Shown here: in pieces, positions 1-64,000 of the stretch
Numbering within the stretch: position 1 is the stretch's first letter
Layout of the letters: the number at the start of each line of letters is the position of its first letter
Notes under the pieces: model-generated
Databases searched by the model: none
Seen by the model: the letters and a program-made list of their open reading frames with translations, nothing else
What the model was told of the DNA's origin: nothing
Assembly: GCF_000720765.1 (NCBI RefSeq)
Contig: NZ_JODC01000003.1
Span: 124,001-188,000 of the forward strand
DNA: 64,000 nt
Source of the DNA: Streptomyces sp. NRRL S-646
GTDB lineage: Bacteria > Actinomycetota > Actinomycetes > Streptomycetales > Streptomycetaceae
Direction: 5' to 3'
Program-made: the position numbers and the translations under genes

Positions 1-637
1 CCTCGCGGAAGGCACCGAGACCGGCGCAGATCTGCCGCAGCTCCTCAAGTGTGCTGTCCCATACGGAGGTCGAACTCGACGCGTCCATGAGCAGCCGCAT
101 CCGGGCCTCGCGTCGTCCGTCGGCACGCAGGACCGGCGTCAACAGGCCGGTCTCCGCGGCCCGTTCCGCCGTGGCCTGTTCGTCCAGGCGGTGGGCGGTG
201 GTGCGGACCGGCGGGTGGTAGCGCTGGAGCGGGCGCAGGGCGCGCTGGAGCCCGAGGGCGTGCGGCAGAGCGGTGGCCATGGGGACGCGGACGGGTACGA
301 AGTCCGGGCCGGCGTCGGGGAGATCGGCGCCGCCGGGTGCGGGGCGCGGGTCCGCGGCGTACAGGCGGGTGCGGTCGGAGGCCTCGGGGGCGGGGACCGC
401 GGGCTCGGTCCCGGGTGTCGGCTGTCGCGGTACGGGGAGCGGCGGAGGGTCGTACGGCGGGTCCGCGGGCGACTCGGCGACCGGTGGGAGCACTTCGGGT
501 GCTCCCACGTGCTGCGCCAGCCACAGCGCCTCCGCGAGCTCCCGTGCCCCGGGCTCGACGCCCAGGCGGGTGCGCAGCCGTTCGGCGAGCCCGGCGAGGG
601 GTCCGTCGGCGGCGGGAGGCGTCGTGGGCGCGGTCAT
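1..637 (-). CDS. SAV_2336-type vWA-like protein of a VMAP system (partial, runs off left edge)
   Basis: Open reading frame starting with ATG at 637, overlapping the stop of the upstream MoxR gene (ATGA), and still open at base 1, so only about 212 N-terminal residues are seen. The N-terminus is followed by a proline-rich linker (about residues 55-105). Near residue 187 the stretch LLMDASSS contains a DxSxS pattern like the metal-site motif of von Willebrand A domains. I recognise the layout as that of streptomycete proteins named for the SAV_2336 N-terminal domain. In vWA-MoxR-VMAP systems this component is thought to be remodelled by the MoxR ATPase. The family call is from memory of neighbourhood and motif; the C-terminal half, which may carry an effector, lies outside the window. 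Confidence 0.75.
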   Translation of the reverse strand, partial: MTAPTTPPAADGPLAGLAERLRTRLGVEPGARELAEALWLAQHVGAPEVLPPVAESPADPPYDPPPLPVPRQPTPGTEPAVPAPEASDRTRLYAADPRPAPGGADLPDAGPDFVPVRVPMATALPHALGLQRALRPLQRYHPPVRTTAHRLDEQATAERAAETGLLTPVLRADGRREARMRLLMDASSSTSVWDSTLEELRQICAGLGAFRE

Positions 638-1668
638 CAGCGGGCCCCGTGGTCACCCTGGTCGAGGGGCCGCATCAGCAGCTCGGCGAGCCGCTGCCGG
701 TCGGGTTCGCTGTCGCGCACGGCCTCCTGGGTGAGGTAGATGGCGTTGAGCAGCTGGTCGGCGGCGCGCAGGGACCCCGGGCTGGCCTGAAGGAAGTCGC
801 TGATCAGCCGGTCGCTGCCGGACAGGTCGGTGGCTCCGAAGTGGGCGCGGACCATCGAGTCGAGCCGTGCGGTGCCCCAGTCGTCGTTGCGGGGCGACGG
901 CAGGTCGAGGTGGAGACAGCGGCGCAGCAGCGGCGCGGGGAAGTCGCGCTCGCCGTTGCTCGTCATCACGACCACGGGGAAGGCCCGGCAGCGGATCCGG
1001 CCCTTCTGGACGGGGGCGCGGTCGCCGTCGTCGGTGAGTACCCGGACCTCGGGCTGCCGGCGCGCGATGCGCTGGAGTTCGGCGATGCGGAACTCGCCCT
1101 CCTCCAGAGCGTTGAGGAGGTCGTTGGGCAGGTCGATGTCGCTCTTGTCCAGCTCGTCCACGAGGAGAACCCGCGGCCGGGCATGAGGGAGCAAGGCGGT
1201 GCCGAGCGGGCCGAGGCGGACGTACTCGCCGATGTCTTCGGTGTAGGCCTCGCCCGTCTCCCTGGCCATCTGCATGTCGTGCAGGCGGGCGATCGCGTCG
1301 TAGCTGTAGAGGCCGTCACGCAGAGCGGTGCGGCTCACTATGGGCCAGTGCAGGACACGGCCGAGGCCGAGTTCGTGCGCGAGGGCGTGGGCGAGCGTCG
1401 ACTTGCCGGAGCCCGGGTCGCCGGTGACCAGCAGGGGCCTGCGCAGGTAGAGCGCGGCGTTGATCAGCTCCAGTTCCTCCGGCCGCCAGACCGTGCCGCT
1501 CGTGCCACGGGTGCCCAGGCGGCGCGTCGACTCGCTGCCCAGCGGCGGCACCGCCTCGATGAGGGGTTCGCCGTCGAAGGCGCGCCACGGCGGCGGCGGG
1601 GGCAGTCGCTCGACACCGTCGTGCGGCTCACCGGTTCCCCGGAAGACGAACCAGTCGGGGGTGGTCAC
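637..1668 (-). CDS. MoxR-family AAA+ ATPase
   Basis: 343-residue AAA+ ATPase. Walker A GDPGSGKST is at residues 83-91, Walker B VLLVDE at 167-172, a sensor-1-like VVMTSN near 233-238, and a paired arginine (R249/R250, possible arginine finger) follows. MoxR ATPases use ATP hydrolysis to remodel vWA-domain partners, and the next gene encodes a vWA-like protein with translational overlap (ATGA at 634-637). The GTG start at 1668 is chosen because AAGGAG lies seven bases upstream; the longer in-frame extension upstream is proline/arginine-rich noise inside the neighbouring gene. The protease gene ends 47 bp upstream, so all four genes are probably co-transcribed. Function as the regulatory NTPase of a conflict system is inference from family and context. 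Confidence 0.9.
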   Translation of the reverse strand: MTTPDWFVFRGTGEPHDGVERLPPPPPWRAFDGEPLIEAVPPLGSESTRRLGTRGTSGTVWRPEELELINAALYLRRPLLVTGDPGSGKSTLAHALAHELGLGRVLHWPIVSRTALRDGLYSYDAIARLHDMQMARETGEAYTEDIGEYVRLGPLGTALLPHARPRVLLVDELDKSDIDLPNDLLNALEEGEFRIAELQRIARRQPEVRVLTDDGDRAPVQKGRIRCRAFPVVVMTSNGERDFPAPLLRRCLHLDLPSPRNDDWGTARLDSMVRAHFGATDLSGSDRLISDFLQASPGSLRAADQLLNAIYLTQEAVRDSEPDRQRLAELLMRPLDQGDHGAR

Positions 1669-1715
1669 GGAGGTCTCCTTCTGGCGGAGGCGGTCAGGAT
1701 CCGGTGCTGGACGAG

Positions 1716-3653
1716 TCACGGGGACTCCAGCAGGTCGTCGCAGACGGGGATGGGGCGGCGCGGATCGTCGTACAGGAGCGCGAGTTGGGCCGCCCAGGCG
1801 GTGTCCGCACCGTCGCCGCCCTCCTCGTCGGCCCGCTCCCGCAAGGCCCGCAGCCGCTCGGGCAGCGCTGCCGCGCCGTCGGCCGCGCCGAGCAGCAGCG
1901 CCGCCCTGCCGTACAGCTCGCCGCAGTCCGTGCCGCACGCGCGCGCGTGCTCGCCCCGCAGGTTCCACAGCGCGACGCCGTATCCGGCGCCGATCGCATC
2001 GGCCAGCGAGGCTGCGCTCTGCTGCGGAGGGCGGCACAGCACCGGCACCGCGCCGGGCGCCGCCTCCTCCAGCGCCTCCTTCGCGTATTCGGGCGAGTGC
2101 ACCGGCAGCGCCTTGAGCTCGTTCGCCGCGACGCCGTCCCAGCGCTCCCGCCATGCCGCGGCCGGCTCACCGCGCCGTTTGAGGCTGCGCAGCACCACCT
2201 GCCGCTGGGTACCGAGGGGCGGCTCGGTGGACCGGGGCCACCTGTGGGCGTCCAGCCCGAAGTGCTCGACCGGGAGGGCGAGTTCGAGACGGGCACGGCG
2301 CTCCTCGGCGTCGAGCCCACGGAAGGCCCGGCGCAGCGGTTGGTCCAGCACCTGCGGCAGTTCGGCGAGCGCGGAGCCCTCGTCCCCCGCGTCCTCGTCC
2401 AGTACCCGCGGTGTGTCGGCTCCGTCCGGCCAGGACCAGACTCGCCAGTGGAAGCGGTCACCGGGCCCGTACGGGTTCGGCTCCAACTCGACGGCGACAA
2501 CGGGTCCCTCGTCGCCCGGGTCGGTCACCTCGCCGGATACCGCCGCGTCGTCCACGAGCCGGTCGGCGTCCGGTGTCGGCCGGCTGTCGCTCACCGCGCG
2601 CTCGCGCAGCAGCGCCGCGAGGAAGTCGGGGAGCTCCTCGATCCGCGCCTTCACCCAGCGTTCCAGTTCGGCGACGGCGTCCGGCGCCCGCCGCCGGCAC
2701 GCCTGGGCCACGGCGAGCAGATAGTGCAACGCGACGATCTCGGCGCCGTCCGGCTGGTCGTGCGCCCAGCCCTGCCCGTCGCGCCAGTCGACCGGCGCGA
2801 GCTCGTCCTCCCACAGCGGCTCGTAACCGAGCACCTGGCTGATCATCCGCTGCAGCTCGGCCGACGAGACGGGCCGCGGCAGGGCTGCCAGCAACGCGGA
2901 CGCCTCGGCGCTGTCCCGCGGCGCCCAGCCGCGTCCGCCGCCGGTCAGCTCACCCTGGAAGCGCACCCAGGAGGGTCCGCCCGTCCGGCGTTGATGCCAC
3001 CGGTCGTGCTCCCGTATGAGCGCCGCGTACGGGTCGGGTCCGAGGCTGTCCTCGCCGACCACGGGGCGCGCGTCACGGAACCCGCGCAGCGCTGTGGAGG
3101 CCACGGCCAGACCGCCGTCCTTGCCTGCTCGGCGGGCCTTGACGACGCCGGCGACAACCCCGTGGTCACGGTCCAGGAGAGGGCCGCCGGAGGCACCGTG
3201 CGGGATCTCCATATGGGGCGCGAGCGTGAGTCCGTATGAGCCGTCCCGCCCGTTGCATTCGCTGTGCCCGTTCCAGCGCTGGGGCGCGCCGCCCGTCGGG
3301 GTGCGCCAGCCGAACGCGGTGACCTGGTGCGGCGGGTCGTAGCGGTCGGTCAGCCGTACGCAGACATGGCCGTGTGCCGCGTCGTCCGCCAGCCGTACCA
3401 GGGCAAGGTCCTGCTCTGGGTCAGTGCCTCCGCCGAGCCAGTACGCGAGCCGGGCCCCCGTGTCGAGCCCGTGCCCCTGCACCCGCAGGGCGCCCACGCT
3501 CTCGGCGCCCTCCGCGAGGGGCAGGATGTGTGCGCAGGTCAGCACCCAGCCGGGCGCGACGAGGAAACCGCTGCCCCAGAGCGTGCCGGGCGCGGTGGCC
3601 GGGCCGATCCGAACGGTGGCGCGCATCGCCAACTGCTCCAGGTGGCCCGTCAT
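1716..3653 (-). CDS. Trypsin-like serine protease with VMAP-C-like C-terminal domain
   Basis: 645 residues. The N-terminal ~200 residues form a chymotrypsin-fold protease with a complete visible triad: His42 in TCAHIL, Asp82 in QDLALVRL and Ser155 in GASGGP. There is no signal peptide, so it is likely cytoplasmic. A middle segment (about 215-350) is followed by a region (about 383-645) that resembles the VMAP-C domain (vWA-MoxR-associated protein). Pairing a protease effector with MoxR and vWA partners fits predicted NTP-regulated conflict systems in which a trigger unleashes proteolysis. The ATG at 3653 overlaps the stop of the small upstream gene (ATGA). The catalytic residues are seen directly; VMAP-C and the defence role are from family knowledge and inference. 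Confidence 0.85.
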   Translation of the reverse strand: MTGHLEQLAMRATVRIGPATAPGTLWGSGFLVAPGWVLTCAHILPLAEGAESVGALRVQGHGLDTGARLAYWLGGGTDPEQDLALVRLADDAAHGHVCVRLTDRYDPPHQVTAFGWRTPTGGAPQRWNGHSECNGRDGSYGLTLAPHMEIPHGASGGPLLDRDHGVVAGVVKARRAGKDGGLAVASTALRGFRDARPVVGEDSLGPDPYAALIREHDRWHQRRTGGPSWVRFQGELTGGGRGWAPRDSAEASALLAALPRPVSSAELQRMISQVLGYEPLWEDELAPVDWRDGQGWAHDQPDGAEIVALHYLLAVAQACRRRAPDAVAELERWVKARIEELPDFLAALLRERAVSDSRPTPDADRLVDDAAVSGEVTDPGDEGPVVAVELEPNPYGPGDRFHWRVWSWPDGADTPRVLDEDAGDEGSALAELPQVLDQPLRRAFRGLDAEERRARLELALPVEHFGLDAHRWPRSTEPPLGTQRQVVLRSLKRRGEPAAAWRERWDGVAANELKALPVHSPEYAKEALEEAAPGAVPVLCRPPQQSAASLADAIGAGYGVALWNLRGEHARACGTDCGELYGRAALLLGAADGAAALPERLRALRERADEEGGDGADTAWAAQLALLYDDPRRPIPVCDDLLESP

Positions 3654-4057
3654 GTGGAGGCGGCGTTCCGGCCGTCGTGGAGGGCCGGAACAGTGGCATC
3701 GGCGTCAGCCTGTGCAGTGTCCCCGTGCCAGGTGAGGGTGATCGACAGGGCCGCCTTGGCCTCCCCGTCGGCGAGCAGCGCCACCGCCTTGCCCGGCTTC
3801 AGCGCGAGCTCGACGCCGAAGGTGGCACTGACCTCGTCGGGTCGCACGGCCCGCGCCGCTGCCAGCACGGCGCCACCGACGCCGCTGACCAGTTCGTTGA
3901 GCTGGTCGATACGCGCGGCCATCCGGTCCACGGCGCCCACGTCGTCGTAGACGAACTCGTCGGCCCCGGCCGGTACGTCCTCGGGAGCGAGCACACTGAC
4001 CCGGGCGAGCACCTTCTCGCCCCCGGGCAGTTCGATCTCCTGAACCCTGCGCTCCAT
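3650..4057 (-). CDS. Trypsin-co-occurring (Trypco1-like / CU044_2847 family) small protein
   Basis: 135 residues, first gene of the minus-strand unit. It resembles the CU044_2847/Trypco1 family, small beta-rich proteins encoded next to trypsin-like proteases: an N-terminal strand (VQEIELPGGEKVLARV), a helical middle (residues 40-70) and a beta-rich C-terminal half with FGVELALKPGKAV near residues 80-92. Start ATG at 4057 has a GGGGGA ribosome site about five bases upstream. The stop overlaps the protease start (ATGA), suggesting coupled translation and a stoichiometric partner, perhaps an inhibitor, sensor or adaptor of the protease. No catalytic residues are evident. Family assignment is moderately sure; the function is unknown. 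Confidence 0.8.
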   Translation of the reverse strand: MERRVQEIELPGGEKVLARVSVLAPEDVPAGADEFVYDDVGAVDRMAARIDQLNELVSGVGGAVLAAARAVRPDEVSATFGVELALKPGKAVALLADGEAKAALSITLTWHGDTAQADADATVPALHDGRNAAST

Positions 4058-4243
4058 GGCTCCCCCTTTGCCGCACGCGCCAACTCTCCCTGGACCGCCA
4101 CCTGTTGCGGCCCGCTGATCTCCGTACCCCATTGTGCCGCCGCACGCACGCGTGGGAGGTGGTTCCGGCGAGTGCGGAGGAGGTTTCCGGCGCGCATAAC
4201 CTGGAGGGGTACGACCCCGGACATGTCCCCCAGGAGAGCACCC

Positions 4244-4423
4244 GTGTACTTCACCGACCGAGGCATCGAAGAACTCGAGAAGCGACGCGGCGAGGAAGAA
4301 GTCACCTTCGAGTGGCTTGCCGAACAGCTGCGTACGTTCGTCGACCTCAACCCGGACTTCGAGGTCCCGGTGGAGCGGCTGGCGACTTGGCTGGCGCGGC
4401 TGGACGACGAGGACGACGAGTAG
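4244..4423 (+). CDS. DUF6104 family small protein
   Basis: 59 residues, strongly acidic at the C-terminus (ends LDDEDDE), with a central helical part (EWLAEQLRTFVDLN). It is a conserved small Streptomyces protein of unknown function that I recognise as DUF6104. GTG at 4244 is chosen as start because AGGAG lies about eight bases upstream; a longer in-frame ATG (4224) has no such site. A -10-like TAACCT sits at 4197-4202. It diverges from the protease/MoxR unit and is closed by a T-tailed terminator, so it is probably monocistronic. Confidence 0.8.
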   Translation: MYFTDRGIEELEKRRGEEEVTFEWLAEQLRTFVDLNPDFEVPVERLATWLARLDDEDDE

Positions 4424-4445
4424 GAGTCCGGGGAGTCCGGCTGTC

Positions 4446-4472
4446 GGGGCTCCCGCGGGGCGCCCCTTTTTT
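4446..4472 (+). terminator. Intrinsic terminator after the DUF6104 gene
   Basis: A GC stem (GGGGC 4446-4450 with GCCCC 4462-4466) is followed directly by six T residues (4467-4472). It lies 23 bp after the DUF6104 stop. A run of six T is unusual for this GC-rich genome. Confidence 0.65.
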
Positions 4473-4661
4473 CGTGCCCCTCGGTCCCAGGGCATTCGTG
4501 CCCCTCGGTCCCAGGGCATTCGCGCGCCTCAGTCCCAGGGCATTCGTGTCCCTGAGTCCCAAGGCTTTCGCAGCCCTCGATCCCAGGGCTGCACTGCCCG
4601 CAGTCCCAAGGCTTTCGCGGCCCGAAGCCCCAGAGCTCACGTCGCCCTCAGTCCCACGGCC
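4471..4661. repeat. 24-bp tandem repeat, about 8 degenerate copies
   Basis: Units start at 4471, 4495, 4519, 4543, 4567, 4591 (23 bp), 4614 and 4638. The core of each is TTCGNGCCCCTCAGTCCCAG-like followed by GGC(A/T). The first two copies are identical and later ones drift. The last copy runs into the 3' end of the minus-strand gene ending at 4648, so the array may have grown from or into that gene's end. Confidence 0.85.
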
Positions 4662-5457
4662 ACACCAGTTCGTACGCCAGCCCCAGCGCCCCGTGCGCCA
4701 CCAGCAGCACCCCGGCCACGGTCCAGCCGCCGCTGCGGCGCCGTAGGCCCCATGCCGTGAGCGGGAGCCCGGCCGCCACCTGGGCCAGGGCCAGAGCGCT
4801 CGCCCGTGGCGTCCCCGACCATGGCAGCCAGCGGCCCAGGTGGCCGCTGGCGACGGCGTCGAGTTCTGCCCGTGGCGCCTCGCGCCGGCCCGGCCACTCG
4901 GCCGGGCGGGCGTCCGGCAGGGCGTGTGCGGCCTCGCGGAGGCGGTCGGCGGGCTCGCCCGGGGTGATGCCCTCGGGGAGCGCGAAGCCCGCGCGCGTGA
5001 GGACGGCGATCAGGGCGCGCAGGCGGGCGCGGGCGTCGGTCCCGGGGGCGGGCTTCGTGAGAGGGTCCAGGGCCTGTACGTCGAGCACGGGGTCCAGGCC
5101 CAGGCGGGCGGCGAAGGTGCGCATCGCCTCGTCCTCGCCGGCCGGGGTGCCGTTCGCGAGCCAGACGTAGCCGACGGGGCGGCGAAAGCCCGACGCGAGG
5201 GTGAAGCCGGCGCGGTCGGCGTCCCACCACAGGGCGAGTACGGGCCAGGGGGCGCCGACGGCGAGAGCGGTGGCCCAGCCGGTCAGGACGCGGTCGACGG
5301 GTTCACCGCCGTGCAGCCAGGGCCGGCCCTCGGGAACGAGCACGCTCCAGGCCTCGCCTGCCGGGGCGAGCAGCATGCGGTCGCGCAGCAGGTGGGCGGC
5401 GGGGGCGACGGACTCGGGCTGCGCCCGGCACAGGAGCAGGGCACCGACGTTCGACAT
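4648..5457 (-). CDS. Hypothetical membrane-associated protein
   Basis: 269 residues, unrecognised. The N-terminal ~200 residues look soluble (MSNVGALLLCRAQPES...), and two hydrophobic segments lie near the C-terminus (about 215-232 and 240-262), ending in ELVWPWD, so it is probably a C-terminally anchored protein. ATG at 5457 is taken; GTG at 5463 would add two residues, and neither has a convincing ribosome site. The 3' end is built from the last unit of the 24-bp repeat array. No function is proposed. Confidence 0.65.
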   Translation of the reverse strand: MSNVGALLLCRAQPESVAPAAHLLRDRMLLAPAGEAWSVLVPEGRPWLHGGEPVDRVLTGWATALAVGAPWPVLALWWDADRAGFTLASGFRRPVGYVWLANGTPAGEDEAMRTFAARLGLDPVLDVQALDPLTKPAPGTDARARLRALIAVLTRAGFALPEGITPGEPADRLREAAHALPDARPAEWPGRREAPRAELDAVASGHLGRWLPWSGTPRASALALAQVAAGLPLTAWGLRRRSGGWTVAGVLLVAHGALGLAYELVWPWD

Positions 5458-5527
5458 GCTCACACGCTAGGGCGATTCGACCGCTTTGGTCATTTCCGAG
5501 ACCGCGGAGATCACCGGAACGAGTGTC

Positions 5528-5555
5528 TTGACTTTCCCCGCCCGCGATATATCGT
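5528..5555 (+). promoter_or_regulatory. Promoter and palindromic operator of the DUF4097-PadR operon
   Basis: A -35 TTGACT (5528-5533) and -10 TATCGT (5550-5555) are separated by 16 bp. The perfect palindrome CGATATATCG (5545-5554) overlaps the -10 box, and a related half site GCGATAT follows at 5570-5576. The downstream operon encodes a PadR repressor, so autoregulation at this site is likely. Confidence 0.6.
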
Positions 5556-5604
5556 GAATTGCAGGAGACGCGATATGGCGCGTTGTGACGGGGAGGTCTG
5601 CACC

Positions 5605-6633
5605 ATGTCCGAGTGGTCTGTCGGTGAGCCGCGGAAACTCACCTTCGACAAGCCCGTGCGCGAACTCCACGTACGCATCGTCAACGGAACGGTGAACGTG
5701 GTGGGCACGGACGAAGGTTCCGCCCGACTGGAGGTCTCCGAGATCGAGGGACCACCCCTGCTGGTGAGCCAGCAGGGCGGCACGCTCACCGTCGCGTACG
5801 ACGACCTGCCGTGGAAGGGCTTCCTCAAGTGGCTCGACCGCAAGGGTTGGCGGCGCAGCGCCGTCGTCTCCCTCGCCGTCCCGGCCGACACGCGCGTGGA
5901 GGTGGGCGTGGTCGGCGCCGCGGCCGTGGTCTCGGGGATCGACGGGCGTACGGAGGTGAAGGGGGTCACCGGGGACACCACCCTGGTGGGGCTGACGGGC
6001 CCGGTGCGCGCCGACACCGTTTCGGGGAACCTGGAGGCGCAGGCCCTGCGCGGCGACCTCCGCTTCAACTCCGTCTCCGGTGATCTGACCGTGGTCGAGG
6101 CGGGTTCGTCGGTCAAGGCGGACTCGGTGAGCGGCTCGATGATCGTCGACCTGGATCCGGCGGGCCGCCCGACCGACATCGTCCTGGCGAACGTCTCCGG
6201 CGAGATCGCCATCCGGCTGCCCCACCCGGCGGATGCGGAGGTGGAGGCGAACACGGCGAGCGGGACGGTCTCCAACGCCTTCGAGGACCTGCGGGTCAGC
6301 GGCCAGTGGGGCGCCAAGAGGATCACCGGCCGGCTCGGCTCGGGCAGCGGAAGCCTGAAGGCGACGACGGTCTCGGGTTCGATCGCCCTGCTGCGGCGGC
6401 CCCCGGCGGAGGAGGAGCCGTGGGACGTGGCGCCGGAGGACATCGGCCCCCTGGTCGAGGACACGCCTCCGGCGGATTCGGACCCGGCCGCGGAGACCGG
6501 CCCGGCGAGCACCTCGGCGGACGGACCACACAACGACTCGGGGGACAATTCCGTTTCCGGCCAGGACGACCGATCGACCCACGACTCGACCGACGACCCG
6601 GCCGACGGCACGACCGACAAGAAGGTGCTCTGA
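5605..6633 (+). CDS. DUF4097 family beta-strand repeat protein
   Basis: 342 residues. The central part (about 90-265) is a run of short beta-strand repeats with recurring VSG turns (DTVSGNL, NSVSGDL, DSVSGSM, NVSGEI, TASGTVS, TTVSGSI), typical of the adhesin-like DUF4097 fold. The C-terminal ~80 residues are acidic and low-complexity. No signal peptide is seen, so it is cytoplasmic. ATG 5605 has GGGAGG eight bases upstream; an alternative ATG at 5575 also has AGGAG and would add ten residues. The padR gene follows after one base, a common actinobacterial pair. Function is unknown; presumably controlled by that PadR. Confidence 0.85.
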   Translation: MSEWSVGEPRKLTFDKPVRELHVRIVNGTVNVVGTDEGSARLEVSEIEGPPLLVSQQGGTLTVAYDDLPWKGFLKWLDRKGWRRSAVVSLAVPADTRVEVGVVGAAAVVSGIDGRTEVKGVTGDTTLVGLTGPVRADTVSGNLEAQALRGDLRFNSVSGDLTVVEAGSSVKADSVSGSMIVDLDPAGRPTDIVLANVSGEIAIRLPHPADAEVEANTASGTVSNAFEDLRVSGQWGAKRITGRLGSGSGSLKATTVSGSIALLRRPPAEEEPWDVAPEDIGPLVEDTPPADSDPAAETGPASTSADGPHNDSGDNSVSGQDDRSTHDSTDDPADGTTDKKVL

Positions 6634-6634
6634 C

Positions 6635-7693
6635 ATGCCTCCCGTCTTCGCCCACGGCCGCCTCCGCCTCTACCTGCTGAAGCTGCTGGACGAGGCCCCG
6701 CGCCACGGCTACGAGGTGATCCGCCTCCTCGAGGAACGCTTCCAGGGGCTGTACGCACCGTCGGCAGGCACCGTCTACCCCCGCCTGGCCAAGCTGGAGG
6801 CCGAGGGCCTGGTCACCCACACCACCGAGGGCGGCCGCAAGGTGTACGCCATCACGGACGCGGGCCGCGCCGAACTGGCCGACCGCAGCGGCGAGCTGGC
6901 CGACCTGGAGCTGGAGATCCGCGAGTCGGTCGCGGAACTGGCCGCCGAGATCCGGGCCGATGTGCGCGGCGCGGCGGGCGATCTGCGGCGCGAGATGCGG
7001 GCCGCGGCCACGGAGGCCCGGCGGGGTGCCGGCAGCAAGGGGCGCGGCGAACAGGACGGCTCCCCCGGTGACTTCGGGGAGTACGCCGACAAGGAGTCGT
7101 GGCGTGTCGCGAAGGAGGAGATGCGGCGCGTCAAGCAGGAGTGGAAGGAGCAGGCCCGGCGCGCCAAGGACGAGAGCCGCCGGGCCCGCGAGGAGGCCCA
7201 GCGCGCCCGGCGCCAGGCCAAGGAGGCGCAGGAGCAGGCCCGGGCCCAGGCCCAGGAGGAGCTGCAGCGCATCGCCAAGCGGGTGCAGGAGCAGGTGCAG
7301 GACCACTTCGCGCGGGGCGACTGGCCGATGGGGGTGCGGGAGGGCCTGACCGAACTGGCCAAGGAGTTCGGGGACTTCGGGAAGGACTTCGGCAGGGAGT
7401 TCGGAAAGGACTTCGGGTTCGGACGGGGCGGCACCGGCACCTCGGCACCGCAGCCCGAGTACTCGCACACCAAGGAGGCCTTCCCGGCGGAGTACGAACC
7501 GTCGTGGGCGCACGAGGCCACCACCGGAGACCCGGCCCGCGACCTCGACCGCCTGCTCGACCGCTTCCGGGACGACATCCGTGACACGGCCCGGGACCAC
7601 GGCGTCACGGACGAACAGCTCCGCGACGCCCGCCACCATCTGTCGACGGCCGCGGCGCACATCGAAGCGATACTGCGCGCACCGAGGCCCTGA
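6635..7693 (+). CDS. PadR family transcriptional regulator with long coiled-coil extension
   Basis: 352 residues. Residues 1-85 form the PadR winged helix (LLDEAPRHGYEVIRLLEE, SAGTVYPRLAKLEAEGLV, KVYAITDAGR). Residues ~90-245 are a very charged Arg/Glu/Ala coiled coil, followed by a Phe/Gly/Lys-rich stretch (GDFGKDFGREFGKDFGFG) and a helical tail. Classic PadR proteins are 110-180 residues, so the extension is unusual and may mediate oligomerisation. It starts one base after the DUF4097 stop. Likely represses the palindrome at 5545-5554. Confidence 0.9.
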   Translation: MPPVFAHGRLRLYLLKLLDEAPRHGYEVIRLLEERFQGLYAPSAGTVYPRLAKLEAEGLVTHTTEGGRKVYAITDAGRAELADRSGELADLELEIRESVAELAAEIRADVRGAAGDLRREMRAAATEARRGAGSKGRGEQDGSPGDFGEYADKESWRVAKEEMRRVKQEWKEQARRAKDESRRAREEAQRARRQAKEAQEQARAQAQEELQRIAKRVQEQVQDHFARGDWPMGVREGLTELAKEFGDFGKDFGREFGKDFGFGRGGTGTSAPQPEYSHTKEAFPAEYEPSWAHEATTGDPARDLDRLLDRFRDDIRDTARDHGVTDEQLRDARHHLSTAAAHIEAILRAPRP

Positions 7694-7734
7694 GAGCCGG
7701 CTGGCCGCTTTCCGCGAAAGCAGAGGTCAGACGC

Positions 7735-8340
7735 TCAGGTGCACTGCCAGAGGAAGCGGCCCTCCTTGCCGTCCGGGGAGAGGAAGGCATAACCGACGCC
7801 CGCGTCACCGAAGTTGACATGGAAGGGCAGCTTCCCGGAGTCCAGCTGGACCACCAGTTGCCATCCTTCGCCGGGCGTCTCGTCGCCCTGGAGCCAGTGC
7901 GGTTCGACACCGGGACCGCCGAGGAACTGCCAGGGCCGACGGTCTTCCTCCTCGTCGGAGTGCTCACCGGAGCCCTCGCCGGAGTCAATGTGCCGCGGCA
8001 GATGGTCGGCCCCCGCGCTCGGGCCCTCCGCCCGCCGTTCGACGGTCACGAAGTCCGGGATGTGGCCGCCGGGTTGGATCACCAGGGCGTTCTCCCCACC
8101 CTCCGGCTCCCAGGTGCCGTCGACGTACTCCCCCTCGTCCCCGGTCATGAACAGATGGGCGAGCCGGCCGCCCTCCAGGGCGAACTGGCCCAAAAACTCC
8201 ATCGGCCGGCCGGTCTGACGCGACAGCGGCCACTGCGGCTCCTCCAGCCACACGGGCTGCCCGCCCACCTTGGTCACCGCTTCACGCACAGCCCCGTCCG
8301 CAGGGACGAACACGAGCGGCACGGGATCGGACACGGTCAT
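7735..8340 (-). CDS. DUF1963 (YwqG-like) protein
   Basis: 201 residues. The order VGGQPVWLEEPQWP near the N-terminus, FLGQF at about residue 50, a central FMTGDEGEY and late LLVQLDSGKLPFHVNFGDAGVGYAFLSPDG-type strands match the YwqG/DUF1963 fold of unknown function. ATG 8340 is preceded by AAGGAG at five bases. Monocistronic, convergent with padR. No enzymatic residues are known for the family. Confidence 0.8.
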   Translation of the reverse strand: MTVSDPVPLVFVPADGAVREAVTKVGGQPVWLEEPQWPLSRQTGRPMEFLGQFALEGGRLAHLFMTGDEGEYVDGTWEPEGGENALVIQPGGHIPDFVTVERRAEGPSAGADHLPRHIDSGEGSGEHSDEEEDRRPWQFLGGPGVEPHWLQGDETPGEGWQLVVQLDSGKLPFHVNFGDAGVGYAFLSPDGKEGRFLWQCT

Positions 8341-8503
8341 GAGAGCTCCTTCGAAGGACCAGGCCAACCTCGGCAGGCCCCACCCTAGAACCCCCCACGG
8401 ACACCCCCGGCCCAGCAAGCCGCCCTCTCCGACCGCCCTCCGACCCCGCCGCGTACGCCCGCCCTGGAGCGCACCCGTCACGCACGCCGGGCCAGGAGCC
8501 CGG

Positions 8504-9073
8504 TCATCCGGCCTTCGCCTCACCGCCCCCGCCGAACAGCACCCGTATCAGCGACTCGTGTGTCACCCCGCGGTCGGCGAGGACCTCGGCGGGGATGCCG
8601 GGGCGGGCGGTCAGCGCCAGGAGGATGTGCTCGTCGCCGATGTGTCGGTCCCCCTGGGCGACGGCGGTGTGCAGCGACGTCTCGAGGATCTGCTTGGCGC
8701 CCCGGCCGAAGCTGCGGCGCCCCGACCACCAGCCCTTGTCCCCGCGGTCGCCGGACATCGCCCCGACGCCGTGCACCGCCTCGACGCGGGCGACGATCTC
8801 CGACACGTCGATCCCGAGCCCGGCGAGCGCATCGGTCTCGGACTGGGACAGCCCGGCCCGCCGACGGGCCTCGGCCACCGCCTCCCGCACCGACTCCCTG
8901 CGCTCGCCGGTCACCCCGAGCGAGGTGAGCGCGAACGAGGCGCGGCTGCCCTCGCGGTCGAGCAGCGCGAGCAGTATGTGCTCGGCTTCGACGGACGGCG
9001 CCCCTGCCTGTTCCGCGTGCTCGACCGCCGTCCGCACCACGTCACGGGCGTCCTTTGTGAATCGCTCGAACAT
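8504..9073 (-). CDS. Clp repeat (ClpN) domain protein
   Basis: 189 residues with two Clp N-terminal repeats: MFERFTKDARDVVRTAVEHA...VEAEHILLALL (residues 1-40) and a second AKQILETSLHTAVAQGDRHIGDEHILLALT (about 127-155). It lacks any AAA+ module, so it is a stand-alone ClpC-N-like protein, perhaps an adaptor that binds substrates or competes with ClpC. The ATG at 9073 overlaps the stop of the upstream HTH gene (ATGA), so the pair is translationally coupled and shares the autoregulated promoter at 9283-9329. Confidence 0.85.
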   Translation of the reverse strand: MFERFTKDARDVVRTAVEHAEQAGAPSVEAEHILLALLDREGSRASFALTSLGVTGERRESVREAVAEARRRAGLSQSETDALAGLGIDVSEIVARVEAVHGVGAMSGDRGDKGWWSGRRSFGRGAKQILETSLHTAVAQGDRHIGDEHILLALTARPGIPAEVLADRGVTHESLIRVLFGGGGEAKAG

Positions 9074-9282
9074 CAATGCCTCCCGTACTTCTTGTGCACG
9101 GCCTGCCTGCTGACTCCGAGTTCCGCGGCGATCTCCTGCCACGACCAGCCCTGATGGCGCGCACTGCGCACCTGCACCGCCTCCAACTGCTCCAGCAGCC
9201 TGCGCAGTGCGGCGACGGCACGCAGTCCGACCCGTGGATCGCGGTCGCCCGCGCGCTCGGCGAGATCCGTTGCTTCGGTCAT
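9073..9282 (-). CDS. Small helix-turn-helix regulator, leaderless
   Basis: 69 residues. The C-terminal half is a clear HTH (WSWQEIAAELGVSRQAVHKKYG), and the N-terminal half is helical. It is coupled to the ClpN-domain gene by an ATGA overlap. The start ATG at 9282 has no ribosome site, but a strong promoter whose -10 ends six bases upstream predicts that transcription begins at the ATG itself. Two TGTCAAC/GTTGACA inverted repeats lie over that promoter, so the protein most likely represses its own operon. Confidence 0.85.
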   Translation of the reverse strand: MTEATDLAERAGDRDPRVGLRAVAALRRLLEQLEAVQVRSARHQGWSWQEIAAELGVSRQAVHKKYGRH

Positions 9283-9329
9283 GTTGTCAACTTACGTTGA
9301 CATCATCGTCGTGTCAACCATGGTTGACA
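9283..9329 (-). promoter_or_regulatory. Leaderless promoter with two operator palindromes
   Basis: On the minus strand: -35 TTGACA (plus 9317-9312), 17-bp spacer, -10 TAAGTT (9294-9289), then six bases and the ATG (9282). One inverted repeat, TGTCAAC-N4-GTTGACA, lies at 9285-9302 over the -10. A perfect 18-bp palindrome, TGTCAACCATGGTTGACA, lies at 9312-9329 over the -35. Centres are 27 bp apart. Confidence 0.8.
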
Positions 9330-9331
9330 AA

Positions 9332-9369
9332 CGCCGACGGCCGACCCGGTTCCGGGTCGGCCGTCGGCG
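9332..9369 (-). terminator. Long-stem terminator of the dehydrogenase gene
   Basis: Perfect 18-bp arms (9332-9349 and 9352-9369) with a 2-base loop, followed on the minus strand by TTTGTC. It ends the gene whose stop is at 9380 and insulates the HTH-ClpN promoter from read-through. Confidence 0.85.
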
Positions 9370-9379
9370 AAAGGGGCTG

Positions 9380-10345
9380 TCAGTCGTTGGTGAGCACGAT
9401 CTTTCCGAACTGCTCCCCGGATGCCATCCGTTCGAAGCCCTCCCGTGCCCGGTCCATCGGCAGCATCTCGTCGATGACGGGGCGCACGCCGGTGGCGGCA
9501 CAGAAGGAGAGCAGGTCCTCCAGCTCGTCCTTGGTGCCCATCGTGGAGCCGACGACCTTGAGTTCGAGGAAGAAGATGCGGGTCAGTTCGGCATGCGAGG
9601 GCCGGTCACCGCTCGTCGCCCCCGAGATGACGAGCGTACCCCCGGGCTTCAGCGACTTCACCGAGTGCGACCAGGTGGCGGCCCCGACGGTCTCGATGAC
9701 GGCATCGACGCGCTGCGGCAGCCGCGCCCCCGACTCCAGCGCCTCGACGGCACCCAGTTCCACGGCCCGCTTCCGCTTGGCCTCGTCCCGGCTGGTGGCG
9801 AAGACCCGCAGCCCCGCCGCCTTCCCGAGCACGATCGCGGCCGTCGCGACTCCGCCGCCGGCGCCCTGCACGAGGACCGAATCGCCGGGACGTACGCCCG
9901 CGTTGGTGAAGAGCATCCGGTACGCCGTCAGCCAGGCCGTCGGCAGACAGGCGGCCTCCGCGAAGGAGAGCTCCTTGGGCTTGGGCAGGATGTTCCAGGT
10001 CGGCACGGCGACCTGCTCGGCGAACGTGCCCTGGTAGTGCTCGGTGAGGATGGAACGGGGTTCCCTGGGGCCAACGCCGTGACCGCTCTGTCCGATCACG
10101 GAGTGCAGGACGACCTCGTTGCCGTCCTCGTCGACGCCGGCGGCGTCGCAGCCGAGGATCATCGGCAGTTTGTCCTCGGACAGACCCACGCCCTTGAGGG
10201 ACCAGAGGTCGTGGTGGTTGAGGGAGGCGGCCCTGACGTCGACGACACTCCAGCCGGGCCGGGCCCCGGGAGCGGGCCGGTCCCCCAACTCGAGGCCGTT
10301 CAGTGGCTGGTCACGGTCGATTCGGGCGGCGTAGACGGCGAACAT
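9380..10345 (-). CDS. Zinc-type alcohol dehydrogenase / quinone oxidoreductase-like (MDR) enzyme
   Basis: 321 residues, medium-chain dehydrogenase/reductase family. The catalytic GroES-like half contains LNHHDLWSLKG and LGCDAAG (residues ~40-70). The Rossmann half has QGAGGGVATAAI (about 157-168) and SRDEAKRKRAVELGA for NADP(H) recognition. The structural-zinc cysteine cluster is absent, so a quinone-oxidoreductase-like reductase is more likely than a classical alcohol dehydrogenase. ATG 10345 is the first plausible start. Substrate is unknown. Confidence 0.85.
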   Translation of the reverse strand: MFAVYAARIDRDQPLNGLELGDRPAPGARPGWSVVDVRAASLNHHDLWSLKGVGLSEDKLPMILGCDAAGVDEDGNEVVLHSVIGQSGHGVGPREPRSILTEHYQGTFAEQVAVPTWNILPKPKELSFAEAACLPTAWLTAYRMLFTNAGVRPGDSVLVQGAGGGVATAAIVLGKAAGLRVFATSRDEAKRKRAVELGAVEALESGARLPQRVDAVIETVGAATWSHSVKSLKPGGTLVISGATSGDRPSHAELTRIFFLELKVVGSTMGTKDELEDLLSFCAATGVRPVIDEMLPMDRAREGFERMASGEQFGKIVLTND

Positions 10346-10452
10346 GACCTTGACGATAGGCGGCACACCGGCTCGACGGAACCACAGAGCTCTGTGACAC
10401 ACACCCTCTTGTCAGGACCACATGTGGTCCACGTCTGATGCCGGTCAGCACC

Positions 10453-10495
10453 ATTTCAGCCGGTCCGGCATTTGAGGACGAGGCCGTTCAGGCCG
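10453..10495 (+). repeat. 43-bp dispersed repeat, copy 1
   Basis: Matches 40 of 43 bases of the inverted copy at 29569-29611. The core is TTTGAGGACGAGGCCGTTCA. It lies in the 320-bp gap between two minus-strand genes. I recall similar sequences scattered through Streptomyces intergenic regions. Confidence 0.75.
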
Positions 10496-10502
10496 AGGGG
10501 GG

Positions 10503-10521
10503 CTGGGGGCACAGCCCCCAG
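10503..10521. other. Short hairpin next to the dispersed repeat
   Basis: Perfect 8-bp arms CTGGGGGC / GCCCCCAG around a 3-base loop, immediately after the dispersed repeat. Could be part of the same repeated element or a weak bidirectional terminator. Confidence 0.45.
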
Positions 10522-10620
10522 GCACTAGCACCACCCACCCGCAGCCGCCGACGGCGGGCGCCACCCACAGGAAACGTCCACCTCTTCAACCACCCGAGCG
10601 GGTGGGCGGGTGGGCAAAGA

Positions 10621-10650
10621 AATGGCCCCGCCCAAACGGACGGGGCCATT
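10621..10650 (-). terminator. Terminator of the malic enzyme gene
   Basis: Perfect 10-bp arms AATGGCCCCG (10621-10630) and CGGGGCCATT (10641-10650). On the minus strand it is followed by TTCTTTG. It is 16 bp past the malic enzyme stop. Confidence 0.75.
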
Positions 10651-10665
10651 CACCCAGCCGGCACG

Positions 10666-11889
10666 TCAGCGCCGCGCAACACCTTCGGCACGAGCCGCAG
10701 CCGCAACAGCCGCCGTAACAGCCGGAGCCACCCGCTCATCGAACGGCGACGGAATCACATAGTCCGCAGCGAGGTCGTCCCCGACGACCCCGGCCAGCGC
10801 CTCGGCCGCCGCGATCTTCATCCCCTCCGTGATCCGAGAGGCACGAACCTGCAGCGCGCCCGCGAAGATGCCCGGGAACGCCAGCACGTTGTTGATCTGG
10901 TTCGGGAAGTCCGACCGTCCGGTCGCCACGACCGCCGCGTACTTGTGCGCGACGTCGGGGTGCACCTCGGGGTTCGGGTTGGCCATGGCGAACACGAACG
11001 CGCCCTCGGCCATCGAGGCGACGGCCTCCTCCGCGACCGTACCGCCGGAGACGCCGATGAAGACGTCCGCACCCTCCAGAGCCGCCTCCAGCGACCCGGT
11101 GATGCCGGCCTTGTTGGTGAACCCGGCGAGCTCCCGCTTCACGGACGTCAGGTCGTCCCGGTCGGCCGACACGACACCCTTGCGGTCGGCCACCGCGACA
11201 TCCCCGATACCGGCCTCGACCAGCATCTTGGCGATGGCGACACCGGCCGCACCGGCACCGGAGATGACGGCCCGCAGATCCGCGATGGACCGCCCGCTCA
11301 GCCGCGCCGCGTTCCGCAGCGCCGCCAGCGTCACGACCGCCGTACCGTGCTGGTCGTCGTGGAAGACCGGGATGTCCAGCCGCTCCTGCAGCTTCCGCTC
11401 GATCTCGAAGCACCGCGGCGCCGAGATGTCCTCGAGGTTGACGCCCCCGAACGAGGGCGCGAGCCGCACCACGGTCTCGACGATCTCGTCGACACCCGTG
11501 CAGTCGAGCGCGATCGGCACGGCGTCGACGCCGCCGAACTGCTTGAACAGAATCGCCTTGCCTTCCATCACCGGAAGGGAGGCCTCGGGGCCGATGTCCC
11601 CGAGTCCGAGCACCGCCGTGCCGTCGGTGACCACGGCCACCACGGACGACTTCCACGTGTAGTCGTGGACGAGCTCCGGCTGCTCGGCGATGGCGCTGCA
11701 CACCTTCGCAACGCCGGGCGTGTACGCCAGGGACAGGTCGTCCTTGTCACGGACCGGCACGGTGGCCTGCACGGCCATCTTGCCGCCGCGGTGCAGCGCG
11801 AACGCCGGATCGAAGGAATCGAGGGGCTCGGCCCCGCCGTCCTGATCCGTACTGCTGTCGCTGCGAGGATTGACGATCTCCGCTGCCAC
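10666..11889 (-). CDS. NAD(P)-dependent malic enzyme
   Basis: 407 residues. Decarboxylates malate to pyruvate and CO2 with NAD(P)H production. The N-terminal malic domain shows LSLAYTPGVAKVC (Tyr56 region), the catalytic Lys in GKAILFKQFGG, the metal-binding ED (LEDISAPRCFEIE) and HDDQHGTA. The NAD-binding domain has SGAGAAGVAIAKML. It is the short bacterial type without a phosphotransacetylase domain. GTG 11889 follows AAGGGG at about nine bases. Anaplerotic/NADPH role; the S. coelicolor homologue in the same neighbourhood is described as NADP-dependent, but cofactor use cannot be read here. Confidence 0.93.
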   Translation of the reverse strand: MAAEIVNPRSDSSTDQDGGAEPLDSFDPAFALHRGGKMAVQATVPVRDKDDLSLAYTPGVAKVCSAIAEQPELVHDYTWKSSVVAVVTDGTAVLGLGDIGPEASLPVMEGKAILFKQFGGVDAVPIALDCTGVDEIVETVVRLAPSFGGVNLEDISAPRCFEIERKLQERLDIPVFHDDQHGTAVVTLAALRNAARLSGRSIADLRAVISGAGAAGVAIAKMLVEAGIGDVAVADRKGVVSADRDDLTSVKRELAGFTNKAGITGSLEAALEGADVFIGVSGGTVAEEAVASMAEGAFVFAMANPNPEVHPDVAHKYAAVVATGRSDFPNQINNVLAFPGIFAGALQVRASRITEGMKIAAAEALAGVVGDDLAADYVIPSPFDERVAPAVTAAVAAAARAEGVARR

Positions 11890-12471
11890 TTTGTTTTACC
11901 CCTTAAGTCTTCATTGGTTGAGGGTGGCCACTCCTGGTGAGGGGTGGGCGGGCACCGCGTCAGTCCCGGTCGGTGTTGCGTACGGGTCCTGCGCGACGGG
12001 CGCGCCGCACACGCGCCCTGAGCCCCGGATGAGGGGTGTAAAGAACCTTCTTACCGGACGCACCGGGCCAAGGACGAGTCCAATAAGGGCAAGGTCACAT
12101 CGCGGAACCCGAAGGTCACATCTCGGCCACAAGGTTCGTCCCGAAATTTAGGGACACGTTCTCGACGAATCCTCGACGATCCCTTGACCGGCGGCCGAAC
12201 AGTGATCAACACCTCGGAGCGCAGGTCCGCATCCCGAGATGCGTCGAAGATCTTCCGGCCGGAACGCCGGATTCCCGCAGATGGTCCGGCCATGTTGTAA
12301 CGGCCTGGTGTGGTTCGGGGGTCACCCGTTATCCGATTTTGACATGACGGGTCCCCTGAACGGCTGAGTCCGAATGGCAAGATGCCGTAAACCCACGAGG
12401 TCGCGACACCCGAAGGTGTGTGTTCTCGTCGACCCATCGGCAACTCCACCCATCCGCCGGAGGAACCCAAA
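11890..12471. promoter_or_regulatory. 582-bp divergent intergenic region with a 15-bp direct repeat
   Basis: No gene seen. It separates the malic enzyme (minus) from the amino acid transporter operon (plus). AAGGTCACATCGCGG (12091-12105) recurs as AAGGTCACATCTCGG (12112-12126), 21 bp apart, two helical turns and so on one face of the DNA: a candidate regulator site. The transporter ribosome site GGAGG is at 12459-12463. Confidence 0.4.
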
Positions 12472-13428
12472 ATGACCGCAAGCTCCACCCGTCGTACGAC
12501 CGCCGCACCCACCCGTCTGGCAGCGGTCGGTGCGATCGCGGTCGCAGGCGCCCTGATCCTCACCGGCTGCGGTGACCAGACCAACAGCAACGACGGGAGC
12601 AAGAAGGAGACGGGCAACAGCGCCCCCCTGTTCTCCAAGCTGCCGAAGAAGATCCAGGATGCCGGAGTCATAAAGGTCGGCACCAACGCCGAGTACGCCC
12701 CCATGGAGTCGACCGATGGCGGCAAGATCGTCGGCGTCGACCCGGACCTGGGCGAGGCGCTGAGCAAGCAGCTCGGCGTGAAGTTCCAGTGGACCTCCGG
12801 CTCTTTCGACGGGCTGATCACGGCGGTCAACTCCGGCCGCTACGACATCGCGATCTCGTCCATCACGGACAACAAGCAGCGGCAGGAGGGCCTGGACGAC
12901 AAGGGCAAGAAGCTCGGCCAGGGCGTCGACTTCGTCGACTACTTCGTCGCGGGTACGGCCATCTACGTGAAGAAGGGCAACCCCGAGGGCGTCAAGGGCA
13001 TCGAGGACCTGTGCGGCAAGACGGCCGCCGTCCAGCGGGGCACCACGTACGAGCAGGCCCTGCAGGACCAGTCCAAGAAGTGCAAGAGCTCGGGCAAGAA
13101 GGCGATCGACATCGAGTCGTTCGACAACGACACCGAGGCCCAGACCCGTGTGAAGTCCGGCGGCGCGGTGGCCGGCATCAACGACTACCCGGTGGCGATC
13201 GACCTGGCCCGCAAGGCCGACGGCGGCAACGCCTACGAGGTGATCAACAAGCAGTACGACGCCGGCTCGTTCGGCATCGTCCTCAGCAAGAAGAACACCG
13301 AGCTGCGTGACGTGCTGAAGGAAGCCGTCGACGCGATCATCAAGGACGGCTCGTACCAGAAGGTCCTGGCGAAGTGGGGCGCGCAGTCCGGCGCGATCGA
13401 CAAGTCCGCGATCAACGGCGGCAAGTGA
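12472..13428 (+). CDS. Polar amino acid ABC transporter, substrate-binding lipoprotein
   Basis: 318 residues. Lipoprotein signal with lipobox LTGC (Cys33), then a type II periplasmic-binding fold (SBP_bac_3): VIKVGTNAEYAPM, GVDPDLGEALSKQLG, WTSGSFDGLITAVNSGRYDIAISS and late GIVLSKKN. Captures a polar amino acid such as glutamine, glutamate or a basic amino acid outside the membrane. RBS GGAGG precedes ATG 12472. First gene of a three-gene importer operon. Confidence 0.92.
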   Translation: MTASSTRRTTAAPTRLAAVGAIAVAGALILTGCGDQTNSNDGSKKETGNSAPLFSKLPKKIQDAGVIKVGTNAEYAPMESTDGGKIVGVDPDLGEALSKQLGVKFQWTSGSFDGLITAVNSGRYDIAISSITDNKQRQEGLDDKGKKLGQGVDFVDYFVAGTAIYVKKGNPEGVKGIEDLCGKTAAVQRGTTYEQALQDQSKKCKSSGKKAIDIESFDNDTEAQTRVKSGGAVAGINDYPVAIDLARKADGGNAYEVINKQYDAGSFGIVLSKKNTELRDVLKEAVDAIIKDGSYQKVLAKWGAQSGAIDKSAINGGK

Positions 13429-13456
13429 GCCGGGCGCACCACTGAAGGGCAGTCAC

Positions 13457-14415
13457 GTGACTGACAAGTTCGACAAGTCCCCCAGGGACACACCACCCGC
13501 GGGGGAGGTCTCCAAGTCGGAGGCCGCCACCCCGGCGGAGGCCATCAAGGCAATTCCCGTGCGGCACTTCGGGCGGTGGGCCAGCGGCATCATCGTCATC
13601 GCGCTGCTCGTGGCACTCGTCTTCGCGTTCTCGCAGGGCGACATCCAGTGGCACGCGGTCTCCGACACCCTCTTCGACTCCTCCGTCGTCAAGGGCGCGG
13701 GCCGCACACTGCTGATCAGCGTCCTCGCCATGGTCATGGGTGTGGTGCTCGGCATCGTGCTCGCCGTGATGCGGCTGTCGAAGAACCCGGTGACGAGCTG
13801 GGTCGCCTGGCTGTACATCTGGTTCTTCCGCGGCACCCCGGTCTACGTCCAGCTGCTGCTCTGGTTCAACCTGGCGCTGATCTTCCCCGTCCTCAACCTC
13901 GGTCCGATCTACAAGGACGAGATGGTGGACGTCATGACCCCGTTCATGGCCGCCCTGCTGGGCCTCGGCCTGAACGAGGCCGCGTACATGGCGGAGATCT
14001 GCCGCGCCGGTCTGCTGGCCGTCGACGAGGGCCAGACGGAGGCCGCTCACGCGCTGGGCATGAGCCACGGCAAGACGCTGCGCAGGATCGTGATCCCGCA
14101 GGCGATGCGGGTCATCGTGCCGCCGACCGGCAACGAGTTCATCAACATGCTGAAGACCTCGTCGCTGGTGTACGTGGTGACGTACAACGAGCTGCTGCGC
14201 TCGACGTCGGCGATCGGCTCCACCTCGTACGCGGTGATGGAGCTGCTCTTCGTCGCCTCGATCTGGTACCTGGTGATGACCAGCGTGTTCAGCGTGTTCC
14301 AGTACTACCTGGAGCGCTACTACGCACGCGGTTCCAGCCGCAGCCTGCCGCCGACCGTCTTCCAGAAGATCAGGATGAACCTGTTCTCGAAGGGCAGCCC
14401 GAGGGGAGCGATGTG

Positions 14416-14416
<1 letters not shown>
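13457..14416 (+). CDS. Amino acid ABC transporter permease
   Basis: 319 residues, with ~35 hydrophilic N-terminal residues and then about five membrane segments. The HisM-type EAA loop reads [22 protein letters not shown], and GTPVYVQLL is typical of amino acid permeases. GTG 13457 has AAGGG upstream. A single permease gene is present, so the transporter is presumably a homodimer in the membrane. Stop overlaps the ATPase start (TGATG at 14414-14418). Confidence 0.92.
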
Positions 14417-15177
<761 letters not shown>

Positions 15178-15195
15178 ACACGTCCCTTTGAGAAC

Positions 15196-15228
15196 GATGC
15201 CGCCTCCCCGTTCGGGGTGGGCGGCATC
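15196..15228 (+). terminator. Terminator of the amino acid ABC operon
   Basis: Nearly complementary 15-base arms (GATGCCGCC..CCCCG / GGGG..GGCGGCATC) around TTC, 18 bp after the stop, followed by CTTCATT. Confidence 0.75.
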
Positions 15229-15245
15229 CTTCATTCCGAGCGAGG

Positions 15246-15689
15246 TCAGAGATCCAGCCAAGGGCTGCGCGGCGACAGATTGCCCTCCGTCTGGATGTCA
15301 TACATCTGCACCCAGGTAATGAACTGGCCCTTGCCATGGAAGTCGTTGCCGGCGTAGCGCTTGTTGACCACCTTCCCCGTGGGGCAGGTGTAGGTCTTCT
15401 TGGACACCACCTTCTCGCCCGTTGTGAGGACCCTAATGATGATCTTGCACTTGGGGTGCTTCTTCCCCATGGAGACGATCGCGTAGGGGTGACCCTCGAG
15501 CGTTGCCTTCTTGCTGATGCAGGACTTCCAGAGGATCCAGGTCGTGTCGTTGGGGTACGTGTCCATGTCCGAGTAGGAGTAGCACCCTCCCTTGCCGGAC
15601 TCGGCGTACGCCACTGGTGCCGTGGTCATACCGGCGACCGACACGACAGCACACATTCCCGCAGTGAGAACCGACTTCTTTAGCTGCAC
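15246..15689 (-). CDS. Small secreted protein, unrecognised, low GC
   Basis: 147 residues. Signal peptide MQLKKSVLTAGMCAVVSVAG...APVAYA, with a likely cleavage after AYA (about residue 29). The mature part is ~118 residues, lysine-rich, with four cysteines that could form two disulfides. GTG 15689 has AAGGA upstream. Its base composition is visibly less GC-rich than its neighbours, with A/T-ending codons (AAG/ATG-rich, many aromatic residues), suggesting recent acquisition. Not recognised; it could be a secreted effector, toxin or inhibitor, but nothing in the sequence decides. Convergent with the ABC operon. Confidence 0.75.
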   Translation of the reverse strand: MQLKKSVLTAGMCAVVSVAGMTTAPVAYAESGKGGCYSYSDMDTYPNDTTWILWKSCISKKATLEGHPYAIVSMGKKHPKCKIIIRVLTTGEKVVSKKTYTCPTGKVVNKRYAGNDFHGKGQFITWVQMYDIQTEGNLSPRSPWLDL

Positions 15690-15800
15690 GAAAGATTCCT
15701 TCCCCGCTCTTCGCGTCCACCCCGAGGGTGGCCTGGCCGCCGCGAAAGATGATCAACGGGGCTGCCTGGTTCCCCAGCCCTCAAGTGAGGACGCACACAG

Positions 15801-16580
15801 TCACCGCAGCGCCAGCAACAACGTGTCCGCCGGCGAACACCACACCGCCCGGGCCTCCCCGAACCCCTTCTCCCGCAGCACGCGCGCGTGCCACTGCGGC
15901 GAGGGCATGTCGCCGTCCGCGTGGTCGCCGTAGATCTCGAAGCGGCGGGCCGTCGGGCCGGCGAGGGCGGGGTCCTTGGCGGCGAGCTGCCACCACTCCG
16001 CCCAGTCCAGGGCGCCGTCCCGCATGGCCTGATCCATGCGGGCGTGGCGCAGGCTGCGCTCCGCCGCGTTGATCCGGGGCGTGCTCTCGTCGATCATGTG
16101 GTCGGCGTTCATGAAGACGCCGCCGTGGCGGACCAGCCCGGCGATCCGGCCGTACAGGGCCGCGAGGGGGGCGCTGTGCAGCCAGTGGAGGGCCGTGGCC
16201 GTGAGCACCGCGTCGTACGTCTCGTACGGCAGCCGCGCCGGCCAGTCGGGGTCCTTGAGGTCGGCCTCGACGAAGGTGACCCGGTCGTCGCCCTCGAAGG
16301 TGCCGCGGGCGATGGCGAGGAGCGCGGGGTCGAGGTCGATGCCGGTGCTGGTGGCCTTCGGGAAGCGGGCGAGCAGCCGGGCCGTGATGCTGCCGGTGCC
16401 GCAGGCGAGGTCGAGGACGCGCGGCTCGGGGCCGACGCAGGCCTCGACCATGTCGAGCATGATGCGGAAGCGCTCCTCGCGGTCCGGCATGTACCACTCC
16501 TGCTGCCGGTCCCAGCTCTCCTGCCAGGCCTGCCAGTCGGTCCCCGTCGTACCGGTTCCGGTTGCCGTGGTTCCCGTCAT
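15801..16580 (-). CDS. Class I SAM-dependent methyltransferase
   Basis: 259 residues. SAM-binding motif I VLDLACGTGSITARLL (about residues 54-69), motif II acidic residue in TGIDLDP, motif III FVEADLKD and motif IV YDAVLTATALHWL. The HW after motif IV is common in methyltransferases acting on small molecules. Start ATG 16580 follows GAGAGGGA. No signal or membrane segment. The substrate is unknown. Divergent from the CGNR gene. Confidence 0.9.
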   Translation of the reverse strand: MTGTTATGTGTTGTDWQAWQESWDRQQEWYMPDREERFRIMLDMVEACVGPEPRVLDLACGTGSITARLLARFPKATSTGIDLDPALLAIARGTFEGDDRVTFVEADLKDPDWPARLPYETYDAVLTATALHWLHSAPLAALYGRIAGLVRHGGVFMNADHMIDESTPRINAAERSLRHARMDQAMRDGALDWAEWWQLAAKDPALAGPTARRFEIYGDHADGDMPSPQWHARVLREKGFGEARAVWCSPADTLLLALR

Positions 16581-16678
16581 GGAATCCCTCTCCCCTCACC
16601 CGCGTAATACCCTGGAAGTACAGGCAGTCGTTACCTCTTCGCACCCACGACCATAGAGCGCCTTCGTAAGGACCACAA

Positions 16679-17308
16679 GTGGAACTGGCCTATTACTCGG
16701 ACTATGCCGTACGACTCGTCAACAGCGAGGAGCCGGCCCGGGGCAAGGACAACCTGACCTCCGTCGAGGCCGTCCGCGACCTGTTCGGCGGCAACGCGTC
16801 GGCAGCCCGCCGCGCCACCGACGCCGACGTGACGCGCTTCCGCTCGGTCAGGGCCCGGCTGCGCGCGGTCTTCGAGGCCGCCGACAAAGGCGACGAGACG
16901 CTCGCGGTGGACCTGCTGAACTCACTCCTGCTGGAGTTCCCGGTCAGCCCGCAGATCTCGGGCCACGACTTCCGGGACGACGACGGGCGCCCGCTGTGGC
17001 ACATGCACCTGGCCGACCATCCCTCGAACGCGACCGCCGGCTACGCGGCCATCGCGGCGATGGGCCTGGCCTTCCACCTGACGGAGTACGGCGTCGACCG
17101 GCTGGGCCTGTGCGAGGCGGCGCCGTGCCGCAACGCCTACCTGGACACCTCCACGAACCGTTCCCGGCGCTACTGCTCCGACCGCTGCGCGACCCGCGCC
17201 AACGTGGCCGCCTACCGCGCCCGCAAGCGCCTGGAGGCCGACCGGTCCGACAGGACGGGCCTCGCGGCCGACAGCGCCCAGCGCGCGAGCGCGAACGGCG
17301 AGCGCTGA
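16679..17308 (+). CDS. CGNR-type zinc finger regulator (ABATE domain)
   Basis: 209 residues. The N-terminal ABATE-like region is followed by a zinc-ribbon at about 144-185: CEAAPCRNAYLDTS, then RRYCSDRCATRANVAAYRAR. The eponymous CGNR position reads CATR here. Family members are thought to be stress-linked transcription regulators. GTG 16679 follows AAGGA at seven bases. The 3' end overlaps the convergent sodX gene by 97 bp. Confidence 0.87.
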   Translation: MELAYYSDYAVRLVNSEEPARGKDNLTSVEAVRDLFGGNASAARRATDADVTRFRSVRARLRAVFEAADKGDETLAVDLLNSLLLEFPVSPQISGHDFRDDDGRPLWHMHLADHPSNATAGYAAIAAMGLAFHLTEYGVDRLGLCEAAPCRNAYLDTSTNRSRRYCSDRCATRANVAAYRARKRLEADRSDRTGLAADSAQRASANGER

Positions 17309-17646
17309 TCCGCCTTCAGCGGCCGGTACCGAAAACGCACCTTGCCCAGGACCAGATCCTCCGGAACGGTCCCGTAGTCCGTGCTGTCGCCGCCCGCGTA
17401 GGCGTTGTCGCCGAGCACCCACCAGCCGCCGTCGCGCCGCTCCGCGGCCCGCTTCACGACCAGCAGGTCCTGCTGGAACGGATGCCGCAGGACCACCACG
17501 TCACCAGGCCTGATCCGGGCGCCGTACTGCACCACGAGCCGGTCCCCGTGGTGGAGCGTGGGCACCATGGACGGGCCGGTCACCTCTGCCGCCCCGAAGG
17601 GCAGCAGCGCCCGCCCGCGCTCGATCTCCTGCGACAGCTCCGGCAT
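17212..17646 (-). CDS. sodX: SodN maturation peptidase (signal peptidase I-like)
   Basis: 144 residues. Small S24/S26-type serine peptidase: VTGPSMVPTLHHGDRLVV contains the catalytic Ser, VVKRA the catalytic Lys, and WVLGDNAYAGGDSTDYGTV the SPase box. It removes the leader of the nickel superoxide dismutase encoded divergently, exposing the His that starts the Ni hook. ATG 17646 is chosen because GGGAGG lies eight bases upstream; upstream ATG 17716 would add an unlikely segment. The C-terminal ~30 residues extend past the usual end (after FRYRPL) and overlap the CGNR gene antisense. Confidence 0.9.
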   Translation of the reverse strand: MPELSQEIERGRALLPFGAAEVTGPSMVPTLHHGDRLVVQYGARIRPGDVVVLRHPFQQDLLVVKRAAERRDGGWWVLGDNAYAGGDSTDYGTVPEDLVLGKVRFRYRPLKADQRSPFALARWALSAARPVLSDRSASRRLRAR

Positions 17647-17791
17647 CCCCGGCACCTCCCCGGTACGTTCCTCCACCAGTCCCAGTTTGACCCCGGACTT
17701 TTGTCCTAAGCCCATGGGGGCACTCGCGAAAACCCGTCTCGCAGGGAGTAATGTCCCACCTGAGAAGACGATCACGAGGAAGGAATGCTCC

Positions 17792-18187
17792 ATGCTTTCC
17801 CGCCTGTTTGCCCCCAAGGTCAAGGTCAGCGCACACTGCGACCTGCCCTGCGGTGTGTACGACCCGGCCCAGGCCCGCATCGAGGCGGAGTCCGTGAAGG
17901 CCGTCCAGGAAAAGATGGCTGCCAACGACGACCCGCACTTCCAGGCTCGCGCCACCGTCATCAAGGAGCAGCGCGCCGAGCTCGCGAAGCACCACGTCTC
18001 CGTGCTCTGGAGCGACTACTTCAAGCCCCCGCACTTCGAGAAGTACCCGGAGCTGCACCAGCTGGTCAACGACGCCCTGAAGGCCCTCTCGGCCGCCAAG
18101 GCCTCGACCGACCCGGCCACGGGCCAGAAGGCTCTGGACTACATCGCCCAGATCGACAAGATCTTCTGGGAGACCAAGAAGGCCTGA
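17792..18187 (+). CDS. sodN: Nickel superoxide dismutase
   Basis: 131 residues. Dismutates superoxide in the cytoplasm. A short leader (MLSRLFAPKVKVSA) is cut off, leaving HCDLPCG: His1, Cys2 and Cys6 form the Ni hook. The helical remainder matches SodN in length. AGGA lies upstream of ATG 17792. Divergent from its protease sodX with 145 bp between, where both promoters must lie. In other streptomycetes sodN is expressed when nickel is present. Confidence 0.97.
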   Translation: MLSRLFAPKVKVSAHCDLPCGVYDPAQARIEAESVKAVQEKMAANDDPHFQARATVIKEQRAELAKHHVSVLWSDYFKPPHFEKYPELHQLVNDALKALSAAKASTDPATGQKALDYIAQIDKIFWETKKA

Positions 18188-18245
18188 CGAACGGCCCGTT
18201 CGCGTGGACCCGCGATCGGTGCACCATCGCAGGTCCACGGGCATT

Positions 18246-18283
18246 CCGAAGGGGTCCGGCCGGGAACGGCCGGGCCCCTTCGG
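18246..18283 (+). terminator. sodN terminator
   Basis: CCGAAGGGG-T-CCGGCCG pairs with CGGCCGG-G-CCCCTTCGG around GGAA, followed by CTTTGTG. Strong stem 60 bp after the sodN stop. Confidence 0.85.
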
Positions 18284-18415
18284 CTTTGTGGCGCAAGGCC
18301 CTCTCAGTGACGGCAGAGCAGGATGCCGGAGGCCTGCCCGGCGAGGCGGGCCCGGTCGGTGACCGCGGCAGCCTGTGCGGCGGACAGTCCGGTCATGTCA
18401 GGAACGGTGACATGC

Positions 18416-19321
18416 CTACCGACCGCCTTCCAGACCCCCTTCGTCGTCCTCCCCCGCCTCCAGCAGGCCCGCCGCCGCGCCCACGATCCGCGGATCGGGA
18501 CTGCCGACGACCTCCTCGTCCTTGCCGGTGTAGTCGAAGCGGGCGAGCACGCTGCGCATGGCCTCGACGCGGGCCCGTTTCTTGTCGTTGCTCTTGACCA
18601 CCGTCCAGGGCGCATGCTCCGTGTCCGTCTCGCGGAACATGGCGACCTTCGCGGCGGTGTAGTCGTCCCAGCGGTCCAGGGAGGCCAGGTCCATGGGGCT
18701 GAGCTTCCACTGCCGTACGGGGTCGACCTGACGGATGGTGAAACGGGTGCGCTGTTCGCCCTGGGAGACCGAGAACCAGAACTTGATCAGGTCGACGCCG
18801 TCGTCCACGAGCATCCGCTCGAACGCGGGCGCCTGGCGCATGAAGCGCCGGTACTCGTCGTCCGAGCAGAACCCCATGACCCGCTCGACGCCCGCCCGGT
18901 TGTACCAGGAGCGGTCGAACAGCACGATCTCGCCCGCGGTCGGCAGGTGTTCGACGTAGCGCTGGAAGTACCACTGCCCGCGCTCGCGTTCGGTCGGCTT
19001 CTCCAGCGCCACCACCCGGGCACCGCGTGGGTTGAGGTGCTCGGTGAAGCGTTTGATGGTGCCGCCCTTGCCGGCCGCGTCCCGGCCCTCGAAGACGATG
19101 ACCAGCCGGCGCCCGGTCTCCTTGATCCAGCTCTGCAGCTTCAGCAGTTCGATCTGCTGGAGCCGCTTGTGCCAGTCGTACTCCTTGCGCTCCATGCGCT
19201 GCCCGTACGGGTAGTTCTCCCGCCAGGTGTCGATCGGGCTGCCGTCCGGGCGGATGAGCACCGGGTCGTCGGGGTCGGTGTAGTCGACCTTCAGGTCGGC
19301 CAGCAGGGGTGGCGTCGTCAT
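18416..19321 (-). CDS. ppk2: Polyphosphate kinase 2
   Basis: 301 residues, one PPK2 domain. Walker A FEGRDAAGKGGT (about residues 75-86), Walker B EIVLFDRSWYNRAGVERVMGF and lid-region residues R/K follow. Transfers phosphate between polyphosphate and nucleoside di/triphosphates. GGAAGGA lies seven bases upstream of ATG 19321. The adjacent genes encode a phosphate permease and a small membrane protein, giving a phosphate storage/uptake neighbourhood. Confidence 0.93.
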   Translation of the reverse strand: MTTPPLLADLKVDYTDPDDPVLIRPDGSPIDTWRENYPYGQRMERKEYDWHKRLQQIELLKLQSWIKETGRRLVIVFEGRDAAGKGGTIKRFTEHLNPRGARVVALEKPTERERGQWYFQRYVEHLPTAGEIVLFDRSWYNRAGVERVMGFCSDDEYRRFMRQAPAFERMLVDDGVDLIKFWFSVSQGEQRTRFTIRQVDPVRQWKLSPMDLASLDRWDDYTAAKVAMFRETDTEHAPWTVVKSNDKKRARVEAMRSVLARFDYTGKDEEVVGSPDPRIVGAAAGLLEAGEDDEGGLEGGR

Positions 19322-19388
19322 CCCGATGTCCTTCCGAGTCCTTCCGATGTCCTGCTGATGCGCTTCCGGCGGATGTGCTTTCCGGCGC

Positions 19389-19622
19389 TCAGTGGAACTG
19401 CGGCACGATCAGATAGATCCCGTACGCCACCACGGCCGCGCAGGCGAGGAAGCACAGGCCGGCCTGGGCGAGGCCGAGGGACGAGGTCCCGCCGCCATCC
19501 TCGCTTGCCCCTTCGAAGCGGGCGAGGCCGAGTACTCCGAGGGCGAAGACGACGACCACGGCGACGGTGACGCCGATGCTCACCGCGGTGACCTGGCCGA
19601 GTGCGTTCCAGTCGAGGCTCAT
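19389..19622 (-). CDS. Small two-TM membrane protein next to pit
   Basis: 77 residues with two hydrophobic segments (about 12-35 and 52-73) and a Gly/Ser/Glu loop between. It lies 19 bp after the Pit permease gene and before ppk2, so it is probably in the same operon. Possibly a small accessory subunit of the permease; no motif supports a specific role. Confidence 0.7.
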   Translation of the reverse strand: MSLDWNALGQVTAVSIGVTVAVVVVFALGVLGLARFEGASEDGGGTSSLGLAQAGLCFLACAAVVAYGIYLIVPQFH

Positions 19623-19641
19623 TCTGCGAACTCCCCGTGTT

Positions 19642-20796
19642 TCAGGCGGCCGTGCCGACGTGGGCCGGCGGTGCGGTGCGGACGGCGACCTCGTGGTGGT
19701 CGTTGACGTTGTTGGCGTGTACCGGGTTGCGGCGCGAGACGACGACGATGCCGGCGGCCACTGCGGCGCCGACCAGCGCGACGACGACCGTGCCGAAGTT
19801 GCCGCCGTGCTTGACCGCGGCCGCGGAGATGCCGCCGACCAGCGCGGCCGAGGGCAGCGTGATCAGCCAGGCGGCGACCATGCGGCCCGCGACGCCCCAG
19901 CGGACCTCCGCGAGGCGCCGGCCCAGGCCCGCGCCGAGGATGGAGCCCGAGGCGACCTGCGTGGTGGACAGGGCGAAGCCGAGGTGCGCGGAGGTGAGGA
20001 TGACGGCCGTGGAGGCCGTCTCGGCGGCGAAGCCCTGCGGGGACTGGATCTCCGTCAGGCCCTTGCCCATGGTGCGGATGATCCGCCAGCCGCCCAGGTA
20101 GGTGCCGAGGCCGATGGCGAGACCGGCGGAGGCGATCACCCAGACCGGCGGGCCGGCGTCGTGGCCGAGGGCGCCCGCGGAGATCAGGGTCAGCGTGATG
20201 ATGCCCATGGTCTTCTGCGCGTCGTTGGTGCCGTGGGCGAGCGAGACCAGCGAGGCCGAGGCGATCTGGCCGAGCCGGAAGCCCTTGGTGACGGAGTCCT
20301 TGCGGCCGCGGGCGGTGAGCTTGTAGGCGAGGTAGGTGGCGATCAGGGCGGCGACACCGGCCACGACCGGCGAGGCCACCGCCGGGATCAGCACCTTCTC
20401 GACAACCTTGTCGAAGTGCACGCCATGGGATCCCGCGCCGACCCACACGGCGCCGATCAGTCCGCCGAACAGGGCGTGCGAGGAGCTGGACGGCAGCCCG
20501 ACCAGCCAGGTCAGCAGATTCCACAGGATGGCCCCCACCAGCCCGGCGAAGATCATTCCCGGACTGACGAGGGTGTCGTCGACTATTCCCCCGGAGATCG
20601 TCTTGGCAACCTCCGTCGACAGAAAGGCTCCGACGATGTTGAGGACTCCGCTCACAAGCACCGCTGTTCTCGGCTTGAGCGCGCCGGTGGCGATGGAGGT
20701 GGCCATCGCGTTGGCGGTGTCGTGGAATCCGTTGGTGAAGTCGAAGGCCAGGGCCGTGACGATGACTACCGCCACGAGGAACGTGATGTGGTCCAT
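19642..20796 (-). CDS. pit: Inorganic phosphate permease (PiT family)
   Basis: 384 residues, about 10 membrane segments. The two PiT signature repeats are present: DFTNGFHDTANAMAT near the N-terminus and SLAHGTNDAQKTMG in the second half, with PSSSSHALFGGLIGA. Imports phosphate as a metal complex with H+/Na+. ATG 20796 has only a weak GGGGCA upstream. The leader contains AGTTCGCC, which loosely resembles a PHO-box half, so PhoP control is possible but unproven. Confidence 0.93.
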   Translation of the reverse strand: MDHITFLVAVVIVTALAFDFTNGFHDTANAMATSIATGALKPRTAVLVSGVLNIVGAFLSTEVAKTISGGIVDDTLVSPGMIFAGLVGAILWNLLTWLVGLPSSSSHALFGGLIGAVWVGAGSHGVHFDKVVEKVLIPAVASPVVAGVAALIATYLAYKLTARGRKDSVTKGFRLGQIASASLVSLAHGTNDAQKTMGIITLTLISAGALGHDAGPPVWVIASAGLAIGLGTYLGGWRIIRTMGKGLTEIQSPQGFAAETASTAVILTSAHLGFALSTTQVASGSILGAGLGRRLAEVRWGVAGRMVAAWLITLPSAALVGGISAAAVKHGGNFGTVVVALVGAAVAAGIVVVSRRNPVHANNVNDHHEVAVRTAPPAHVGTAA

Positions 20797-20898
20797 TGCC
20801 CCATGGGAACAAGCGCTTTCGTACGGCAGGCGAACTGAAGGCAAAGCCCACGCCAGGACCCGGCGCCCGGCCGGTGAGGGTCGTGCGATGCTGACGTG

Positions 20899-21291
20899 GT
20901 GAATCGTGAGGATCTGGTACGACTGCGCAAGGCACGCGACCGCATGGACCGCGAGTACGCCGAGCCCCTCGATGTGGCCGCCCTCGCGAGCACCGCCCTG
21001 ATGTCGCCGGGGCACTTCCAGCGCAGTTTCCGCGAGGCGTACGGCGAGACCCCGTACGGCTATCTCATGACGCGCCGCGTCGAACGCGCCAAGACCCTGC
21101 TGCGCCGCGGCGACCTCACCGTCACCGACGTCTGCATGGCGGTGGGCTGCACCTCGCTGGGCTCCTTCAGCGCCCGTTTCACCGAGCTGGTGGGCGAGAC
21201 GCCGAGCTCCTACCGGGCCCGCTCGCACGAGGAGAGCGCGGAGATCCCGCCCTGCGTGGTGCGCGCGTACACGCGTCCCAGACGGACGTGA
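20899..21291 (+). CDS. AraC-type HTH transcriptional regulator (short)
   Basis: About 130 residues, just the AraC DNA-binding domain: first helix pair DVAALASTALMSPGHFQRSFREAYGETP, second TVTDVCMAVGCTSLGSFSARFTELVGETP. No ligand-binding domain. GTG 20899 (or the adjacent GTG 20896) lies close to a -10-like GATGCT, so it may be leaderless. The VOC gene follows 26 bp downstream; AraC-VOC pairs are common, suggesting the regulator controls the VOC genes. Confidence 0.87.
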   Translation: MNREDLVRLRKARDRMDREYAEPLDVAALASTALMSPGHFQRSFREAYGETPYGYLMTRRVERAKTLLRRGDLTVTDVCMAVGCTSLGSFSARFTELVGETPSSYRARSHEESAEIPPCVVRAYTRPRRT

Positions 21292-21317
21292 GGCCGTATC
21301 GACCTTAGGTTGGACCC

Positions 21318-21731
21318 ATGGACCTGAAACTGAACAGCTGTTTCATCGCCGTCGACGACCACGACAAGGCGATCGCCTTCTACTGCGACGTCCTGGGCCT
21401 GGAGATCCGCAACGACGTCAAGTACGAGGGAATGCGCTGGACGACCGTCGGGTCGCCGCTGCAGCCGGACGTGTCGATCGTCCTGGAGCCGCCCGCGGCC
21501 AACCCGGACCTCTCCCCCGCCGACCGCGACGCGATGGAGCAGCTGCTGGCCAAGGGCGTGCTGCGCGGGGTCAACTTCACCACCGAGGACTGCGACGCCC
21601 TCTTCGCCCGCGTCCAGGAGTCCGGCGCCGAGGTGATCCAGGAACCGACGGACATGCCGTACGGGGTCCGGGACTGCGCGTTCAGGGATCCGGCGGGGAA
21701 CATGCTGCGGTTCATGGAGCGGAAGGGATGA
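21318..21731 (+). CDS. VOC family (glyoxalase-like) protein
   Basis: 137 residues. One vicinal-oxygen-chelate unit: FIAVDDHDKAIAFYCDVLGLEI and CAFRDPAGNMLRFMER with metal-type end Glu. -10 TAGGTT (21306-21311) ends six bases before the ATG with no ribosome site, predicting a leaderless message. Overlaps the next VOC gene by ATGA. Such proteins include glyoxalases and antibiotic-binding proteins; the substrate is unknown. Confidence 0.87.
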   Translation: MDLKLNSCFIAVDDHDKAIAFYCDVLGLEIRNDVKYEGMRWTTVGSPLQPDVSIVLEPPAANPDLSPADRDAMEQLLAKGVLRGVNFTTEDCDALFARVQESGAEVIQEPTDMPYGVRDCAFRDPAGNMLRFMERKG

Positions 21732-22498
21732 GCCGACAGGTCCGGTGGACCTATGCCTTCGTGGACCGGCCGGCCGGACTCCTCGCGTCCGCCTGCGAGT
21801 TCTGGACGGCCGTCACGGACACGCGTCTGTCCGGACTCCGGGGCGAGAACAAGGAGTTCACGACCCTCCTGCACGACGGGGCCGACGCCTGCGTCAAGGT
21901 GCAGGAGGTGGCCTCGGGTCCGGGTGGCGCGCATCTGGACTTCCCGGTGGCCGACATACGGGAGTTCATGCGGTCGGCGGTGGCTCTCGGGGCCGAGGTC
22001 GTCGCCGATCACGGGACGTGGGCCGTGCTGCGGTCGCCCGCAGGACAGCAGCTGTGCACCATGCCGTGGCGCGCGGAGACGACGCGCCCGCCCGTGGTGC
22101 GGGGCAGCCGCCTCGACCAGGTCTGCGTCGACATCGCACCATCCGCATACGATGCCGAAGTCGCCTTCTGGAGCGCCCTGTTGCCCGAGTGGCAGTCACG
22201 GCCGGGCTCGCTCCCCGAGTTCCATGTGCTCACGCCGCCGGCGGGCCTCCCGATCCGCATCCTCCTCCAGCGCCTCGGCGAGGAACGCCCCACCACCGCC
22301 CACCTGGACCTGGCCTGCACCGACATCGAGGCGACCCGCGCCGCCCACGAACGTCTCGGCGCGAAGCCGGTCGCCCGCGGGATGCACTGGACGGTGATGC
22401 AGGACCCGACGGGCGGCACGTACTGCCTGACGGGGCGCGATCCGGAGACGGGCGGGTTGCCCGCGCAGGGAGCTCGCGGTTCCCAGGGCCACGCATAG
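21728..22498 (+). CDS. Two-domain VOC protein
   Basis: 256 residues, two VOC-like halves (about 1-115 and 128-235), the second with LDQVCVDIAPSAYDAEVAFWSALL and WTVMQDPTGGTYCLTGR. Translationally coupled to the preceding VOC gene. Metal ligands are not fully conserved in the first half, so it may be a binding protein rather than an enzyme. Confidence 0.85.
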   Translation: MSRQVRWTYAFVDRPAGLLASACEFWTAVTDTRLSGLRGENKEFTTLLHDGADACVKVQEVASGPGGAHLDFPVADIREFMRSAVALGAEVVADHGTWAVLRSPAGQQLCTMPWRAETTRPPVVRGSRLDQVCVDIAPSAYDAEVAFWSALLPEWQSRPGSLPEFHVLTPPAGLPIRILLQRLGEERPTTAHLDLACTDIEATRAAHERLGAKPVARGMHWTVMQDPTGGTYCLTGRDPETGGLPAQGARGSQGHA

Positions 22499-22499
22499 C

Positions 22500-22754
22500 T
22501 CAGGGTTCTTGGAGCCGCACATAGATGCACGCAGCGGCCGTGGCCCCGTCGTCGTGCGGACACTCGGTGGCCTTCAGTAGCGGGGCGGGCGCCTCCTCGG
22601 AGGGATCTGCCCGTTCCCAGCCGACCGGTGGGGGCGGTTCCGCGGAGTCCTGCAGCCAGAGGGTGAGCCCTCCCCCGACGGCCACGGCAATCGCCCACAC
22701 CACCACGGCCCACCGCCACGCACGGCGGCGCACTGCCCCCAACTCGCTTGTCAT
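22500..22754 (-). CDS. Small single-TM membrane protein
   Basis: 84 residues: a basic N-terminus, one membrane helix (about 14-34) and an extracytoplasmic tail with two cysteines (ECPHDDG...AACIYVRL). It starts 9 bp after the sigma factor stop; a TAACGT six bases before the ATG could be its own leaderless -10. Its place behind an ECF sigma gene hints at a link, but it is far too small for a classical anti-sigma factor. Unrecognised. Confidence 0.6.
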   Translation of the reverse strand: MTSELGAVRRRAWRWAVVVWAIAVAVGGGLTLWLQDSAEPPPPVGWERADPSEEAPAPLLKATECPHDDGATAAACIYVRLQEP

Positions 22755-22763
22755 GGCGTCACG

Positions 22764-23969
22764 TTACGACCTCAGCCGGGCCGCCCGCCCCTGCAGATAG
22801 CGCTGTTCGGGCAGGCTCAGGGTCCTGGCAGCCGCCGACTCGTAGGCGGACCGGGCCTCCTCGTACGCCCCCGCGCGCTCCAGGAGATGGCCGCGGACCG
22901 CGTCGAGGCGGTGGCCCAACCCGGGTTCCAGCAGGTCGAGTTCGGCGAGCCCGGCCTCCGGGCCGTGCACCATGGCGACGGCCACGGCGCGGTTGAGGCG
23001 TTCGACGGGGCCCGGGACCAGGCGGACCAGCACCTCGTACAGGCCGAGGATCTCCTCCCAGTCGGTCGCCCGGGCGGACGGCGCCTCGTCGTGTACGGCG
23101 GCGATGGCCGCACGCACCTGGTAGGGGCCCGCGCAGCCCCGGGACAGCGCCCGGGTGACCAGGGCGACGCCCTCCTCGATCGCGGCCTTGTCCCAGCGGG
23201 CGCGGTCCTGTTCGTCGAGGGAGACGAGCTCGCCGTGCGGTCCGGTGCGGGCGTCGCGGCGGGAGTCGGTGAGCAGCATCAGGGCCAGCAGGCCGGCCAC
23301 CTCGCCGTCGTCGGGCAGCAGACGGCGGACGGTACGGGCCAGCCGGATCGCCTCGCCGGCCAGTTCGCGGCGCTGCAGGACCGCTCCGGACGTCGCCGTA
23401 TAGCCCTCGTTGAAGATCAGGTAGAGCGTGTGCAGGACGGCGGGCAGCCGCTTCTCCCACTGGTCCGGCCGTCCGAAGCGCACGCCCCGCACCTTCTGCT
23501 TGGCCCGGCTGATGCGCTGCGCCATCGTCGCCTCGGGCACCAGGTACGCACGGGCGATCTCGGCCGTCGTCAGACCGCCGACCGCCCGCAGGGTGAGCGC
23601 GATCTGGGCGGGCGGGGTGAGGTCCGGGTGGCAGCACAGGAAGAGCAGCGTGAGGGGGTCGTCCTCGCGGGGCGCCCGGTCCGGCCCGCTCGCGAGGCGT
23701 GAGGTCAGCGCCGCCGCCCTCTCCTCCCGCGCCCGCCGCGCCTGCTCCGACCGCAGCGCGTCCGTCAGCCGCCGCGAGGCCACCTTGATCAGCCAGCCGC
23801 GCGGGTTGTCCGGCACCCCCGCCGAGGGCCACTGCCCGGCCGCGGCCAGCAGTGCCTCCTGTACGGCGTCCTCGGCGGCGTCGAAGTGCCCGTACCGCCT
23901 GACCAGCGCGCCGAGGACCTGCGGCGCGTGCAGGCGCAGCAGGTCCTCGACCTCGATGGTCGTGCCCAT
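22764..23969 (-). CDS. ECF42-type RNA polymerase sigma factor with C-terminal extension
   Basis: 401 residues. Region 2 at about 10-75 (LVRRYGHFDAAEDAVQEALLAA, GWLIKVASRRLTDALR) and region 4 at about 105-165 (LRAVGGLTTAEIARAYLVPEATMAQRISRAK). The remaining ~230 residues are a TPR-like helical extension (DUF6596-like) typical of ECF42. Such factors lack a membrane anti-sigma factor and are encoded with DGPF proteins, exactly as here: the YciI/DGPF gene ends 6 bp upstream. Confidence 0.92.
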   Translation of the reverse strand: MGTTIEVEDLLRLHAPQVLGALVRRYGHFDAAEDAVQEALLAAAGQWPSAGVPDNPRGWLIKVASRRLTDALRSEQARRAREERAAALTSRLASGPDRAPREDDPLTLLFLCCHPDLTPPAQIALTLRAVGGLTTAEIARAYLVPEATMAQRISRAKQKVRGVRFGRPDQWEKRLPAVLHTLYLIFNEGYTATSGAVLQRRELAGEAIRLARTVRRLLPDDGEVAGLLALMLLTDSRRDARTGPHGELVSLDEQDRARWDKAAIEEGVALVTRALSRGCAGPYQVRAAIAAVHDEAPSARATDWEEILGLYEVLVRLVPGPVERLNRAVAVAMVHGPEAGLAELDLLEPGLGHRLDAVRGHLLERAGAYEEARSAYESAAARTLSLPEQRYLQGRAARLRS

Positions 23970-23975
23970 GGACGC

Positions 23976-24389
23976 TCAGACGTCCGCGGAGCCGTTGTCG
24001 ATGGGCCGGATCACCACGGGGTAGCTGGTGGCCCCGGCGGGCTGGGGGCACTGGAGGATGCGCTCGGCGATCTCCGTGACGCGCTCCAGGCTCGCGCAGT
24101 CCAGGACCCAGTAGCCGGCCAGCAGCTCCTTGGTCTCGCTGTACGGGCCGTCGGTGATCACGGGCTTGCCGTCGTCACCGAGGCCTACGAGCCGGGTCTT
24201 CGCCGGCTCGGTCAGGCCCTGTCCGTCGATCATCTCGCCGGTCTCGGCGAGGTCGTCGTTGAGGGCGCCCATGAAGGCGTACATGGCCTGCACGTCCTCC
24301 TGGCTCCAGGCCGGGGAGGTCGCGTTGGCCCTGCCCTGCATGCCCTCGTAGTCCGCCTGCGTGCACTGCACCATGACCAGGTACTTCAT
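23976..24389 (-). CDS. YciI/DGPF family protein (ECF42 partner)
   Basis: 137 residues, ferredoxin-like YCII fold with the family signature DGPYSETKELLAGYWVLD (about 83-100). GAAGGAG precedes ATG 24389. Forms an operon with the ECF42 sigma gene. Known context for ECF42 groups; the biochemical role of DGPF proteins is unresolved. Confidence 0.92.
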   Translation of the reverse strand: MKYLVMVQCTQADYEGMQGRANATSPAWSQEDVQAMYAFMGALNDDLAETGEMIDGQGLTEPAKTRLVGLGDDGKPVITDGPYSETKELLAGYWVLDCASLERVTEIAERILQCPQPAGATSYPVVIRPIDNGSADV

Positions 24390-24475
24390 GACTCTGCTCC
24401 TTCGGCTCGTACCGCCCGCGGTGGGCGGCTCTCACGGGGGACGTCGGAGCCGGGCCGGGATTCTCGACACGGGGC

Positions 24476-24670
24476 TCAGGAGTTTTTCGCGGCGGGTTTT
24501 CCGGGCTCCTGGACCGGTTCGGCGCCTTCGGCGACGTACGCCTCGCACGCGGGGTTGCGGCAGGGGCCCGCCACCCAGACCGGGACCCACACGCCCAGGG
24601 TCTTGTGGCGCTTGACGACCGTTTCCACGGGCTGTCCGCAGACCGGACAGATGTGTTCTGAGCTGTCCAT
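24476..24670 (-). CDS. Small zinc-ribbon protein, leaderless
   Basis: 64 residues with CPVCGQ (residues 8-13) and CRNPAC (37-42): two pairs that can bind one zinc. TACGCT ends six bases before ATG 24670, a leaderless promoter. It lies upstream of the DGPF-sigma pair with an 86-bp gap, perhaps separately transcribed. No function is known. Confidence 0.7.
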   Translation of the reverse strand: MDSSEHICPVCGQPVETVVKRHKTLGVWVPVWVAGPCRNPACEAYVAEGAEPVQEPGKPAAKNS

Positions 24671-24688
24671 GCCCTCAGCGTAGGCCGG

Positions 24689-24870
24689 TCAGCGCCGCCG
24701 CGCGTAGGTGCGGACGAGGACGCCGTTGCGACCAGGTCCTCCGCGATGATCTCGACTCCCGCAGCGCGACGTCGTAGCCGGCGCGGCCCTGGATGATCGT
24801 GTCGAACCGCTTGTTCGGCAGCTCGTCGATACCGAGCGGTCGGCGGCCGTGGGTCGGCAGGGTCTCGGGG
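24689..24870 (-). pseudogene. Frameshifted C-terminal gene remnant
   Basis: Read on the minus strand, the peptide LGIDELPNKRFDTIIQGRAG continues only if two single-base shifts are made, giving ...EIIAEDLV then RNGVLVRTYARRR and TGA at 24691-24689. Codon use looks coding on each side of each shift. There is no start codon or N-terminal part. I do not recognise the parent family. Confidence 0.45.
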
Positions 24871-24882
24871 CACTCCCCCGTG

Positions 24883-25090
24883 AGGTCGGCCCGCGCCGAC
24901 CCGGAGCAGGGCATGGAGTTCCACCGGTCGGCGGGGCTGCCCGGCGGGGACGAGACCGTCGCCGTGCTCCACCTCGCCATGCTCGGCCTGATCCTGGAGC
25001 ACCTGATGCTGCCGGGCGTCCTCGACGGCGTACTGCCCGGGGTCGGGGTGCCGGAGGGGCTGGTGGAGCGGATCGTGGCGACGGTCGCCC
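24883..25090 (+). pseudogene. Possible TetR-type C-terminal domain remnant
   Basis: The plus frame reads ETVAVLHLAMLGLILEHLML then PGVLDGVLPGVGVPEGLVERIVATV, resembling the ligand-binding helices at the C-terminus of TetR regulators. No DNA-binding domain or start precedes it, and the frame runs without a stop into a 20-bp tandem repeat and the antisense of the next gene. It looks like a decaying fragment. Confidence 0.4.
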
Positions 25091-25138
25091 CGGAGAGGTG
25101 GTGGTCGCCCCGGAGAGGTGGTGGTCGCCCCGGACAGG
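25084..25138. repeat. 20-bp tandem repeat, 2.75 copies
   Basis: GTCGCCCCGGAGAGGTGGTG occurs at 25084-25103 and 25104-25123, then partially with one change at 25124-25138. It lies at the end of the TetR-like remnant, just before the acetyltransferase stop. Exact copies suggest a recent slippage duplication. Confidence 0.85.
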
Positions 25139-25142
25139 CAGG

Positions 25143-25748
25143 TCAGCCGCGGGGCTCCCGCCACATCGGCCACATCTGCGGGCCGTTCGGGAGGTCGAGG
25201 GGGCGGCCGGTGAGCTCGAAGCCGAGGCGCTCGTACATCCCGCGGCTGCGGGCGCTGCTCGCCTCCAGATAGGCGGGCAGACCCTCGCGGTCGCAGCGGT
25301 CGAGGACGTGCTGGACGAGCGCGCTGCCGATCCCCTCGCCCTGGTGCTCCGGAGTCACGCCGATCATCCACAGGTACTCGTGGGCACGTCCGGCGGGGTG
25401 GATCTCCGCGGTCAGGCGGCCGATCAGCTCGATGCGCTCGTTCCCGGGATCGACGGCGGCACGCAGCCGGGCGGGACCGTCGTCGGCGGCATCCTCTTCG
25501 GCAGCGTGCTCTCCGGCGGGCACGGACAGCCACAACGCGCACGCGCTGCCGTCCTCCGTGACGTCGATCCGGCCCTCGGCGAGCACGATCCCGGTGAAGG
25601 CGGCCATCAGCCTGTGGTGGGTCGTACGGCGGTACTCGTCGCCGGGAAAGACCCAGCCACTGACCGGATCATCCTGGAAGGCCTCGTCCAGCAGCCGCAC
25701 GACCATCTCCCGGTCGCCCTCGTCCGCCGCCCGGATCGCCACACCCAT
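25143..25748 (-). CDS. GNAT family N-acetyltransferase
   Basis: 201 residues. Acetyl-CoA site motif A: YLWMIGVTPEHQGEGIGSALVQHVLDR (about 127-153), then YLEASSARSRGMYERLGFELTG. ATG 25748 has AAAGGG upstream. The leader contains an inverted repeat CTCAAC (25764-25769) / GTTGAG (25789-25794) and CAACC/GGTTG arms inside, a possible operator. Substrate is unknown. Confidence 0.9.
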   Translation of the reverse strand: MGVAIRAADEGDREMVVRLLDEAFQDDPVSGWVFPGDEYRRTTHHRLMAAFTGIVLAEGRIDVTEDGSACALWLSVPAGEHAAEEDAADDGPARLRAAVDPGNERIELIGRLTAEIHPAGRAHEYLWMIGVTPEHQGEGIGSALVQHVLDRCDREGLPAYLEASSARSRGMYERLGFELTGRPLDLPNGPQMWPMWREPRG

Positions 25749-25907
25749 GTGCCGCCCTTTCACCTCAACCAACTTCGGTTGTACGGCTGTTGAGCCTATA
25801 CGGCACTGTCCGGCGAATACCGCCACCATCAATTGAGGAACCACGAAGGCGGGCAACCAGCTCCGCGAGAGCGGCGCCGGTTCAGGCGCAAAGGGGGGGT
25901 GGCGAGC

Positions 25908-25932
25908 CCCGCACACCGTGGGGATGTGCGGG
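25908..25932 (-). terminator. Probable terminator of the polyprenyl synthase gene
   Basis: Perfect 8-bp arms CCCGCACA (25908-25915) and TGTGCGGG (25925-25932), 9-base loop. Lies 87 bp beyond the synthase stop; no T tract, so termination is only probable. Confidence 0.5.
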
Positions 25933-26019
25933 ACCCGCCCGGCCGGAGCCTCGACGGCCGTGCGGGGTCAGGAGCCGCGCGGCCGCCCCGGTGGGCTCCG
26001 GGGTCTGTGAGGGCTGCGG

Positions 26020-27105
26020 TCAGCTGGTGCGCCGCGTCACGAACTCCGCCAGCGCGAGCAGACCTCCTGCCGCCTCCGGGTCGGGGACCGTGCGGGCCAG
26101 TTCCTGCATGGCGCGGGCCATCCGGTCCGCGGCCTGGACCTGAGCCCAGTCCCGCCCGCCGGCCTGCTCGACGGCGAGAGCCGTATGCGCGAGTTCCTCC
26201 TCGTCCCCCGTGCTGTACGGCACTTCGTACAGCTCGGCCAGTTCCGAGGCCGCCGGGGTGCCCGAGGTGAGCGCGGCGACCACCGGCAGGGACTTCTTGC
26301 GGGCCATCAGGTCCGCGCCGACCGGTTTTCCGGTGCGGTGCGGGTCGCCCCATATGCCGATGACGTCGTCGATGAGCTGGAAGGCGAGCCCGGCCTGGCG
26401 GCCGAACGCGTCCAGCGCCTCGACGTCCTCGTCGGACGCCCCCGCATACAGCGCGCCCAGGGCGCAGGCGCAGCCGAGCAGGGCGCCCGTCTTGGCCTCC
26501 GCCATGGTCAGCACCTCGTCGAGGGTGATCTCGCCGGGGCTGCGCCGCTCCATCTCCGTGTCCGCGTGCTGTCCCGCGCACAGTTCGACGACGCAGGCCG
26601 CGAGCCGGGCCGCGGCCGGCCCGGACGCCGGGTGCGGGTCCTCGGCGAGCAGCCCGAAGGCCAGTGCCTGCAGGGCGTCCCCGGCGAGGATCGCGTCTGC
26701 GTCGCCGAACACGCTCCACGCGGTGGGCCGGTGCCGGCGGGTGGTGTCCCGGTCCATCACGTCGTCGTGCAGCAGCGTGAAGTTGTGCACCAGCTCCACC
26801 GCCGCGGCCGCCCGCCTCGCCGCCTCGCGCGCGCCCGGGCCGCCGAGCGCGGCGGCCGCGGTGAGGACGAGCGCGGGACGGATCGCCTTGCCCGCGCTGC
26901 CCGCCGCCGGGGTGCCGTCCGCGTGCTCCCAGCCGAAGTGGTAGAGCGCGATCCGGCGCATGGAGCCGGGCAACGAGTCGATCGCCGCGCGCAGTTCGGG
27001 GTCGACGCAGGACCGGGTGCGCTCCAGGATCGCGGCCGCCTCGTGCCCGTCGAGCGGCTGCGCCCCCGTGGTTCGCTGCTTCGCCTCCGTCATGAACTCG
27101 GCCAT
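26020..27105 (-). CDS. Polyprenyl diphosphate synthase, predicted family 2 encapsulin cargo
   Basis: 361 residues. Trans-isoprenyl synthase with first aspartate motif DDVMD (114-118) and second DDVIG (246-250, followed by IWGD); GKAIRP (72-77) binds diphosphate. Condenses isopentenyl units into a longer prenyl diphosphate. It lies 113 bp downstream of an EshA-type shell gene, and prenyl transferases are a recognised cargo class of family 2 encapsulins. The N-terminal ~35 residues before the fold are the likely targeting segment. GGGAG precedes ATG 27105. Chain length of the product cannot be read from the sequence. Confidence 0.88.
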   Translation of the reverse strand: MAEFMTEAKQRTTGAQPLDGHEAAAILERTRSCVDPELRAAIDSLPGSMRRIALYHFGWEHADGTPAAGSAGKAIRPALVLTAAAALGGPGAREAARRAAAAVELVHNFTLLHDDVMDRDTTRRHRPTAWSVFGDADAILAGDALQALAFGLLAEDPHPASGPAAARLAACVVELCAGQHADTEMERRSPGEITLDEVLTMAEAKTGALLGCACALGALYAGASDEDVEALDAFGRQAGLAFQLIDDVIGIWGDPHRTGKPVGADLMARKKSLPVVAALTSGTPAASELAELYEVPYSTGDEEELAHTALAVEQAGGRDWAQVQAADRMARAMQELARTVPDPEAAGGLLALAEFVTRRTS

Positions 27106-27218
27106 GGGATCTCCCTCGGTCAGTTCGCGGACGGTGGCGGTTCCGCTGTGGCTGGGCGCATACGACCGGGGTGTACCCGCCCTGGCGGGCGGGGACACGG
27201 CTCCCAGGTGCAGAAACG

Positions 27219-28625
27219 TCACCTCCACCGGCCGATCTCCACGTTCTCCAACACACCGAGCGCGTCCGGCACCAGGACCGCCGCCGAGTAGTAGGCCGTC
27301 ACCAAGTACTTGATGATCGCCTGTTCGTTGATGCCCATGAAGCGCACGGACAGGCTCGGCTCGATCTCGTCCGGGATGCCGGCCTGCTGCAGTCCGATGA
27401 CGCCCTGCTCGGCCTCGCCGGTACGCATGGCGATGATCGAGCTCGTACGGGCCTCGGAGACCGGGATCTTGTTGCACGGGTAGATCGGCACACCGCGCCA
27501 GGTCGGGATGCGGTTGCCGGCCACCTCGATCGTCTCGGGGACGAGGCCGCGCTTGTTGAGCTCACGGCCGATCGCGGAGATCGCGCGCGGGTGGGCGAGC
27601 AGCAGCTTGGTGCCGCGCCGCCGGCTGAGCAGCTCGTCCAGGTCGTCGGGGCTGGGCACGCCGTCGTGCGGCTGGAGCCGCTGGTCGTACTCGCAGTTGT
27701 GCAGCAGTCCGAACTCGCGGTTGTTGACCAGCTCGTGCTCCTGGCGCTCCTTCAGCGCCTCGACCGTGAGCCTGAGTTGCTGCTCGGTCTGGTTCATGGG
27801 CTGGTTGTAGAGGTCGGCGACGCGCGAGTGGATGCGCAGCACGGTCTGGGCGATGCTCAGTTCGTACTCGCGGGGCCTGGCCTCGTAGTCCACGAAGGTG
27901 TGCGGGATGTCCGGCTCGCCGCTGTGGCCGGCGGCGAGGTCGACGGCCTTCTCGCCGTACTTGTTGGTGCGCTGCTCCGGAATCGCGCGCAGCTGCTGGA
28001 GGTGCTCCCGCAGGGAGTCGCTGCGCTCCGCGACCAGTTCGACGTCCTGGCGGGAGAGGGTCAGCACCGTGCACGCGGTGTCCGCGCGGGCCGTGTACTC
28101 CCAGATGGCGTCCGGGTCGAGCAGCGCCGCGTCGCCGAAGTAGGCGCCGTCGGCGAGCACCCCGAGGACCGCGTCGTCGCCGTACGGGCCCGTGCCGATC
28201 TTCTCGACCCTGCCGTGTGCCAGCAGATGGACCCCGTCGGTCTGACTGCCGAACGAGGCGATCACACTGCCGGGCGCGAACTCCTGCTGCCGGCAGCGCT
28301 GGGCGAGCTCCGCCAGCACCTCCTCGTCCTCGTACGACCGCAGCGCGGGAAGTTCGCCCAGCTCCGCGGGGATGACCTCGACCCGGTCGCCGGTCTTCAC
28401 GAACGTGATGCGGCCGTCCCCCACCGCGTAGCTCAGACGCCGGTTGACCCGGTACGTACCACCCTGGACGTTCACCCACGGCAGTGTGCGCAGCAGCCAG
28501 CGTGAGCTGATCTCCTGCATCTGGGGTGCCGACTTGGTCGTCGTGGCCAGGTTCCGCGCGGCGGAAGTGCCGAGGCTCTGCTGCGGCTTGCCCTGCTCCG
28601 AACGGACCTCTTCGCCTACCGACAT
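27219..28625 (-). CDS. eshA: Family 2B encapsulin shell protein with cyclic-nucleotide-binding-like domain (EshA type)
   Basis: 468 residues. Residues ~100-215 form a cyclic-nucleotide-binding-like domain ([42 protein letters not shown]). The flanks (N-arm ~35-95 and ~235-468) match the HK97-type shell of family 2B encapsulins, ending in [20 protein letters not shown] and a C-terminus at GRWR. EshA proteins assemble large hollow particles and influence development and antibiotic output in streptomycetes. ATG 28625 has GGGAGGG about ten bases upstream. With the downstream prenyl synthase it makes a predicted nanocompartment operon. The ligand of the nucleotide domain is unknown here. Confidence 0.92.
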
Positions 28626-28920
28626 ATGAGAATTGCCCTCCCCGCTCCCACAGCCGGCGCGATGTGCGCCGCTGCATCGATCTCCGCGGCACAAGCCTTC
28701 CATCACGGAACGTGTCTGTGCTATTACCCGAAAGAGCGGGAATGGATCACCGACCGCTGGGCACAAATGGGGATCCGGTCCAACGGCAGGCCCGTGCGGA
28801 ATGGCCGGATCCACTCCCTCGCCGCGAACACCATGTGTGACGGCACCGTCACTTTCGGTACAACCCCCTGCACGGGCGGTCGCGTCGGGCGGCCGTCGGC
28901 ACGGTACGAAGGAGGCGGTC

Positions 28921-29511
28921 ATGGCCTCACCCATGTCCGCGGGCAGTTTCCTCGACGGCCTCAGGGCGGAGGGCCTCACCGTCGTCGAGGTCGGCGACTG
29001 GGAACATCACAACCGCAACCACAAGGGGCCCTGGGGCCCGGTGTACGGCGTGATGATCCACCACACCGTCACCAGCGGCAGCGAACGCACCGTCGAGATC
29101 TGCCGGGACGGCTACGCCGGCCTGCCAGGCCCGCTCTGCCACGGCGTGATCACCAAGGACGGCACGGTCCACCTGGTGGGCTACGGCCGCGCCAACCACG
29201 CGGGCCTCGGTGACGACGACGTGCTGCGTGCGGTGATCGCCGAGAAGGCGCTCCCGCCGGACAACGAGGCGAACACCGACGGCAACCGTCACTTCTACGG
29301 CTTCGAGTGCGAGAACCTCGGCGACGGCGAGGACCCCTGGCCCGAGGCCCAGCTGGAGGCCATCGAGAAGGCCGCGGCAGCGGTGTGCCGGTACCACGGC
29401 TGGACGGAACGGTCGGTGATCGGTCACCTGGAGTGGCAGCCGGGGAAGGTGGATCCGCGGGGGTTCACGATGGCGTGGTTGCGGGAGCGGATCCATGAGC
29501 GGCTGAGGTGA
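28921..29511 (+). CDS. N-acetylmuramoyl-L-alanine amidase (PGRP/amidase_2)
   Basis: 196 residues. Zinc amidase fold: [11 protein letters not shown] (first His pair), YGFECENLG and [14 protein letters not shown] (His and Lys near the C-terminus). It would cut the bond between muramic acid and the stem peptide. No clear signal peptide, unlike most cell-wall amidases; it may be exported another way or act in lysis. AAGGAGG five bases upstream of ATG 28921. The 295-bp gap to eshA holds both divergent promoters and a short palindrome CACGGAACGTG at 28704-28714. Confidence 0.85.
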
Positions 29512-29568
29512 CGGCACCCGGCGGTGGTGCGTGCCCTGCTGGGGGCTGCTTCTTTGGGACGGGTGCTT

Positions 29569-29611
29569 CGGCCTGAACGGCCTCGTCCTCAAACGCCGGA
29601 CGGGCTGAAAG
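29569..29611 (-). repeat. 43-bp dispersed repeat, copy 2 (inverted)
   Basis: Inverted copy of 10453-10495 with three mismatches. Lies between the amidase stop and the next gene. Confidence 0.75.
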
Positions 29612-29658
29612 ACCAAACCCCGGCCGGCGGAATACCCGGCCGGCGTGACAATGGTGCC

Positions 29659-30591
29659 GTGGTCAGCCCAGACGTCCCCGATCTCGCCGCTCTGCACCCC
29701 CAGCTGCCCTCCCCCCTGCAGGAGATCGAGGACGACCGTTTCACCCACCGCGGCCTCCGTCTCCTCCTCAAGCGCGACGACCTCATCCACCCGGAGCTCA
29801 TCGGCAACAAGTGGCGCAAGCTGGCGCCCAATCTCGCCGCCGCGGCCGGTCGTACCGTCGTCACCTTCGGCGGTGCGTACTCCAACCATCTGCGCGCGAC
29901 GGCCGCCGCGGGCCGGCTCCTCGGGCTGCCGACCGTCGGTGTGGTCCGCGGCCAGGAGCTGGCCGACCGCCCCCTCAACCCCTCCCTGGCCCGGTGCGCG
30001 GCCGACGGGATGCGGCTGCACTTCGTCGACAGGTCGACGTACCGCCGCAAGACCGAACCGGACGTCCTCGCGCGCGTGCTGCGCACGGTCGGCGCGGAGG
30101 ACTCGTATGTCGTCCCTGAGGGCGGCAGCAATGCCGAAGCCGTACGCGGCTGCCGGGCCCTGGGTGAGGAGCTGCGCGGGCGGGCCGATGTCGTCGCCCT
30201 CGCCTGCGGTACGGGCGGAACGCTGGCCGGGCTGGCCGCCGGGCTGGCCCCCGGTCAGCGCGCGCTCGGCGTACCCGTCCTCAAAGGCGGATTCCTGTCC
30301 GCCGACATAGAGGCGCTCCAGGAGCGCGCATTCGGCGGCCGGCGCGGTGCGTGGACCCTCGACGACCGCTTCCACTTCGGCGGCTACGCGCGCGTGCCCG
30401 GCGAACTCGACGCCTTCGCCGAGGACTTCGAGGAGCGTCACGGAGTGCCCGTCGAGCGTCTCTATGTCGCCAAGTTGCTGTACGGACTTGTCACCCTGGC
30501 CGACGAGGACGCGTTCACGCGCGGGACGACCGTCGCGGCCGTCGTCACCGGGCGGCCCTTCCCTCAGGAGCCCTCCACCGTCTCCCGGTAG
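29659..30591 (+). CDS. D-cysteine desulfhydrase / ACC deaminase family PLP enzyme
   Basis: 310 residues, fold-type II PLP enzyme. The PLP lysine is in GNKWRKL (LLLKRDDLIHPELIGNKW region), followed by FGGAYSNHLRATAAAG and the phosphate-binding ACGTGGTLAGLAAG loop. Breaks down D-cysteine to pyruvate, H2S and ammonia or acts on related amino acids. GTG 29659 is taken; a GACAAT six bases before could be a leaderless -10. Convergent with the antiporter gene, 28-bp 3' overlap. Confidence 0.87.
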   Translation: MVSPDVPDLAALHPQLPSPLQEIEDDRFTHRGLRLLLKRDDLIHPELIGNKWRKLAPNLAAAAGRTVVTFGGAYSNHLRATAAAGRLLGLPTVGVVRGQELADRPLNPSLARCAADGMRLHFVDRSTYRRKTEPDVLARVLRTVGAEDSYVVPEGGSNAEAVRGCRALGEELRGRADVVALACGTGGTLAGLAAGLAPGQRALGVPVLKGGFLSADIEALQERAFGGRRGAWTLDDRFHFGGYARVPGELDAFAEDFEERHGVPVERLYVAKLLYGLVTLADEDAFTRGTTVAAVVTGRPFPQEPSTVSR

Positions 30592-32168
30592 GCCGCCGCC
30601 TCCTCCAGGTCCAGCCTGCGCAGCAGCGTGCGCAGCATCTCGTCGTCGATGTAGCGGCCGTCCCGCAGCCTCACGAACATCGCGCGCTCGGCGCCGATCA
30701 TCTCCCGGGACAGCCGGCGGTAGGTGTCGTCGACGGATTCACCGGTGACCGGGTTGGTCTGGCCGAGGCGTTCCCAGACGGCGTTGCGGCGGCGCTCCAG
30801 GACCTGGCGCAGACGGTCGGCGAGGGGTGGCGGGAGGACGTTGCGCTCGTCGGTGAGGAGTTCGTCGAGGCGCTGCTCGGCGACCCGGGAGGCCTGCGCC
30901 TGGGCGTTGGCCTCGGCGAGGGTCTCGGCCTGTACGTCCCGGCCGGGGAACTTCAGCAGGCGGATCACCGGTGCCAGGGTGAGGCCCTGCACCACCAGGG
31001 TGCCGATGACCGTCGTGAAGGTCAGGAAGAGGATGAGGTTGCGCTGCGGGAAGTCGCCGCCGCCGTGCACGGTGAGCGGGATCGAGAAGGCGATGGCGAG
31101 GGAGACGACACCGCGCATGGCGGCCCAGGAGGTGACGATCGGCCCCCTCCAGGTGGGGTTGTCCTCGCGTTCCCTGATCCGCGCGGACAGCAGGCGGGGC
31201 ACGAACGTCCCCGGATACACCCATACGAACCGGGTCGCGACGACCACCAGGAAGACGGCGACCGCGTACCAGGCGGCGTCCACGCCCTCGTACTCACCGA
31301 GGCCCTTGAGGACCACGGGCAGTTGCAGGCCGATGAGGGCGAACACCGCGGACTCCAGGACGAACGCGACCACCTTCCACACCGCCTCCTCCTGGAGACG
31401 GGTGGCGAAGTCGACCTCCCACGCGCGGTGACCGAGGTAGAGGGCGACGACCACGACCGCGAGGACACCGGAGGCGTGCACCTGCTCGGCGACGGCGTAG
31501 GCGACGAACGGGATCAGCAGGGACATGGTGTTCTGCAGCAGCGCCTCCCTCACGTGTGTGCGCAGCCAGTGGATCGGCAGCATCAGGACCAGCCCGACCA
31601 CCACGCCGCCGACCGCCGCCAGCAGGAACTCGCCGATCCCGCCGACCCAGGAGGCGCCCTCGCCGGCAGCGGCCGCGACGGCCACCCGGTACGCGGTGAT
31701 CGCGGTCGCGTCGTTCAGCAGGGACTCACCCTGCAGGATCGTGGTGATCCGGGAGGGCAGCCCCACCCGGCGGGCGACCGACGCCGCCGCGACCGCGTCC
31801 GTCGGCGCCACCACCGCGCCCAGCACCAGTGCCGCGGGCAGCGGCAGTCCGGGCACGACGAGATAGGCGACCCAGCCGACGGCGAAGGTCGCGAACAGCA
31901 CGTAGCCCACCGACAGCAGCGCCACCGGCCGCATCGTCGCCCGCAGATCGAGGTACGAGCTCTCGACGGCCTCCTTGTGCAGCAGCGGGGGCAGCACCAG
32001 CGGCAGCACGATGTCCGGGTCGAGGGTGTAGTCCGGTACCCCGGGGACGTACGAGACGGCGAGCCCCACCGCCACGAGCAGCAGCGGGGCCGGCACCGGG
32101 GTGCGCCGGGCCACGGCGGCGATCGCGGCGCTCCCCGCCACCAGCAACAGCAGTGGCATCACGTCCAT
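30564..32168 (-). CDS. Na+/H+ antiporter (CPA1 family)
   Basis: 534 residues. About 12 membrane segments over residues 1-400: PLVLPPLLHKEAVESS, VVAPTDAVAAASVARRVG and GESLLNDATAITAYR (ND motif of the ion path), WAAMRGVVSLAIAFSIP. A helical cytoplasmic tail follows (~410-534). Exchanges Na+ or K+ for protons. ATG 32168 with AGGA close upstream. Confidence 0.93.
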   Translation of the reverse strand: MDVMPLLLLVAGSAAIAAVARRTPVPAPLLLVAVGLAVSYVPGVPDYTLDPDIVLPLVLPPLLHKEAVESSYLDLRATMRPVALLSVGYVLFATFAVGWVAYLVVPGLPLPAALVLGAVVAPTDAVAAASVARRVGLPSRITTILQGESLLNDATAITAYRVAVAAAAGEGASWVGGIGEFLLAAVGGVVVGLVLMLPIHWLRTHVREALLQNTMSLLIPFVAYAVAEQVHASGVLAVVVVALYLGHRAWEVDFATRLQEEAVWKVVAFVLESAVFALIGLQLPVVLKGLGEYEGVDAAWYAVAVFLVVVATRFVWVYPGTFVPRLLSARIREREDNPTWRGPIVTSWAAMRGVVSLAIAFSIPLTVHGGGDFPQRNLILFLTFTTVIGTLVVQGLTLAPVIRLLKFPGRDVQAETLAEANAQAQASRVAEQRLDELLTDERNVLPPPLADRLRQVLERRRNAVWERLGQTNPVTGESVDDTYRRLSREMIGAERAMFVRLRDGRYIDDEMLRTLLRRLDLEEAAAYRETVEGS

Positions 32169-32230
32169 CGTCCTCGCCCGCCCTCGTTTTTCCGCGCGGT
32201 CATCCGCACACCCGTCGTAATCTGGCAATC

Positions 32231-32491
32231 ATGAAACAGTGCACGCACGCCGACGCGCTGCCCGATCCGGAACCCGGTCCACGGACCGAGACATGTCCGG
32301 AGTGTCTGGCAGCGGGCACGCACCCGGTACAGCTGCGGCTGTGCCTCACCTGCGGCCATGTCGGCTGCTGCGACTCCTCGCCCGGCCGGCATGCGACGGA
32401 GCACCACAAGGACTCCGGCCACCCGATCATGCGCACATTCGAACCCGGCGAGAACTGGCGTTGGTGCTTCGTGGACCACGTTCTCGTGTGA
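32231..32491 (+). CDS. UBP-type zinc finger protein
   Basis: 86 residues. ZnF-UBP ligands: C4/H6, CPEC, CLTCGHVGCC, HATEHHKDSGHPI. In bacteria these small proteins are of unknown role; many occur next to antiporters or hydrolases, as here. TAATCT seven bases before ATG 32231 suggests a leaderless message. Confidence 0.85.
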   Translation: MKQCTHADALPDPEPGPRTETCPECLAAGTHPVQLRLCLTCGHVGCCDSSPGRHATEHHKDSGHPIMRTFEPGENWRWCFVDHVLV

Positions 32492-32761
32492 CCCTGGACA
32501 GCCGGGGGACGACCCACGATCCGGACGGTTCGACCGTCTGACGTCTGGGTACGTCAACCCGGCGCGCGTTCTTCCCAATTGGAGCCGCAGACCCCTAGAC
32601 ACGGAGCGTGTCCACAGTTTTACTGTGAGTGACGGCAAGGGGTTGGGGTCCCGGGGACGGGAAACTTGAGAGCGCGATAGCGTCACCGCTGAACCACACA
32701 TCGCGTTATCCCGGGGGGCAACCCTCGGCCCCGAGAAGCTTGTACCACCTTGGAGGTGAGG
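32492..32761 (+). promoter_or_regulatory. Leader of the anti-sigma/sigH operon with a BldD-like site
   Basis: 270 bp without a gene. TTAC-N5-GTGA (32620-32632) resembles one form of the BldD half-site arrangement; in S. coelicolor sigH is known to be under BldD control. GGAGG at 32752-32756 is the ribosome site for the GTG at 32762. Confidence 0.35.
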
Positions 32762-33175
32762 GTGTCCCAGATCGCAGGCGAGCCCGCGACCCAGGACTTC
32801 GTGGAAGTCCGGCTGCCGGCTGCGGGTGCCTACCTGTCGGTGCTGCGTACGGCGACTGCCGGCCTCGCGGCCCGTTTGGACTTCACCCTCGACGAGATCG
32901 AGGACCTTCGCATCGCGGTGGACGAGGCCTGCGCGATCCTGCTCCAGCAGGCCGTGCCCGGCTCGGTGCTGAGCTGCGTCTTCCGGCTCGTCGACGACTC
33001 TCTCGAGGTCACCGTCTCGGCCCCGACCACGGACGGCCACGCCCCCTCGCGGGACACCTTCGCCTGGACCGTCCTGTCCGCACTTGCGGGCAAGGTCTCC
33101 TCCGCCGTGGACAAGGACAAAACCGTTTCGATCAGCCTCTACAAACAGCGCGGCGCGGGACCCGGGCCGGCGTGA
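32762..33175 (+). CDS. RsbW-like anti-sigma factor (partner of SigH)
   Basis: 137 residues, HATPase_c/GHKL fold of anti-sigma kinases: FTLDEIEDLRIAVDEACAIL is the N-box, while the nucleotide-lid glycine motifs are weak. Binds and inhibits the sigma factor encoded next, as RshA/UshX (PrsH) does for SigH in S. coelicolor. GTG 32762 is chosen over an upstream TTG at 32750 because GGAGG lies five bases before it. Confidence 0.88.
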   Translation: MSQIAGEPATQDFVEVRLPAAGAYLSVLRTATAGLAARLDFTLDEIEDLRIAVDEACAILLQQAVPGSVLSCVFRLVDDSLEVTVSAPTTDGHAPSRDTFAWTVLSALAGKVSSAVDKDKTVSISLYKQRGAGPGPA

Positions 33176-33192
33176 GGACAGGGGACGGGCCG

Positions 33193-34308
33193 GTGCGTGA
33201 CGAAGAGCGCGGCACACGAGAGCTGCCGGCCGAGGGCGCAGACGGATCCCGACGCATCGGGGACTCCGTGGGCGGCGCCGACGGCATCGACGGCATCCCC
33301 GAGCAGGCCCGGCCGCATCCGGAGGACGACGCCGACAGCGCAGCGGCGGCCGGCTTCCCGGACGACGGGCAGCGGGATCGGGAAGGTGCCGTGCAGAGCA
33401 CGCCTCTGGACGGACGGAACGGGGTCACCCCGGTCCGAGCAGAGGCGAGGGCTCGGAGAAGGGCGACGGGCGGGACGATGAGCGAGCACGAGCGAAACGC
33501 CGAGGGCGACGGGCAGAACGCGCAGCGCGTGCCGCAGGCCACGCAGCACGACGCACAGGACCGCAGCGGGGCGCGCGCGATGTTCATCGAGCTGCGCAGC
33601 CTGAAGGACGGCAGCACGGAGTACGCGGAACTGCGCAACAAGCTGGTCCGTATGCACCTGCCGCTCGTCGAGCATCTCGCGCGCCGCTTCCGCAACCGCG
33701 GCGAGCCGCTGGACGACCTCACGCAGGTCGCCACCATCGGCCTGATCAAGTCGGTCGACCGCTTCGACCCGGAGCGCGGCGTCGAGTTCTCGACGTACGC
33801 GACCCCGACGGTCGTCGGTGAGATCAAGCGCCACTTCCGCGACAAGGGCTGGGCGGTGCGCGTGCCCCGGCGCCTGCAGGAGCTGCGCCTGGCCCTGACG
33901 ACGGCGACCGCTGAGCTCTCCCAGCAGCACGGCCGCTCCCCCACGGTGCACGAGCTCGCCGAGAAGCTGGCGATCTCCGAGGAGGAGGTCCTGGAGGGCC
34001 TGGAGTCCGCCAACGCGTACTCCACACTCTCCCTGGACGTCCCCGACACGGACGACGAGTCCCCGGCCGTGGCCGACACCCTGGGCGCCGAGGACGAGGC
34101 CCTGGAGGGCGTCGAGTACCGCGAGTCGCTCAAGCCGCTCCTGGAGGACCTGCCGCCCCGGGAGAAGCGGATCCTGCTGCTGCGTTTCTTCGGCAACATG
34201 ACGCAGTCGCAGATCGCGCAGGAGGTCGGCATTTCACAGATGCACGTGTCCCGGCTGCTGGCCCGCACACTGGCCCAGCTGCGGGAGAAGCTCCTGGTGG
34301 AGGAGTAG
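33193..34308 (+). CDS. sigH: SigB/SigF-type stress sigma factor, SigH-like
   Basis: 371 residues from GTG 33193; an internal ATG at 33478 would give 276 residues. The N-terminal ~100 residues are acidic and disordered. Sigma regions follow: region 2 (LVEHLARRFRNRGEPLDDLTQVATIGLIKSVDRFDPERGVEFSTYA), region 3 (RRLQELRLALTTATAELSQQHGRSPTVHELA) and region 4 (ILLLRFFGNMTQSQIAQEVGISQMHVSRLL). The homologous SigH appears as several isoforms made by alternative starts and proteolysis, so both starts may be used. It directs stress and morphological genes. Its gene directly follows the anti-sigma gene. Confidence 0.88.
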   Translation: MRDEERGTRELPAEGADGSRRIGDSVGGADGIDGIPEQARPHPEDDADSAAAAGFPDDGQRDREGAVQSTPLDGRNGVTPVRAEARARRRATGGTMSEHERNAEGDGQNAQRVPQATQHDAQDRSGARAMFIELRSLKDGSTEYAELRNKLVRMHLPLVEHLARRFRNRGEPLDDLTQVATIGLIKSVDRFDPERGVEFSTYATPTVVGEIKRHFRDKGWAVRVPRRLQELRLALTTATAELSQQHGRSPTVHELAEKLAISEEEVLEGLESANAYSTLSLDVPDTDDESPAVADTLGAEDEALEGVEYRESLKPLLEDLPPREKRILLLRFFGNMTQSQIAQEVGISQMHVSRLLARTLAQLREKLLVEE

Positions 34309-34310
34309 GA

Positions 34311-34760
34311 CTACTGCTTGCCGTCCTGCGCACGGCCCGGGCCCTTGATCCCGAGGGCCTGGGTCGTCGCCGGATTGACCAGCAGGACCAGCTCGACGAC
34401 GGCCACGACGGCGAGCGCGATGCCCGCCGGGATCGCCACACTGTCGGCCTGCAGCAGGTTGTAGGCCACCGGCAGCGCCATGATCTGCGTGATCACGGCC
34501 GGTCCCCGGCTCCAGCTCTTCTGCCTGAGCAGCCCGCGCGCGGCCAGCAGCGGCAGCAGGGCGAGGACGAACAGCGTGACACCGCCGGTGACGGCGGACC
34601 GGCGGTCGTCCGGGGCACCCGTGAGGCCCTCCACGAGCATCCAGACGCCTCCGACGGCCAGTGCAAACCCCTCCAGCGCGGCGAGCGCCGCGGCGTAGGT
34701 CAGGCGGCGCGGGCGGGGGCCGGTGTTTTCCTCGGTGGCGGGGGTCTTCTCACTGGTCAC
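34311..34760 (-). CDS. Four-TM membrane protein, leaderless
   Basis: 149 residues with four hydrophobic segments (about 24-44, 59-77, 88-104, 112-131). TACCCT ends six bases before GTG 34760 with no ribosome site. The stop is 2 bp from the sigH stop, convergent. Conserved-looking actinobacterial integral membrane protein; no function is proposed. Confidence 0.75.
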   Translation of the reverse strand: MTSEKTPATEENTGPRPRRLTYAAALAALEGFALAVGGVWMLVEGLTGAPDDRRSAVTGGVTLFVLALLPLLAARGLLRQKSWSRGPAVITQIMALPVAYNLLQADSVAIPAGIALAVVAVVELVLLVNPATTQALGIKGPGRAQDGKQ

Positions 34761-34928
34761 CCCTGAAGGGTAGCCCTGGGGACGTGCGCCTCCAGGGCGA
34801 GCCCGGGGGACGCGGACCGCCGGGGCGAGGTTGAGCCACCACCCCGTGGTGAGCCTCACGCCCCCACCTCTTACCTGATCCCTACCTCGAGCTGTGCCCG
34901 GTACTTCCCAGTAGGTACGCTGCAACTC

Positions 34929-35897
34929 ATGCGTGCACTTCTCGTGGCCAATCCGGCAGCAACCACCACAAGCGCACGTACGCGCGATGTCCTGACCCAT
35001 GCCCTGGCGAGCGAGATGAAGCTCGAGGCGGTCACCACGGAGTACCGCGGACACGCGCGCGACCTGGGCCGGCAGGCGGCGGAGAGCGACGACATCGACC
35101 TCGTCGTGGCCCTCGGCGGCGACGGCACGGTCAACGAGGTGGTCAATGGCCTGCTGCACGCGGGCCCCGACCTGGAGGGCCTCCCCCGTCTGGCCGTGGT
35201 CCCCGGCGGCTCCACGAATGTCTTCGCCCGCGCCCTGGGCCTGCCCAACGACGCCGTCGAGGCGACCGGCGCACTGCTGGACGCCCTGCGCGAGGGCAGC
35301 GAACGTACGGTCGGCATGGGCATCGCCGAAGGCACGCCGGGTACCGAGGACGAGGCGGTGCCCTCCCGCTGGTTCACGTTCTGTGCGGGGCTCGGCTTCG
35401 ACGCCGGCGTGGTGGGGCGGGTCGAGCAGCAGCGCGAGCAGGGCAGGAAATCCACCCACGCCCTGTACCTGCGCCAGGTCGCACGCCAGTTCCTGCAGGA
35501 ACCCAACCGGCGGCACGGGTCGATCACTCTGGAGCGGCCCGGCGAGGAGCCGGTGACCGATCTGGTGCTGTCGATAATCTGCAACACGTCACCGTGGACG
35601 TATCTGGGCAATCGTCCGGTGTACGCCTCGCCTAAGGCCTCGTTCGATACCGGGCTCGACCTGCTGAGTCTCAGCCGTATGTCCACGGTCTCGGCTGCCC
35701 GGTATGCCACGCAGTTGCTCACTTCGTCCCCCGAGCGCGGACCCCATGGCAAGCACGTGGTGTCCCTGCACGACCTGGACCGGTTCACCTTGCATTCGAA
35801 GGTGCCCCTACCCCTCCAGATGGACGGCGACCACCTGGGGCTGCGTACGAGCGTGACGTTCACAGGCGTACGCCGTGCACTGCGTGTGATTGTGTGA
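34929..35897 (+). CDS. Diacylglycerol/lipid kinase family protein
   Basis: 322 residues. DAGK catalytic domain: MRALLVANPAA, VVALGGDGTVNEVVNGLL (the GGDGT ATP site), VVPGGSTNVFARALGLP. Phosphorylates a membrane lipid such as diacylglycerol or a sphingoid-like lipid. TACGCT seven bases before ATG 34929 suggests a leaderless message. A short GAAAGG/CCTTTC hairpin follows the stop. Confidence 0.9.
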   Translation: MRALLVANPAATTTSARTRDVLTHALASEMKLEAVTTEYRGHARDLGRQAAESDDIDLVVALGGDGTVNEVVNGLLHAGPDLEGLPRLAVVPGGSTNVFARALGLPNDAVEATGALLDALREGSERTVGMGIAEGTPGTEDEAVPSRWFTFCAGLGFDAGVVGRVEQQREQGRKSTHALYLRQVARQFLQEPNRRHGSITLERPGEEPVTDLVLSIICNTSPWTYLGNRPVYASPKASFDTGLDLLSLSRMSTVSAARYATQLLTSSPERGPHGKHVVSLHDLDRFTLHSKVPLPLQMDGDHLGLRTSVTFTGVRRALRVIV

Positions 35898-36157
35898 GCA
35901 GAAAGGGCTGAAGTCCTTTCACTCGAACGTTTAGGCCAGGATCCACCCCATGGAAGTACGGCTGTGACCTAGTCGACACCGAGGAATCAAAAAAAACTTT
36001 CCGGAAGGGGTTGTATCCGCCGCTGAGGTTTGCGAGTCTCTACGTGGCGATCGGGACGGCCCGCAACACCGGCCTCAACAGATCACCGGAACCCCTCTCC
36101 AAATCACAGGACCTCGCCAGGGAACCTGGCGCTCGGCCCTTCACTTGTTGAGGGATT

Positions 36158-36173
36158 CGTGAAAGCGTTCACA
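36158..36173. promoter_or_regulatory. Crp-like site upstream of wblE
   Basis: CGTGA-AAGCGT-TCACA fits the Crp/cAMP-receptor pattern GTGA-N6-TCAC with a symmetric flank. It lies about 44 bases before the wblE ATG. The mycobacterial orthologue whiB1 is known to be controlled by a Crp protein. The rest of 35898-36216 holds no gene. Confidence 0.5.
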
Positions 36174-36216
36174 TTCACAAGCAACCCGCATGTAATACCA
36201 AGGAGAGGTAGCAGCC

Positions 36217-36474
36217 ATGGACTGGCGTCACAACGCCGTTTGCCGCGAGGAAGACCCCGAGCTCTTCTTCCCCATCGGCAACACCGGTCCTGCGCTGCTG
36301 CAGATCGAGGAAGCCAAGGCCGTCTGCCGCCGCTGCCCCGTCATGGAGCAGTGCCTGCAGTGGGCGCTCGAGTCCGGCCAGGACTCCGGCGTCTGGGGTG
36401 GTCTCAGCGAGGACGAGCGTCGCGCCATGAAGCGCCGTGCCGCCCGCAACCGGGCCCGTCAGGCCTCCGCCTGA
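36217..36474 (+). CDS. wblE: WhiB-family Fe-S regulator WblE
   Basis: 85 residues. Four cluster cysteines: C9, C37, C40 and C46 (AVCREEDPELFF, CRRCPVMEQC), then the GVWGGLSEDER turn and a basic AT-hook-like tail (MKRRAARNRARQ). The 4Fe-4S cluster probably senses NO or redox state and the protein binds the primary sigma factor. AGGAGAGG precedes the ATG. Orthologue of mycobacterial WhiB1. Confidence 0.95.
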   Translation: MDWRHNAVCREEDPELFFPIGNTGPALLQIEEAKAVCRRCPVMEQCLQWALESGQDSGVWGGLSEDERRAMKRRAARNRARQASA

Positions 36475-36590
36475 CAACCCGCCCCGCAGCCTGAGCTTGG
36501 CGGCGCGTACAGCGAGTACGCATCTCCCGCCCCCGAGCCGCAGCGCGCAGTACCCCCGATGCGCAGCACAAGCTGGCAACGAGCATTTCA

Positions 36591-36616
36591 GCCCCGGACC
36601 TGGAACGGTCCGGGGC
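36591..36616 (+). terminator. wblE terminator
   Basis: GCCCCGGACC and GGTCCGGGGC form a perfect 10-bp stem around TGGAAC, followed by TTCTTGCTG. It lies 117 bp after the wblE stop. Confidence 0.85.
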
Positions 36617-36663
36617 TTCTTGCTGTGCACGGACCTGTCGTACGGCACCTCGTGTGTACGGCG

Positions 36664-38139
36664 CTACTTGTTCGCCTGCACCGGAACGTCGAGGATCACC
36701 CGCGTCCCCCGCTCCGGCGCCGGGACCATGTCGAACGTGCCGCCCAACTCCCCCTCCACCAGGGTCCGTACGATCTGCAGCCCCAGGTTGCCGGCGGTGT
36801 GCGGGTCGAAGCCCTCGGGCAGGCCGACGCCGTCGTCCTGGACGGTGACCAGGAGACGGGCCTCCTTTGTCGTGCCGCCGCGGACCGCTGAGACCTCGAC
36901 CGTGCCGGTGTCGCCCTCGCGGAAGCCGTGTTCGAGCGCGTTCTGCAGGATTTCCGTCAGGACCATGGACAGCGGGGTGGCCACCTCGGCGTCCAGGATG
37001 CCGAAGCGGCCGCTGCGCCGGCCGGTGACCTTGCCCGGCGAGATCTCCGCGACCATGGCCAGCACCCGGTCGGCGATCTCGTCGAACTCCACTCGCTCGT
37101 CGAGGTTCTGGGAGAGCGTCTCGTGCACGATTGCGATCGATCCGACACGGCGGACGGCTTCTTCGAGCGCCTCCCGGCCGCGGTCGGACTCGATGCGCCG
37201 GGCCTGCAGGCGGAGCAGGGCCGCGACCGTCTGGAGGTTGTTCTTCACCCTGTGGTGGATCTCCCGGATGGTCGCGTCCTTGGTGATCAACTCGCGCTCG
37301 CGGCGGCGCAGTTCGGTGACGTCGCGGAGCAGGACCAGCGAACCGATGCGGGTGCCCTTGGGCTTGAGCGGGATCGCGCGGAACTGGATGACCCCGTCCC
37401 TGGCCTCGATCTCGAACTCGCGGGGCGCCCAGCCGCTGGCCACCTTGGACAGCGCCTCGTCCACCGGGCCGCGGGTCGGGGCGAGTTCGGCGGTGGTCTT
37501 GCCGAGGTGCTGGCCGACGAGGTCGGAGGCGAGGCCCATGCGGTGGTACGCAGACAGTGCGTTCGGGGAGGCGTACTGGACGATGCCGTCCGCGTCGAGG
37601 CGGATCAGGCCGTCGCCGACGCGCGGCGCGGCATCCATGTCCATCTGCTGGTTCGCGAACGGGAAGGAACCGGCCGCGATCATCTGCGCCAGGTCCGAGG
37701 CGCTCTGCAGATACGTCAGTTCGAGGCGACTCGGGGTGCGCACGGTCAGGAGGTTGGTGTTGCGCGCGATGACGCCGAGGACGCGTCCGTCCCGCCGTAC
37801 GGGGATCGACTCGACCCGCACGGGGACCTCCTCGCGCCACTCGGGATCGCCCTCGCGCACGATCCGGCCTTCGTCCAGCGCCGCGTCCAGCATGGGGCGG
37901 CGGCCGCGCGGGACGAGGTGGCCGACCATGTCGTCCTGGTAGGAGGTGGGGCCCGTGTTGGGGCGCATCTGGGCGACGGAGACGTAGCGTGTGCCGTCGC
38001 GGGTGGGGACCCACAGGACGAGGTCGGCGAAGGAGAGGTCGGACAGCAGCTGCCACTCCGAGACCAGCAGATGGAGCCACTCGAGGTCGGAGTCGTCGAG
38101 GGCGGTGTGCTGGCGGACCAGTTCGTTCATGGAGGGCAC
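36664..38139 (-). CDS. PAS/GAF sensor histidine kinase, HisKA_2 (PdtaS-like)
   Basis: 491 residues, soluble. N-terminal GAF-like domain (~15-150), PAS domain (~170-285), then the HisKA_2 phospho-acceptor in REIHHRVKNNLQT (His about 295) and a HATPase with EILQNALEHGF, DDGVGLPEGF and NLGLQIVRTLV. This layout matches PdtaS, whose partner is an RNA-binding ANTAR response regulator; no regulator gene is adjacent. GTG 38139 is taken because TACGCT lies seven bases upstream (leaderless); ATG 38130 is an alternative. Confidence 0.92.
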   Translation of the reverse strand: MPSMNELVRQHTALDDSDLEWLHLLVSEWQLLSDLSFADLVLWVPTRDGTRYVSVAQMRPNTGPTSYQDDMVGHLVPRGRRPMLDAALDEGRIVREGDPEWREEVPVRVESIPVRRDGRVLGVIARNTNLLTVRTPSRLELTYLQSASDLAQMIAAGSFPFANQQMDMDAAPRVGDGLIRLDADGIVQYASPNALSAYHRMGLASDLVGQHLGKTTAELAPTRGPVDEALSKVASGWAPREFEIEARDGVIQFRAIPLKPKGTRIGSLVLLRDVTELRRRERELITKDATIREIHHRVKNNLQTVAALLRLQARRIESDRGREALEEAVRRVGSIAIVHETLSQNLDERVEFDEIADRVLAMVAEISPGKVTGRRSGRFGILDAEVATPLSMVLTEILQNALEHGFREGDTGTVEVSAVRGGTTKEARLLVTVQDDGVGLPEGFDPHTAGNLGLQIVRTLVEGELGGTFDMVPAPERGTRVILDVPVQANK

Positions 38140-38398
38140 GTGTGTGAGCGTACCTGGGGGTATGTGCAGGTCCTAAATACGACCGGAGGTCCGTACAGGC
38201 CCTGAGAACACCCGCGGGCCGCGGCGCCTGGGAGGGACCCTCAACCCTCCCGGCACCGCAGCCCGGAGCAATATCGGCCGCGGGGTGTGCGGTCCCGGAT
38301 GGCCGAAGGATGAGGAGCCGGGGCAGTCAGGGCAGAGAGCTCCGGATCCTCCGTCCGTCTTCCTGTGCGGGGAAGACGGAAGTCTCACCACTTCAATT

Positions 38399-38413
38399 GT
38401 GGACTAGACCACT
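38399..38413. promoter_or_regulatory. DasR operator (dre) with no obvious target gene
   Basis: GTGGACTAGACCACT closely matches the dre consensus (ACTGGTCTAGACCACT-like). It lies 260 bp from the kinase start and 239 bp beyond the 3' end of the SIS gene. A short ORF starts at the next base. Confidence 0.75.
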
Positions 38414-38506
38414 ATGCGTGTCCATGCGTTGGAGCCTGTTCGTTGTTGTTATTTCCCGGCCCGACTCCAACAGGTTGGACGCCCTGGTGTCCACCACGCA
38501 GCCTAA
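38414..38506 (+). CDS. Possible 30-residue small ORF downstream of the orphan dre
   Basis: ATG at 38414 directly abuts the dre and opens a 30-codon frame (MRVHALEPVRCCYFP..., ending HHAA). It has no ribosome site, so it would be translated only from a leaderless message. Two adjacent cysteines. It may instead be the 5' part of a non-coding RNA. The rest of 38140-38651 shows no gene. Confidence 0.25.
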   Translation: MRVHALEPVRCCYFPARLQQVGRPGVHHAA

Positions 38507-38651
38507 CCCGTGTGGGTTCATGTGCGGGGCCAGATGGGCATGGCAATTTCCGCGGACGCTTCCAGCTCCTCGCGGCTCGCATCCGGCCCTGCAGGACACG
38601 CAGGGCGTCCGGCGGGGCCGCGGGCAGCTGCTGCCGGAACCGCGGTGGGGC

Positions 38652-39722
38652 TCAGTGCGTCTCCGTCACCTTCGCCAGCGCGCGCGGGGCGTCCGGGTCC
38701 TGGCCGCGGGCGATGGTGATCTCGTGGGCCAGGAGCTGGAGCGGGATGATCTCCAGGATCGGCTGGACCTCCTCGGCCACGCCCTCGGTGGGCAGGACGA
38801 AGCCGGCCGAGGCCTGCTCGACCTGGTGCGCGGGGCCGACGACGAACAGGTCTGCGCCGCGGCCGCGCAGCCGGTCGAGAACGGGCTGGAGGGCCTCGCC
38901 GCCCTTGCCGTCGGTGACCACCGCGATGACCGGGGAGACGTTGTCGACCATGGCGAGGGGGCCGTGCAGGAGGTCGGCGCCGGAGTAGGAGAGGGCGGGG
39001 ATGTAGCTGGTCTCCATGAGCTTGAGGGCGGCCTCCTTGGCCGTGGGATAGCCGTAGCCGCGGGAGGTGATGACCATGCGTTCGGCGAAGCGGTAGCGGG
39101 CCGCGAGGGCGCGGATCTCGTCCTGCCGGGCGAGCAGCTGCTCGGCGAGGTCCGGCAGCGCCTTCGCGGGGGCACCGTCGCCGCCGTGCAGGCCCTCGAC
39201 GAAGAGGTAGAGGGCGAGGAGGGAGGCCGTATAGGTCTTGGTCGCGGGGAGGGCCTTCTCCGGCCCGGCCATGATGTCGACGTGGTACTCGGAGACGCCG
39301 GCCAGCGGTGAGCCGGGGTTGTTGGTCACGGCCAGGGTGATCGCACCGGCCTCGCGGGCGGCGCGGGTCGAGGCCACCAGGTCGGGGGAGCCGCCGGACT
39401 GGCTGACGGTGACGACGAGGACGTCGGTGAGGTCCGGGCGGGCGCCGTACGCCGTGGTGGTGGACATCGAGGTGAGGCCGCAGGGCAGGCCGAGGCGGAT
39501 CTCCAGGAGGTACTTGGCGTAGAGGGCGGCGTTGTCGGAGGTGCCGCGGGCGGTCAGCAGGACGAAGCGGGGTTTGCGGGCGGCGATGTCCTGGGCCACC
39601 TGCCGGATGCCGGGGGCGCCCTCCTCCAGGAGGCGGCGCAGCACGGCGGGCTGCTCGGCCATCTCGCGGGCCATGATCCGGCCCGGGACGTCGGTCGGGG
39701 GGTCCGGTGTCGCGGCGGTCAT
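38652..39722 (-). CDS. SIS-domain aminosugar isomerase/deaminase (GlmS-like isomerase half)
   Basis: 356 residues with two SIS domains (about 50-180 and 215-340), resembling the isomerase half of GlmS without the glutaminase. Typical motifs: LLTARGTSDNAALYAKY, VVTVSQSGGSPDLV, ITSRGYGYPTAKEAALKLMET. Could interconvert or deaminate glucosamine-6-phosphate. GGAAGGA precedes ATG 39722. Divergent from nagB with a dre between, so under DasR control. Confidence 0.88.
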   Translation of the reverse strand: MTAATPDPPTDVPGRIMAREMAEQPAVLRRLLEEGAPGIRQVAQDIAARKPRFVLLTARGTSDNAALYAKYLLEIRLGLPCGLTSMSTTTAYGARPDLTDVLVVTVSQSGGSPDLVASTRAAREAGAITLAVTNNPGSPLAGVSEYHVDIMAGPEKALPATKTYTASLLALYLFVEGLHGGDGAPAKALPDLAEQLLARQDEIRALAARYRFAERMVITSRGYGYPTAKEAALKLMETSYIPALSYSGADLLHGPLAMVDNVSPVIAVVTDGKGGEALQPVLDRLRGRGADLFVVGPAHQVEQASAGFVLPTEGVAEEVQPILEIIPLQLLAHEITIARGQDPDAPRALAKVTETH

Positions 39723-39877
39723 GGTGGGGTCCTTCCGGGTCGGTTGCGCAGTGCTGCGAGGTGCTGCGCAGGGCAGTACCGGCCCCATTCGACTCCCCCA
39801 CGGCGAATGGCGTCTGTCCTCCGCATGGAAAGACGATGACCCCACTCGACCTGGGCCACAAGGGGCGACTCTGTTAG

Positions 39878-39893
39878 ATTGGTCTAAACCACA
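39878..39893. promoter_or_regulatory. DasR operator (dre) between the SIS gene and nagB
   Basis: ATTGGTCTAAACCACA matches the dre consensus. It is 66 bp before nagB and 156 bp before the SIS-domain gene, placed to control both. Confidence 0.85.
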
Positions 39894-39958
39894 TAGCCCG
39901 TTCCGGGTGCCGGTTGAGCCCCCCTCTACGGACCGTTTCTTCAGATCGGCAGGCCAGC

Positions 39959-40744
39959 GTGGAAGTTGTCATCGTTCCGGACGCCAAGTCGGGCGGCGAG
40001 CTCATTGCCGAGGCCATGGCGCAGCTTCTGAGGCGCAAGCCCGCGGCGCTGCTGGGCGTGGCCACCGGCTCCACCCCGCTGCCCATCTACGAGGCGCTCG
40101 CGGCCAAGGTGCGCTCCGGTGCCGTGGACGCCTCGCGGGCGCGGATCGCGCAGCTCGACGAGTATGTGGGGCTGCCGGCCGAGCATCCGGAGTCGTACCG
40201 TTCGGTGCTCAGGCGTGAGGTGCTGGAGCCGCTCGGGATCGGGATGGACGCGTTCATGGGGCCCGACGGGACGGCCGAGGACGTGCAGTTGGCGTGTGCC
40301 GCGTACGACACGGCGTTGGCCGAGGCCGGCGGGGTGGATCTGCAGTTGCTCGGGATCGGGACCGACGGGCACATCGGGTTCAACGAGCCGTGCTCCTCGT
40401 TGGCCTCGCGGACCCGGATCAAGACGCTGACCGAGCAGACCCGGGTCGACAATGCGCGGTTCTTCGACGGGGACATCGAGCAGGTGCCGCATCACGTGAT
40501 CACTCAGGGGATCGGGACGATTCTCGAGGCGCGGCATCTGGTGCTGCTGGCGACCGGTGAGGGGAAGGCCGACGCGGTCGCCGCCACTGTTGAGGGGCCG
40601 GTGGCTGCGGTGTGCCCCGCCTCGGCGCTGCAGATGCATCCGCATGCGACGGTTGTTGTCGATGAGGCGGCCGCGTCCAAGCTGAAGTTTGCGGATTACT
40701 TCCGGCACACGTATGTCAACAAGCCCGCCTGGCAGGGGATTTAG
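39959..40744 (+). CDS. nagB: Glucosamine-6-phosphate deaminase
   Basis: 261 residues. Converts glucosamine-6-phosphate to fructose-6-phosphate and ammonia. Signature motifs: GVATGSTPLPIYE, AQLDEYVGLPAEHPESY and LQLLGIGTDGHIGFNEPCS, with active-site DGHIGFNEP. GTG 39959 is conserved in streptomycete homologues, despite a weak ribosome site. Metabolic end of the chitosugar pathway fed by DasABC. Confidence 0.96.
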   Translation: MEVVIVPDAKSGGELIAEAMAQLLRRKPAALLGVATGSTPLPIYEALAAKVRSGAVDASRARIAQLDEYVGLPAEHPESYRSVLRREVLEPLGIGMDAFMGPDGTAEDVQLACAAYDTALAEAGGVDLQLLGIGTDGHIGFNEPCSSLASRTRIKTLTEQTRVDNARFFDGDIEQVPHHVITQGIGTILEARHLVLLATGEGKADAVAATVEGPVAAVCPASALQMHPHATVVVDEAAASKLKFADYFRHTYVNKPAWQGI

Positions 40745-40780
40745 CCGGGTTTCGTCTGCCGAGTTTTGTAGTCTGCGGAC

Positions 40781-40833
40781 TGCGGGCCGAGGTGGGTTGC
40801 TCGCGCAGTTCCCCGCGCCCCTGAAGGGCGCGG
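40781..40833 (+). repeat. Interspersed Streptomyces element, left part
   Basis: GGGTTGCTCGCGCAGTTCCC then CGCGCCCCTGAAGGGCGCGG. I recall this block as very common between genes in many Streptomyces genomes. Its usual continuation is found separately at 46695-46790. Confidence 0.6.
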
Positions 40834-40865
40834 CAGGCGCCGGTCCCTTGAAAGGGCCCGGCGCC
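40815..40865. terminator. Two stacked hairpins between convergent nagB and GH3 genes
   Basis: GCGCCC/GGGCGC (40815-40831) and GGCGCCGG..CCCTT/AAGGG..CCGGCGCC-type stem (40836-40865). Placed between convergent stops at 40744 and 40882, so probably bidirectional. Confidence 0.7.
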
Positions 40866-40881
40866 TTCGGCGTCGTAGCTG

Positions 40882-42369
40882 CTACTCCCCCGCGATGACC
40901 TCCGCCGCCGCTCGTCCGCATACCCGGGCCGCGCCGTGAGTGGCGATGTGGAGGGCGCCTCGGGGAGTGGCCTGAGGGAGGCCCATCTCCACCACGATCG
41001 TGTCGGGGCGGGCCGACAGCAGGGTGTCCAGGGCGGATGCCATCCAGGGGTGGCGGTGTTCGTCGCGGACTACGGCCACGATGCGGCGGGGGCCGGCCGC
41101 GGCCAGGGCGGTGCGGCCCGCGTCCTCGCCGGCGAAGCTGCCCGTCTCCGTGCCGGGGAGGAGGCGGAAGAGTTCCGCCGCGACGCCCCAGGGGGTCTCG
41201 TCGCCGACCGCGATGTTGGCGACGGGGGTGAGGGCGGCGACGTAGGGCGGTTCGGTGAGCGGGGTGAAGGGCTCCGCAGCGGTCGTCCTCAGGGCGCGGC
41301 GGGCTGCGCGGAGGCCCACCTCGGTGTCGGGGGTGCGTTCCGTGTCCGTTGCCGCCGCGGCGGCGGTCCAGCGGGCCAGCGCCCGGACCCGTTCCGCCGC
41401 GTCCGCCAGGCGTTCCTCGGGGAGTTCGCCGGTGCGGACCGCCGAGACGAGAGCGTCGCGCAGGCGTCGTACCGTCTCGTCGTCGGCGAGGCCGCCGCCC
41501 ACACAAATCGCGTCGGCGCCGGCGGCCACGGCGAGGACGCTGCCGCGCTCGATTCCGTACGTACCCGCGATGGCCTGCATCTCCATGCCGTCGGTGACGA
41601 TGAGGCCGGCGTAGCCGAGTTCGCCGCGGAGCAACTCCGTGAGCATGCGCGGCGAGAGGGTCGCCGGGTGGTCCTGGTCCAGGGCGGGGATCAGGATGTG
41701 CGCGCTCATCACCGCGCGGGTTCCGGCCGCGATCGCCGCGCGGAACGGGGCCAGTTCGCGGGACTGGAGTACCGATGTGTCCACGTCGATGCGCGGGAGC
41801 GCGTGGTGGGAGTCGACGGCCGTGTCGCCGTGGCCCGGGAAGTGCTTGGTGCAGGCGGCGACTCCGGCAGATTGGAGGCCCGTCACATAGGCCGCCGTGT
41901 GGCGGGCGACCAGGTCGGTGTCGGCGCCGAAGGAGCGTACGCCGATCACAGGGTTGGACGGGTTGGAGTTCACGTCGGCCGACGGGGCCCAGTTGAGGTT
42001 GACGCCGCAGGCGGCGAGGCGGCGGCCGAGTTCGGCGGCCACCTCCCTGGTCAGCTCGACGTCGTCCACGGCGCCCAGCGCGTTGTTGCCGGGGAAGGAG
42101 GAGCCGTTGCGGACCTCGAGGCGGGTGACGTCGCCGCCCTCCTCGTCGATGGCGACGAGGACGTCGTCACGTTCGGCGCGCAACTGGGCGGTCAGAGCGG
42201 CCAGTTGATCGGGCGAGGCGATGTTGCGGCCGAACAGGCCGACGGAGGCGAGACCTTCGCCCAGGCGCCGCAGCAGCCAGTCGGGGGCGGTGGTGCCGGT
42301 GAAGCCCGGCTGCAGGACCGTCAGGGCGTCGCGCGTCAGAGTGTCCGTACCGCTGGCGAATGTCGTCAT
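40882..42369 (-). CDS. Glycoside hydrolase family 3 beta-N-acetylglucosaminidase
   Basis: 495 residues. GH3 NagZ-type: VLVAIDEEGGDVTRL, the His/Asp loop KHFPGHGDTAVDSHHALP, and nucleophile Asp in IVTDGMEMQAI. A C-terminal half (~340-495) adds a second domain. No signal peptide, so it acts inside the cell on imported chitobiose. Starts 9 bp after dasC, so it is the last gene of the das operon (often called dasD in streptomycetes). Confidence 0.92.
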   Translation of the reverse strand: MTTFASGTDTLTRDALTVLQPGFTGTTAPDWLLRRLGEGLASVGLFGRNIASPDQLAALTAQLRAERDDVLVAIDEEGGDVTRLEVRNGSSFPGNNALGAVDDVELTREVAAELGRRLAACGVNLNWAPSADVNSNPSNPVIGVRSFGADTDLVARHTAAYVTGLQSAGVAACTKHFPGHGDTAVDSHHALPRIDVDTSVLQSRELAPFRAAIAAGTRAVMSAHILIPALDQDHPATLSPRMLTELLRGELGYAGLIVTDGMEMQAIAGTYGIERGSVLAVAAGADAICVGGGLADDETVRRLRDALVSAVRTGELPEERLADAAERVRALARWTAAAAATDTERTPDTEVGLRAARRALRTTAAEPFTPLTEPPYVAALTPVANIAVGDETPWGVAAELFRLLPGTETGSFAGEDAGRTALAAAGPRRIVAVVRDEHRHPWMASALDTLLSARPDTIVVEMGLPQATPRGALHIATHGAARVCGRAAAEVIAGE

Positions 42370-42378
42370 CGGGTGGCG

Positions 42379-43263
42379 TTATCCCTTCACTGCGCCGGCG
42401 GTCAGGCCCGCGGCCATCTTGCGCTGGACGAGGAGGAACAGGACGACGATCGGCACGGCCATCATCGTGGCTCCGGCCATCATCGGGGCGTATTCGGTGC
42501 CGTGCTTGGTGGTGAAGTTGCCGAGCCAGACGGTCGCGGTCTGGTTCTTCTGGCTGAGCAGCATCAGGGCGTAGAGGTATTCGTTCCAGGCCTGGATGAA
42601 GCCGTAGACCGAGGTGGCGACCATGCCGGGGGCCAGGAGGGGGAAGACGACCCGGATGAAGGCGCCCGTACGGCTGCAGCCGTCGACCATCGCCGCCTCT
42701 TCCAGTTCCTTCGGGATGTTGACGATGAAGCCGCGCAGCGTCCACACCGTGAAGGGGAGGATGAAGGTCAGATACGTGATGATCAGGCCAGACAGCTTGT
42801 CGTACTGCTCAAGGTCGTTGAGGAGCAGGAAGATCGGGATGATCATGGCGACCAACGGGACCATCTGGACCGCGAGGATGCCGACGATCACGATCTTGCG
42901 GCCGCGGAAGGCGAACCGGGAGATGGCGAGCGCCGCCAGCATCCCGACGACGATGCCGATCGCCACGACCGAGACGGAGACGATCAGGCTGCGGCCGACC
43001 GGGCCCCAGAAGTCCGCGATGGCCAGCGCCCGGCGGAAGTTGTCGAGGGTGAAGCCGGTCGGGAACAGGCTGGGGTCGGGGTCGATGGTGTCCTTGGCCG
43101 GCTTGATGGCCGTGTTGAGCATCCAGTAGACGGGGAAGCCGGCGGTGAGGAAGACCAGGAGACCGAGGAGGTTCCAGCCGGCCTTCGTCTTCCGGGGTCG
43201 CCCGGCGGTGGTCGCGGGTCCCCCCGTGGTGGTCGCGGGTCCCCCGGTGGTGATCGCGCTCAT
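42379..43263 (-). CDS. dasC: Chitobiose ABC transporter permease DasC
   Basis: 294 residues, six membrane segments after a ~28-residue Thr/Gly/Pro-rich start with tandem GGPATT repeats coded by a 24-bp duplication. EAA loop: KELEEAAMVDGCSRTGAFIRVVFPLLAPG. ATG 43263 overlaps the dasB stop (ATGA). Imports N,N'-diacetylchitobiose with DasA/DasB; energised in other streptomycetes by the shared ATPase MsiK, which is not in this window. Confidence 0.93.
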   Translation of the reverse strand: MSAITTGGPATTTGGPATTAGRPRKTKAGWNLLGLLVFLTAGFPVYWMLNTAIKPAKDTIDPDPSLFPTGFTLDNFRRALAIADFWGPVGRSLIVSVSVVAIGIVVGMLAALAISRFAFRGRKIVIVGILAVQMVPLVAMIIPIFLLLNDLEQYDKLSGLIITYLTFILPFTVWTLRGFIVNIPKELEEAAMVDGCSRTGAFIRVVFPLLAPGMVATSVYGFIQAWNEYLYALMLLSQKNQTATVWLGNFTTKHGTEYAPMMAGATMMAVPIVVLFLLVQRKMAAGLTAGAVKG

Positions 43264-44249
43264 TCGACCTCTCCGATCTTCAGCATCTGGCGCATGTACA
43301 CGGCGACCACGCCGAGCAGCAGCACCACGGTGATCAGGGCGATCGCGGAGCCCTGCGCATAGTCGTTGACGACGAAGGCACGGTCGTAGGAGTAGGTGGT
43401 GAGGAGCTGGAACTCCGCCTCCGGGTGGCCGTTTCGCATCACGAAGACCTGCGGGAAGACGCCCATGTCCCAGATGACCGACAGGGTCGTGAGCATCACG
43501 ATGATCGGCTTGAGGATGGGCAGGGTGACGTACCGGAAGACGCCCCAGGAGCCCGCGCCGTCGAGGCGGGCCGCCTCCTCCAGTTCGGCGGGGACCTGGG
43601 TGAGGCCGGCGCTGAGCGTGATGACGACGAAGGGGACGGCGCCCCAGACCACCAGGAGCATGATGACGGCGAGGCCCTGCGGGCCGCTGGCGAACCAGTT
43701 GTGGCCGATCAGCTCGACGCCGGGCAGCTTGCTGAGCAGGGCGTTGAGGATGCCGTAGTCGGCGTCGAACAGCCACTTGAAGACGGTGGTGGCCACGATG
43801 ATGGGCATGCCCCAGCTGGCCACCAGCACGATGTTGACCAGCGTCTTCATCCAGCCGGAGACCCGCTGCAGGAGCAGGGCGATCAGCATGCCCAGCACCA
43901 TCGTGAAGACGACCGAGCCGCCCGCGAAGACGATCGTGCGCAGCACGACCTGCCAGAACTCGCCGTCGCCCAGCACCCCGGTGAAGTTGTCGAACCCGAC
44001 CCATTCGGCCGGCAGGAAGCCCCACAGCTGGGACTGGCCGAACTTCTGGAAGGAGAGGGTGACGAGGCGGACCAGCGGATAGCCGAGGACCAGGCCCAGG
44101 ATCAGCAGACAGGGGGCGAGCAGCAGCCACGGGGTGGCCGCGCCGCCCGAAGTCCGGGCTCTGCGTGGGTTCCTGGCGACCGGCGGGGGTGGCGGCGCCT
44201 GCCGCGGCGGCGGCACCTTGGCAGGGGTGGTCGTGTCTGCGGCACTCAT
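43260..44249 (-). CDS. dasB: Chitobiose ABC transporter permease DasB
   Basis: 329 residues, six membrane segments after a proline-rich cytoplasmic N-terminus. EAA loop: PAELEEAARLDGAGSWGVFRYVTLPILKP. GAGGAG precedes ATG 44249. Follows dasA after a strong intercistronic hairpin. Confidence 0.93.
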   Translation of the reverse strand: MSAADTTTPAKVPPPRQAPPPPPVARNPRRARTSGGAATPWLLLAPCLLILGLVLGYPLVRLVTLSFQKFGQSQLWGFLPAEWVGFDNFTGVLGDGEFWQVVLRTIVFAGGSVVFTMVLGMLIALLLQRVSGWMKTLVNIVLVASWGMPIIVATTVFKWLFDADYGILNALLSKLPGVELIGHNWFASGPQGLAVIMLLVVWGAVPFVVITLSAGLTQVPAELEEAARLDGAGSWGVFRYVTLPILKPIIVMLTTLSVIWDMGVFPQVFVMRNGHPEAEFQLLTTYSYDRAFVVNDYAQGSAIALITVVLLLGVVAVYMRQMLKIGEVE

Positions 44250-44286
44250 CGCGCGCTCCTCAGCGGTCCCTCAGGTCGTACGGAGA

Positions 44287-44314
44287 GCGGGGTTCCGCCC
44301 AGGCGGAACCCCGC
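44287..44314 (-). promoter_or_regulatory. Intercistronic hairpin between dasA and dasB
   Basis: Perfect 13-bp arms (GCGGGGTTCCGCC / GGCGGAACCCCGC) with a 2-base loop, no T tract. Probably limits read-through or protects the dasA message, raising the binding protein over the permeases. Confidence 0.75.
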
Positions 44315-44321
44315 TTGCAGG

Positions 44322-45605
44322 TCACTTGGTGTTGATGACCTTGTCGATCGCGGCGTCCGCGTCCTTGGCGGCGGCCTCGACCGACTTCTTGCCGGTGCCG
44401 ATGTCCTGCAGCATGGTCTGCAGGACCTGCGCCTTCTCGACCTGGCCCCAGCCGGGGGCCATCGGCACGAACCAGTTGGACTCGGCCGCAGTGGCCGGGA
44501 CCGCCGTCGCGGGGTCGTTCTTCAGCGTCGCGAGGTCGGTCTTGTTGTTGGGCAGGTTGCCCTTGGCCATCAGGCCCTTCTGACCGGAGGGGCCGGTGAA
44601 CGCGTTGATCCACTCGGCGGCGACGGCCTGCGCCTTGGACTTGACCGGGACGGCGAGGTCGGAGCCGCCCAGGAAGACCGGGAGGTTCTTGCCGGACGGG
44701 CCGGGGACCACGAAGTTCTCGAGGTTGTCCTTGAGCTTGCCGGTCTTGTCGTTCTTCGGGTCGGCCGAGGTCGCGCCCTCCCAGGCGGCGCCGAAGATCA
44801 TTCCGGACTTGCCCTGGCCGTAGACGATGTAACGGTCGGACTCGTCCTTGGTCTTGTCGCCGTGCATGTACTTGTCGACGACGTTCTTGAACTCGGTGAG
44901 TCCCTTGACCGACTCGGGCGAGGAGAGGTTGGCCTTCCACTGGCCGCCCTCCTCCTTGGCGATGGAGCCGCCGGCGTCGTAGACGAAGGACATGGCCGCG
45001 TACCAGTCACGGGTGGGCTGGTACCAGGCGGAGAACTTGTTCCCCTCCTTCTTCTGCACCTTGTCGAGGTCGGCGGTGAGCTCGGCGTACGTCTTCGGCG
45101 TGGACTTGACGCCCGCCGAGGCGAAGACGTCCTTGCGCCAGTTGCCGACCCGGCCGCCCGCGTAGTACGGCACGCCGTAGGTCTTGCCGCCGTAGGTCAC
45201 CGAGGCCTTGAGGCCGTCCAGCCAGGCGGCGGAGTTGGTGAACTTCGCCGGGTCCAGGGGGGCGAAGGCGCCCTTGACCATGTAGCCCAGCATCTCGGTG
45301 TTGCCCATCTCGACCACGTCGGGGGCCTTGTCGGTGGCGAGGACCGCGTCGAGCTTGGTGTTCTTGTCCGGCCAGCCGTAGTACTCGTGGTTGATCTTGA
45401 TGCCGGGGTGCTTCTTCTGGACGGCCGCGTCGGCGGCCTTCACCAGGTTCGGCCAGTTGTTCTGGGCGTCGACGGTGAGCCAGACGGTCAGCTCCTTGGC
45501 GTCCGCGCCGCTGTTGGAAGAACCCTTGCCGTCGCTGCTGCCACACGCCGCGATGGAGACCATCATGCCCGCGATACCGATCGCGGCTATGAGCTTGCGC
45601 TTCAC
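44322..45605 (-). CDS. dasA: Chitobiose-binding lipoprotein DasA
   Basis: 427 residues. Lipoprotein signal (MKRKLIAAIGIAGMMVSIAAC, Cys21), then a SBP_bac_1 fold: LTVWLTVDAQNNWPNLVKAAD, GAFAPLDP, MIFGAAWEG. Binds chitobiose outside the membrane for DasBC. GTG 45605 has GAGGAGGG upstream. Four dre-like sites lie between it and dasR. Confidence 0.95.
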   Translation of the reverse strand: MKRKLIAAIGIAGMMVSIAACGSSDGKGSSNSGADAKELTVWLTVDAQNNWPNLVKAADAAVQKKHPGIKINHEYYGWPDKNTKLDAVLATDKAPDVVEMGNTEMLGYMVKGAFAPLDPAKFTNSAAWLDGLKASVTYGGKTYGVPYYAGGRVGNWRKDVFASAGVKSTPKTYAELTADLDKVQKKEGNKFSAWYQPTRDWYAAMSFVYDAGGSIAKEEGGQWKANLSSPESVKGLTEFKNVVDKYMHGDKTKDESDRYIVYGQGKSGMIFGAAWEGATSADPKNDKTGKLKDNLENFVVPGPSGKNLPVFLGGSDLAVPVKSKAQAVAAEWINAFTGPSGQKGLMAKGNLPNNKTDLATLKNDPATAVPATAAESNWFVPMAPGWGQVEKAQVLQTMLQDIGTGKKSVEAAAKDADAAIDKVINTK

Positions 45606-45661
45606 GCCACCCTCCTCAGGGATGCCCACACCTCCCCGCTCATGCGCCGGGACCTGAACCA

Positions 45662-45676
45662 ATGGTGTAGACCAGT
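45662..45676. promoter_or_regulatory. dre-like site 1, dasA promoter region
   Basis: ATGGTGTAGACCAGT, a good match to the DasR consensus, 57 bp upstream of the dasA start. Confidence 0.75.
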
Positions 45677-45685
45677 ACCGGGAGC

Positions 45686-45700
45686 TTGGACCAGACCAGG
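45686..45700. promoter_or_regulatory. dre-like site 2
   Basis: TTGGACCAGACCAGG, weaker dre match, ten bases from site 1. Confidence 0.6.
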
Positions 45701-45810
45701 GAGCCTGTCAAGGGTGCTCGAAACGGCTCTGACCAGCCGTTATGCGACCTACATATGCAGGAACCTTTAAGTAAGAAGGCAGCGAAATCAGCGGTGCCGG
45801 AGTACTCTCG

Positions 45811-45825
45811 TCCGCTAGACCACTT
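45811..45825. promoter_or_regulatory. dre-like site 3
   Basis: TCCGCTAGACCACTT, right half well conserved. Lies about 90 bp before dasR. Confidence 0.6.
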
Positions 45826-45833
45826 GGCCCTCC

Positions 45834-46679
<846 letters not shown>

Positions 46680-46694
46680 CCCTGGGGCAGGGCA

Positions 46695-46790
46695 GCGCCC
46701 CAGAGGGGCGCGGGCCTGTGTCCGATATGCGGCTCCGCCGCGTGGGCGCGACCAGCCACAACGGCGCCGCAGACGCACAACAACCCCACG
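46695..46790 (+). repeat. Interspersed Streptomyces element, right part, with dasR terminator hairpin
   Basis: GCGCCCC-AGA-GGGGCGC stem (46695-46711), then GATATGCGGCTCCGCCGCGT and GGGCGCGACCAGCCACAAC. I recall this as a block found repeatedly in Streptomyces genomes. The stem is 16 bp after the dasR stop and probably ends its transcript. Confidence 0.6.
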
Positions 46791-46884
46791 GCGCCCCCAG
46801 CGGAGCGCACTGCACGCGGTGTAGCGCTGTCGCCGCTCCTGTTCTACGGTCCTCCCGACTCCGTCTGGACGGGAGGACCGCCTC

Positions 46885-49029
46885 GTGCGTACCGCGAACG
46901 TCCGCTCCATCGTCATCTGGACCCTCGTCGCCCTGGTCGCAGCGGCGGGCTGGTCCGTGCTCGCGCTCTCCCGGGGCGAGAACGTCTCGGCCGCCTGGAT
47001 GGTCGCGGCCGCCCTCGGCTCGTACGCGATCGCCTACCGCTTCTACGCGAAGTTCATCGCGCACAAGGTGCTCAAGGTCGACGGCACCCGGGCCACCCCG
47101 GCCGAACGCCTCGACAACGGCATCGACTTCCACCCCACCGACCGCCGCGTCCTGCTCGGCCACCACTTCGCGGCGATCGCCGGTGCCGGACCCCTGGTCG
47201 GACCGGTGCTGGCCGCGCAGATGGGCTATCTGCCCGGCACCATCTGGATCATCGCCGGCGTCGTCTTCGCGGGCGCGGTCCAGGACATGGTGGTGCTGTT
47301 CTTCTCCACGCGCAGGGACGGCCGTTCGCTCGGTCAGATGGCCCGCGAGGAGATCGGCCCCTTCGGCGGGGCGGCCGCGCTGATCGCCGCCTTCGCCATC
47401 ATGATCATCCTGCTGGGGGTGCTGGCGCTGGTCATCGTCAACGCCCTCGCCGCCTCGCCGTGGGGCACCTTCTCCATCGCGATGACCATCCCGATCGCCC
47501 TGCTGATGGGCTTCTATCTGCGGGTACTTCGCCCCGGCCGGGTCGCCGAGGTCTCCCTGATCGGGGTGGCCCTGCTGCTGCTCGCGCTGGTCGCGGGACG
47601 CTGGGTCGCCGAGTCGTCGTGGGCCGGCACGTTCACCCTCGCGCCCTCGACCCTGGTCGTCTGGCTGGTGGCGTACGGCTTCATCGCCTCGATCCTGCCG
47701 GTGTGGATGCTGCTCGCGCCCCGCGACTACCTGTCCACCTTCATGAAGATCGGCACAATCGCGCTGCTGGCCCTGGGTGTGGTCGTCGCCCTGCCGACGC
47801 TGAAGATGGACGCGGTGACGGACTTCGCCTCGCGCGGCGACGGCCCGGTCTTCGCGGGGTCCCTGTTCCCCTTCGTCTTCATCACCATCGCCTGCGGGGC
47901 CCTGTCGGGCTTCCACTCCCTCATCTCCTCCGGCACGACGCCGAAGATGATCCAGAAGGAGACGCAGGTCCGGATGATCGGCTACGGCTCCATGCTGATG
48001 GAGTCGTCGGTCGCGATCATGGCGCTGGTCGCGGCGAGCATCATCGATCCGGGGCTGTACTTCGCGATGAACGCACCGTCCGGCGCGATCGGCACCACCG
48101 TGCAGAACGCCTCGCAGGTGGTGACCGGCTGGGGCTACCACATCTCCCCCGCCGACCTCGCCCAGGCCGCGAAGAACGTCGAGGAGTCGACCCTGCTCTC
48201 CCGCACCGGCGGCGCGCCCACGCTTGCCATCGGTGTCTCGGAGATCTTCTCCAAGGTCACCGGCGGGAGCCTCAGGGCCTTCTGGTACCACTTCGCGATC
48301 ATGTTCGAGGCGCTGTTCATCCTGACCGCGCTGGATGCCGGTACGCGGGTGGGCCGGTTCATGCTGCAGGACATGCTGGGCAACGTCATCCGGCCGTTCA
48401 GGAACGTGAGTTGGAAGCCGGGCCTGGTCATCACCAGCGCGGCCGTGTGCGCGCTGTGGGGGTACTTCCTGTGGGTGGGCGTGCACGAGCCCCTCGGCGG
48501 CATCAACCAGCTGTTCCCGATCTTCGGCATCTCCAACCAGCTGCTCGCCGCGGTCGCGCTGGCCGTCTGCACGACCCTGCTGGTGAAGTCGGGACGCCTC
48601 AAGTGGGCCTGGATCACCGGCATTCCGCTGGCCTGGGACGCGACCGTGACATTGACGGCCAGCTACCAGAAGGTGTTCTCCAGCGATCCCAAGGTCGGGT
48701 TCTTCAAGCAGCGGTCCGTGTTCCAGGACGCGATCGACGCCGGGAAGGTGCTGCCGCCCGCCAAGAGCTTGGACGACATGCACACCGTGGTCACCAACTC
48801 CACGGTGGACGGCGTCCTTTCGGCGGTCCTGGCCGTCCTGATCGTCGTGGTGATCGCGGACGCGCTGCGGGTCTGCATCCGGCACATCCGTCGGCCGGCC
48901 CTCTCCTCGCTGAGCGAGTCGCCGTACGTCGAGTCGCGGATCACCGCCCCGGCGGGGCTGATCCCCACCCGGGAGGAGAAGGAGGAGGAGCGCCGTGCGG
49001 TCGTCGGTACTGCTGCGCCGGGCGATTAG
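46885..49029 (+). CDS. cstA: CstA family peptide/pyruvate transporter
   Basis: 714 residues, about 16 membrane segments. CstA signatures: VLLGHHFAAIAGAGPLVGPVLAAQMGYLP, FAGAVQDMVVLF, IASGTTPK-type loop (LISSGTTPKMI), FEALFILTALDAGTRVGRF. Carries pyruvate or peptides during carbon starvation. GTG 46885 follows GGGAGGA. Its end overlaps the YbdD gene by 35 bp, the usual partner. Confidence 0.94.
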   Translation: MRTANVRSIVIWTLVALVAAAGWSVLALSRGENVSAAWMVAAALGSYAIAYRFYAKFIAHKVLKVDGTRATPAERLDNGIDFHPTDRRVLLGHHFAAIAGAGPLVGPVLAAQMGYLPGTIWIIAGVVFAGAVQDMVVLFFSTRRDGRSLGQMAREEIGPFGGAAALIAAFAIMIILLGVLALVIVNALAASPWGTFSIAMTIPIALLMGFYLRVLRPGRVAEVSLIGVALLLLALVAGRWVAESSWAGTFTLAPSTLVVWLVAYGFIASILPVWMLLAPRDYLSTFMKIGTIALLALGVVVALPTLKMDAVTDFASRGDGPVFAGSLFPFVFITIACGALSGFHSLISSGTTPKMIQKETQVRMIGYGSMLMESSVAIMALVAASIIDPGLYFAMNAPSGAIGTTVQNASQVVTGWGYHISPADLAQAAKNVEESTLLSRTGGAPTLAIGVSEIFSKVTGGSLRAFWYHFAIMFEALFILTALDAGTRVGRFMLQDMLGNVIRPFRNVSWKPGLVITSAAVCALWGYFLWVGVHEPLGGINQLFPIFGISNQLLAAVALAVCTTLLVKSGRLKWAWITGIPLAWDATVTLTASYQKVFSSDPKVGFFKQRSVFQDAIDAGKVLPPAKSLDDMHTVVTNSTVDGVLSAVLAVLIVVVIADALRVCIRHIRRPALSSLSESPYVESRITAPAGLIPTREEKEEERRAVVGTAAPGD

Positions 49030-49201
49030 GAGTGTGCGCTGGTATGTGCGGGAGCTGACGGACGAGTCTGCGTACGACCGTTATGTCGCGCATCTGCGCA
49101 AGACCCGTCCGGGCACGGAGGTGCCGTCCCGACGCGAGTTCGAGCGGATGCGGACGGACCGTCAGGAGGAGGATCCGCGGCAGGGTTTCCGTTGCTGCTG
49201 A
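48995..49201 (+). CDS. YbdD/YjiX family small protein
   Basis: 68 residues: WYVRELTDESAYDRYVAHLRKTRPG, PSRREFERMR and a terminal FRCC, all typical of YbdD. Encoded in overlap with cstA as elsewhere and probably needed for its activity. GTG 48995 has GGAGGAG upstream inside cstA. Confidence 0.9.
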   Translation: MRSSVLLRRAIRSVRWYVRELTDESAYDRYVAHLRKTRPGTEVPSRREFERMRTDRQEEDPRQGFRCC

Positions 49202-49320
49202 CAGCGATGTCGGGCCGATGTCGCACCGATGTCGGGTCTTCACAGAATCGACATACCGATATGCGGACGAGGTCTTCCGCTCTCGCGACACCGTGACCTA
49301 GATTGCCTGCGCGTTACACA

Positions 49321-49366
49321 GGTGATCAGTAGAGGTGATCACAGGTGATCGGTACAGGTGATCGGT
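49321..49366 (+). promoter_or_regulatory. Tandem 23-bp GGTGATC repeats in the mctP leader
   Basis: GGTGATC occurs at 49321, 49334, 49344 and 49357, forming two 23-bp units (49321-49343, 49344-49366) that differ in five or six bases. It lies just before the DUF3311-mctP operon and is a candidate site for a regulator that binds direct repeats. The rest of 49202-49383 holds no gene. Confidence 0.55.
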
Positions 49367-49383
49367 GAGGGGACGGAGCCGCT

Positions 49384-49653
49384 ATGTCAGATGTGTCCGA
49401 GGCGAGACCACCGGTGGTGACACCGGTCCGCGTGGTCATCGCCCTCTGTCTCGTGGCGCCCTTCGTGGCGATGCTCTGGGTCGGCTCCTACGCCAAGACG
49501 GACCCGGCGCTCGGCGGCATCCCGTTCTTCTACTGGTACCAGATGCTGTGGGTGCTGATCTCCACGGCGCTGACCATGACGGCGTACAAGCTGTGGCAGC
49601 GTGACCAGCGGGCCCGCGCCGCCGCCTCGCAGAAGGGCGGTGCGTCGGAATGA
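49384..49653 (+). CDS. DUF3311 small membrane protein (MctP partner)
   Basis: 89 residues, two membrane helices (about 15-35 and 47-68). Short partners like this precede sodium:solute symporter genes, as here with an ATGA overlap to mctP. Likely an accessory subunit. Confidence 0.87.
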   Translation: MSDVSEARPPVVTPVRVVIALCLVAPFVAMLWVGSYAKTDPALGGIPFFYWYQMLWVLISTALTMTAYKLWQRDQRARAAASQKGGASE

Positions 49654-51269
49654 ACAACGGCGTGAACGGCGTCGCACTCGGCGTCTTCATCTTCTTCTTC
49701 CTGGCCGTCACGGTCATGGGCTTCCTGGCCGCGCGCTGGCGCAAGGCCGAGAACGAGCAGAGCCTCGACGAATGGGGCCTGGGCGGCCGGTCGTTCGGCA
49801 CCTGGATCACCTGGTTCCTGCTCGGCGGCGACCTGTACACGGCGTACACCTTCGTCGCCGTACCCGCGGCGATCTACGCGGCGGGCGCGGCCGGGTTCTT
49901 CGCCGTGCCCTACACGATCCTGGTGTACCCGCTGATCTTCACGTTCCTGCCCCGTCTGTGGTCGGTCTCGCACCGGCACGGGTACGTGACCACGTCGGAC
50001 TTCGTGCGCGGCCGCTTCGGCTCGAAGGGCCTGTCGCTGGCGGTGGCCGTGACCGGCATCCTGGCGACGATGCCGTACATCGCCCTGCAGCTGGTGGGCA
50101 TCCAGGCGGTCCTCGACGTCATGGGCGTCGGCGGCAGTGCGAACTCCAACTGGTTCGTGAAGGACCTGCCGTTGCTGATCGCCTTCGGTGTGCTGGCGGC
50201 GTACACGTACTCGTCGGGCCTGCGCGCGCCCGCGCTGATCGCGTTCGTCAAGGACGCACTGATCTACATCGTCATCGCCGTCGCGATCATCTACATCCCG
50301 ACCAAGCTCGGCGGCTTCGACGAGATCTTCTCCAAGGCGGCCGGGAAGTACACGGCGGCCGGTGCGGGCGGACTGGTCCCGGCCGAGGCGAACCAATGGA
50401 CGTACGCCACGCTGGCGTTGGGCTCCGCGCTCGCGCTGTTCATGTACCCGCACTCGATCACCGCGACCCTCTCCTCGAAGAGCCGTGACGTGATCCGCCG
50501 CAACACCACCATCCTTCCGCTGTACTCGCTGATGCTGGGCCTGCTTGCGCTGCTCGGCTTCATGGCGATCGCGGCCGGGGTCAAGGTCGCCAACGGGCAG
50601 CTGGCCATTCCGCAGTTGTTCGAGAACATGTTCCCGTCGTGGTTCGCGGGCGTGGCCTTCGCGGCGATCGGCATCGGCGCACTCGTCCCCGCGGCCATCA
50701 TGTCCATCGCGGCCGCGAACCTCTTCACCCGCAACATCTACAAGGACTTCATCAAGCCGGACGCGACGCCGGAGCAGGAGACCAAGGTCTCAAAGCTCGT
50801 GTCCCTGCTGGTGAAGGTCGGCGCCCTGGTCTTCGTCCTCACGATGGACAAGACGGTCGCGATCAACTTCCAGCTGCTGGGCGGAATCTGGATCCTGCAG
50901 ACGTTCCCGGCCCTGGTCGGCGGCCTGTTCACGCGCTGGTTCCACCGCTGGGCGCTGCTCGCCGGCTGGGCGGTCGGCATGGTCTACGGGACGGTCGCCG
51001 CGTACGGCGTCGCCTCCCCGACCAACCCGGGCCAGAAGCACTTCGGCGGCTCCAACGCGGAGATCCCCGGTATCGGCCAGATCGGCTACATCGGCCTGAC
51101 GTCGTTCGTGCTGAACGTGCTGGTGACGGTGGTTCTCACGTTCGTCCTGAAGGCGCTGAAGGCCCCCGAGGGCGTCGACGAGACGAAGCCGCAGGACTAC
51201 ACGGCGGACGCGGGCGACCCGGGCGTCCAGGTGGAGCTCCCGCCGGCGACCGCCGGGGCGTCCCACTAG
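49650..51269 (+). CDS. mctP: Monocarboxylate uptake permease (sodium:solute symporter)
   Basis: 539 residues, 13 membrane segments of the SSS family: ENEQSLDEWGLGGRSFGTWITWFLLGGDLYTAYTF, PYTILVYPLIFTFLPRLW, HRHGYVTTSDFVRGRFGSKGL, and ALVPAAIMSIAAANLFTRNIYKDF near the Na+ site. Similar to rhizobial MctP, which takes up lactate, pyruvate and alanine. Together with CstA it makes a monocarboxylate uptake block. Confidence 0.9.
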   Translation: MNNGVNGVALGVFIFFFLAVTVMGFLAARWRKAENEQSLDEWGLGGRSFGTWITWFLLGGDLYTAYTFVAVPAAIYAAGAAGFFAVPYTILVYPLIFTFLPRLWSVSHRHGYVTTSDFVRGRFGSKGLSLAVAVTGILATMPYIALQLVGIQAVLDVMGVGGSANSNWFVKDLPLLIAFGVLAAYTYSSGLRAPALIAFVKDALIYIVIAVAIIYIPTKLGGFDEIFSKAAGKYTAAGAGGLVPAEANQWTYATLALGSALALFMYPHSITATLSSKSRDVIRRNTTILPLYSLMLGLLALLGFMAIAAGVKVANGQLAIPQLFENMFPSWFAGVAFAAIGIGALVPAAIMSIAAANLFTRNIYKDFIKPDATPEQETKVSKLVSLLVKVGALVFVLTMDKTVAINFQLLGGIWILQTFPALVGGLFTRWFHRWALLAGWAVGMVYGTVAAYGVASPTNPGQKHFGGSNAEIPGIGQIGYIGLTSFVLNVLVTVVLTFVLKALKAPEGVDETKPQDYTADAGDPGVQVELPPATAGASH

Positions 51270-51285
51270 CGGTTACGGCGATCAG

Positions 51286-51313
51286 CGGGCCGTCGGAGAA
51301 ATCCGGCGGCCCG
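51286..51313. terminator. Terminator between mctP and the NACHT gene (left repeat copy)
   Basis: CGGGCCG (51286-51292) pairs with CGGCCCG (51307-51313), followed by TTGTCGT. It lies between convergent mctP and the NACHT gene. Its right arm is inside the 17-bp direct repeat found again at 55058. Confidence 0.65.
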
Positions 51314-51324
51314 TTGTCGTACCC
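51308..51324 (+). repeat. 17-bp direct repeat, left of the NACHT gene
   Basis: GGCCCGTTGTCGTACCC, identical to 55058-55074, and preceded in both places by GAAATCCG two or one base earlier. The two copies bracket the NACHT gene (51334-54945). Confidence 0.8.
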
Positions 51325-51333
51325 GCACGGCGG

Positions 51334-54300
51334 TCAGCCGCGTGTGCGCTTGGCCATCTCGCCCCAGAACCGATCCAGTTCCCGCACCCGCATGCCCACC
51401 CAGTGTGGGGTCTTCCTGCGCAGCCCCCTGGGGAGGAGACGGCGCACCCGCCCGGGCAGCAGGGCCTGCTGCTGGCGGCAGAACGGCTCGCGGATCTCTC
51501 CCCGAGGGACACAGCCCCGGGGCGGGTACGGGCACAGCTGGAACTTGCAGTCCGGCAGACAGGTGCTGCCGGGTGTGGGCGGCACCGAAGTACCGGCCCT
51601 CATTCCGGGCTGCAGCGGCTCGCGGTTCGTACGGATGCACGGCGGGAGCGGCATGCCGGCCTGCTCGGCGCGGGCCAGGCGCTCCTCGACCTCGTCCGGG
51701 TGCCCGTCCCGTTCGATGAGGTTGAGCATGACCAGGACGTCGGCGACGAGGCGCTGGGCGCGCGGGTCCAGGGTGCTCCACCCGGCCGAGGGCGGGATCC
51801 ACAGATTGTGCTTGCGGTATCCCGCGGAGTTGGTGGTGCGGGAACCGATGGTGTCGGCGACACCCTTCTCGTCGATCCAGAGGAAGCGCTCGGGCTGCCC
51901 GGTCTCCAGGGCGAGGGCCGCCAGGTCGCCGGCCTCGGCGACGAACGGATGCAGGCACCGGCGGGTCGAGGCGCCGTCCGCGCCGGACCGGCCGGGCGCC
52001 GCGTTCACCGTGCCCGCCATCGACAGCCAGCGCCCCACTGTCTGCACGGCCATCGCCCCGCCGATCGTCCGGGACGGCTCATGCGTGCCGCCGTGATCGC
52101 CATCCTGATCTGCACGGTCGTGGTCATGGCTGCCCACGCTGTCCGGGAGCTCCCACAGGCACAGCGCCTGGAGCAGGGTCAGCTGCGCATACCAGCTCCG
52201 GGACTGCTGCAGCACGGTCTCCGCCTGCCGGATCAGGTCCGCGCGACCGCCCGGATACGCGTGCGGGTGCCGTTTGCGCCGGTTGGCCGCGTACTTGAAG
52301 CCCTGGGCCAGCGCGGCCTCAAGGGCGAGCGGCAGGTCAGGGGGGCCGCCGGTGAACTTCGGGTCCAGATGGCGCAGCCACTTGGTGAGGCGCTCCCGGG
52401 CCTCGTCACGGTGGGCCTCGTCGACCGAGCCCAGCAGCATGGGGACCATCCGTGCCCGCATCGCGAACTGCCTGAAGAGGGCGATCCGTTGGTTCCGGTA
52501 CCGCTGGTTGTTCTCCTGCCGCTTCTGCTGCAGCTGCCTGATGCGCTCGGACGAGGCAGCCCGTGAGGTCGCGCCGGCGGCCCTCGCCTGCCCCATGCTC
52601 TCGTTCCATTCCTTGTACGCCTGTCTCTTCTCCGCTTTCAGGTCGGAGAGCTTCTTCTCGTACTCCTTCTCGGGGTCGCTGTTCAGACCGATCTCCTTAC
52701 GGATCGCGGCGAACGCCTCGTTGCCGCCGGTGCCGAACTCCTGGGCGACGGCCAGACGTATGGAGTACGACGGCTCTTCGACGCCCAGCTGGAAGAGCTC
52801 CCAGTACAGCGGCGTGGTGTCGATCCTGCCGGAGACCTTCCGCAGCGCCGCGCCGAGTTGCTTGAGCAGCCTCAGCTTCGCGTCCTCGATGGTGCGCTGG
52901 TCTCCCTTGGAGTCGGCCCAGCGGCGGCGCACCGTTGTGACGATGTCGCTCAGCAGTCTCGGGGGGGCCTCCGCGCTCTCGATCTCCAGGGCCGCCGCGT
53001 AGAGGTCGAGGGCCTTGGGGTCGTCCGTGCGGCGCTTCGCGGCCGTCCAGAGCCGGTGGGCCAGTGTGCGTCCCCGCACGGGTGACTGCCGCACCAGTTC
53101 CTCGATCCCCTTCTTCACCTCGGCCCGGACCCCGCCTCCGCCGGGCGTGCGTTGCGCCGCCCGCCGACGGGACGACAGCACCAGGGCGATGAGCAGTTCG
53201 CGGCTGGGACCGGGCGGTTGCAGCGCCTCCTCGACCAGTTCCCCCGCACCCCGCTCGCCCAGGTGGTTCAGCACGCGGTAGCCCAGGTAGGCCTGGATGA
53301 TGCTGTGCGGGAACCGGACTCTCTTCGCGAAGCCCTCGACGAGCCCGAGCTTGTCCGCGTTGCCCACGAAGCGGGCCAGGGCGGCGTTGCACTGGTCCAT
53401 GTTTCCCTCGCGCAGCCGCCTGCTCCCCCCGTCGCTGAGCCGCTCGCAGAGCGCGTCCCAGATCTGCCGCCGGTGCCACCCGGAGAAGACGTTCCCGTGC
53501 TTGCCGTACCGGTCGAAGCCACGCCGGGTCGCCCACAGGTGCTCCGCCCGGACCCTCACGCGCTGGGTCGGACCTCCGTGTACGTCCCTGTCGAGCAGTT
53601 CCGCGAAACCGACCTCCAGGTTGTCCTGGAGCAGTCCGATGCAGGCCAGGGCGGACACCACTTCCAGGGTGTCGCGCCGCTCCCGCGGAGTCAGTGCAAC
53701 GTCCTGACGCAGCCTGCCCTCGCACAGGGCCTCGGCCCAGGTCTCCAGCAGCCAGAGCCTGAGCGTCGCGCGATCCTGGCTGCGTGTGTTCATGTGCTGC
53801 GGATCGTCGTCCGGGCGGTCGTGCTCCAGGGCTCCGTGGCAGTGGAGTTCACGGGCGATCTGCAGATAGACGGGTGACTCGGTGACCTCCGCCGTCTCCA
53901 CGATCCAGTCCACCCGGCGCTCGTCGGTCTCCGGCACATGCGCCTCGACGAAGTGCAGGGCCTCCTCCTCGCTCAGCGGCTCCAGTTCCACGATCGCGGC
54001 GCAGGTGCTCTCCAGTGGGCTGTGCGGCCGGGAGGCGATGACCAGCGGCAGCTTCTCCTCGCGGGCACGCTCGATGGCCCGCCGGATGATGTTGTCCCGG
54101 TCCTGCTGGAGACCCTCGTCCTGGAGGGCCTCCTCCAGTCCGTCGGCGATGACGACCGGCTTGTCGTCGGCGAGCAGTTGCTGCCAGACCCGCTCGGTCT
54201 TGCTGCGCGCCAGAATGCCTTGGGGCGACTCTTCGGCGAACCGCCGCCTGGCCATGTGCTCGAAGTCCAGATCGGCGCCGTCGGCGTCCCTCAGCCGCAC

Positions 54301-54945
54301 CGGCACGGGCACGGCGTGCTGCCGGGCCAGGAGTTCGGTGAGCCGTACGAGGACGGCCGTCTTCCCCACGCCGACACCGCCGACGAGGAGATACGGCCGA
54401 CGGGTGTCGCGCTCCCGCAGCCGCTCCGCGATGACCTGGGCGACGTCCTCGCGGCCCACGATCTCGGCATTGCCCTGCCCGGCGGTGAGTACGAGTCTGT
54501 GGGGATCACGGCGCGCCTTGGCGAGGTAACGGCGCTTGGTCCAGCCGTACCAGCAGAACAGGAAGAGCGCGGCGGCGATGGAGGCGGTGAGGACGGGGCC
54601 GAGGAACTGGAGGAGGGTCTTGAACCCGTTGTTATCGTTTCGCCACTTTTCGAACCCGGTCGATTCGCTCTCGAGCAGGATGTACACGCCCTCCCCGCAC
54701 CAGGCGAGCACGGAGAGGGCGGCGACCAGCCACACAACCCTGGTGACATTGGTGTAGGAGAACCATCTGCGCCACTTCCTGGGGCGAGGGGCGCCGCGGC
54801 GGGCCTCCAGACGGATCGTCAGGGCGTGCCAGTGGCCGAGCAGGTCCTGCCTGACCCGGCCCCCCGCCCGTCTCAGATCCAGCGTCGCCATCGGCGCGTT
54901 GCGCGGTCGCTCCCTGCCGGGCGGGTGACGGACGACCCTCGTCAT
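51334..54945 (-). CDS. Membrane-anchored NACHT/STAND NTPase, defence candidate
   Basis: 1203 residues. Two membrane helices (about 68-90 and 110-134) lead into a STAND NTPase: Walker A GGVGVGKTA (189-197), Walker B VVIADGLEE (264-272), and ASRP (304-307), as in NACHT proteins. The long C-terminal part is helical, with a charged coiled coil (about 770-830), and ends with a five-cysteine cluster (C1129, C1133, C1138, C1145, C1156) that may bind zinc. NACHT STAND proteins sense triggers and activate effectors; several are antiphage. No separate effector is obvious; the membrane anchor or the C-terminus could serve. GGAGGG precedes ATG 54945. It is bracketed by a direct repeat. Confidence 0.85.
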   Translation of the reverse strand: MTRVVRHPPGRERPRNAPMATLDLRRAGGRVRQDLLGHWHALTIRLEARRGAPRPRKWRRWFSYTNVTRVVWLVAALSVLAWCGEGVYILLESESTGFEKWRNDNNGFKTLLQFLGPVLTASIAAALFLFCWYGWTKRRYLAKARRDPHRLVLTAGQGNAEIVGREDVAQVIAERLRERDTRRPYLLVGGVGVGKTAVLVRLTELLARQHAVPVPVRLRDADGADLDFEHMARRRFAEESPQGILARSKTERVWQQLLADDKPVVIADGLEEALQDEGLQQDRDNIIRRAIERAREEKLPLVIASRPHSPLESTCAAIVELEPLSEEEALHFVEAHVPETDERRVDWIVETAEVTESPVYLQIARELHCHGALEHDRPDDDPQHMNTRSQDRATLRLWLLETWAEALCEGRLRQDVALTPRERRDTLEVVSALACIGLLQDNLEVGFAELLDRDVHGGPTQRVRVRAEHLWATRRGFDRYGKHGNVFSGWHRRQIWDALCERLSDGGSRRLREGNMDQCNAALARFVGNADKLGLVEGFAKRVRFPHSIIQAYLGYRVLNHLGERGAGELVEEALQPPGPSRELLIALVLSSRRRAAQRTPGGGGVRAEVKKGIEELVRQSPVRGRTLAHRLWTAAKRRTDDPKALDLYAAALEIESAEAPPRLLSDIVTTVRRRWADSKGDQRTIEDAKLRLLKQLGAALRKVSGRIDTTPLYWELFQLGVEEPSYSIRLAVAQEFGTGGNEAFAAIRKEIGLNSDPEKEYEKKLSDLKAEKRQAYKEWNESMGQARAAGATSRAASSERIRQLQQKRQENNQRYRNQRIALFRQFAMRARMVPMLLGSVDEAHRDEARERLTKWLRHLDPKFTGGPPDLPLALEAALAQGFKYAANRRKRHPHAYPGGRADLIRQAETVLQQSRSWYAQLTLLQALCLWELPDSVGSHDHDRADQDGDHGGTHEPSRTIGGAMAVQTVGRWLSMAGTVNAAPGRSGADGASTRRCLHPFVAEAGDLAALALETGQPERFLWIDEKGVADTIGSRTTNSAGYRKHNLWIPPSAGWSTLDPRAQRLVADVLVMLNLIERDGHPDEVEERLARAEQAGMPLPPCIRTNREPLQPGMRAGTSVPPTPGSTCLPDCKFQLCPYPPRGCVPRGEIREPFCRQQQALLPGRVRRLLPRGLRRKTPHWVGMRVRELDRFWGEMAKRTRG

Positions 54946-55057
54946 CGTGCGTTCTCCCTCCGAGATCGGTTCTCGGGACGGAGGACCACGCGGGCGCCGC
55001 TGCCTACCTCCATGGAATCACTCTCCGCGAACTGCGCAACCGGGCCCGGAAATCCGA

Positions 55058-55074
55058 GGCCCGTTGTCGTACCC
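55058..55074 (+). repeat. 17-bp direct repeat, right of the NACHT gene
   Basis: Second copy of GGCCCGTTGTCGTACCC, with a CGGGCC/GGCCCG hairpin (55041-55063), 113 bp upstream of the NACHT start and 20 bp before the acetyltransferase ATG. Confidence 0.8.
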
Positions 55075-55093
55075 CTCCGGCAGACTCGGTGCC

Positions 55094-55600
55094 ATGGACA
55101 TCGTGATCCGGCAGGCGGAGCCCGGCGAGTACGAGACCCTCGGCGAGATCACCGCCCAGGCCTACCTCGGCGACGGGCTGCTCGATTTCGAAGGCAGCGA
55201 CTGGTACCTCGGCGAGCTGAAGGACGTCGCCAAGCGGGCGGCCCACGCTCAGGTCCTGGTCGCCGTGGAGAAAGACCGGGTCCTCGGGGGCGTGACCTTC
55301 GTGCCGTCCGGCGGCCCCATGTCCGAGACGGCCGGGCCCTCGGAGACCGAGATACGCATGCTCGCCGTCGCCCCGGCGGCCCGCGGCCGGGGCATCGGCG
55401 AGGCTCTCGTGCGCGCCTGCATCGACCGCTCCCGGGCCACGACCGGCCGCACGGGCGTGGTCCTGTCGACCCAGGGCTCGATGCGTGCCGCCCACCGGAT
55501 CTACGAACGGCTGGGCTTCGTCCGCGTCCCCGAGCGCGACTGGCATCCGGTTCCGGGGAACGACGACATCCGGCTGCTCACCTATCAGTTGACGTTCTGA
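55094..55600 (+). CDS. GNAT family N-acetyltransferase
   Basis: 168 residues, one GNAT domain: IRMLAVAPAARGRGIGEALVRACID (acetyl-CoA loop, about 94-118) and STQGSMRAAHRIYERLGFVRVPERDW. CAGACT seven bases before ATG 55094 suggests a leaderless message. Its promoter region holds the right copy of the repeat that flanks the NACHT gene. Substrate is unknown. Confidence 0.9.
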   Translation: MDIVIRQAEPGEYETLGEITAQAYLGDGLLDFEGSDWYLGELKDVAKRAAHAQVLVAVEKDRVLGGVTFVPSGGPMSETAGPSETEIRMLAVAPAARGRGIGEALVRACIDRSRATTGRTGVVLSTQGSMRAAHRIYERLGFVRVPERDWHPVPGNDDIRLLTYQLTF

Positions 55601-55654
55601 CACGCTCCGAAGTCACCACGACACAACATATGGGGGTGCTGTCCTCACCCGGCA

Positions 55655-55825
55655 CAAGATGTATGCTCATGCTCGCTGTCGCCGCAGGGGAATCCGGTGC
55701 GAATCCGGAACTGTCCCGCAACGGTGTACCCATACGTGTTCGCACACATATGGGCGTCAGTCCGAGGACCTGTCGACAGTGCGCCCGGCCCGTCCGGCCC
55801 GGGTGCTTTGACGTCCGGGCCTCGT
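55655..55825 (+). ncRNA. Cobalamin (B12) riboswitch upstream of nrdAB
   Basis: The core GCCGCAGGGGAATCCGGTGC, then GAATCCGGAACTGTCCCGCA and ACGG, is the conserved cobalamin-riboswitch centre; GTCAGTCCGAGGACCTG at 55756-55772 is the B12 box. A hairpin GGCCCGG/CCGGGCC (55796-55821) follows and may be the expression platform. In S. coelicolor the nrdABS operon is shut off by vitamin B12 through such an element, because the B12-dependent NrdJ then suffices. Confidence 0.92.
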
Positions 55826-55915
55826 GGAGTGGGTCGGTGGACGCGACGCCGTGCGCGCTCGTGACTGCCCCCTGCCCTCCGCAAGGCCCCCGTGCCGAGC
55901 GAGGGAGAGCCTCAC

Positions 55916-58288
55916 GTGACCATCGCGCCAGCAGACCCGGTTTCAGCAAACGCCGTCGTGGCCGACGCCGGTCCCGGAGCCGCGCTGCTGCGGACCCTGA
56001 CCGAGCTGACCGCCGACCTCCCCGACGCCGACCCCGGCCGGGTCGCCGCCGCCGCGCTGCGCGGCCGGTCCGCCCGTGCGGACGAGACGGAGCTGCGCGA
56101 ACTGGCCACGGAGGCGGCCGCCGGTCTGATCTCGGATGACCCCGCCTACTCGCGGCTGGCCGCGCGTCTGCTGACGATCGGCATCGCCGCGGAGGCCGCC
56201 TCACAAGGCGTCACGTCCTTCACGGAGTCCGTCGCCGTCGGGCACCGCGAGGGGCTCATCGCCGATCGCACAGCGGAGTTCGTCCGCGTCCACGCGACCC
56301 GGCTCGACGCGCTGATCGACGCCCAGGGCGACGACCGCTTCGGCTACTTCGGCCTTCGCACGCTCCACAGCCGCTACCTCCTGCGGCACCCGATCACCCG
56401 CAAGGTCATCGAGACGCCCCAGCACTTCATGCTGAGGGTGGCGAGCGGACTGGCCGAGGACGCTGTGTCCGATTCAAAGACCGGGAGCCGGTCCGTGGAC
56501 GAGGTCGCAGCGCTCTACGGCCTGATGAGCCGCCTCGACTACCTCCCCTCCTCCCCCACCCTCTTCAACTCCGGCACCCGGCACCCCCAGATGTCGTCCT
56601 GCTACCTCCTCGACTCCCCGCTGGACGAGCTGGACTCCATCTACGACCGCTACCACCAGGTCGCCCGCCTCTCGAAGCACGCCGGCGGCATCGGCCTGTC
56701 GTACAGCCGGATCCGCGCCCGCGGCTCCCTCATCCGCGGCACCAACGGCCATTCCAACGGCATCGTCCCGTTCCTGAAGACCCTCGACGCCTCGGTCGCC
56801 GCCGTGAACCAGGGCGGCCGGCGCAAGGGCGCGGCCGCCGTCTACCTGGAGACCTGGCACTCCGACATCGAGGAGTTCCTGGAGCTGCGCGACAACACCG
56901 GTGAGGACGCCCGCCGTACGCACAACCTGAACCTCGCGCACTGGGTCCCGGACGAGTTCATGCGCCGGGTCAACGAGGACGCCGTGTGGTCCCTGTTCTC
57001 GCCCTCGGACGTGCCCGAGCTGGTCGACCTGTGGGGCGAGGAGTTCGATGCCGCCTACCGCAAGGCAGAGGAGGCGGGACTCGCGAAGAAGACCATCCCG
57101 GCCCGCGACCTCTACGGCCGCATGATGCGCACCCTCGCCCAGACCGGCAACGGCTGGATGACCTTCAAGGACGCCGCCAACCGCACCGCCAACCAGACGG
57201 CCGAGCCGGGCCACGTCGTCCACTCCTCCAACCTCTGCACGGAGATCCTGGAGGTCACGAACGACGGGGAGACGGCGGTGTGCAACCTGGGGTCGGTGAA
57301 CCTGGGAGCGTTCGTCGTCAACGGTGATGTGGACTGGGAACGGCTGGACGAGACGGTCCGCACGGCCGTGACCTTCCTGGACCGTGTGGTCGACATCAAC
57401 TTCTACCCCACCGAGCAGGCAGGCCGGTCGAACGCCCGCTGGCGCCCCGTCGGCCTCGGCGCGATGGGCCTCCAGGACGTCTTCTTCAAGCTCCGTCTGC
57501 CCTTCGACTCCCCCGAGGCCAGGGCCCTCTCCACCCGGATCGCCGAGCGCATCATGCTCGCCGCGTACGAGGCCTCCGCGGACCTCGCCGAGCGCAACGG
57601 CCCGCTGCCGGCCTGGGAGAAGACCCGTACGGCCCGCGGCGTCCTGCACCCCGACCACTACGACACCGAACTCACCTGGCCGGAGCGCTGGGCAGCCCTC
57701 CGGGACCGCATCGCCGCCGTCGGCATGCGCAACTCGCTCCTCCTCGCGATCGCCCCCACCGCCACCATCGCGTCGATCGCGGGCGTGTACGAGTGCATCG
57801 AGCCGCAGGTCTCCAACCTCTTCAAGCGCGAGACCCTCTCCGGCGAGTTCCTCCAGGTCAACTCGTACCTGGTGAAGGACCTCAAGGCACTCGGCGTCTG
57901 GGACGCCCGCACCCGCGAGGCCCTGCGCGAGGCGAACGGCTCGGTGCAGGACTTCGCCTGGATCCCGGCCGACGTACGCGCCCTGTACCGCACGGCGTGG
58001 GAGATCCCGCAGCGCGGCCTGATCGACATGGCGGCGGCCCGCACCCCGTATCTGGACCAGTCCCAGTCCCTGAACCTGTTCCTGGAGACGCCGACCATCG
58101 GCAAGCTCTCCTCGATGTACGCGTACGCCTGGAAACAGGGTCTGAAGACGACGTACTACCTGCGCTCCCGCCCGGCGACCCGGATCGCCCGCGCCGCCCA
58201 AGCCACCGTCCCCGCCCAGCAGACGGCCGACCCCGATGCGGTCGCCTGCTCCCTGGAAAACCCCGAGTCCTGCGAGGCCTGCCAGTAA
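55916..58288 (+). CDS. nrdA: Class Ia ribonucleotide reductase, large subunit
   Basis: 790 residues (NrdL in some streptomycete papers). Reduces ribonucleotides to deoxyribonucleotides. Visible catalytic features: SSPTLFNSGT with a redox Cys in MSSCYLLD, radical site NLCTEILEV (Asn-Leu-Cys-Thr-Glu), partner Cys in AVCNLGSVN, and tail ESCEACQ for re-reduction. The first ~110 residues lack a recognisable ATP-cone. GTG 55916 has GAGGGAGAG upstream; GTG 55892 would add eight residues. Stop overlaps the nrdB start (TAATG). Confidence 0.95.
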   Translation: MTIAPADPVSANAVVADAGPGAALLRTLTELTADLPDADPGRVAAAALRGRSARADETELRELATEAAAGLISDDPAYSRLAARLLTIGIAAEAASQGVTSFTESVAVGHREGLIADRTAEFVRVHATRLDALIDAQGDDRFGYFGLRTLHSRYLLRHPITRKVIETPQHFMLRVASGLAEDAVSDSKTGSRSVDEVAALYGLMSRLDYLPSSPTLFNSGTRHPQMSSCYLLDSPLDELDSIYDRYHQVARLSKHAGGIGLSYSRIRARGSLIRGTNGHSNGIVPFLKTLDASVAAVNQGGRRKGAAAVYLETWHSDIEEFLELRDNTGEDARRTHNLNLAHWVPDEFMRRVNEDAVWSLFSPSDVPELVDLWGEEFDAAYRKAEEAGLAKKTIPARDLYGRMMRTLAQTGNGWMTFKDAANRTANQTAEPGHVVHSSNLCTEILEVTNDGETAVCNLGSVNLGAFVVNGDVDWERLDETVRTAVTFLDRVVDINFYPTEQAGRSNARWRPVGLGAMGLQDVFFKLRLPFDSPEARALSTRIAERIMLAAYEASADLAERNGPLPAWEKTRTARGVLHPDHYDTELTWPERWAALRDRIAAVGMRNSLLLAIAPTATIASIAGVYECIEPQVSNLFKRETLSGEFLQVNSYLVKDLKALGVWDARTREALREANGSVQDFAWIPADVRALYRTAWEIPQRGLIDMAAARTPYLDQSQSLNLFLETPTIGKLSSMYAYAWKQGLKTTYYLRSRPATRIARAAQATVPAQQTADPDAVACSLENPESCEACQ

Positions 58289-59307
58289 TGACCAGCACCA
58301 CCCGTACCCAGAACCTTCTCGACCCGGGCTTCGAGCTGACCCTGCGCCCCATGCGCTACCCGGACTTCTACGAGCGCTACCGGGACGCCATCAAGAACAC
58401 CTGGACCGTGGAGGAGGTCGACCTCCACTCGGACGTCTCCGACCTCGCGAAGCTCACGCCCGCCGAGCAGCACCTGATCGGCCGCCTGGTCGCGTTCTTC
58501 GCGACGGGCGACTCGATCGTGGCGAACAACCTGGTCCTGACCCTGTACAAGCACATCAACTCCCCGGAGGCGCGCCTGTACCTTTCGCGCCAGCTGTTCG
58601 AGGAGGCAGTGCACGTCCAGTTCTATCTGACCCTCCTGGACACCTACCTCCCCGACCCGGAGGACCGCGCCGCCGCCTTCGCGGCCGTGGAGAACATCCC
58701 CTCCATCCGCGAGAAGGCCCAGTTCTGCTTCAAGTGGATCGACTCCGTGGACAAGCTCGACCGCCTGGAGTCCAAGGCCGACCGCCGCCGCTTCCTGCTC
58801 AACCTGATCTGCTTCGCCGCCTGCATCGAGGGCCTGTTCTTCTACGGCGCCTTCGCGTACGTCTACTGGTTCCGCAGCCGGGGCCTCCTGCACGGGCTGG
58901 CGACGGGCACCAACTGGGTCTTCCGCGACGAGACCATGCACATGTCCTTCGCGTTCGACGTGGTCGACACCGTCCGCAAGGAGGAGCCGGAGCTCTTCGA
59001 CGACGAGCTCCGGCAGCAGGTGACGGACATGCTGAGGGAAGCCGTCGAGGCCGAGCTGCAGTTCGGCCGCGACCTGTGCGGGGACGGTCTGCCCGGCATG
59101 AACACGGAGTCGATGCGCCAGTACCTGGAGTGCGTCGCCGACCAGCGCCTCACCCGCCTCGGCTTCGCCCCGGTGTACGGCTCCGAAAACCCCTTCTCCT
59201 TCATGGAGTTGCAGGGCGTCCAGGAACTGACCAACTTCTTCGAGCGCCGCCCTTCGGCGTACCAGGTGGCGGTGGAGGGGACGGTCGACCTCGACGAGGA
59301 CTTCTGA
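58288..59307 (+). CDS. nrdB: Class Ia ribonucleotide reductase, small subunit
   Basis: 339 residues. Diiron ligands: Asp75 (FATGDS), Glu106 and His109 (FEEAVH), then Glu in CIEGLFF and Glu/His in RDETMHM. Tyr113 lies four residues after His109, the position of the tyrosyl radical. Generates the radical for NrdA. Translationally coupled to nrdA and under the B12 riboswitch. Confidence 0.96.
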   Translation: MTSTTRTQNLLDPGFELTLRPMRYPDFYERYRDAIKNTWTVEEVDLHSDVSDLAKLTPAEQHLIGRLVAFFATGDSIVANNLVLTLYKHINSPEARLYLSRQLFEEAVHVQFYLTLLDTYLPDPEDRAAAFAAVENIPSIREKAQFCFKWIDSVDKLDRLESKADRRRFLLNLICFAACIEGLFFYGAFAYVYWFRSRGLLHGLATGTNWVFRDETMHMSFAFDVVDTVRKEEPELFDDELRQQVTDMLREAVEAELQFGRDLCGDGLPGMNTESMRQYLECVADQRLTRLGFAPVYGSENPFSFMELQGVQELTNFFERRPSAYQVAVEGTVDLDEDF

Positions 59308-59334
59308 CGGCCCCGGCTGTGATATGCCGGGAGG

Positions 59335-59955
59335 GTGATCAGCCGCCTCCCTCTCGATGACCAACTCGACTCCCTGCGTGCGGTGTTGTCCCGCAACAGC
59401 GTCCTGACCGAGGTGCTGGAGCGGACCGCGACGATGGCGCTGCCCGGCTGGTATCTCACCGCCGGGTGCCTCTTCCAGACCGTCTGGAACGTCGTCACCG
59501 ACCGGCCGCCCGCCGCCGGCATCAAGGACTACGACGTCTTCTACTTCGATGCCGGCGACCTGTCCTGGGAGGCCGAGGATGCAGTGATCAAGGCCGGCCG
59601 GGAGATCTTCGCGGATCTCCCGGCCGAGGTCGAGATCCGCAACGAGGCACGCGTGCACCTCTGGTACGAGGACAAGTTCGGCGTGCCGTGTCCGCCGTAC
59701 GAGTCGAGCGAGGCGGCGATCGACAGCTTCGCCGCCACGACCTGCTGCCTCGGCGTACGGCTGGAGGCCGGCGGCCGATGGCGGGTCTACGCACCGCACG
59801 GTCTCTCCGACGTCTTCAACCTCGTCGTGCGGCCCAACCCCGTACTCGCGCCACGGTCCGTATACGAAGCCAAGTCGGCGCGCTGGCGCGAGCAGTGGCC
59901 GGATTTGACCGTGCTGGACTGGCCTCGCCGGGACTCGTCCATGGAGCATCCATAG
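59335..59955 (+). CDS. Nucleotidyltransferase family protein (DUF925-like)
   Basis: 206 residues. YLTAGCLFQTVWNVVTDRPP followed by IKDYDVFYFD matches the bacterial nucleotidyltransferase-like family DUF925; the DYD pair would be the metal site. Located 27 bp after nrdB, with a weak own start signal (GTG 59335), so partly co-transcribed. The AraC-type NrdS found behind nrdAB in S. coelicolor is not here. Confidence 0.8.
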   Translation: MISRLPLDDQLDSLRAVLSRNSVLTEVLERTATMALPGWYLTAGCLFQTVWNVVTDRPPAAGIKDYDVFYFDAGDLSWEAEDAVIKAGREIFADLPAEVEIRNEARVHLWYEDKFGVPCPPYESSEAAIDSFAATTCCLGVRLEAGGRWRVYAPHGLSDVFNLVVRPNPVLAPRSVYEAKSARWREQWPDLTVLDWPRRDSSMEHP

Positions 59956-60192
59956 GGCCTCCATGGGACGGCCATGGACCTCCCACGGAGCGGCAAAGTT
60001 CTTCCTGCCCATCTATTCCGGGCTGCTCGCCTCCCGCTACTTTCTGGCCGTCCTGCCATGTACACACAACACCGGCACAGGATGTTTTAAGTGTCATGCC
60101 CATGACGGCATCGCGCACCGCCGCCGCTACGCGCGTCACAGGCCTGCCACCAGCGTCGAGAACCCCACTCCAACGACGGAGGCAGTACCCCC

Positions 60193-62238
60193 ATGCGTGA
60201 GAAGCCCAGACGGAGCCTGCGAAGACTCCTGGCCACCGCCATACCCGCCCTCGCCCTCGGCCTCGCCGGTCTCGTGGCCGCACCGGCACATGCTGCGCCC
60301 GCGGCGACGCACACCACCCGCACCGCCCAGAACGCCAAGGCCCTCACCTCCCCCGAGCGGCAGACGTTCCACTCGACCGGCAAGGCCGGCCAGAAGGTGC
60401 CGACCACGCACCTGTGCGCCACCGCCGCCCCGGGTCACGCGTCCTGCTTCGCCCAGCGCCGTACCGACATCAAGCAGCGGCTGGCCTCCGCGGTCGCCGC
60501 CGCCGCGCCCTCCGGCCTCAGCCCGGCCAACCTGCACAGCGCCTACAACCTGCCGTCAACGGGCGGCTCGGGCCTGACCGTTGCCGTGGTGGACGCCTAC
60601 AACGACCCCAACGCCGAGTCGGATCTGGCCACTTACCGCTCGACGTACGGCCTGTCCTCCTGCACCAAGGCCAACGGCTGTTTCAAGCAGGTCAGCCAGA
60701 CCGGTTCCACGACCTCGCTGCCCACCAACGACACCGGCTGGGCGGGTGAAGAGGCGCTGGACCTCGACATGGTCAGCGCGGTCTGCCCGAACTGCAACAT
60801 CATCCTCGTCGAGGCGAACTCCGCGAACGACACCGACCTCGGCATCGCCGAGAACGAGGCCGTGTCGCTCGGCGCGAAGTTCGTCTCCAACAGCTGGGGC
60901 GGCTCCGAGTCCTCGTCCCAGACCAGCGAGGACACCTCGTACTTCAAGCACCCGGGTGTCGCGATCACCGTCTCCGCCGGTGACTCCGCCTACGGCGCCG
61001 AGTACCCGGCGACCTCGCAGTACGTGACGGCGGTCGGCGGTACGGCGCTCTCCACCTCCTCCAACTCCCGCGGCTGGTCCGAGTCCGTGTGGCACACCAG
61101 CTCCACCGAGGGCACCGGCTCCGGCTGCTCCGCGTACGACCCGAAGCCGAGCTGGCAGACCGACAGCGGCTGCAGCAAGCGCATGGAGGCCGACGTCTCC
61201 GCCGTCGCCGACCCGGCCACCGGCGTCGCGGTGTACGACACCTACGGCGGCTCCGGCTGGGCGGTCTACGGCGGCACCAGCGCCTCGGCCCCGATCATCG
61301 CGGGCGTGTACGCCCTCGCCGGCACCCCGGGCTCCAGCGACTACCCGGCGAAGTACCCCTACAGCCACACCAGCAACCTGTACGACGTGACCAGCGGCAA
61401 CAACGGCTCCTGCTCCACGGCGTACTTCTGCACCGCCGGGACCGGCTACGACGGCCCCACCGGCTGGGGCACCCCCAACGGCACCACCGCCTTCACCTCG
61501 GGCAGCACCTCCGGCAACACGGTGACCGTCACCAACCCGGGCAGCCAGTCGACGACGACCGGCGGCTCCGTCAGCCTGCAGATCAGCGCGAGCGACAGCG
61601 CGGGCGCGACGCTCACCTACAGCGCGAGCGGCCTGCCGACCGGGCTGTCCATCAGCAGCTCCAGCGGCCTGATCTCCGGTACGGCCTCCACCGCGGGCAC
61701 CTACCAGGTCACCGTCACCGCCAAGGACTCGACCGGCGCCTCCGGTTCGACCTCCTTCACCTGGACGGTCGGCTCCAGCGGCGGCACCTGCACCTCCTCG
61801 CAGCTGCTGGGCAACCCCGGCTTCGAGTCGGGCAGCACCACCTGGACCGCGTCCAGCGGTGTCATCACCAACTCCAGCAGTGAGTCGGCGCACGCCGGTT
61901 CGTACTACGCCTGGCTGGACGGCTACGGCTCCTCGCACACCGACACGCTGTCCCAGTCGGTGACCGTGCCGAGCGGCTGCAAGGCCACCTTCACCTTCTA
62001 CCTGCACATCGACACCGCCGAGACCGGCAGCACCGCGTACGACAAGCTGACGGTCAGCGCCGGTTCGACCACCCTGGCCACCTACTCCAACGTCAACGCG
62101 GCTTCCGGCTACGCCCAGAAGTCCCTCGACCTGTCCTCGTACGCCGGCTCGACCGTCACCCTGAAGTTCAGCGGTGTCGAGGACTCCTCGCTCCAGACCA
62201 GCTTCGTCCTCGACGACACTGCCGTGACGACCAGCTGA
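60193..62238 (+). CDS. Secreted S53 family (sedolisin) peptidase
   Basis: 681 residues. Signal peptide with cleavage near PAHA-A (about 34), a short pro-region (~35-105), then the sedolisin domain: Glu186/Asp190 ([10 protein letters not shown]), Asp264 (SAGDS) and Ser363 (GGTSASAP). After it come an Ig-like (He_PIG) repeat (~435-530) and a C-terminal beta-sandwich (~535-681), probably for binding substrate. Acid-type serine-carboxyl endopeptidase. The pro-region is shorter than in many sedolisins. GGAGG precedes ATG 60193. Confidence 0.93.
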
Positions 62239-62271
62239 TCCGTTCGATACCGTTCGATCCCGTTCGTCCCT

Positions 62272-62306
62272 GGAGCCCCGGCCGCGATCTTCGCGGCCGG
62301 GGCTCC
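62272..62306 (+). terminator. Terminator of the S53 peptidase gene
   Basis: Perfect 16-bp arms (GGAGCCCCGGCCGCGA / TCGCGGCCGGGGCTCC) around TCT. Preceded by three CGTTCGATCC-like 10-bp repeats (62241-62270). Confidence 0.9.
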
Positions 62307-62359
62307 GGTGTGGATCCGGACACGGGGGTCACACGTCACAGAGGTGAGGAGGCCCCCCC

Positions 62360-62845
62360 ATGCGCCGAACGATCCACCACACGATCCTCGCCCTCGCGGC
62401 ACTCACCCTCACCCTGGCCGGCTGCGGCAACCAGACCGACAGCGGCAAGGGCGGCGACAGCAACAGCGTGTCGTCCTCCCCCACCCCCAGGAAGAGCCCG
62501 CCCGCAAGCCCGACGCCGAGTCCCACGGGCGGCTGCACGACGGCGTCGACGCTCGGTGCCGCCGACAGCGGCCGTACGGTCTGTCTGGCGGTGGGCGACA
62601 CCGTCCGGATCAGCCTGGACGGAACCGCGAAGCGCCCCTGGAAACCGGTCACCGCAAGCGGCTCCGTCCTGGAGGCCGCCAACAGCGGCTTCGTCCTGCA
62701 ACCCGGCGATGCGAGCGCCGCCTTCAAGGCCGTGGCGGACGGGAAGACCCGGCTGCAGTCCACGCGGCCGCTGTGCGCCGCCCAGACCGGCCGGGTCTCG
62801 TGCCTGGGGATTCAGGAGTGGTGGGTCACCGTGGTGGTGAAGTAG
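62360..62845 (+). CDS. Small lipoprotein, unrecognised
   Basis: 161 residues. Lipobox LAGC (Cys22), a Ser/Pro/Thr-rich linker (~28-57) and a ~100-residue beta-rich domain with four cysteines (GCTTAS, TVCLAVG, PLCAAQ, VSCLGI). GAGGTGAGGAGG precedes ATG 62360. Probably anchored on the outer face of the membrane. The 3' end overlaps a convergent small gene by 34 bp. Confidence 0.82.
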   Translation: MRRTIHHTILALAALTLTLAGCGNQTDSGKGGDSNSVSSSPTPRKSPPASPTPSPTGGCTTASTLGAADSGRTVCLAVGDTVRISLDGTAKRPWKPVTASGSVLEAANSGFVLQPGDASAAFKAVADGKTRLQSTRPLCAAQTGRVSCLGIQEWWVTVVVK

Positions 62846-63036
62846 CGCTGCCGGCGGGCGGGACGCCGGGCGGGGCCGAGGCCCTCGGCCTCCCGGCGGG
62901 CCTGCTCGGCCTCGCGGATCTGCCGGTCGATGCGACGGTCGCGCGCGATACCGAGCACGGACGGGAGGACCAGGAGAACGAGGATGGCGAGAACGGTCAG
63001 CATTCCGATCAGTCCTTCGAGGTGTGCCGTATCCAT
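62812..63036 (-). CDS. Small single-TM protein
   Basis: 74 residues: one membrane helix (MLTVLAILVLLVLPSVLGI, ~12-30) and a very basic cytoplasmic tail ending FTTTVTHHS. Divergent from the GlxA-type regulator. Unrecognised; it could be a short membrane anchor. Confidence 0.6.
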   Translation of the reverse strand: MDTAHLEGLIGMLTVLAILVLLVLPSVLGIARDRRIDRQIREAEQARREAEGLGPARRPARRQRYFTTTVTHHS

Positions 63037-63129
63037 GGACACCACTGTCGCGCCGATAGCTCCTGACAAACAGTGGCAGGACTGCCGTAGACCCTCGAAA
63101 TACTGCCAATGGCGGGGCACACTGGTGAC

Positions 63130-64000
63130 ATGCTGCAGAACGTTGCCGCCGTCGTCCTGGACGGCGTGAATCCCTTCGAACTGGCCGTCGTCTGCGAGGT
63201 GTTCGGCACCGACCGCAGCGACGACGGACTGCCCGTCTACGACTTCGCGGTCGCCTCGGCCGAGGGTCCGGTGCTGAGCACGCGCGCGGGATTCTCCATG
63301 AACGTCGAGCACGGTCTGGAGCGGCTGGAGGAGGCCGACCTCATCGCCGTGCCGGCCGGCGCCCGCTTCGAGACCCGGGAGTTCCCGCCCGGGCTGCTGG
63401 ACGCGCTGCGGCGCGCGGCCGACCGGGGCGCCCGCATCCTCAGCGTCTGCTCCGGCGTCTTCGTGGTCGCCGCGGCCGGGCTGCTCGACGGCCGGCGCTG
63501 TGCCGTGCACTGGCACCACGCGGAGGAGCTGGCGCGGGCGTATCCGCAGCTGACGGTCGAACCCGACGTCCTGTACGTCGACGAGGACCCGGTGATCACC
63601 TCCGCGGGCACCGCCGCCGGCATCGACGCCTGTCTGCACATCGTGCGCAAGGAGCAGGGCCCGGAGGTGGCCAACCGGATCGCCCGGCGGATGGTGGTGC
63701 CACCGCACCGGGACGGCGGGCAGGCCCAGTACATCGAGCGCCCGCTGCCCCGCTCGCACGGCGACACCGTCGCCGAGGTGCTGGTGTGGATGGAGCGGCA
63801 CCTCGACGATGAGGTCACGGTCGAGCAGCTCGCCGACCGCGCCCACATGTCGCCGCGCACCTTCGCCCGCCGCTTCCAGCAGGAGACGGGGACGACTCCC
63901 TACCGGTGGATCCTGCGGCAACGCGTGCTGCTGGCCCAGCGGTTGCTGGAGGGGACGGACGAGACGGTGGACGCGATCGCGGGCCGGGCGGGGTTCGGCA
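63130..64000 (+). CDS. GlxA/FtrA-type AraC regulator (partial, runs off right edge)
   Basis: 290 residues seen. N-terminal DJ-1/PfpI-like domain with the nucleophile-elbow Cys in ILSVCSGVFVVAAAG (about residue 103), then AraC helices (LADRAHMSPRTFARRFQQETGTTPYRWI...) that continue past base 64000. CACACT six bases before ATG 63130 suggests a leaderless message. Likely a sensor-type transcription regulator; the target is unknown. Confidence 0.87.
   Translation, partial: MLQNVAAVVLDGVNPFELAVVCEVFGTDRSDDGLPVYDFAVASAEGPVLSTRAGFSMNVEHGLERLEEADLIAVPAGARFETREFPPGLLDALRRAADRGARILSVCSGVFVVAAAGLLDGRRCAVHWHHAEELARAYPQLTVEPDVLYVDEDPVITSAGTAAGIDACLHIVRKEQGPEVANRIARRMVVPPHRDGGQAQYIERPLPRSHGDTVAEVLVWMERHLDDEVTVEQLADRAHMSPRTFARRFQQETGTTPYRWILRQRVLLAQRLLEGTDETVDAIAGRAGFG

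Follow-up and report, generated by a model that had tools for sequence, protein, structure and literature searches.

A membrane-integral NACHT protein with a conserved five-cysteine module, a candidate accessory immune receptor in Streptomyces

In the analysed window, a stretch of 64,000 nucleotides from Streptomyces sp. NRRL S-646 (contig NZ_JODC01000003.1, positions 124,001 to 188,000), a complete open reading frame with an ATG start and no internal stop was found on the minus strand at 51334–54945, encoding a protein of 1203 residues (P0001); on the plus strand of the same interval the corresponding frame is interrupted by stops. The gene is solitary and lies between metabolic genes, as had been proposed. 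On one side a sodium:solute symporter gene (49650–51269, plus) forms the left border of the site, and on the other lie a GNAT acetyltransferase gene (54947–55600, plus, as listed, with the conserved part beginning near an ATG at 55094) and the gene for the large subunit of ribonucleotide reductase (55892–58288, plus), preceded by a cobalamin riboswitch (55663–55791). The intergenic terminator is repeated directly (39/34 bp) on either side of the window copy, and such a repeat was significant in one of ten loci compared.

A Pfam search placed a NACHT domain (PF05729) at residues 184–337 of P0001 (E=1.7e-6; 28.4 bits, where the cut-off is 26.7), and the same profile scored above cut-off in P0120, P0176 and P0255, members of three other clades of the family. 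Together with the alignments, this delimits an NTPase region of about residues 160–345 (53911–54468, minus), containing the Walker A motif GGVGVGKT (residues 189–196; 54358–54381, minus) and the Walker B motif VVIADGLEE (residues 264–272; 54130–54156, minus), for which the consensus in alignments of 33 and 121 relatives reads GGVGxGKT and VVxADGLEEA, respectively. The Walker A lysine, K195, is kept in 287 of the 288 homologues longer than 1000 residues (hereafter long homologues), and one relative in the two alignments, P0055, carries a natural K195N substitution. Walker B satisfies the pattern D-G-x-[DE]-[DE], with D268, G269 and L270 each present in 288/288. Behind the NTPase, the winged-helix-type motif FPHSIIQ (residues 545–551; 53293–53313, minus) conforms to F-x-H-x3-Q, a mark of the NACHT clade of STAND NTPases; His547, found in all 288 long homologues and, by its role in NLR structures, presumably the candidate ADP-sensing histidine, is accompanied by Gln551 in 287 of them.

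The predicted structure is helical from about residue 340 to about residue 930. An HD1/WHD/HD2-like and repeat region (residues 340–757; 52675–53928, minus) is followed in the model by a long coiled-coil-like helical hairpin (residues 758–840; 52426–52674, minus), whose helices 758–789 and 792–840 fit a coiled coil, and by further helical repeats (residues 843–1020; 51886–52419, minus). NLRs, and not a housekeeping fold, head the fold comparison of this model, the NACHT part of which is weak. Apart from NACHT, neither Pfam nor NCBIfam gave a DNA-binding or enzyme domain in P0001; Pfam gave no recombinase domain, and the NCBIfam profiles nothing but weak P-loop matches far below cut-off. Sequence motifs and model suggest an NLR-like NACHT-HD-WHD arrangement, and since almost every one of the 288 proteins has the motifs, the layout is not a product of chance. 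P0001 is almost certainly a membrane-anchored STAND switch related to NACHT proteins and NLRs.

Two transmembrane helices precede the NACHT region, at about residues 66–92 (54670–54750, minus) and 110–136 (54538–54618, minus), both indicated by hydropathy and the structure model and the second also by conservation. The best 19-residue hydropathy windows start at residues 73 and 114 (KD 1.93 and 1.98), later maxima reach only 1.33 and 1.35, and helix 1 is modelled as a helix of residues 64–92. Among the 116 sequences of the 121-relative alignment that have both membrane regions (the five others were left out), the first helix reaches KD ≥1.3 in 115, and exactly two membrane segments lie ahead of NACHT in 269 of the 288 long homologues. 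In the same 116 sequences the segment ahead of the first helix has a mean net charge of +5.5, the loop that joins the two helices one of −1.2 (from −9 to +4) and the segment behind the second helix one of +5.3; from this in-out-in pattern the short loop should lie outside and the remainder in the cytoplasm. A pair of cysteines in this loop occurs in 112 of 115 members of groups 3 and 4 of the family and in none of the 173 of groups 1 and 2, which would allow a disulphide on the outside. Conservation is greater in the second helix and the linker that follows it than in the first: Pro117 is present in 285/285 ungapped sequences, position 128 is Phe or Tyr in 286, and Ala144, Thr154 and Gly156 behind the helix are conserved to about 100%. 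This difference suggests that the second helix does more than anchor the protein.

At the other end of P0001, five cysteines form the module C1103-x25-C-x3-C-x4-C-x17-C1156 (51478–51639, minus). In the alignment of 121, C1103, C1129, C1133 and C1138 are each present in 121 sequences and C1156 in 120; the first four are invariant across all 132 rows of a further alignment (A3), and among the 288 long homologues the five occur in 285, 284, 282, 284 and 283, respectively. Other cysteines are kept less well, C1145 in 16 of 116 sequences and C929 in 212 of 288, the latter missing throughout group 3. The module, which is modelled with modest confidence, probably binds Zn or an Fe-S cluster. WhiB-like Fe-S proteins are recognised by a WhiB profile and have a cysteine spacing different from C-x25-C-x3-C-x4-C-x17-C; the Pfam WhiB profile (PF02467) gave no match in P0001 and did match at 36217–36471 of the window. 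A preliminary description of this DNA, made from its letters, had named the two N-terminal membrane helices, the NACHT-type ATPase, the long helical region with coiled coil and the terminal five-cysteine cluster, and the hydropathy, profile, model and alignment data bear out each of these.

Three protein searches, from which the best 120 of 1072, of 778 and of 548 matches were taken, together listed 295 different proteins; the seven of at most 1000 residues were left out before counting, which leaves the 288 long homologues, P0001 included. Their tree has four groups, three with supports of 0.999, 0.999 and 1.0 and a fourth whose best clade holds 44 of 46 members (support 0.988), with a mean identity between groups of 0.41–0.51. 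Nearly all of the 288, in all four groups, keep the layout of P0001, and since they are related by descent, the counts show conservation rather than independent events. Among the matches listed, the organisms are Streptomyces, Kitasatospora, Actinacidiphila and Allostreptomyces, group 4 consists mostly of metagenome proteins, and the annotations read NACHT domain-containing, ATP-binding or hypothetical protein and nothing else. A described class with this layout was not found in the literature searched, which left most subscription papers outside its coverage and from which the accessible parts of PMC12169576, PMC7159879, PMC13236601 and PMC10907252 were drawn on; within that coverage the result agrees with the earlier impression that the layout matches no described class.

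To place the gene among genomes, queries from two clades were used, and 18 of 101 Streptomyces genomes were found to carry the family, one locus each, where at most six or seven first-look candidates were scored per genome and very divergent copies may therefore be missed; a relic in genome G020 and a match of 33% over 129 residues in G084 were not counted. Eight of the 18 loci adjoin the symporter gene and ten sit elsewhere, solitary and in varied contexts. Three named genomes found before this survey (loci L001–L003) also have the gene at the symporter site. The symporter itself was matched in 75 of the 101 genomes, in two at only 47% identity, and 67 of these, including those two, have no adjacent intact copy. 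Twenty sites were examined from the 67, and 18 showed no NACHT match, two of them (L054 and L073) with an unexamined gap of 0.5–0.7 kb. Among the sites examined, L067 has the gap filled by another gene, nucleoside-hydrolase-like by reading of its translation, and L068, in G020, holds a decayed remnant, two pieces of which match residues 227–314 and 1139–1168. At the 12 clean empty sites, those with GNAT kept, no trace and no other insert, the distance from symporter stop to GNAT start is 71–79 bp in six, 127–205 bp in four and 529–700 bp in two, compared with 3756–3922 bp at the seven occupied loci with GNAT. In a tree of the flanking proteins, several nodes of which are weak, occupied and empty loci are interleaved. 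The gene is accessory, as the preliminary description had supposed, and universal conservation at this site is contradicted. Since related bacteria often do without it, the gene probably serves defence as an optional extra, as far as sequence can indicate. Beyond the genus, a single relative came to light in the one class-wide sample analysed (79 genomes, 74 of them from outside Streptomyces); it comes from another family and contains two in-frame stops. One of 72,556 plasmid records, a linear 269-kb plasmid of Streptomyces canus, carries a relative; another NACHT gene lies about 3.5 kb from it and a transposase gene farther away. Neither 50,697 phage records nor a scan of viral contigs gave a phage-borne relative.

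Across ten loci of the symporter site, the mean difference per residue is 0.249 for P0001, compared with 0.054 for the symporter and 0.075 for the reductase. The dN/dS of the gene is 0.20–0.43 in seven pairs, and that of the flanks 0.10–0.21, which indicates a selected gene that changes faster than those beside it. When three pairs were split by region, the NACHT part had the lowest values (0.02, 0.25 and 0.11), a rank that it shared with the C-terminal third in the second pair, and the transmembrane region (0.22, 0.53 and 0.44) and residues 601–850 (0.29, 0.34 and 0.41) were among the least constrained; diversifying selection was not seen at this resolution. P0001 distances follow the reductase distances more closely (rho 0.69) than the symporter distances (0.30), a weak test, as the two flanks correlate with each other at only 0.22. 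In six of the seven pairs the dS of the gene exceeds that of both flanks, for example 0.50 vs 0.29 and 0.33 between the window and L088, which exchange or a weaker codon bias could explain. We read this as a gene that for the most part stays in place and has been lost again and again, with a degree of exchange.

Upstream of the gene lies a promoter-like element, GTTGCG-N17-TTCCATGGA (55009–55040, minus). The form GTTGCG-N17/18-TTCCATGGA was found at all ten loci of the symporter site. In nine of them it lies 59–84 bp ahead of the start codon, whereas for L089, where the first 36 codons are unmatched, the distance is undefined. A looser form precedes the gene at four of ten other-site loci, L075 (69 bp), L076 (75 bp), L077 (44 bp) and L078 (about 210 bp), L076 and L077 being one shared context, and this looser pattern matched once more in 1.28 Mb of fetched sequence on both strands. 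In the 10.7-Mb genome the element pattern has a single match, upstream of the P0001 gene, and the reversed pattern none. A related pattern matched eight times in the 101 genomes, six times just upstream of a gene of the family and twice ahead of an alanine-dehydrogenase-like gene, and its reversed control gave zero matches. As the element accompanies the gene here and at some other sites, it is probably the promoter. Single-sequence folds further predict a leader hairpin (CCTCCGTCCCGAGA...TCTCGGAGG; 54957–54984, minus) that adjoins and covers the Shine-Dalgarno-like GGAGG and, judged by eye, is common to most loci of the symporter site.

With regard to known defence systems, PADLOC models matched P0001 with no family at E up to 1 and P0120, P0176 and P0255 with none at E 0.01, and no defence island was found within about 8 kb of the ten other-site loci. 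The AVAST and other STAND systems of PADLOC have STAND logic in common with P0001 but no model that matches it. Like NLRP3, NLRC4 and NOD2, P0001 appears, in a model with a weak NACHT part, to have a NACHT-HD-WHD-HD2-like arrangement, and F-x-H-x3-Q stands at the WHD position; unlike the animal NLRs, it is membrane-integral, no PYD, CARD or LRR was seen in it, and HEAT-like helices and the cysteine module take the place of the LRR. A further parallel lies in bNACHT02, 12, 25 and 32, bacterial NLR-related antiphage proteins with, in the accessible parts of the source, either SNaCT domains without evident effector or NCH1 and an N-terminal PD-(D/E)XK nuclease (PMC12169576). As described there, these share with P0001 a single gene and a central NACHT between positions for an N-terminal effector and a C-terminal sensor, whereas P0001 has two membrane helices in front and five cysteines behind, a distinction drawn from descriptions rather than from bNACHT reference sequences or models. 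P0001 does have the three-part layout, in which the outer parts would act as effector and sensor. Antiphage action, suggested in the preliminary description, is an inference, given that no PADLOC match, nearby defence island or phage-borne relative was found in the searches above and that dN/dS lies below 1. VMAP and other NTP-dependent conflict systems resemble it in NTPase logic, in their concentration in multicellular bacteria and, for some, in transmembrane segments, but in the parts of the source available they comprise several genes and include vWA, MoxR or GTPase components, whereas P0001 is encoded singly and has no such neighbours (PMC7159879).

Our leading interpretation, which we consider about evenly poised between right and wrong, is that a single gene here encodes a membrane-integral STAND receptor related to NLRs, which serves as an accessory immune module of the abortive-infection type with a membrane-hairpin effector; the transmembrane hairpin is proposed as effector because its second helix is too conserved for a mere anchor. 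At rest, P0001 would be ADP-bound and closed. A cytoplasmic trigger, which could come from the phage itself or be a change that infection brings about in the host, would be read by the helical and cysteine-bearing C-terminal half, and the resulting exchange of ADP for ATP would let the NACHT domains oligomerise in the plane of the membrane. Oligomerisation would cluster the hairpins, so that the membrane is permeabilised or depolarised and growth stops or the cell dies. If this reading is right, an NLR that itself sits in the membrane would reduce the inflammasome pathway to a single protein and offer a testable model of how NACHT switches can work on membranes directly, and the gene would be a single-gene defence candidate that searches by co-localisation would miss, because it lies outside defence islands in Streptomyces. 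A bolder version, which we regard as rather unlikely, is that P0001 is the archetype of a family of membrane-integral NLRs (2TM-NACHT-HEAT-Cys5) that is new to the literature, is centred on Streptomycetaceae and has four clades or more. One chain would then unite receptor, switch and pore, and oligomerisation in the membrane would directly build a transmembrane-hairpin pore gated by a metal or Fe-S C-terminal sensor. Were it true, such a protein would do alone, in a multicellular bacterium, what inflammasome and gasdermin do together.

The main rival, which we hold to be unlikely but to deserve serious weight, is that P0001 is a STAND protein tethered to the membrane that regulates development, stress responses or metabolism and not immunity; through its cysteine module the NACHT switch would sense a cytoplasmic metabolite, metal or redox state, and it would recruit partners at the membrane. 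Streptomyces do use STAND proteins as regulators, such as those of the AfsR type with a DNA-binding domain, NB-ARC and TPR, and the solitary position among metabolic genes, the purifying selection, the five nearly invariant cysteines, the conserved promoter-like element with a hairpin at the Shine-Dalgarno position and the single locus in each of the 18 carriers all suit such a role. Against it, the family was not found in 83 of the 101 genomes of the genus, occupies unrelated sites and has decayed in one genome, and P0001 gave no Pfam or NCBIfam match to the AfsR-type domains, nor to any DNA-binding or enzyme domain besides NACHT. Even as a regulator, P0001 would define a STAND family that is large and shares a conserved cysteine module. 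The near-invariance of that module (four cysteines in all 132 rows of A3, C1156 in 283 of 288) also suits a sentinel for redox state or metals, serving immunity or else stress: the trigger would be an Fe-S or Zn site itself, and the NACHT switch would do no more than transmit. We consider this improbable, as the spacing is unlike that of WhiB and, in a module modelled with modest confidence, the cysteines could be structural.

That the gene is instead a passive or selfish passenger, with no selected host function and maintained through drift and through homologous exchange between the flanks, would agree with its patchy, solitary occurrence, with the relic, with the raised dS between the window and L088, which exchange could cause, and with the terminator repeat around the window copy. 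We judge it very improbable, since the dN/dS values and the nearly invariant catalytic motifs show selection, no recombinase domain was found in P0001 by Pfam, and the repeat reaches significance at one of ten loci. A housekeeping role tied to the neighbours, in nucleotide reduction or symport, is largely refuted by the gene-less sites and scarcely credible: the gene does adjoin the reductase and symporter genes, though the ten compared loci were chosen for that position, but these neighbours usually occur without it, and ten other genomes carry the family away from both.

In the window, the NACHT gene is flanked by direct repeats of a terminator-like hairpin (51286–51324 and 55041–55074, 39 and 34 bp, respectively), the repeated element being the hairpin located after the symporter gene. 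None of 200 shuffles reached an equal or higher score, and the direct repeat is a possible insertion scar; at the other nine loci where the NACHT gene adjoins the symporter gene, the flanking repeat was less clear, with 11–186 of 200 shuffles scoring as high. At L067, a symporter site lacking the NACHT gene, the gap between the GNAT and symporter genes (7653–8908) holds a different gene, nucleoside-hydrolase-like by reading of its translation, which indicates that the site may accept other insertions.

Beyond the GNAT gene, a cobalamin riboswitch (55663–55791, + strand) lies upstream of the ribonucleotide reductase gene, as expected for the B12-controlled class Ia nrd genes of Streptomyces.

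Among the long NACHT homologues, the predicted outside loop between TM1 and TM2 carries a cysteine pair in 112 of the 115 members of clades 3 and 4 (for example P0176 and P0255) and in 0 of the 173 in the remaining clades; the family thus falls into two halves by this pair. At locus L092 (NZ_CP109336.1), on a plasmid of Streptomyces canus, a second, shorter NACHT gene (18580–20694) was found approximately 3.5 kb from the family member, with an HTH gene near it and a transposase gene further off.

Approximately 48 kb from the NACHT gene, the region 2–3653 (− strand) is probably a VMAP ternary conflict system interrupted by the window edge. It encodes a Trypsin-VMAP-C protein (1716–3653, − strand; Pfam PF20028, E=3.6e-42, and PF13365) and an adjoining MoxR-like AAA ATPase (640–1716 for the part scanned, − strand; AAA_5), and the partial gene beside this pair, which had no Pfam match, may be the vWA part. 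Elsewhere in the window, a WhiB-family gene (36217–36474, PF02467) adjoins a PdtaS-type histidine kinase gene (36664–38139).
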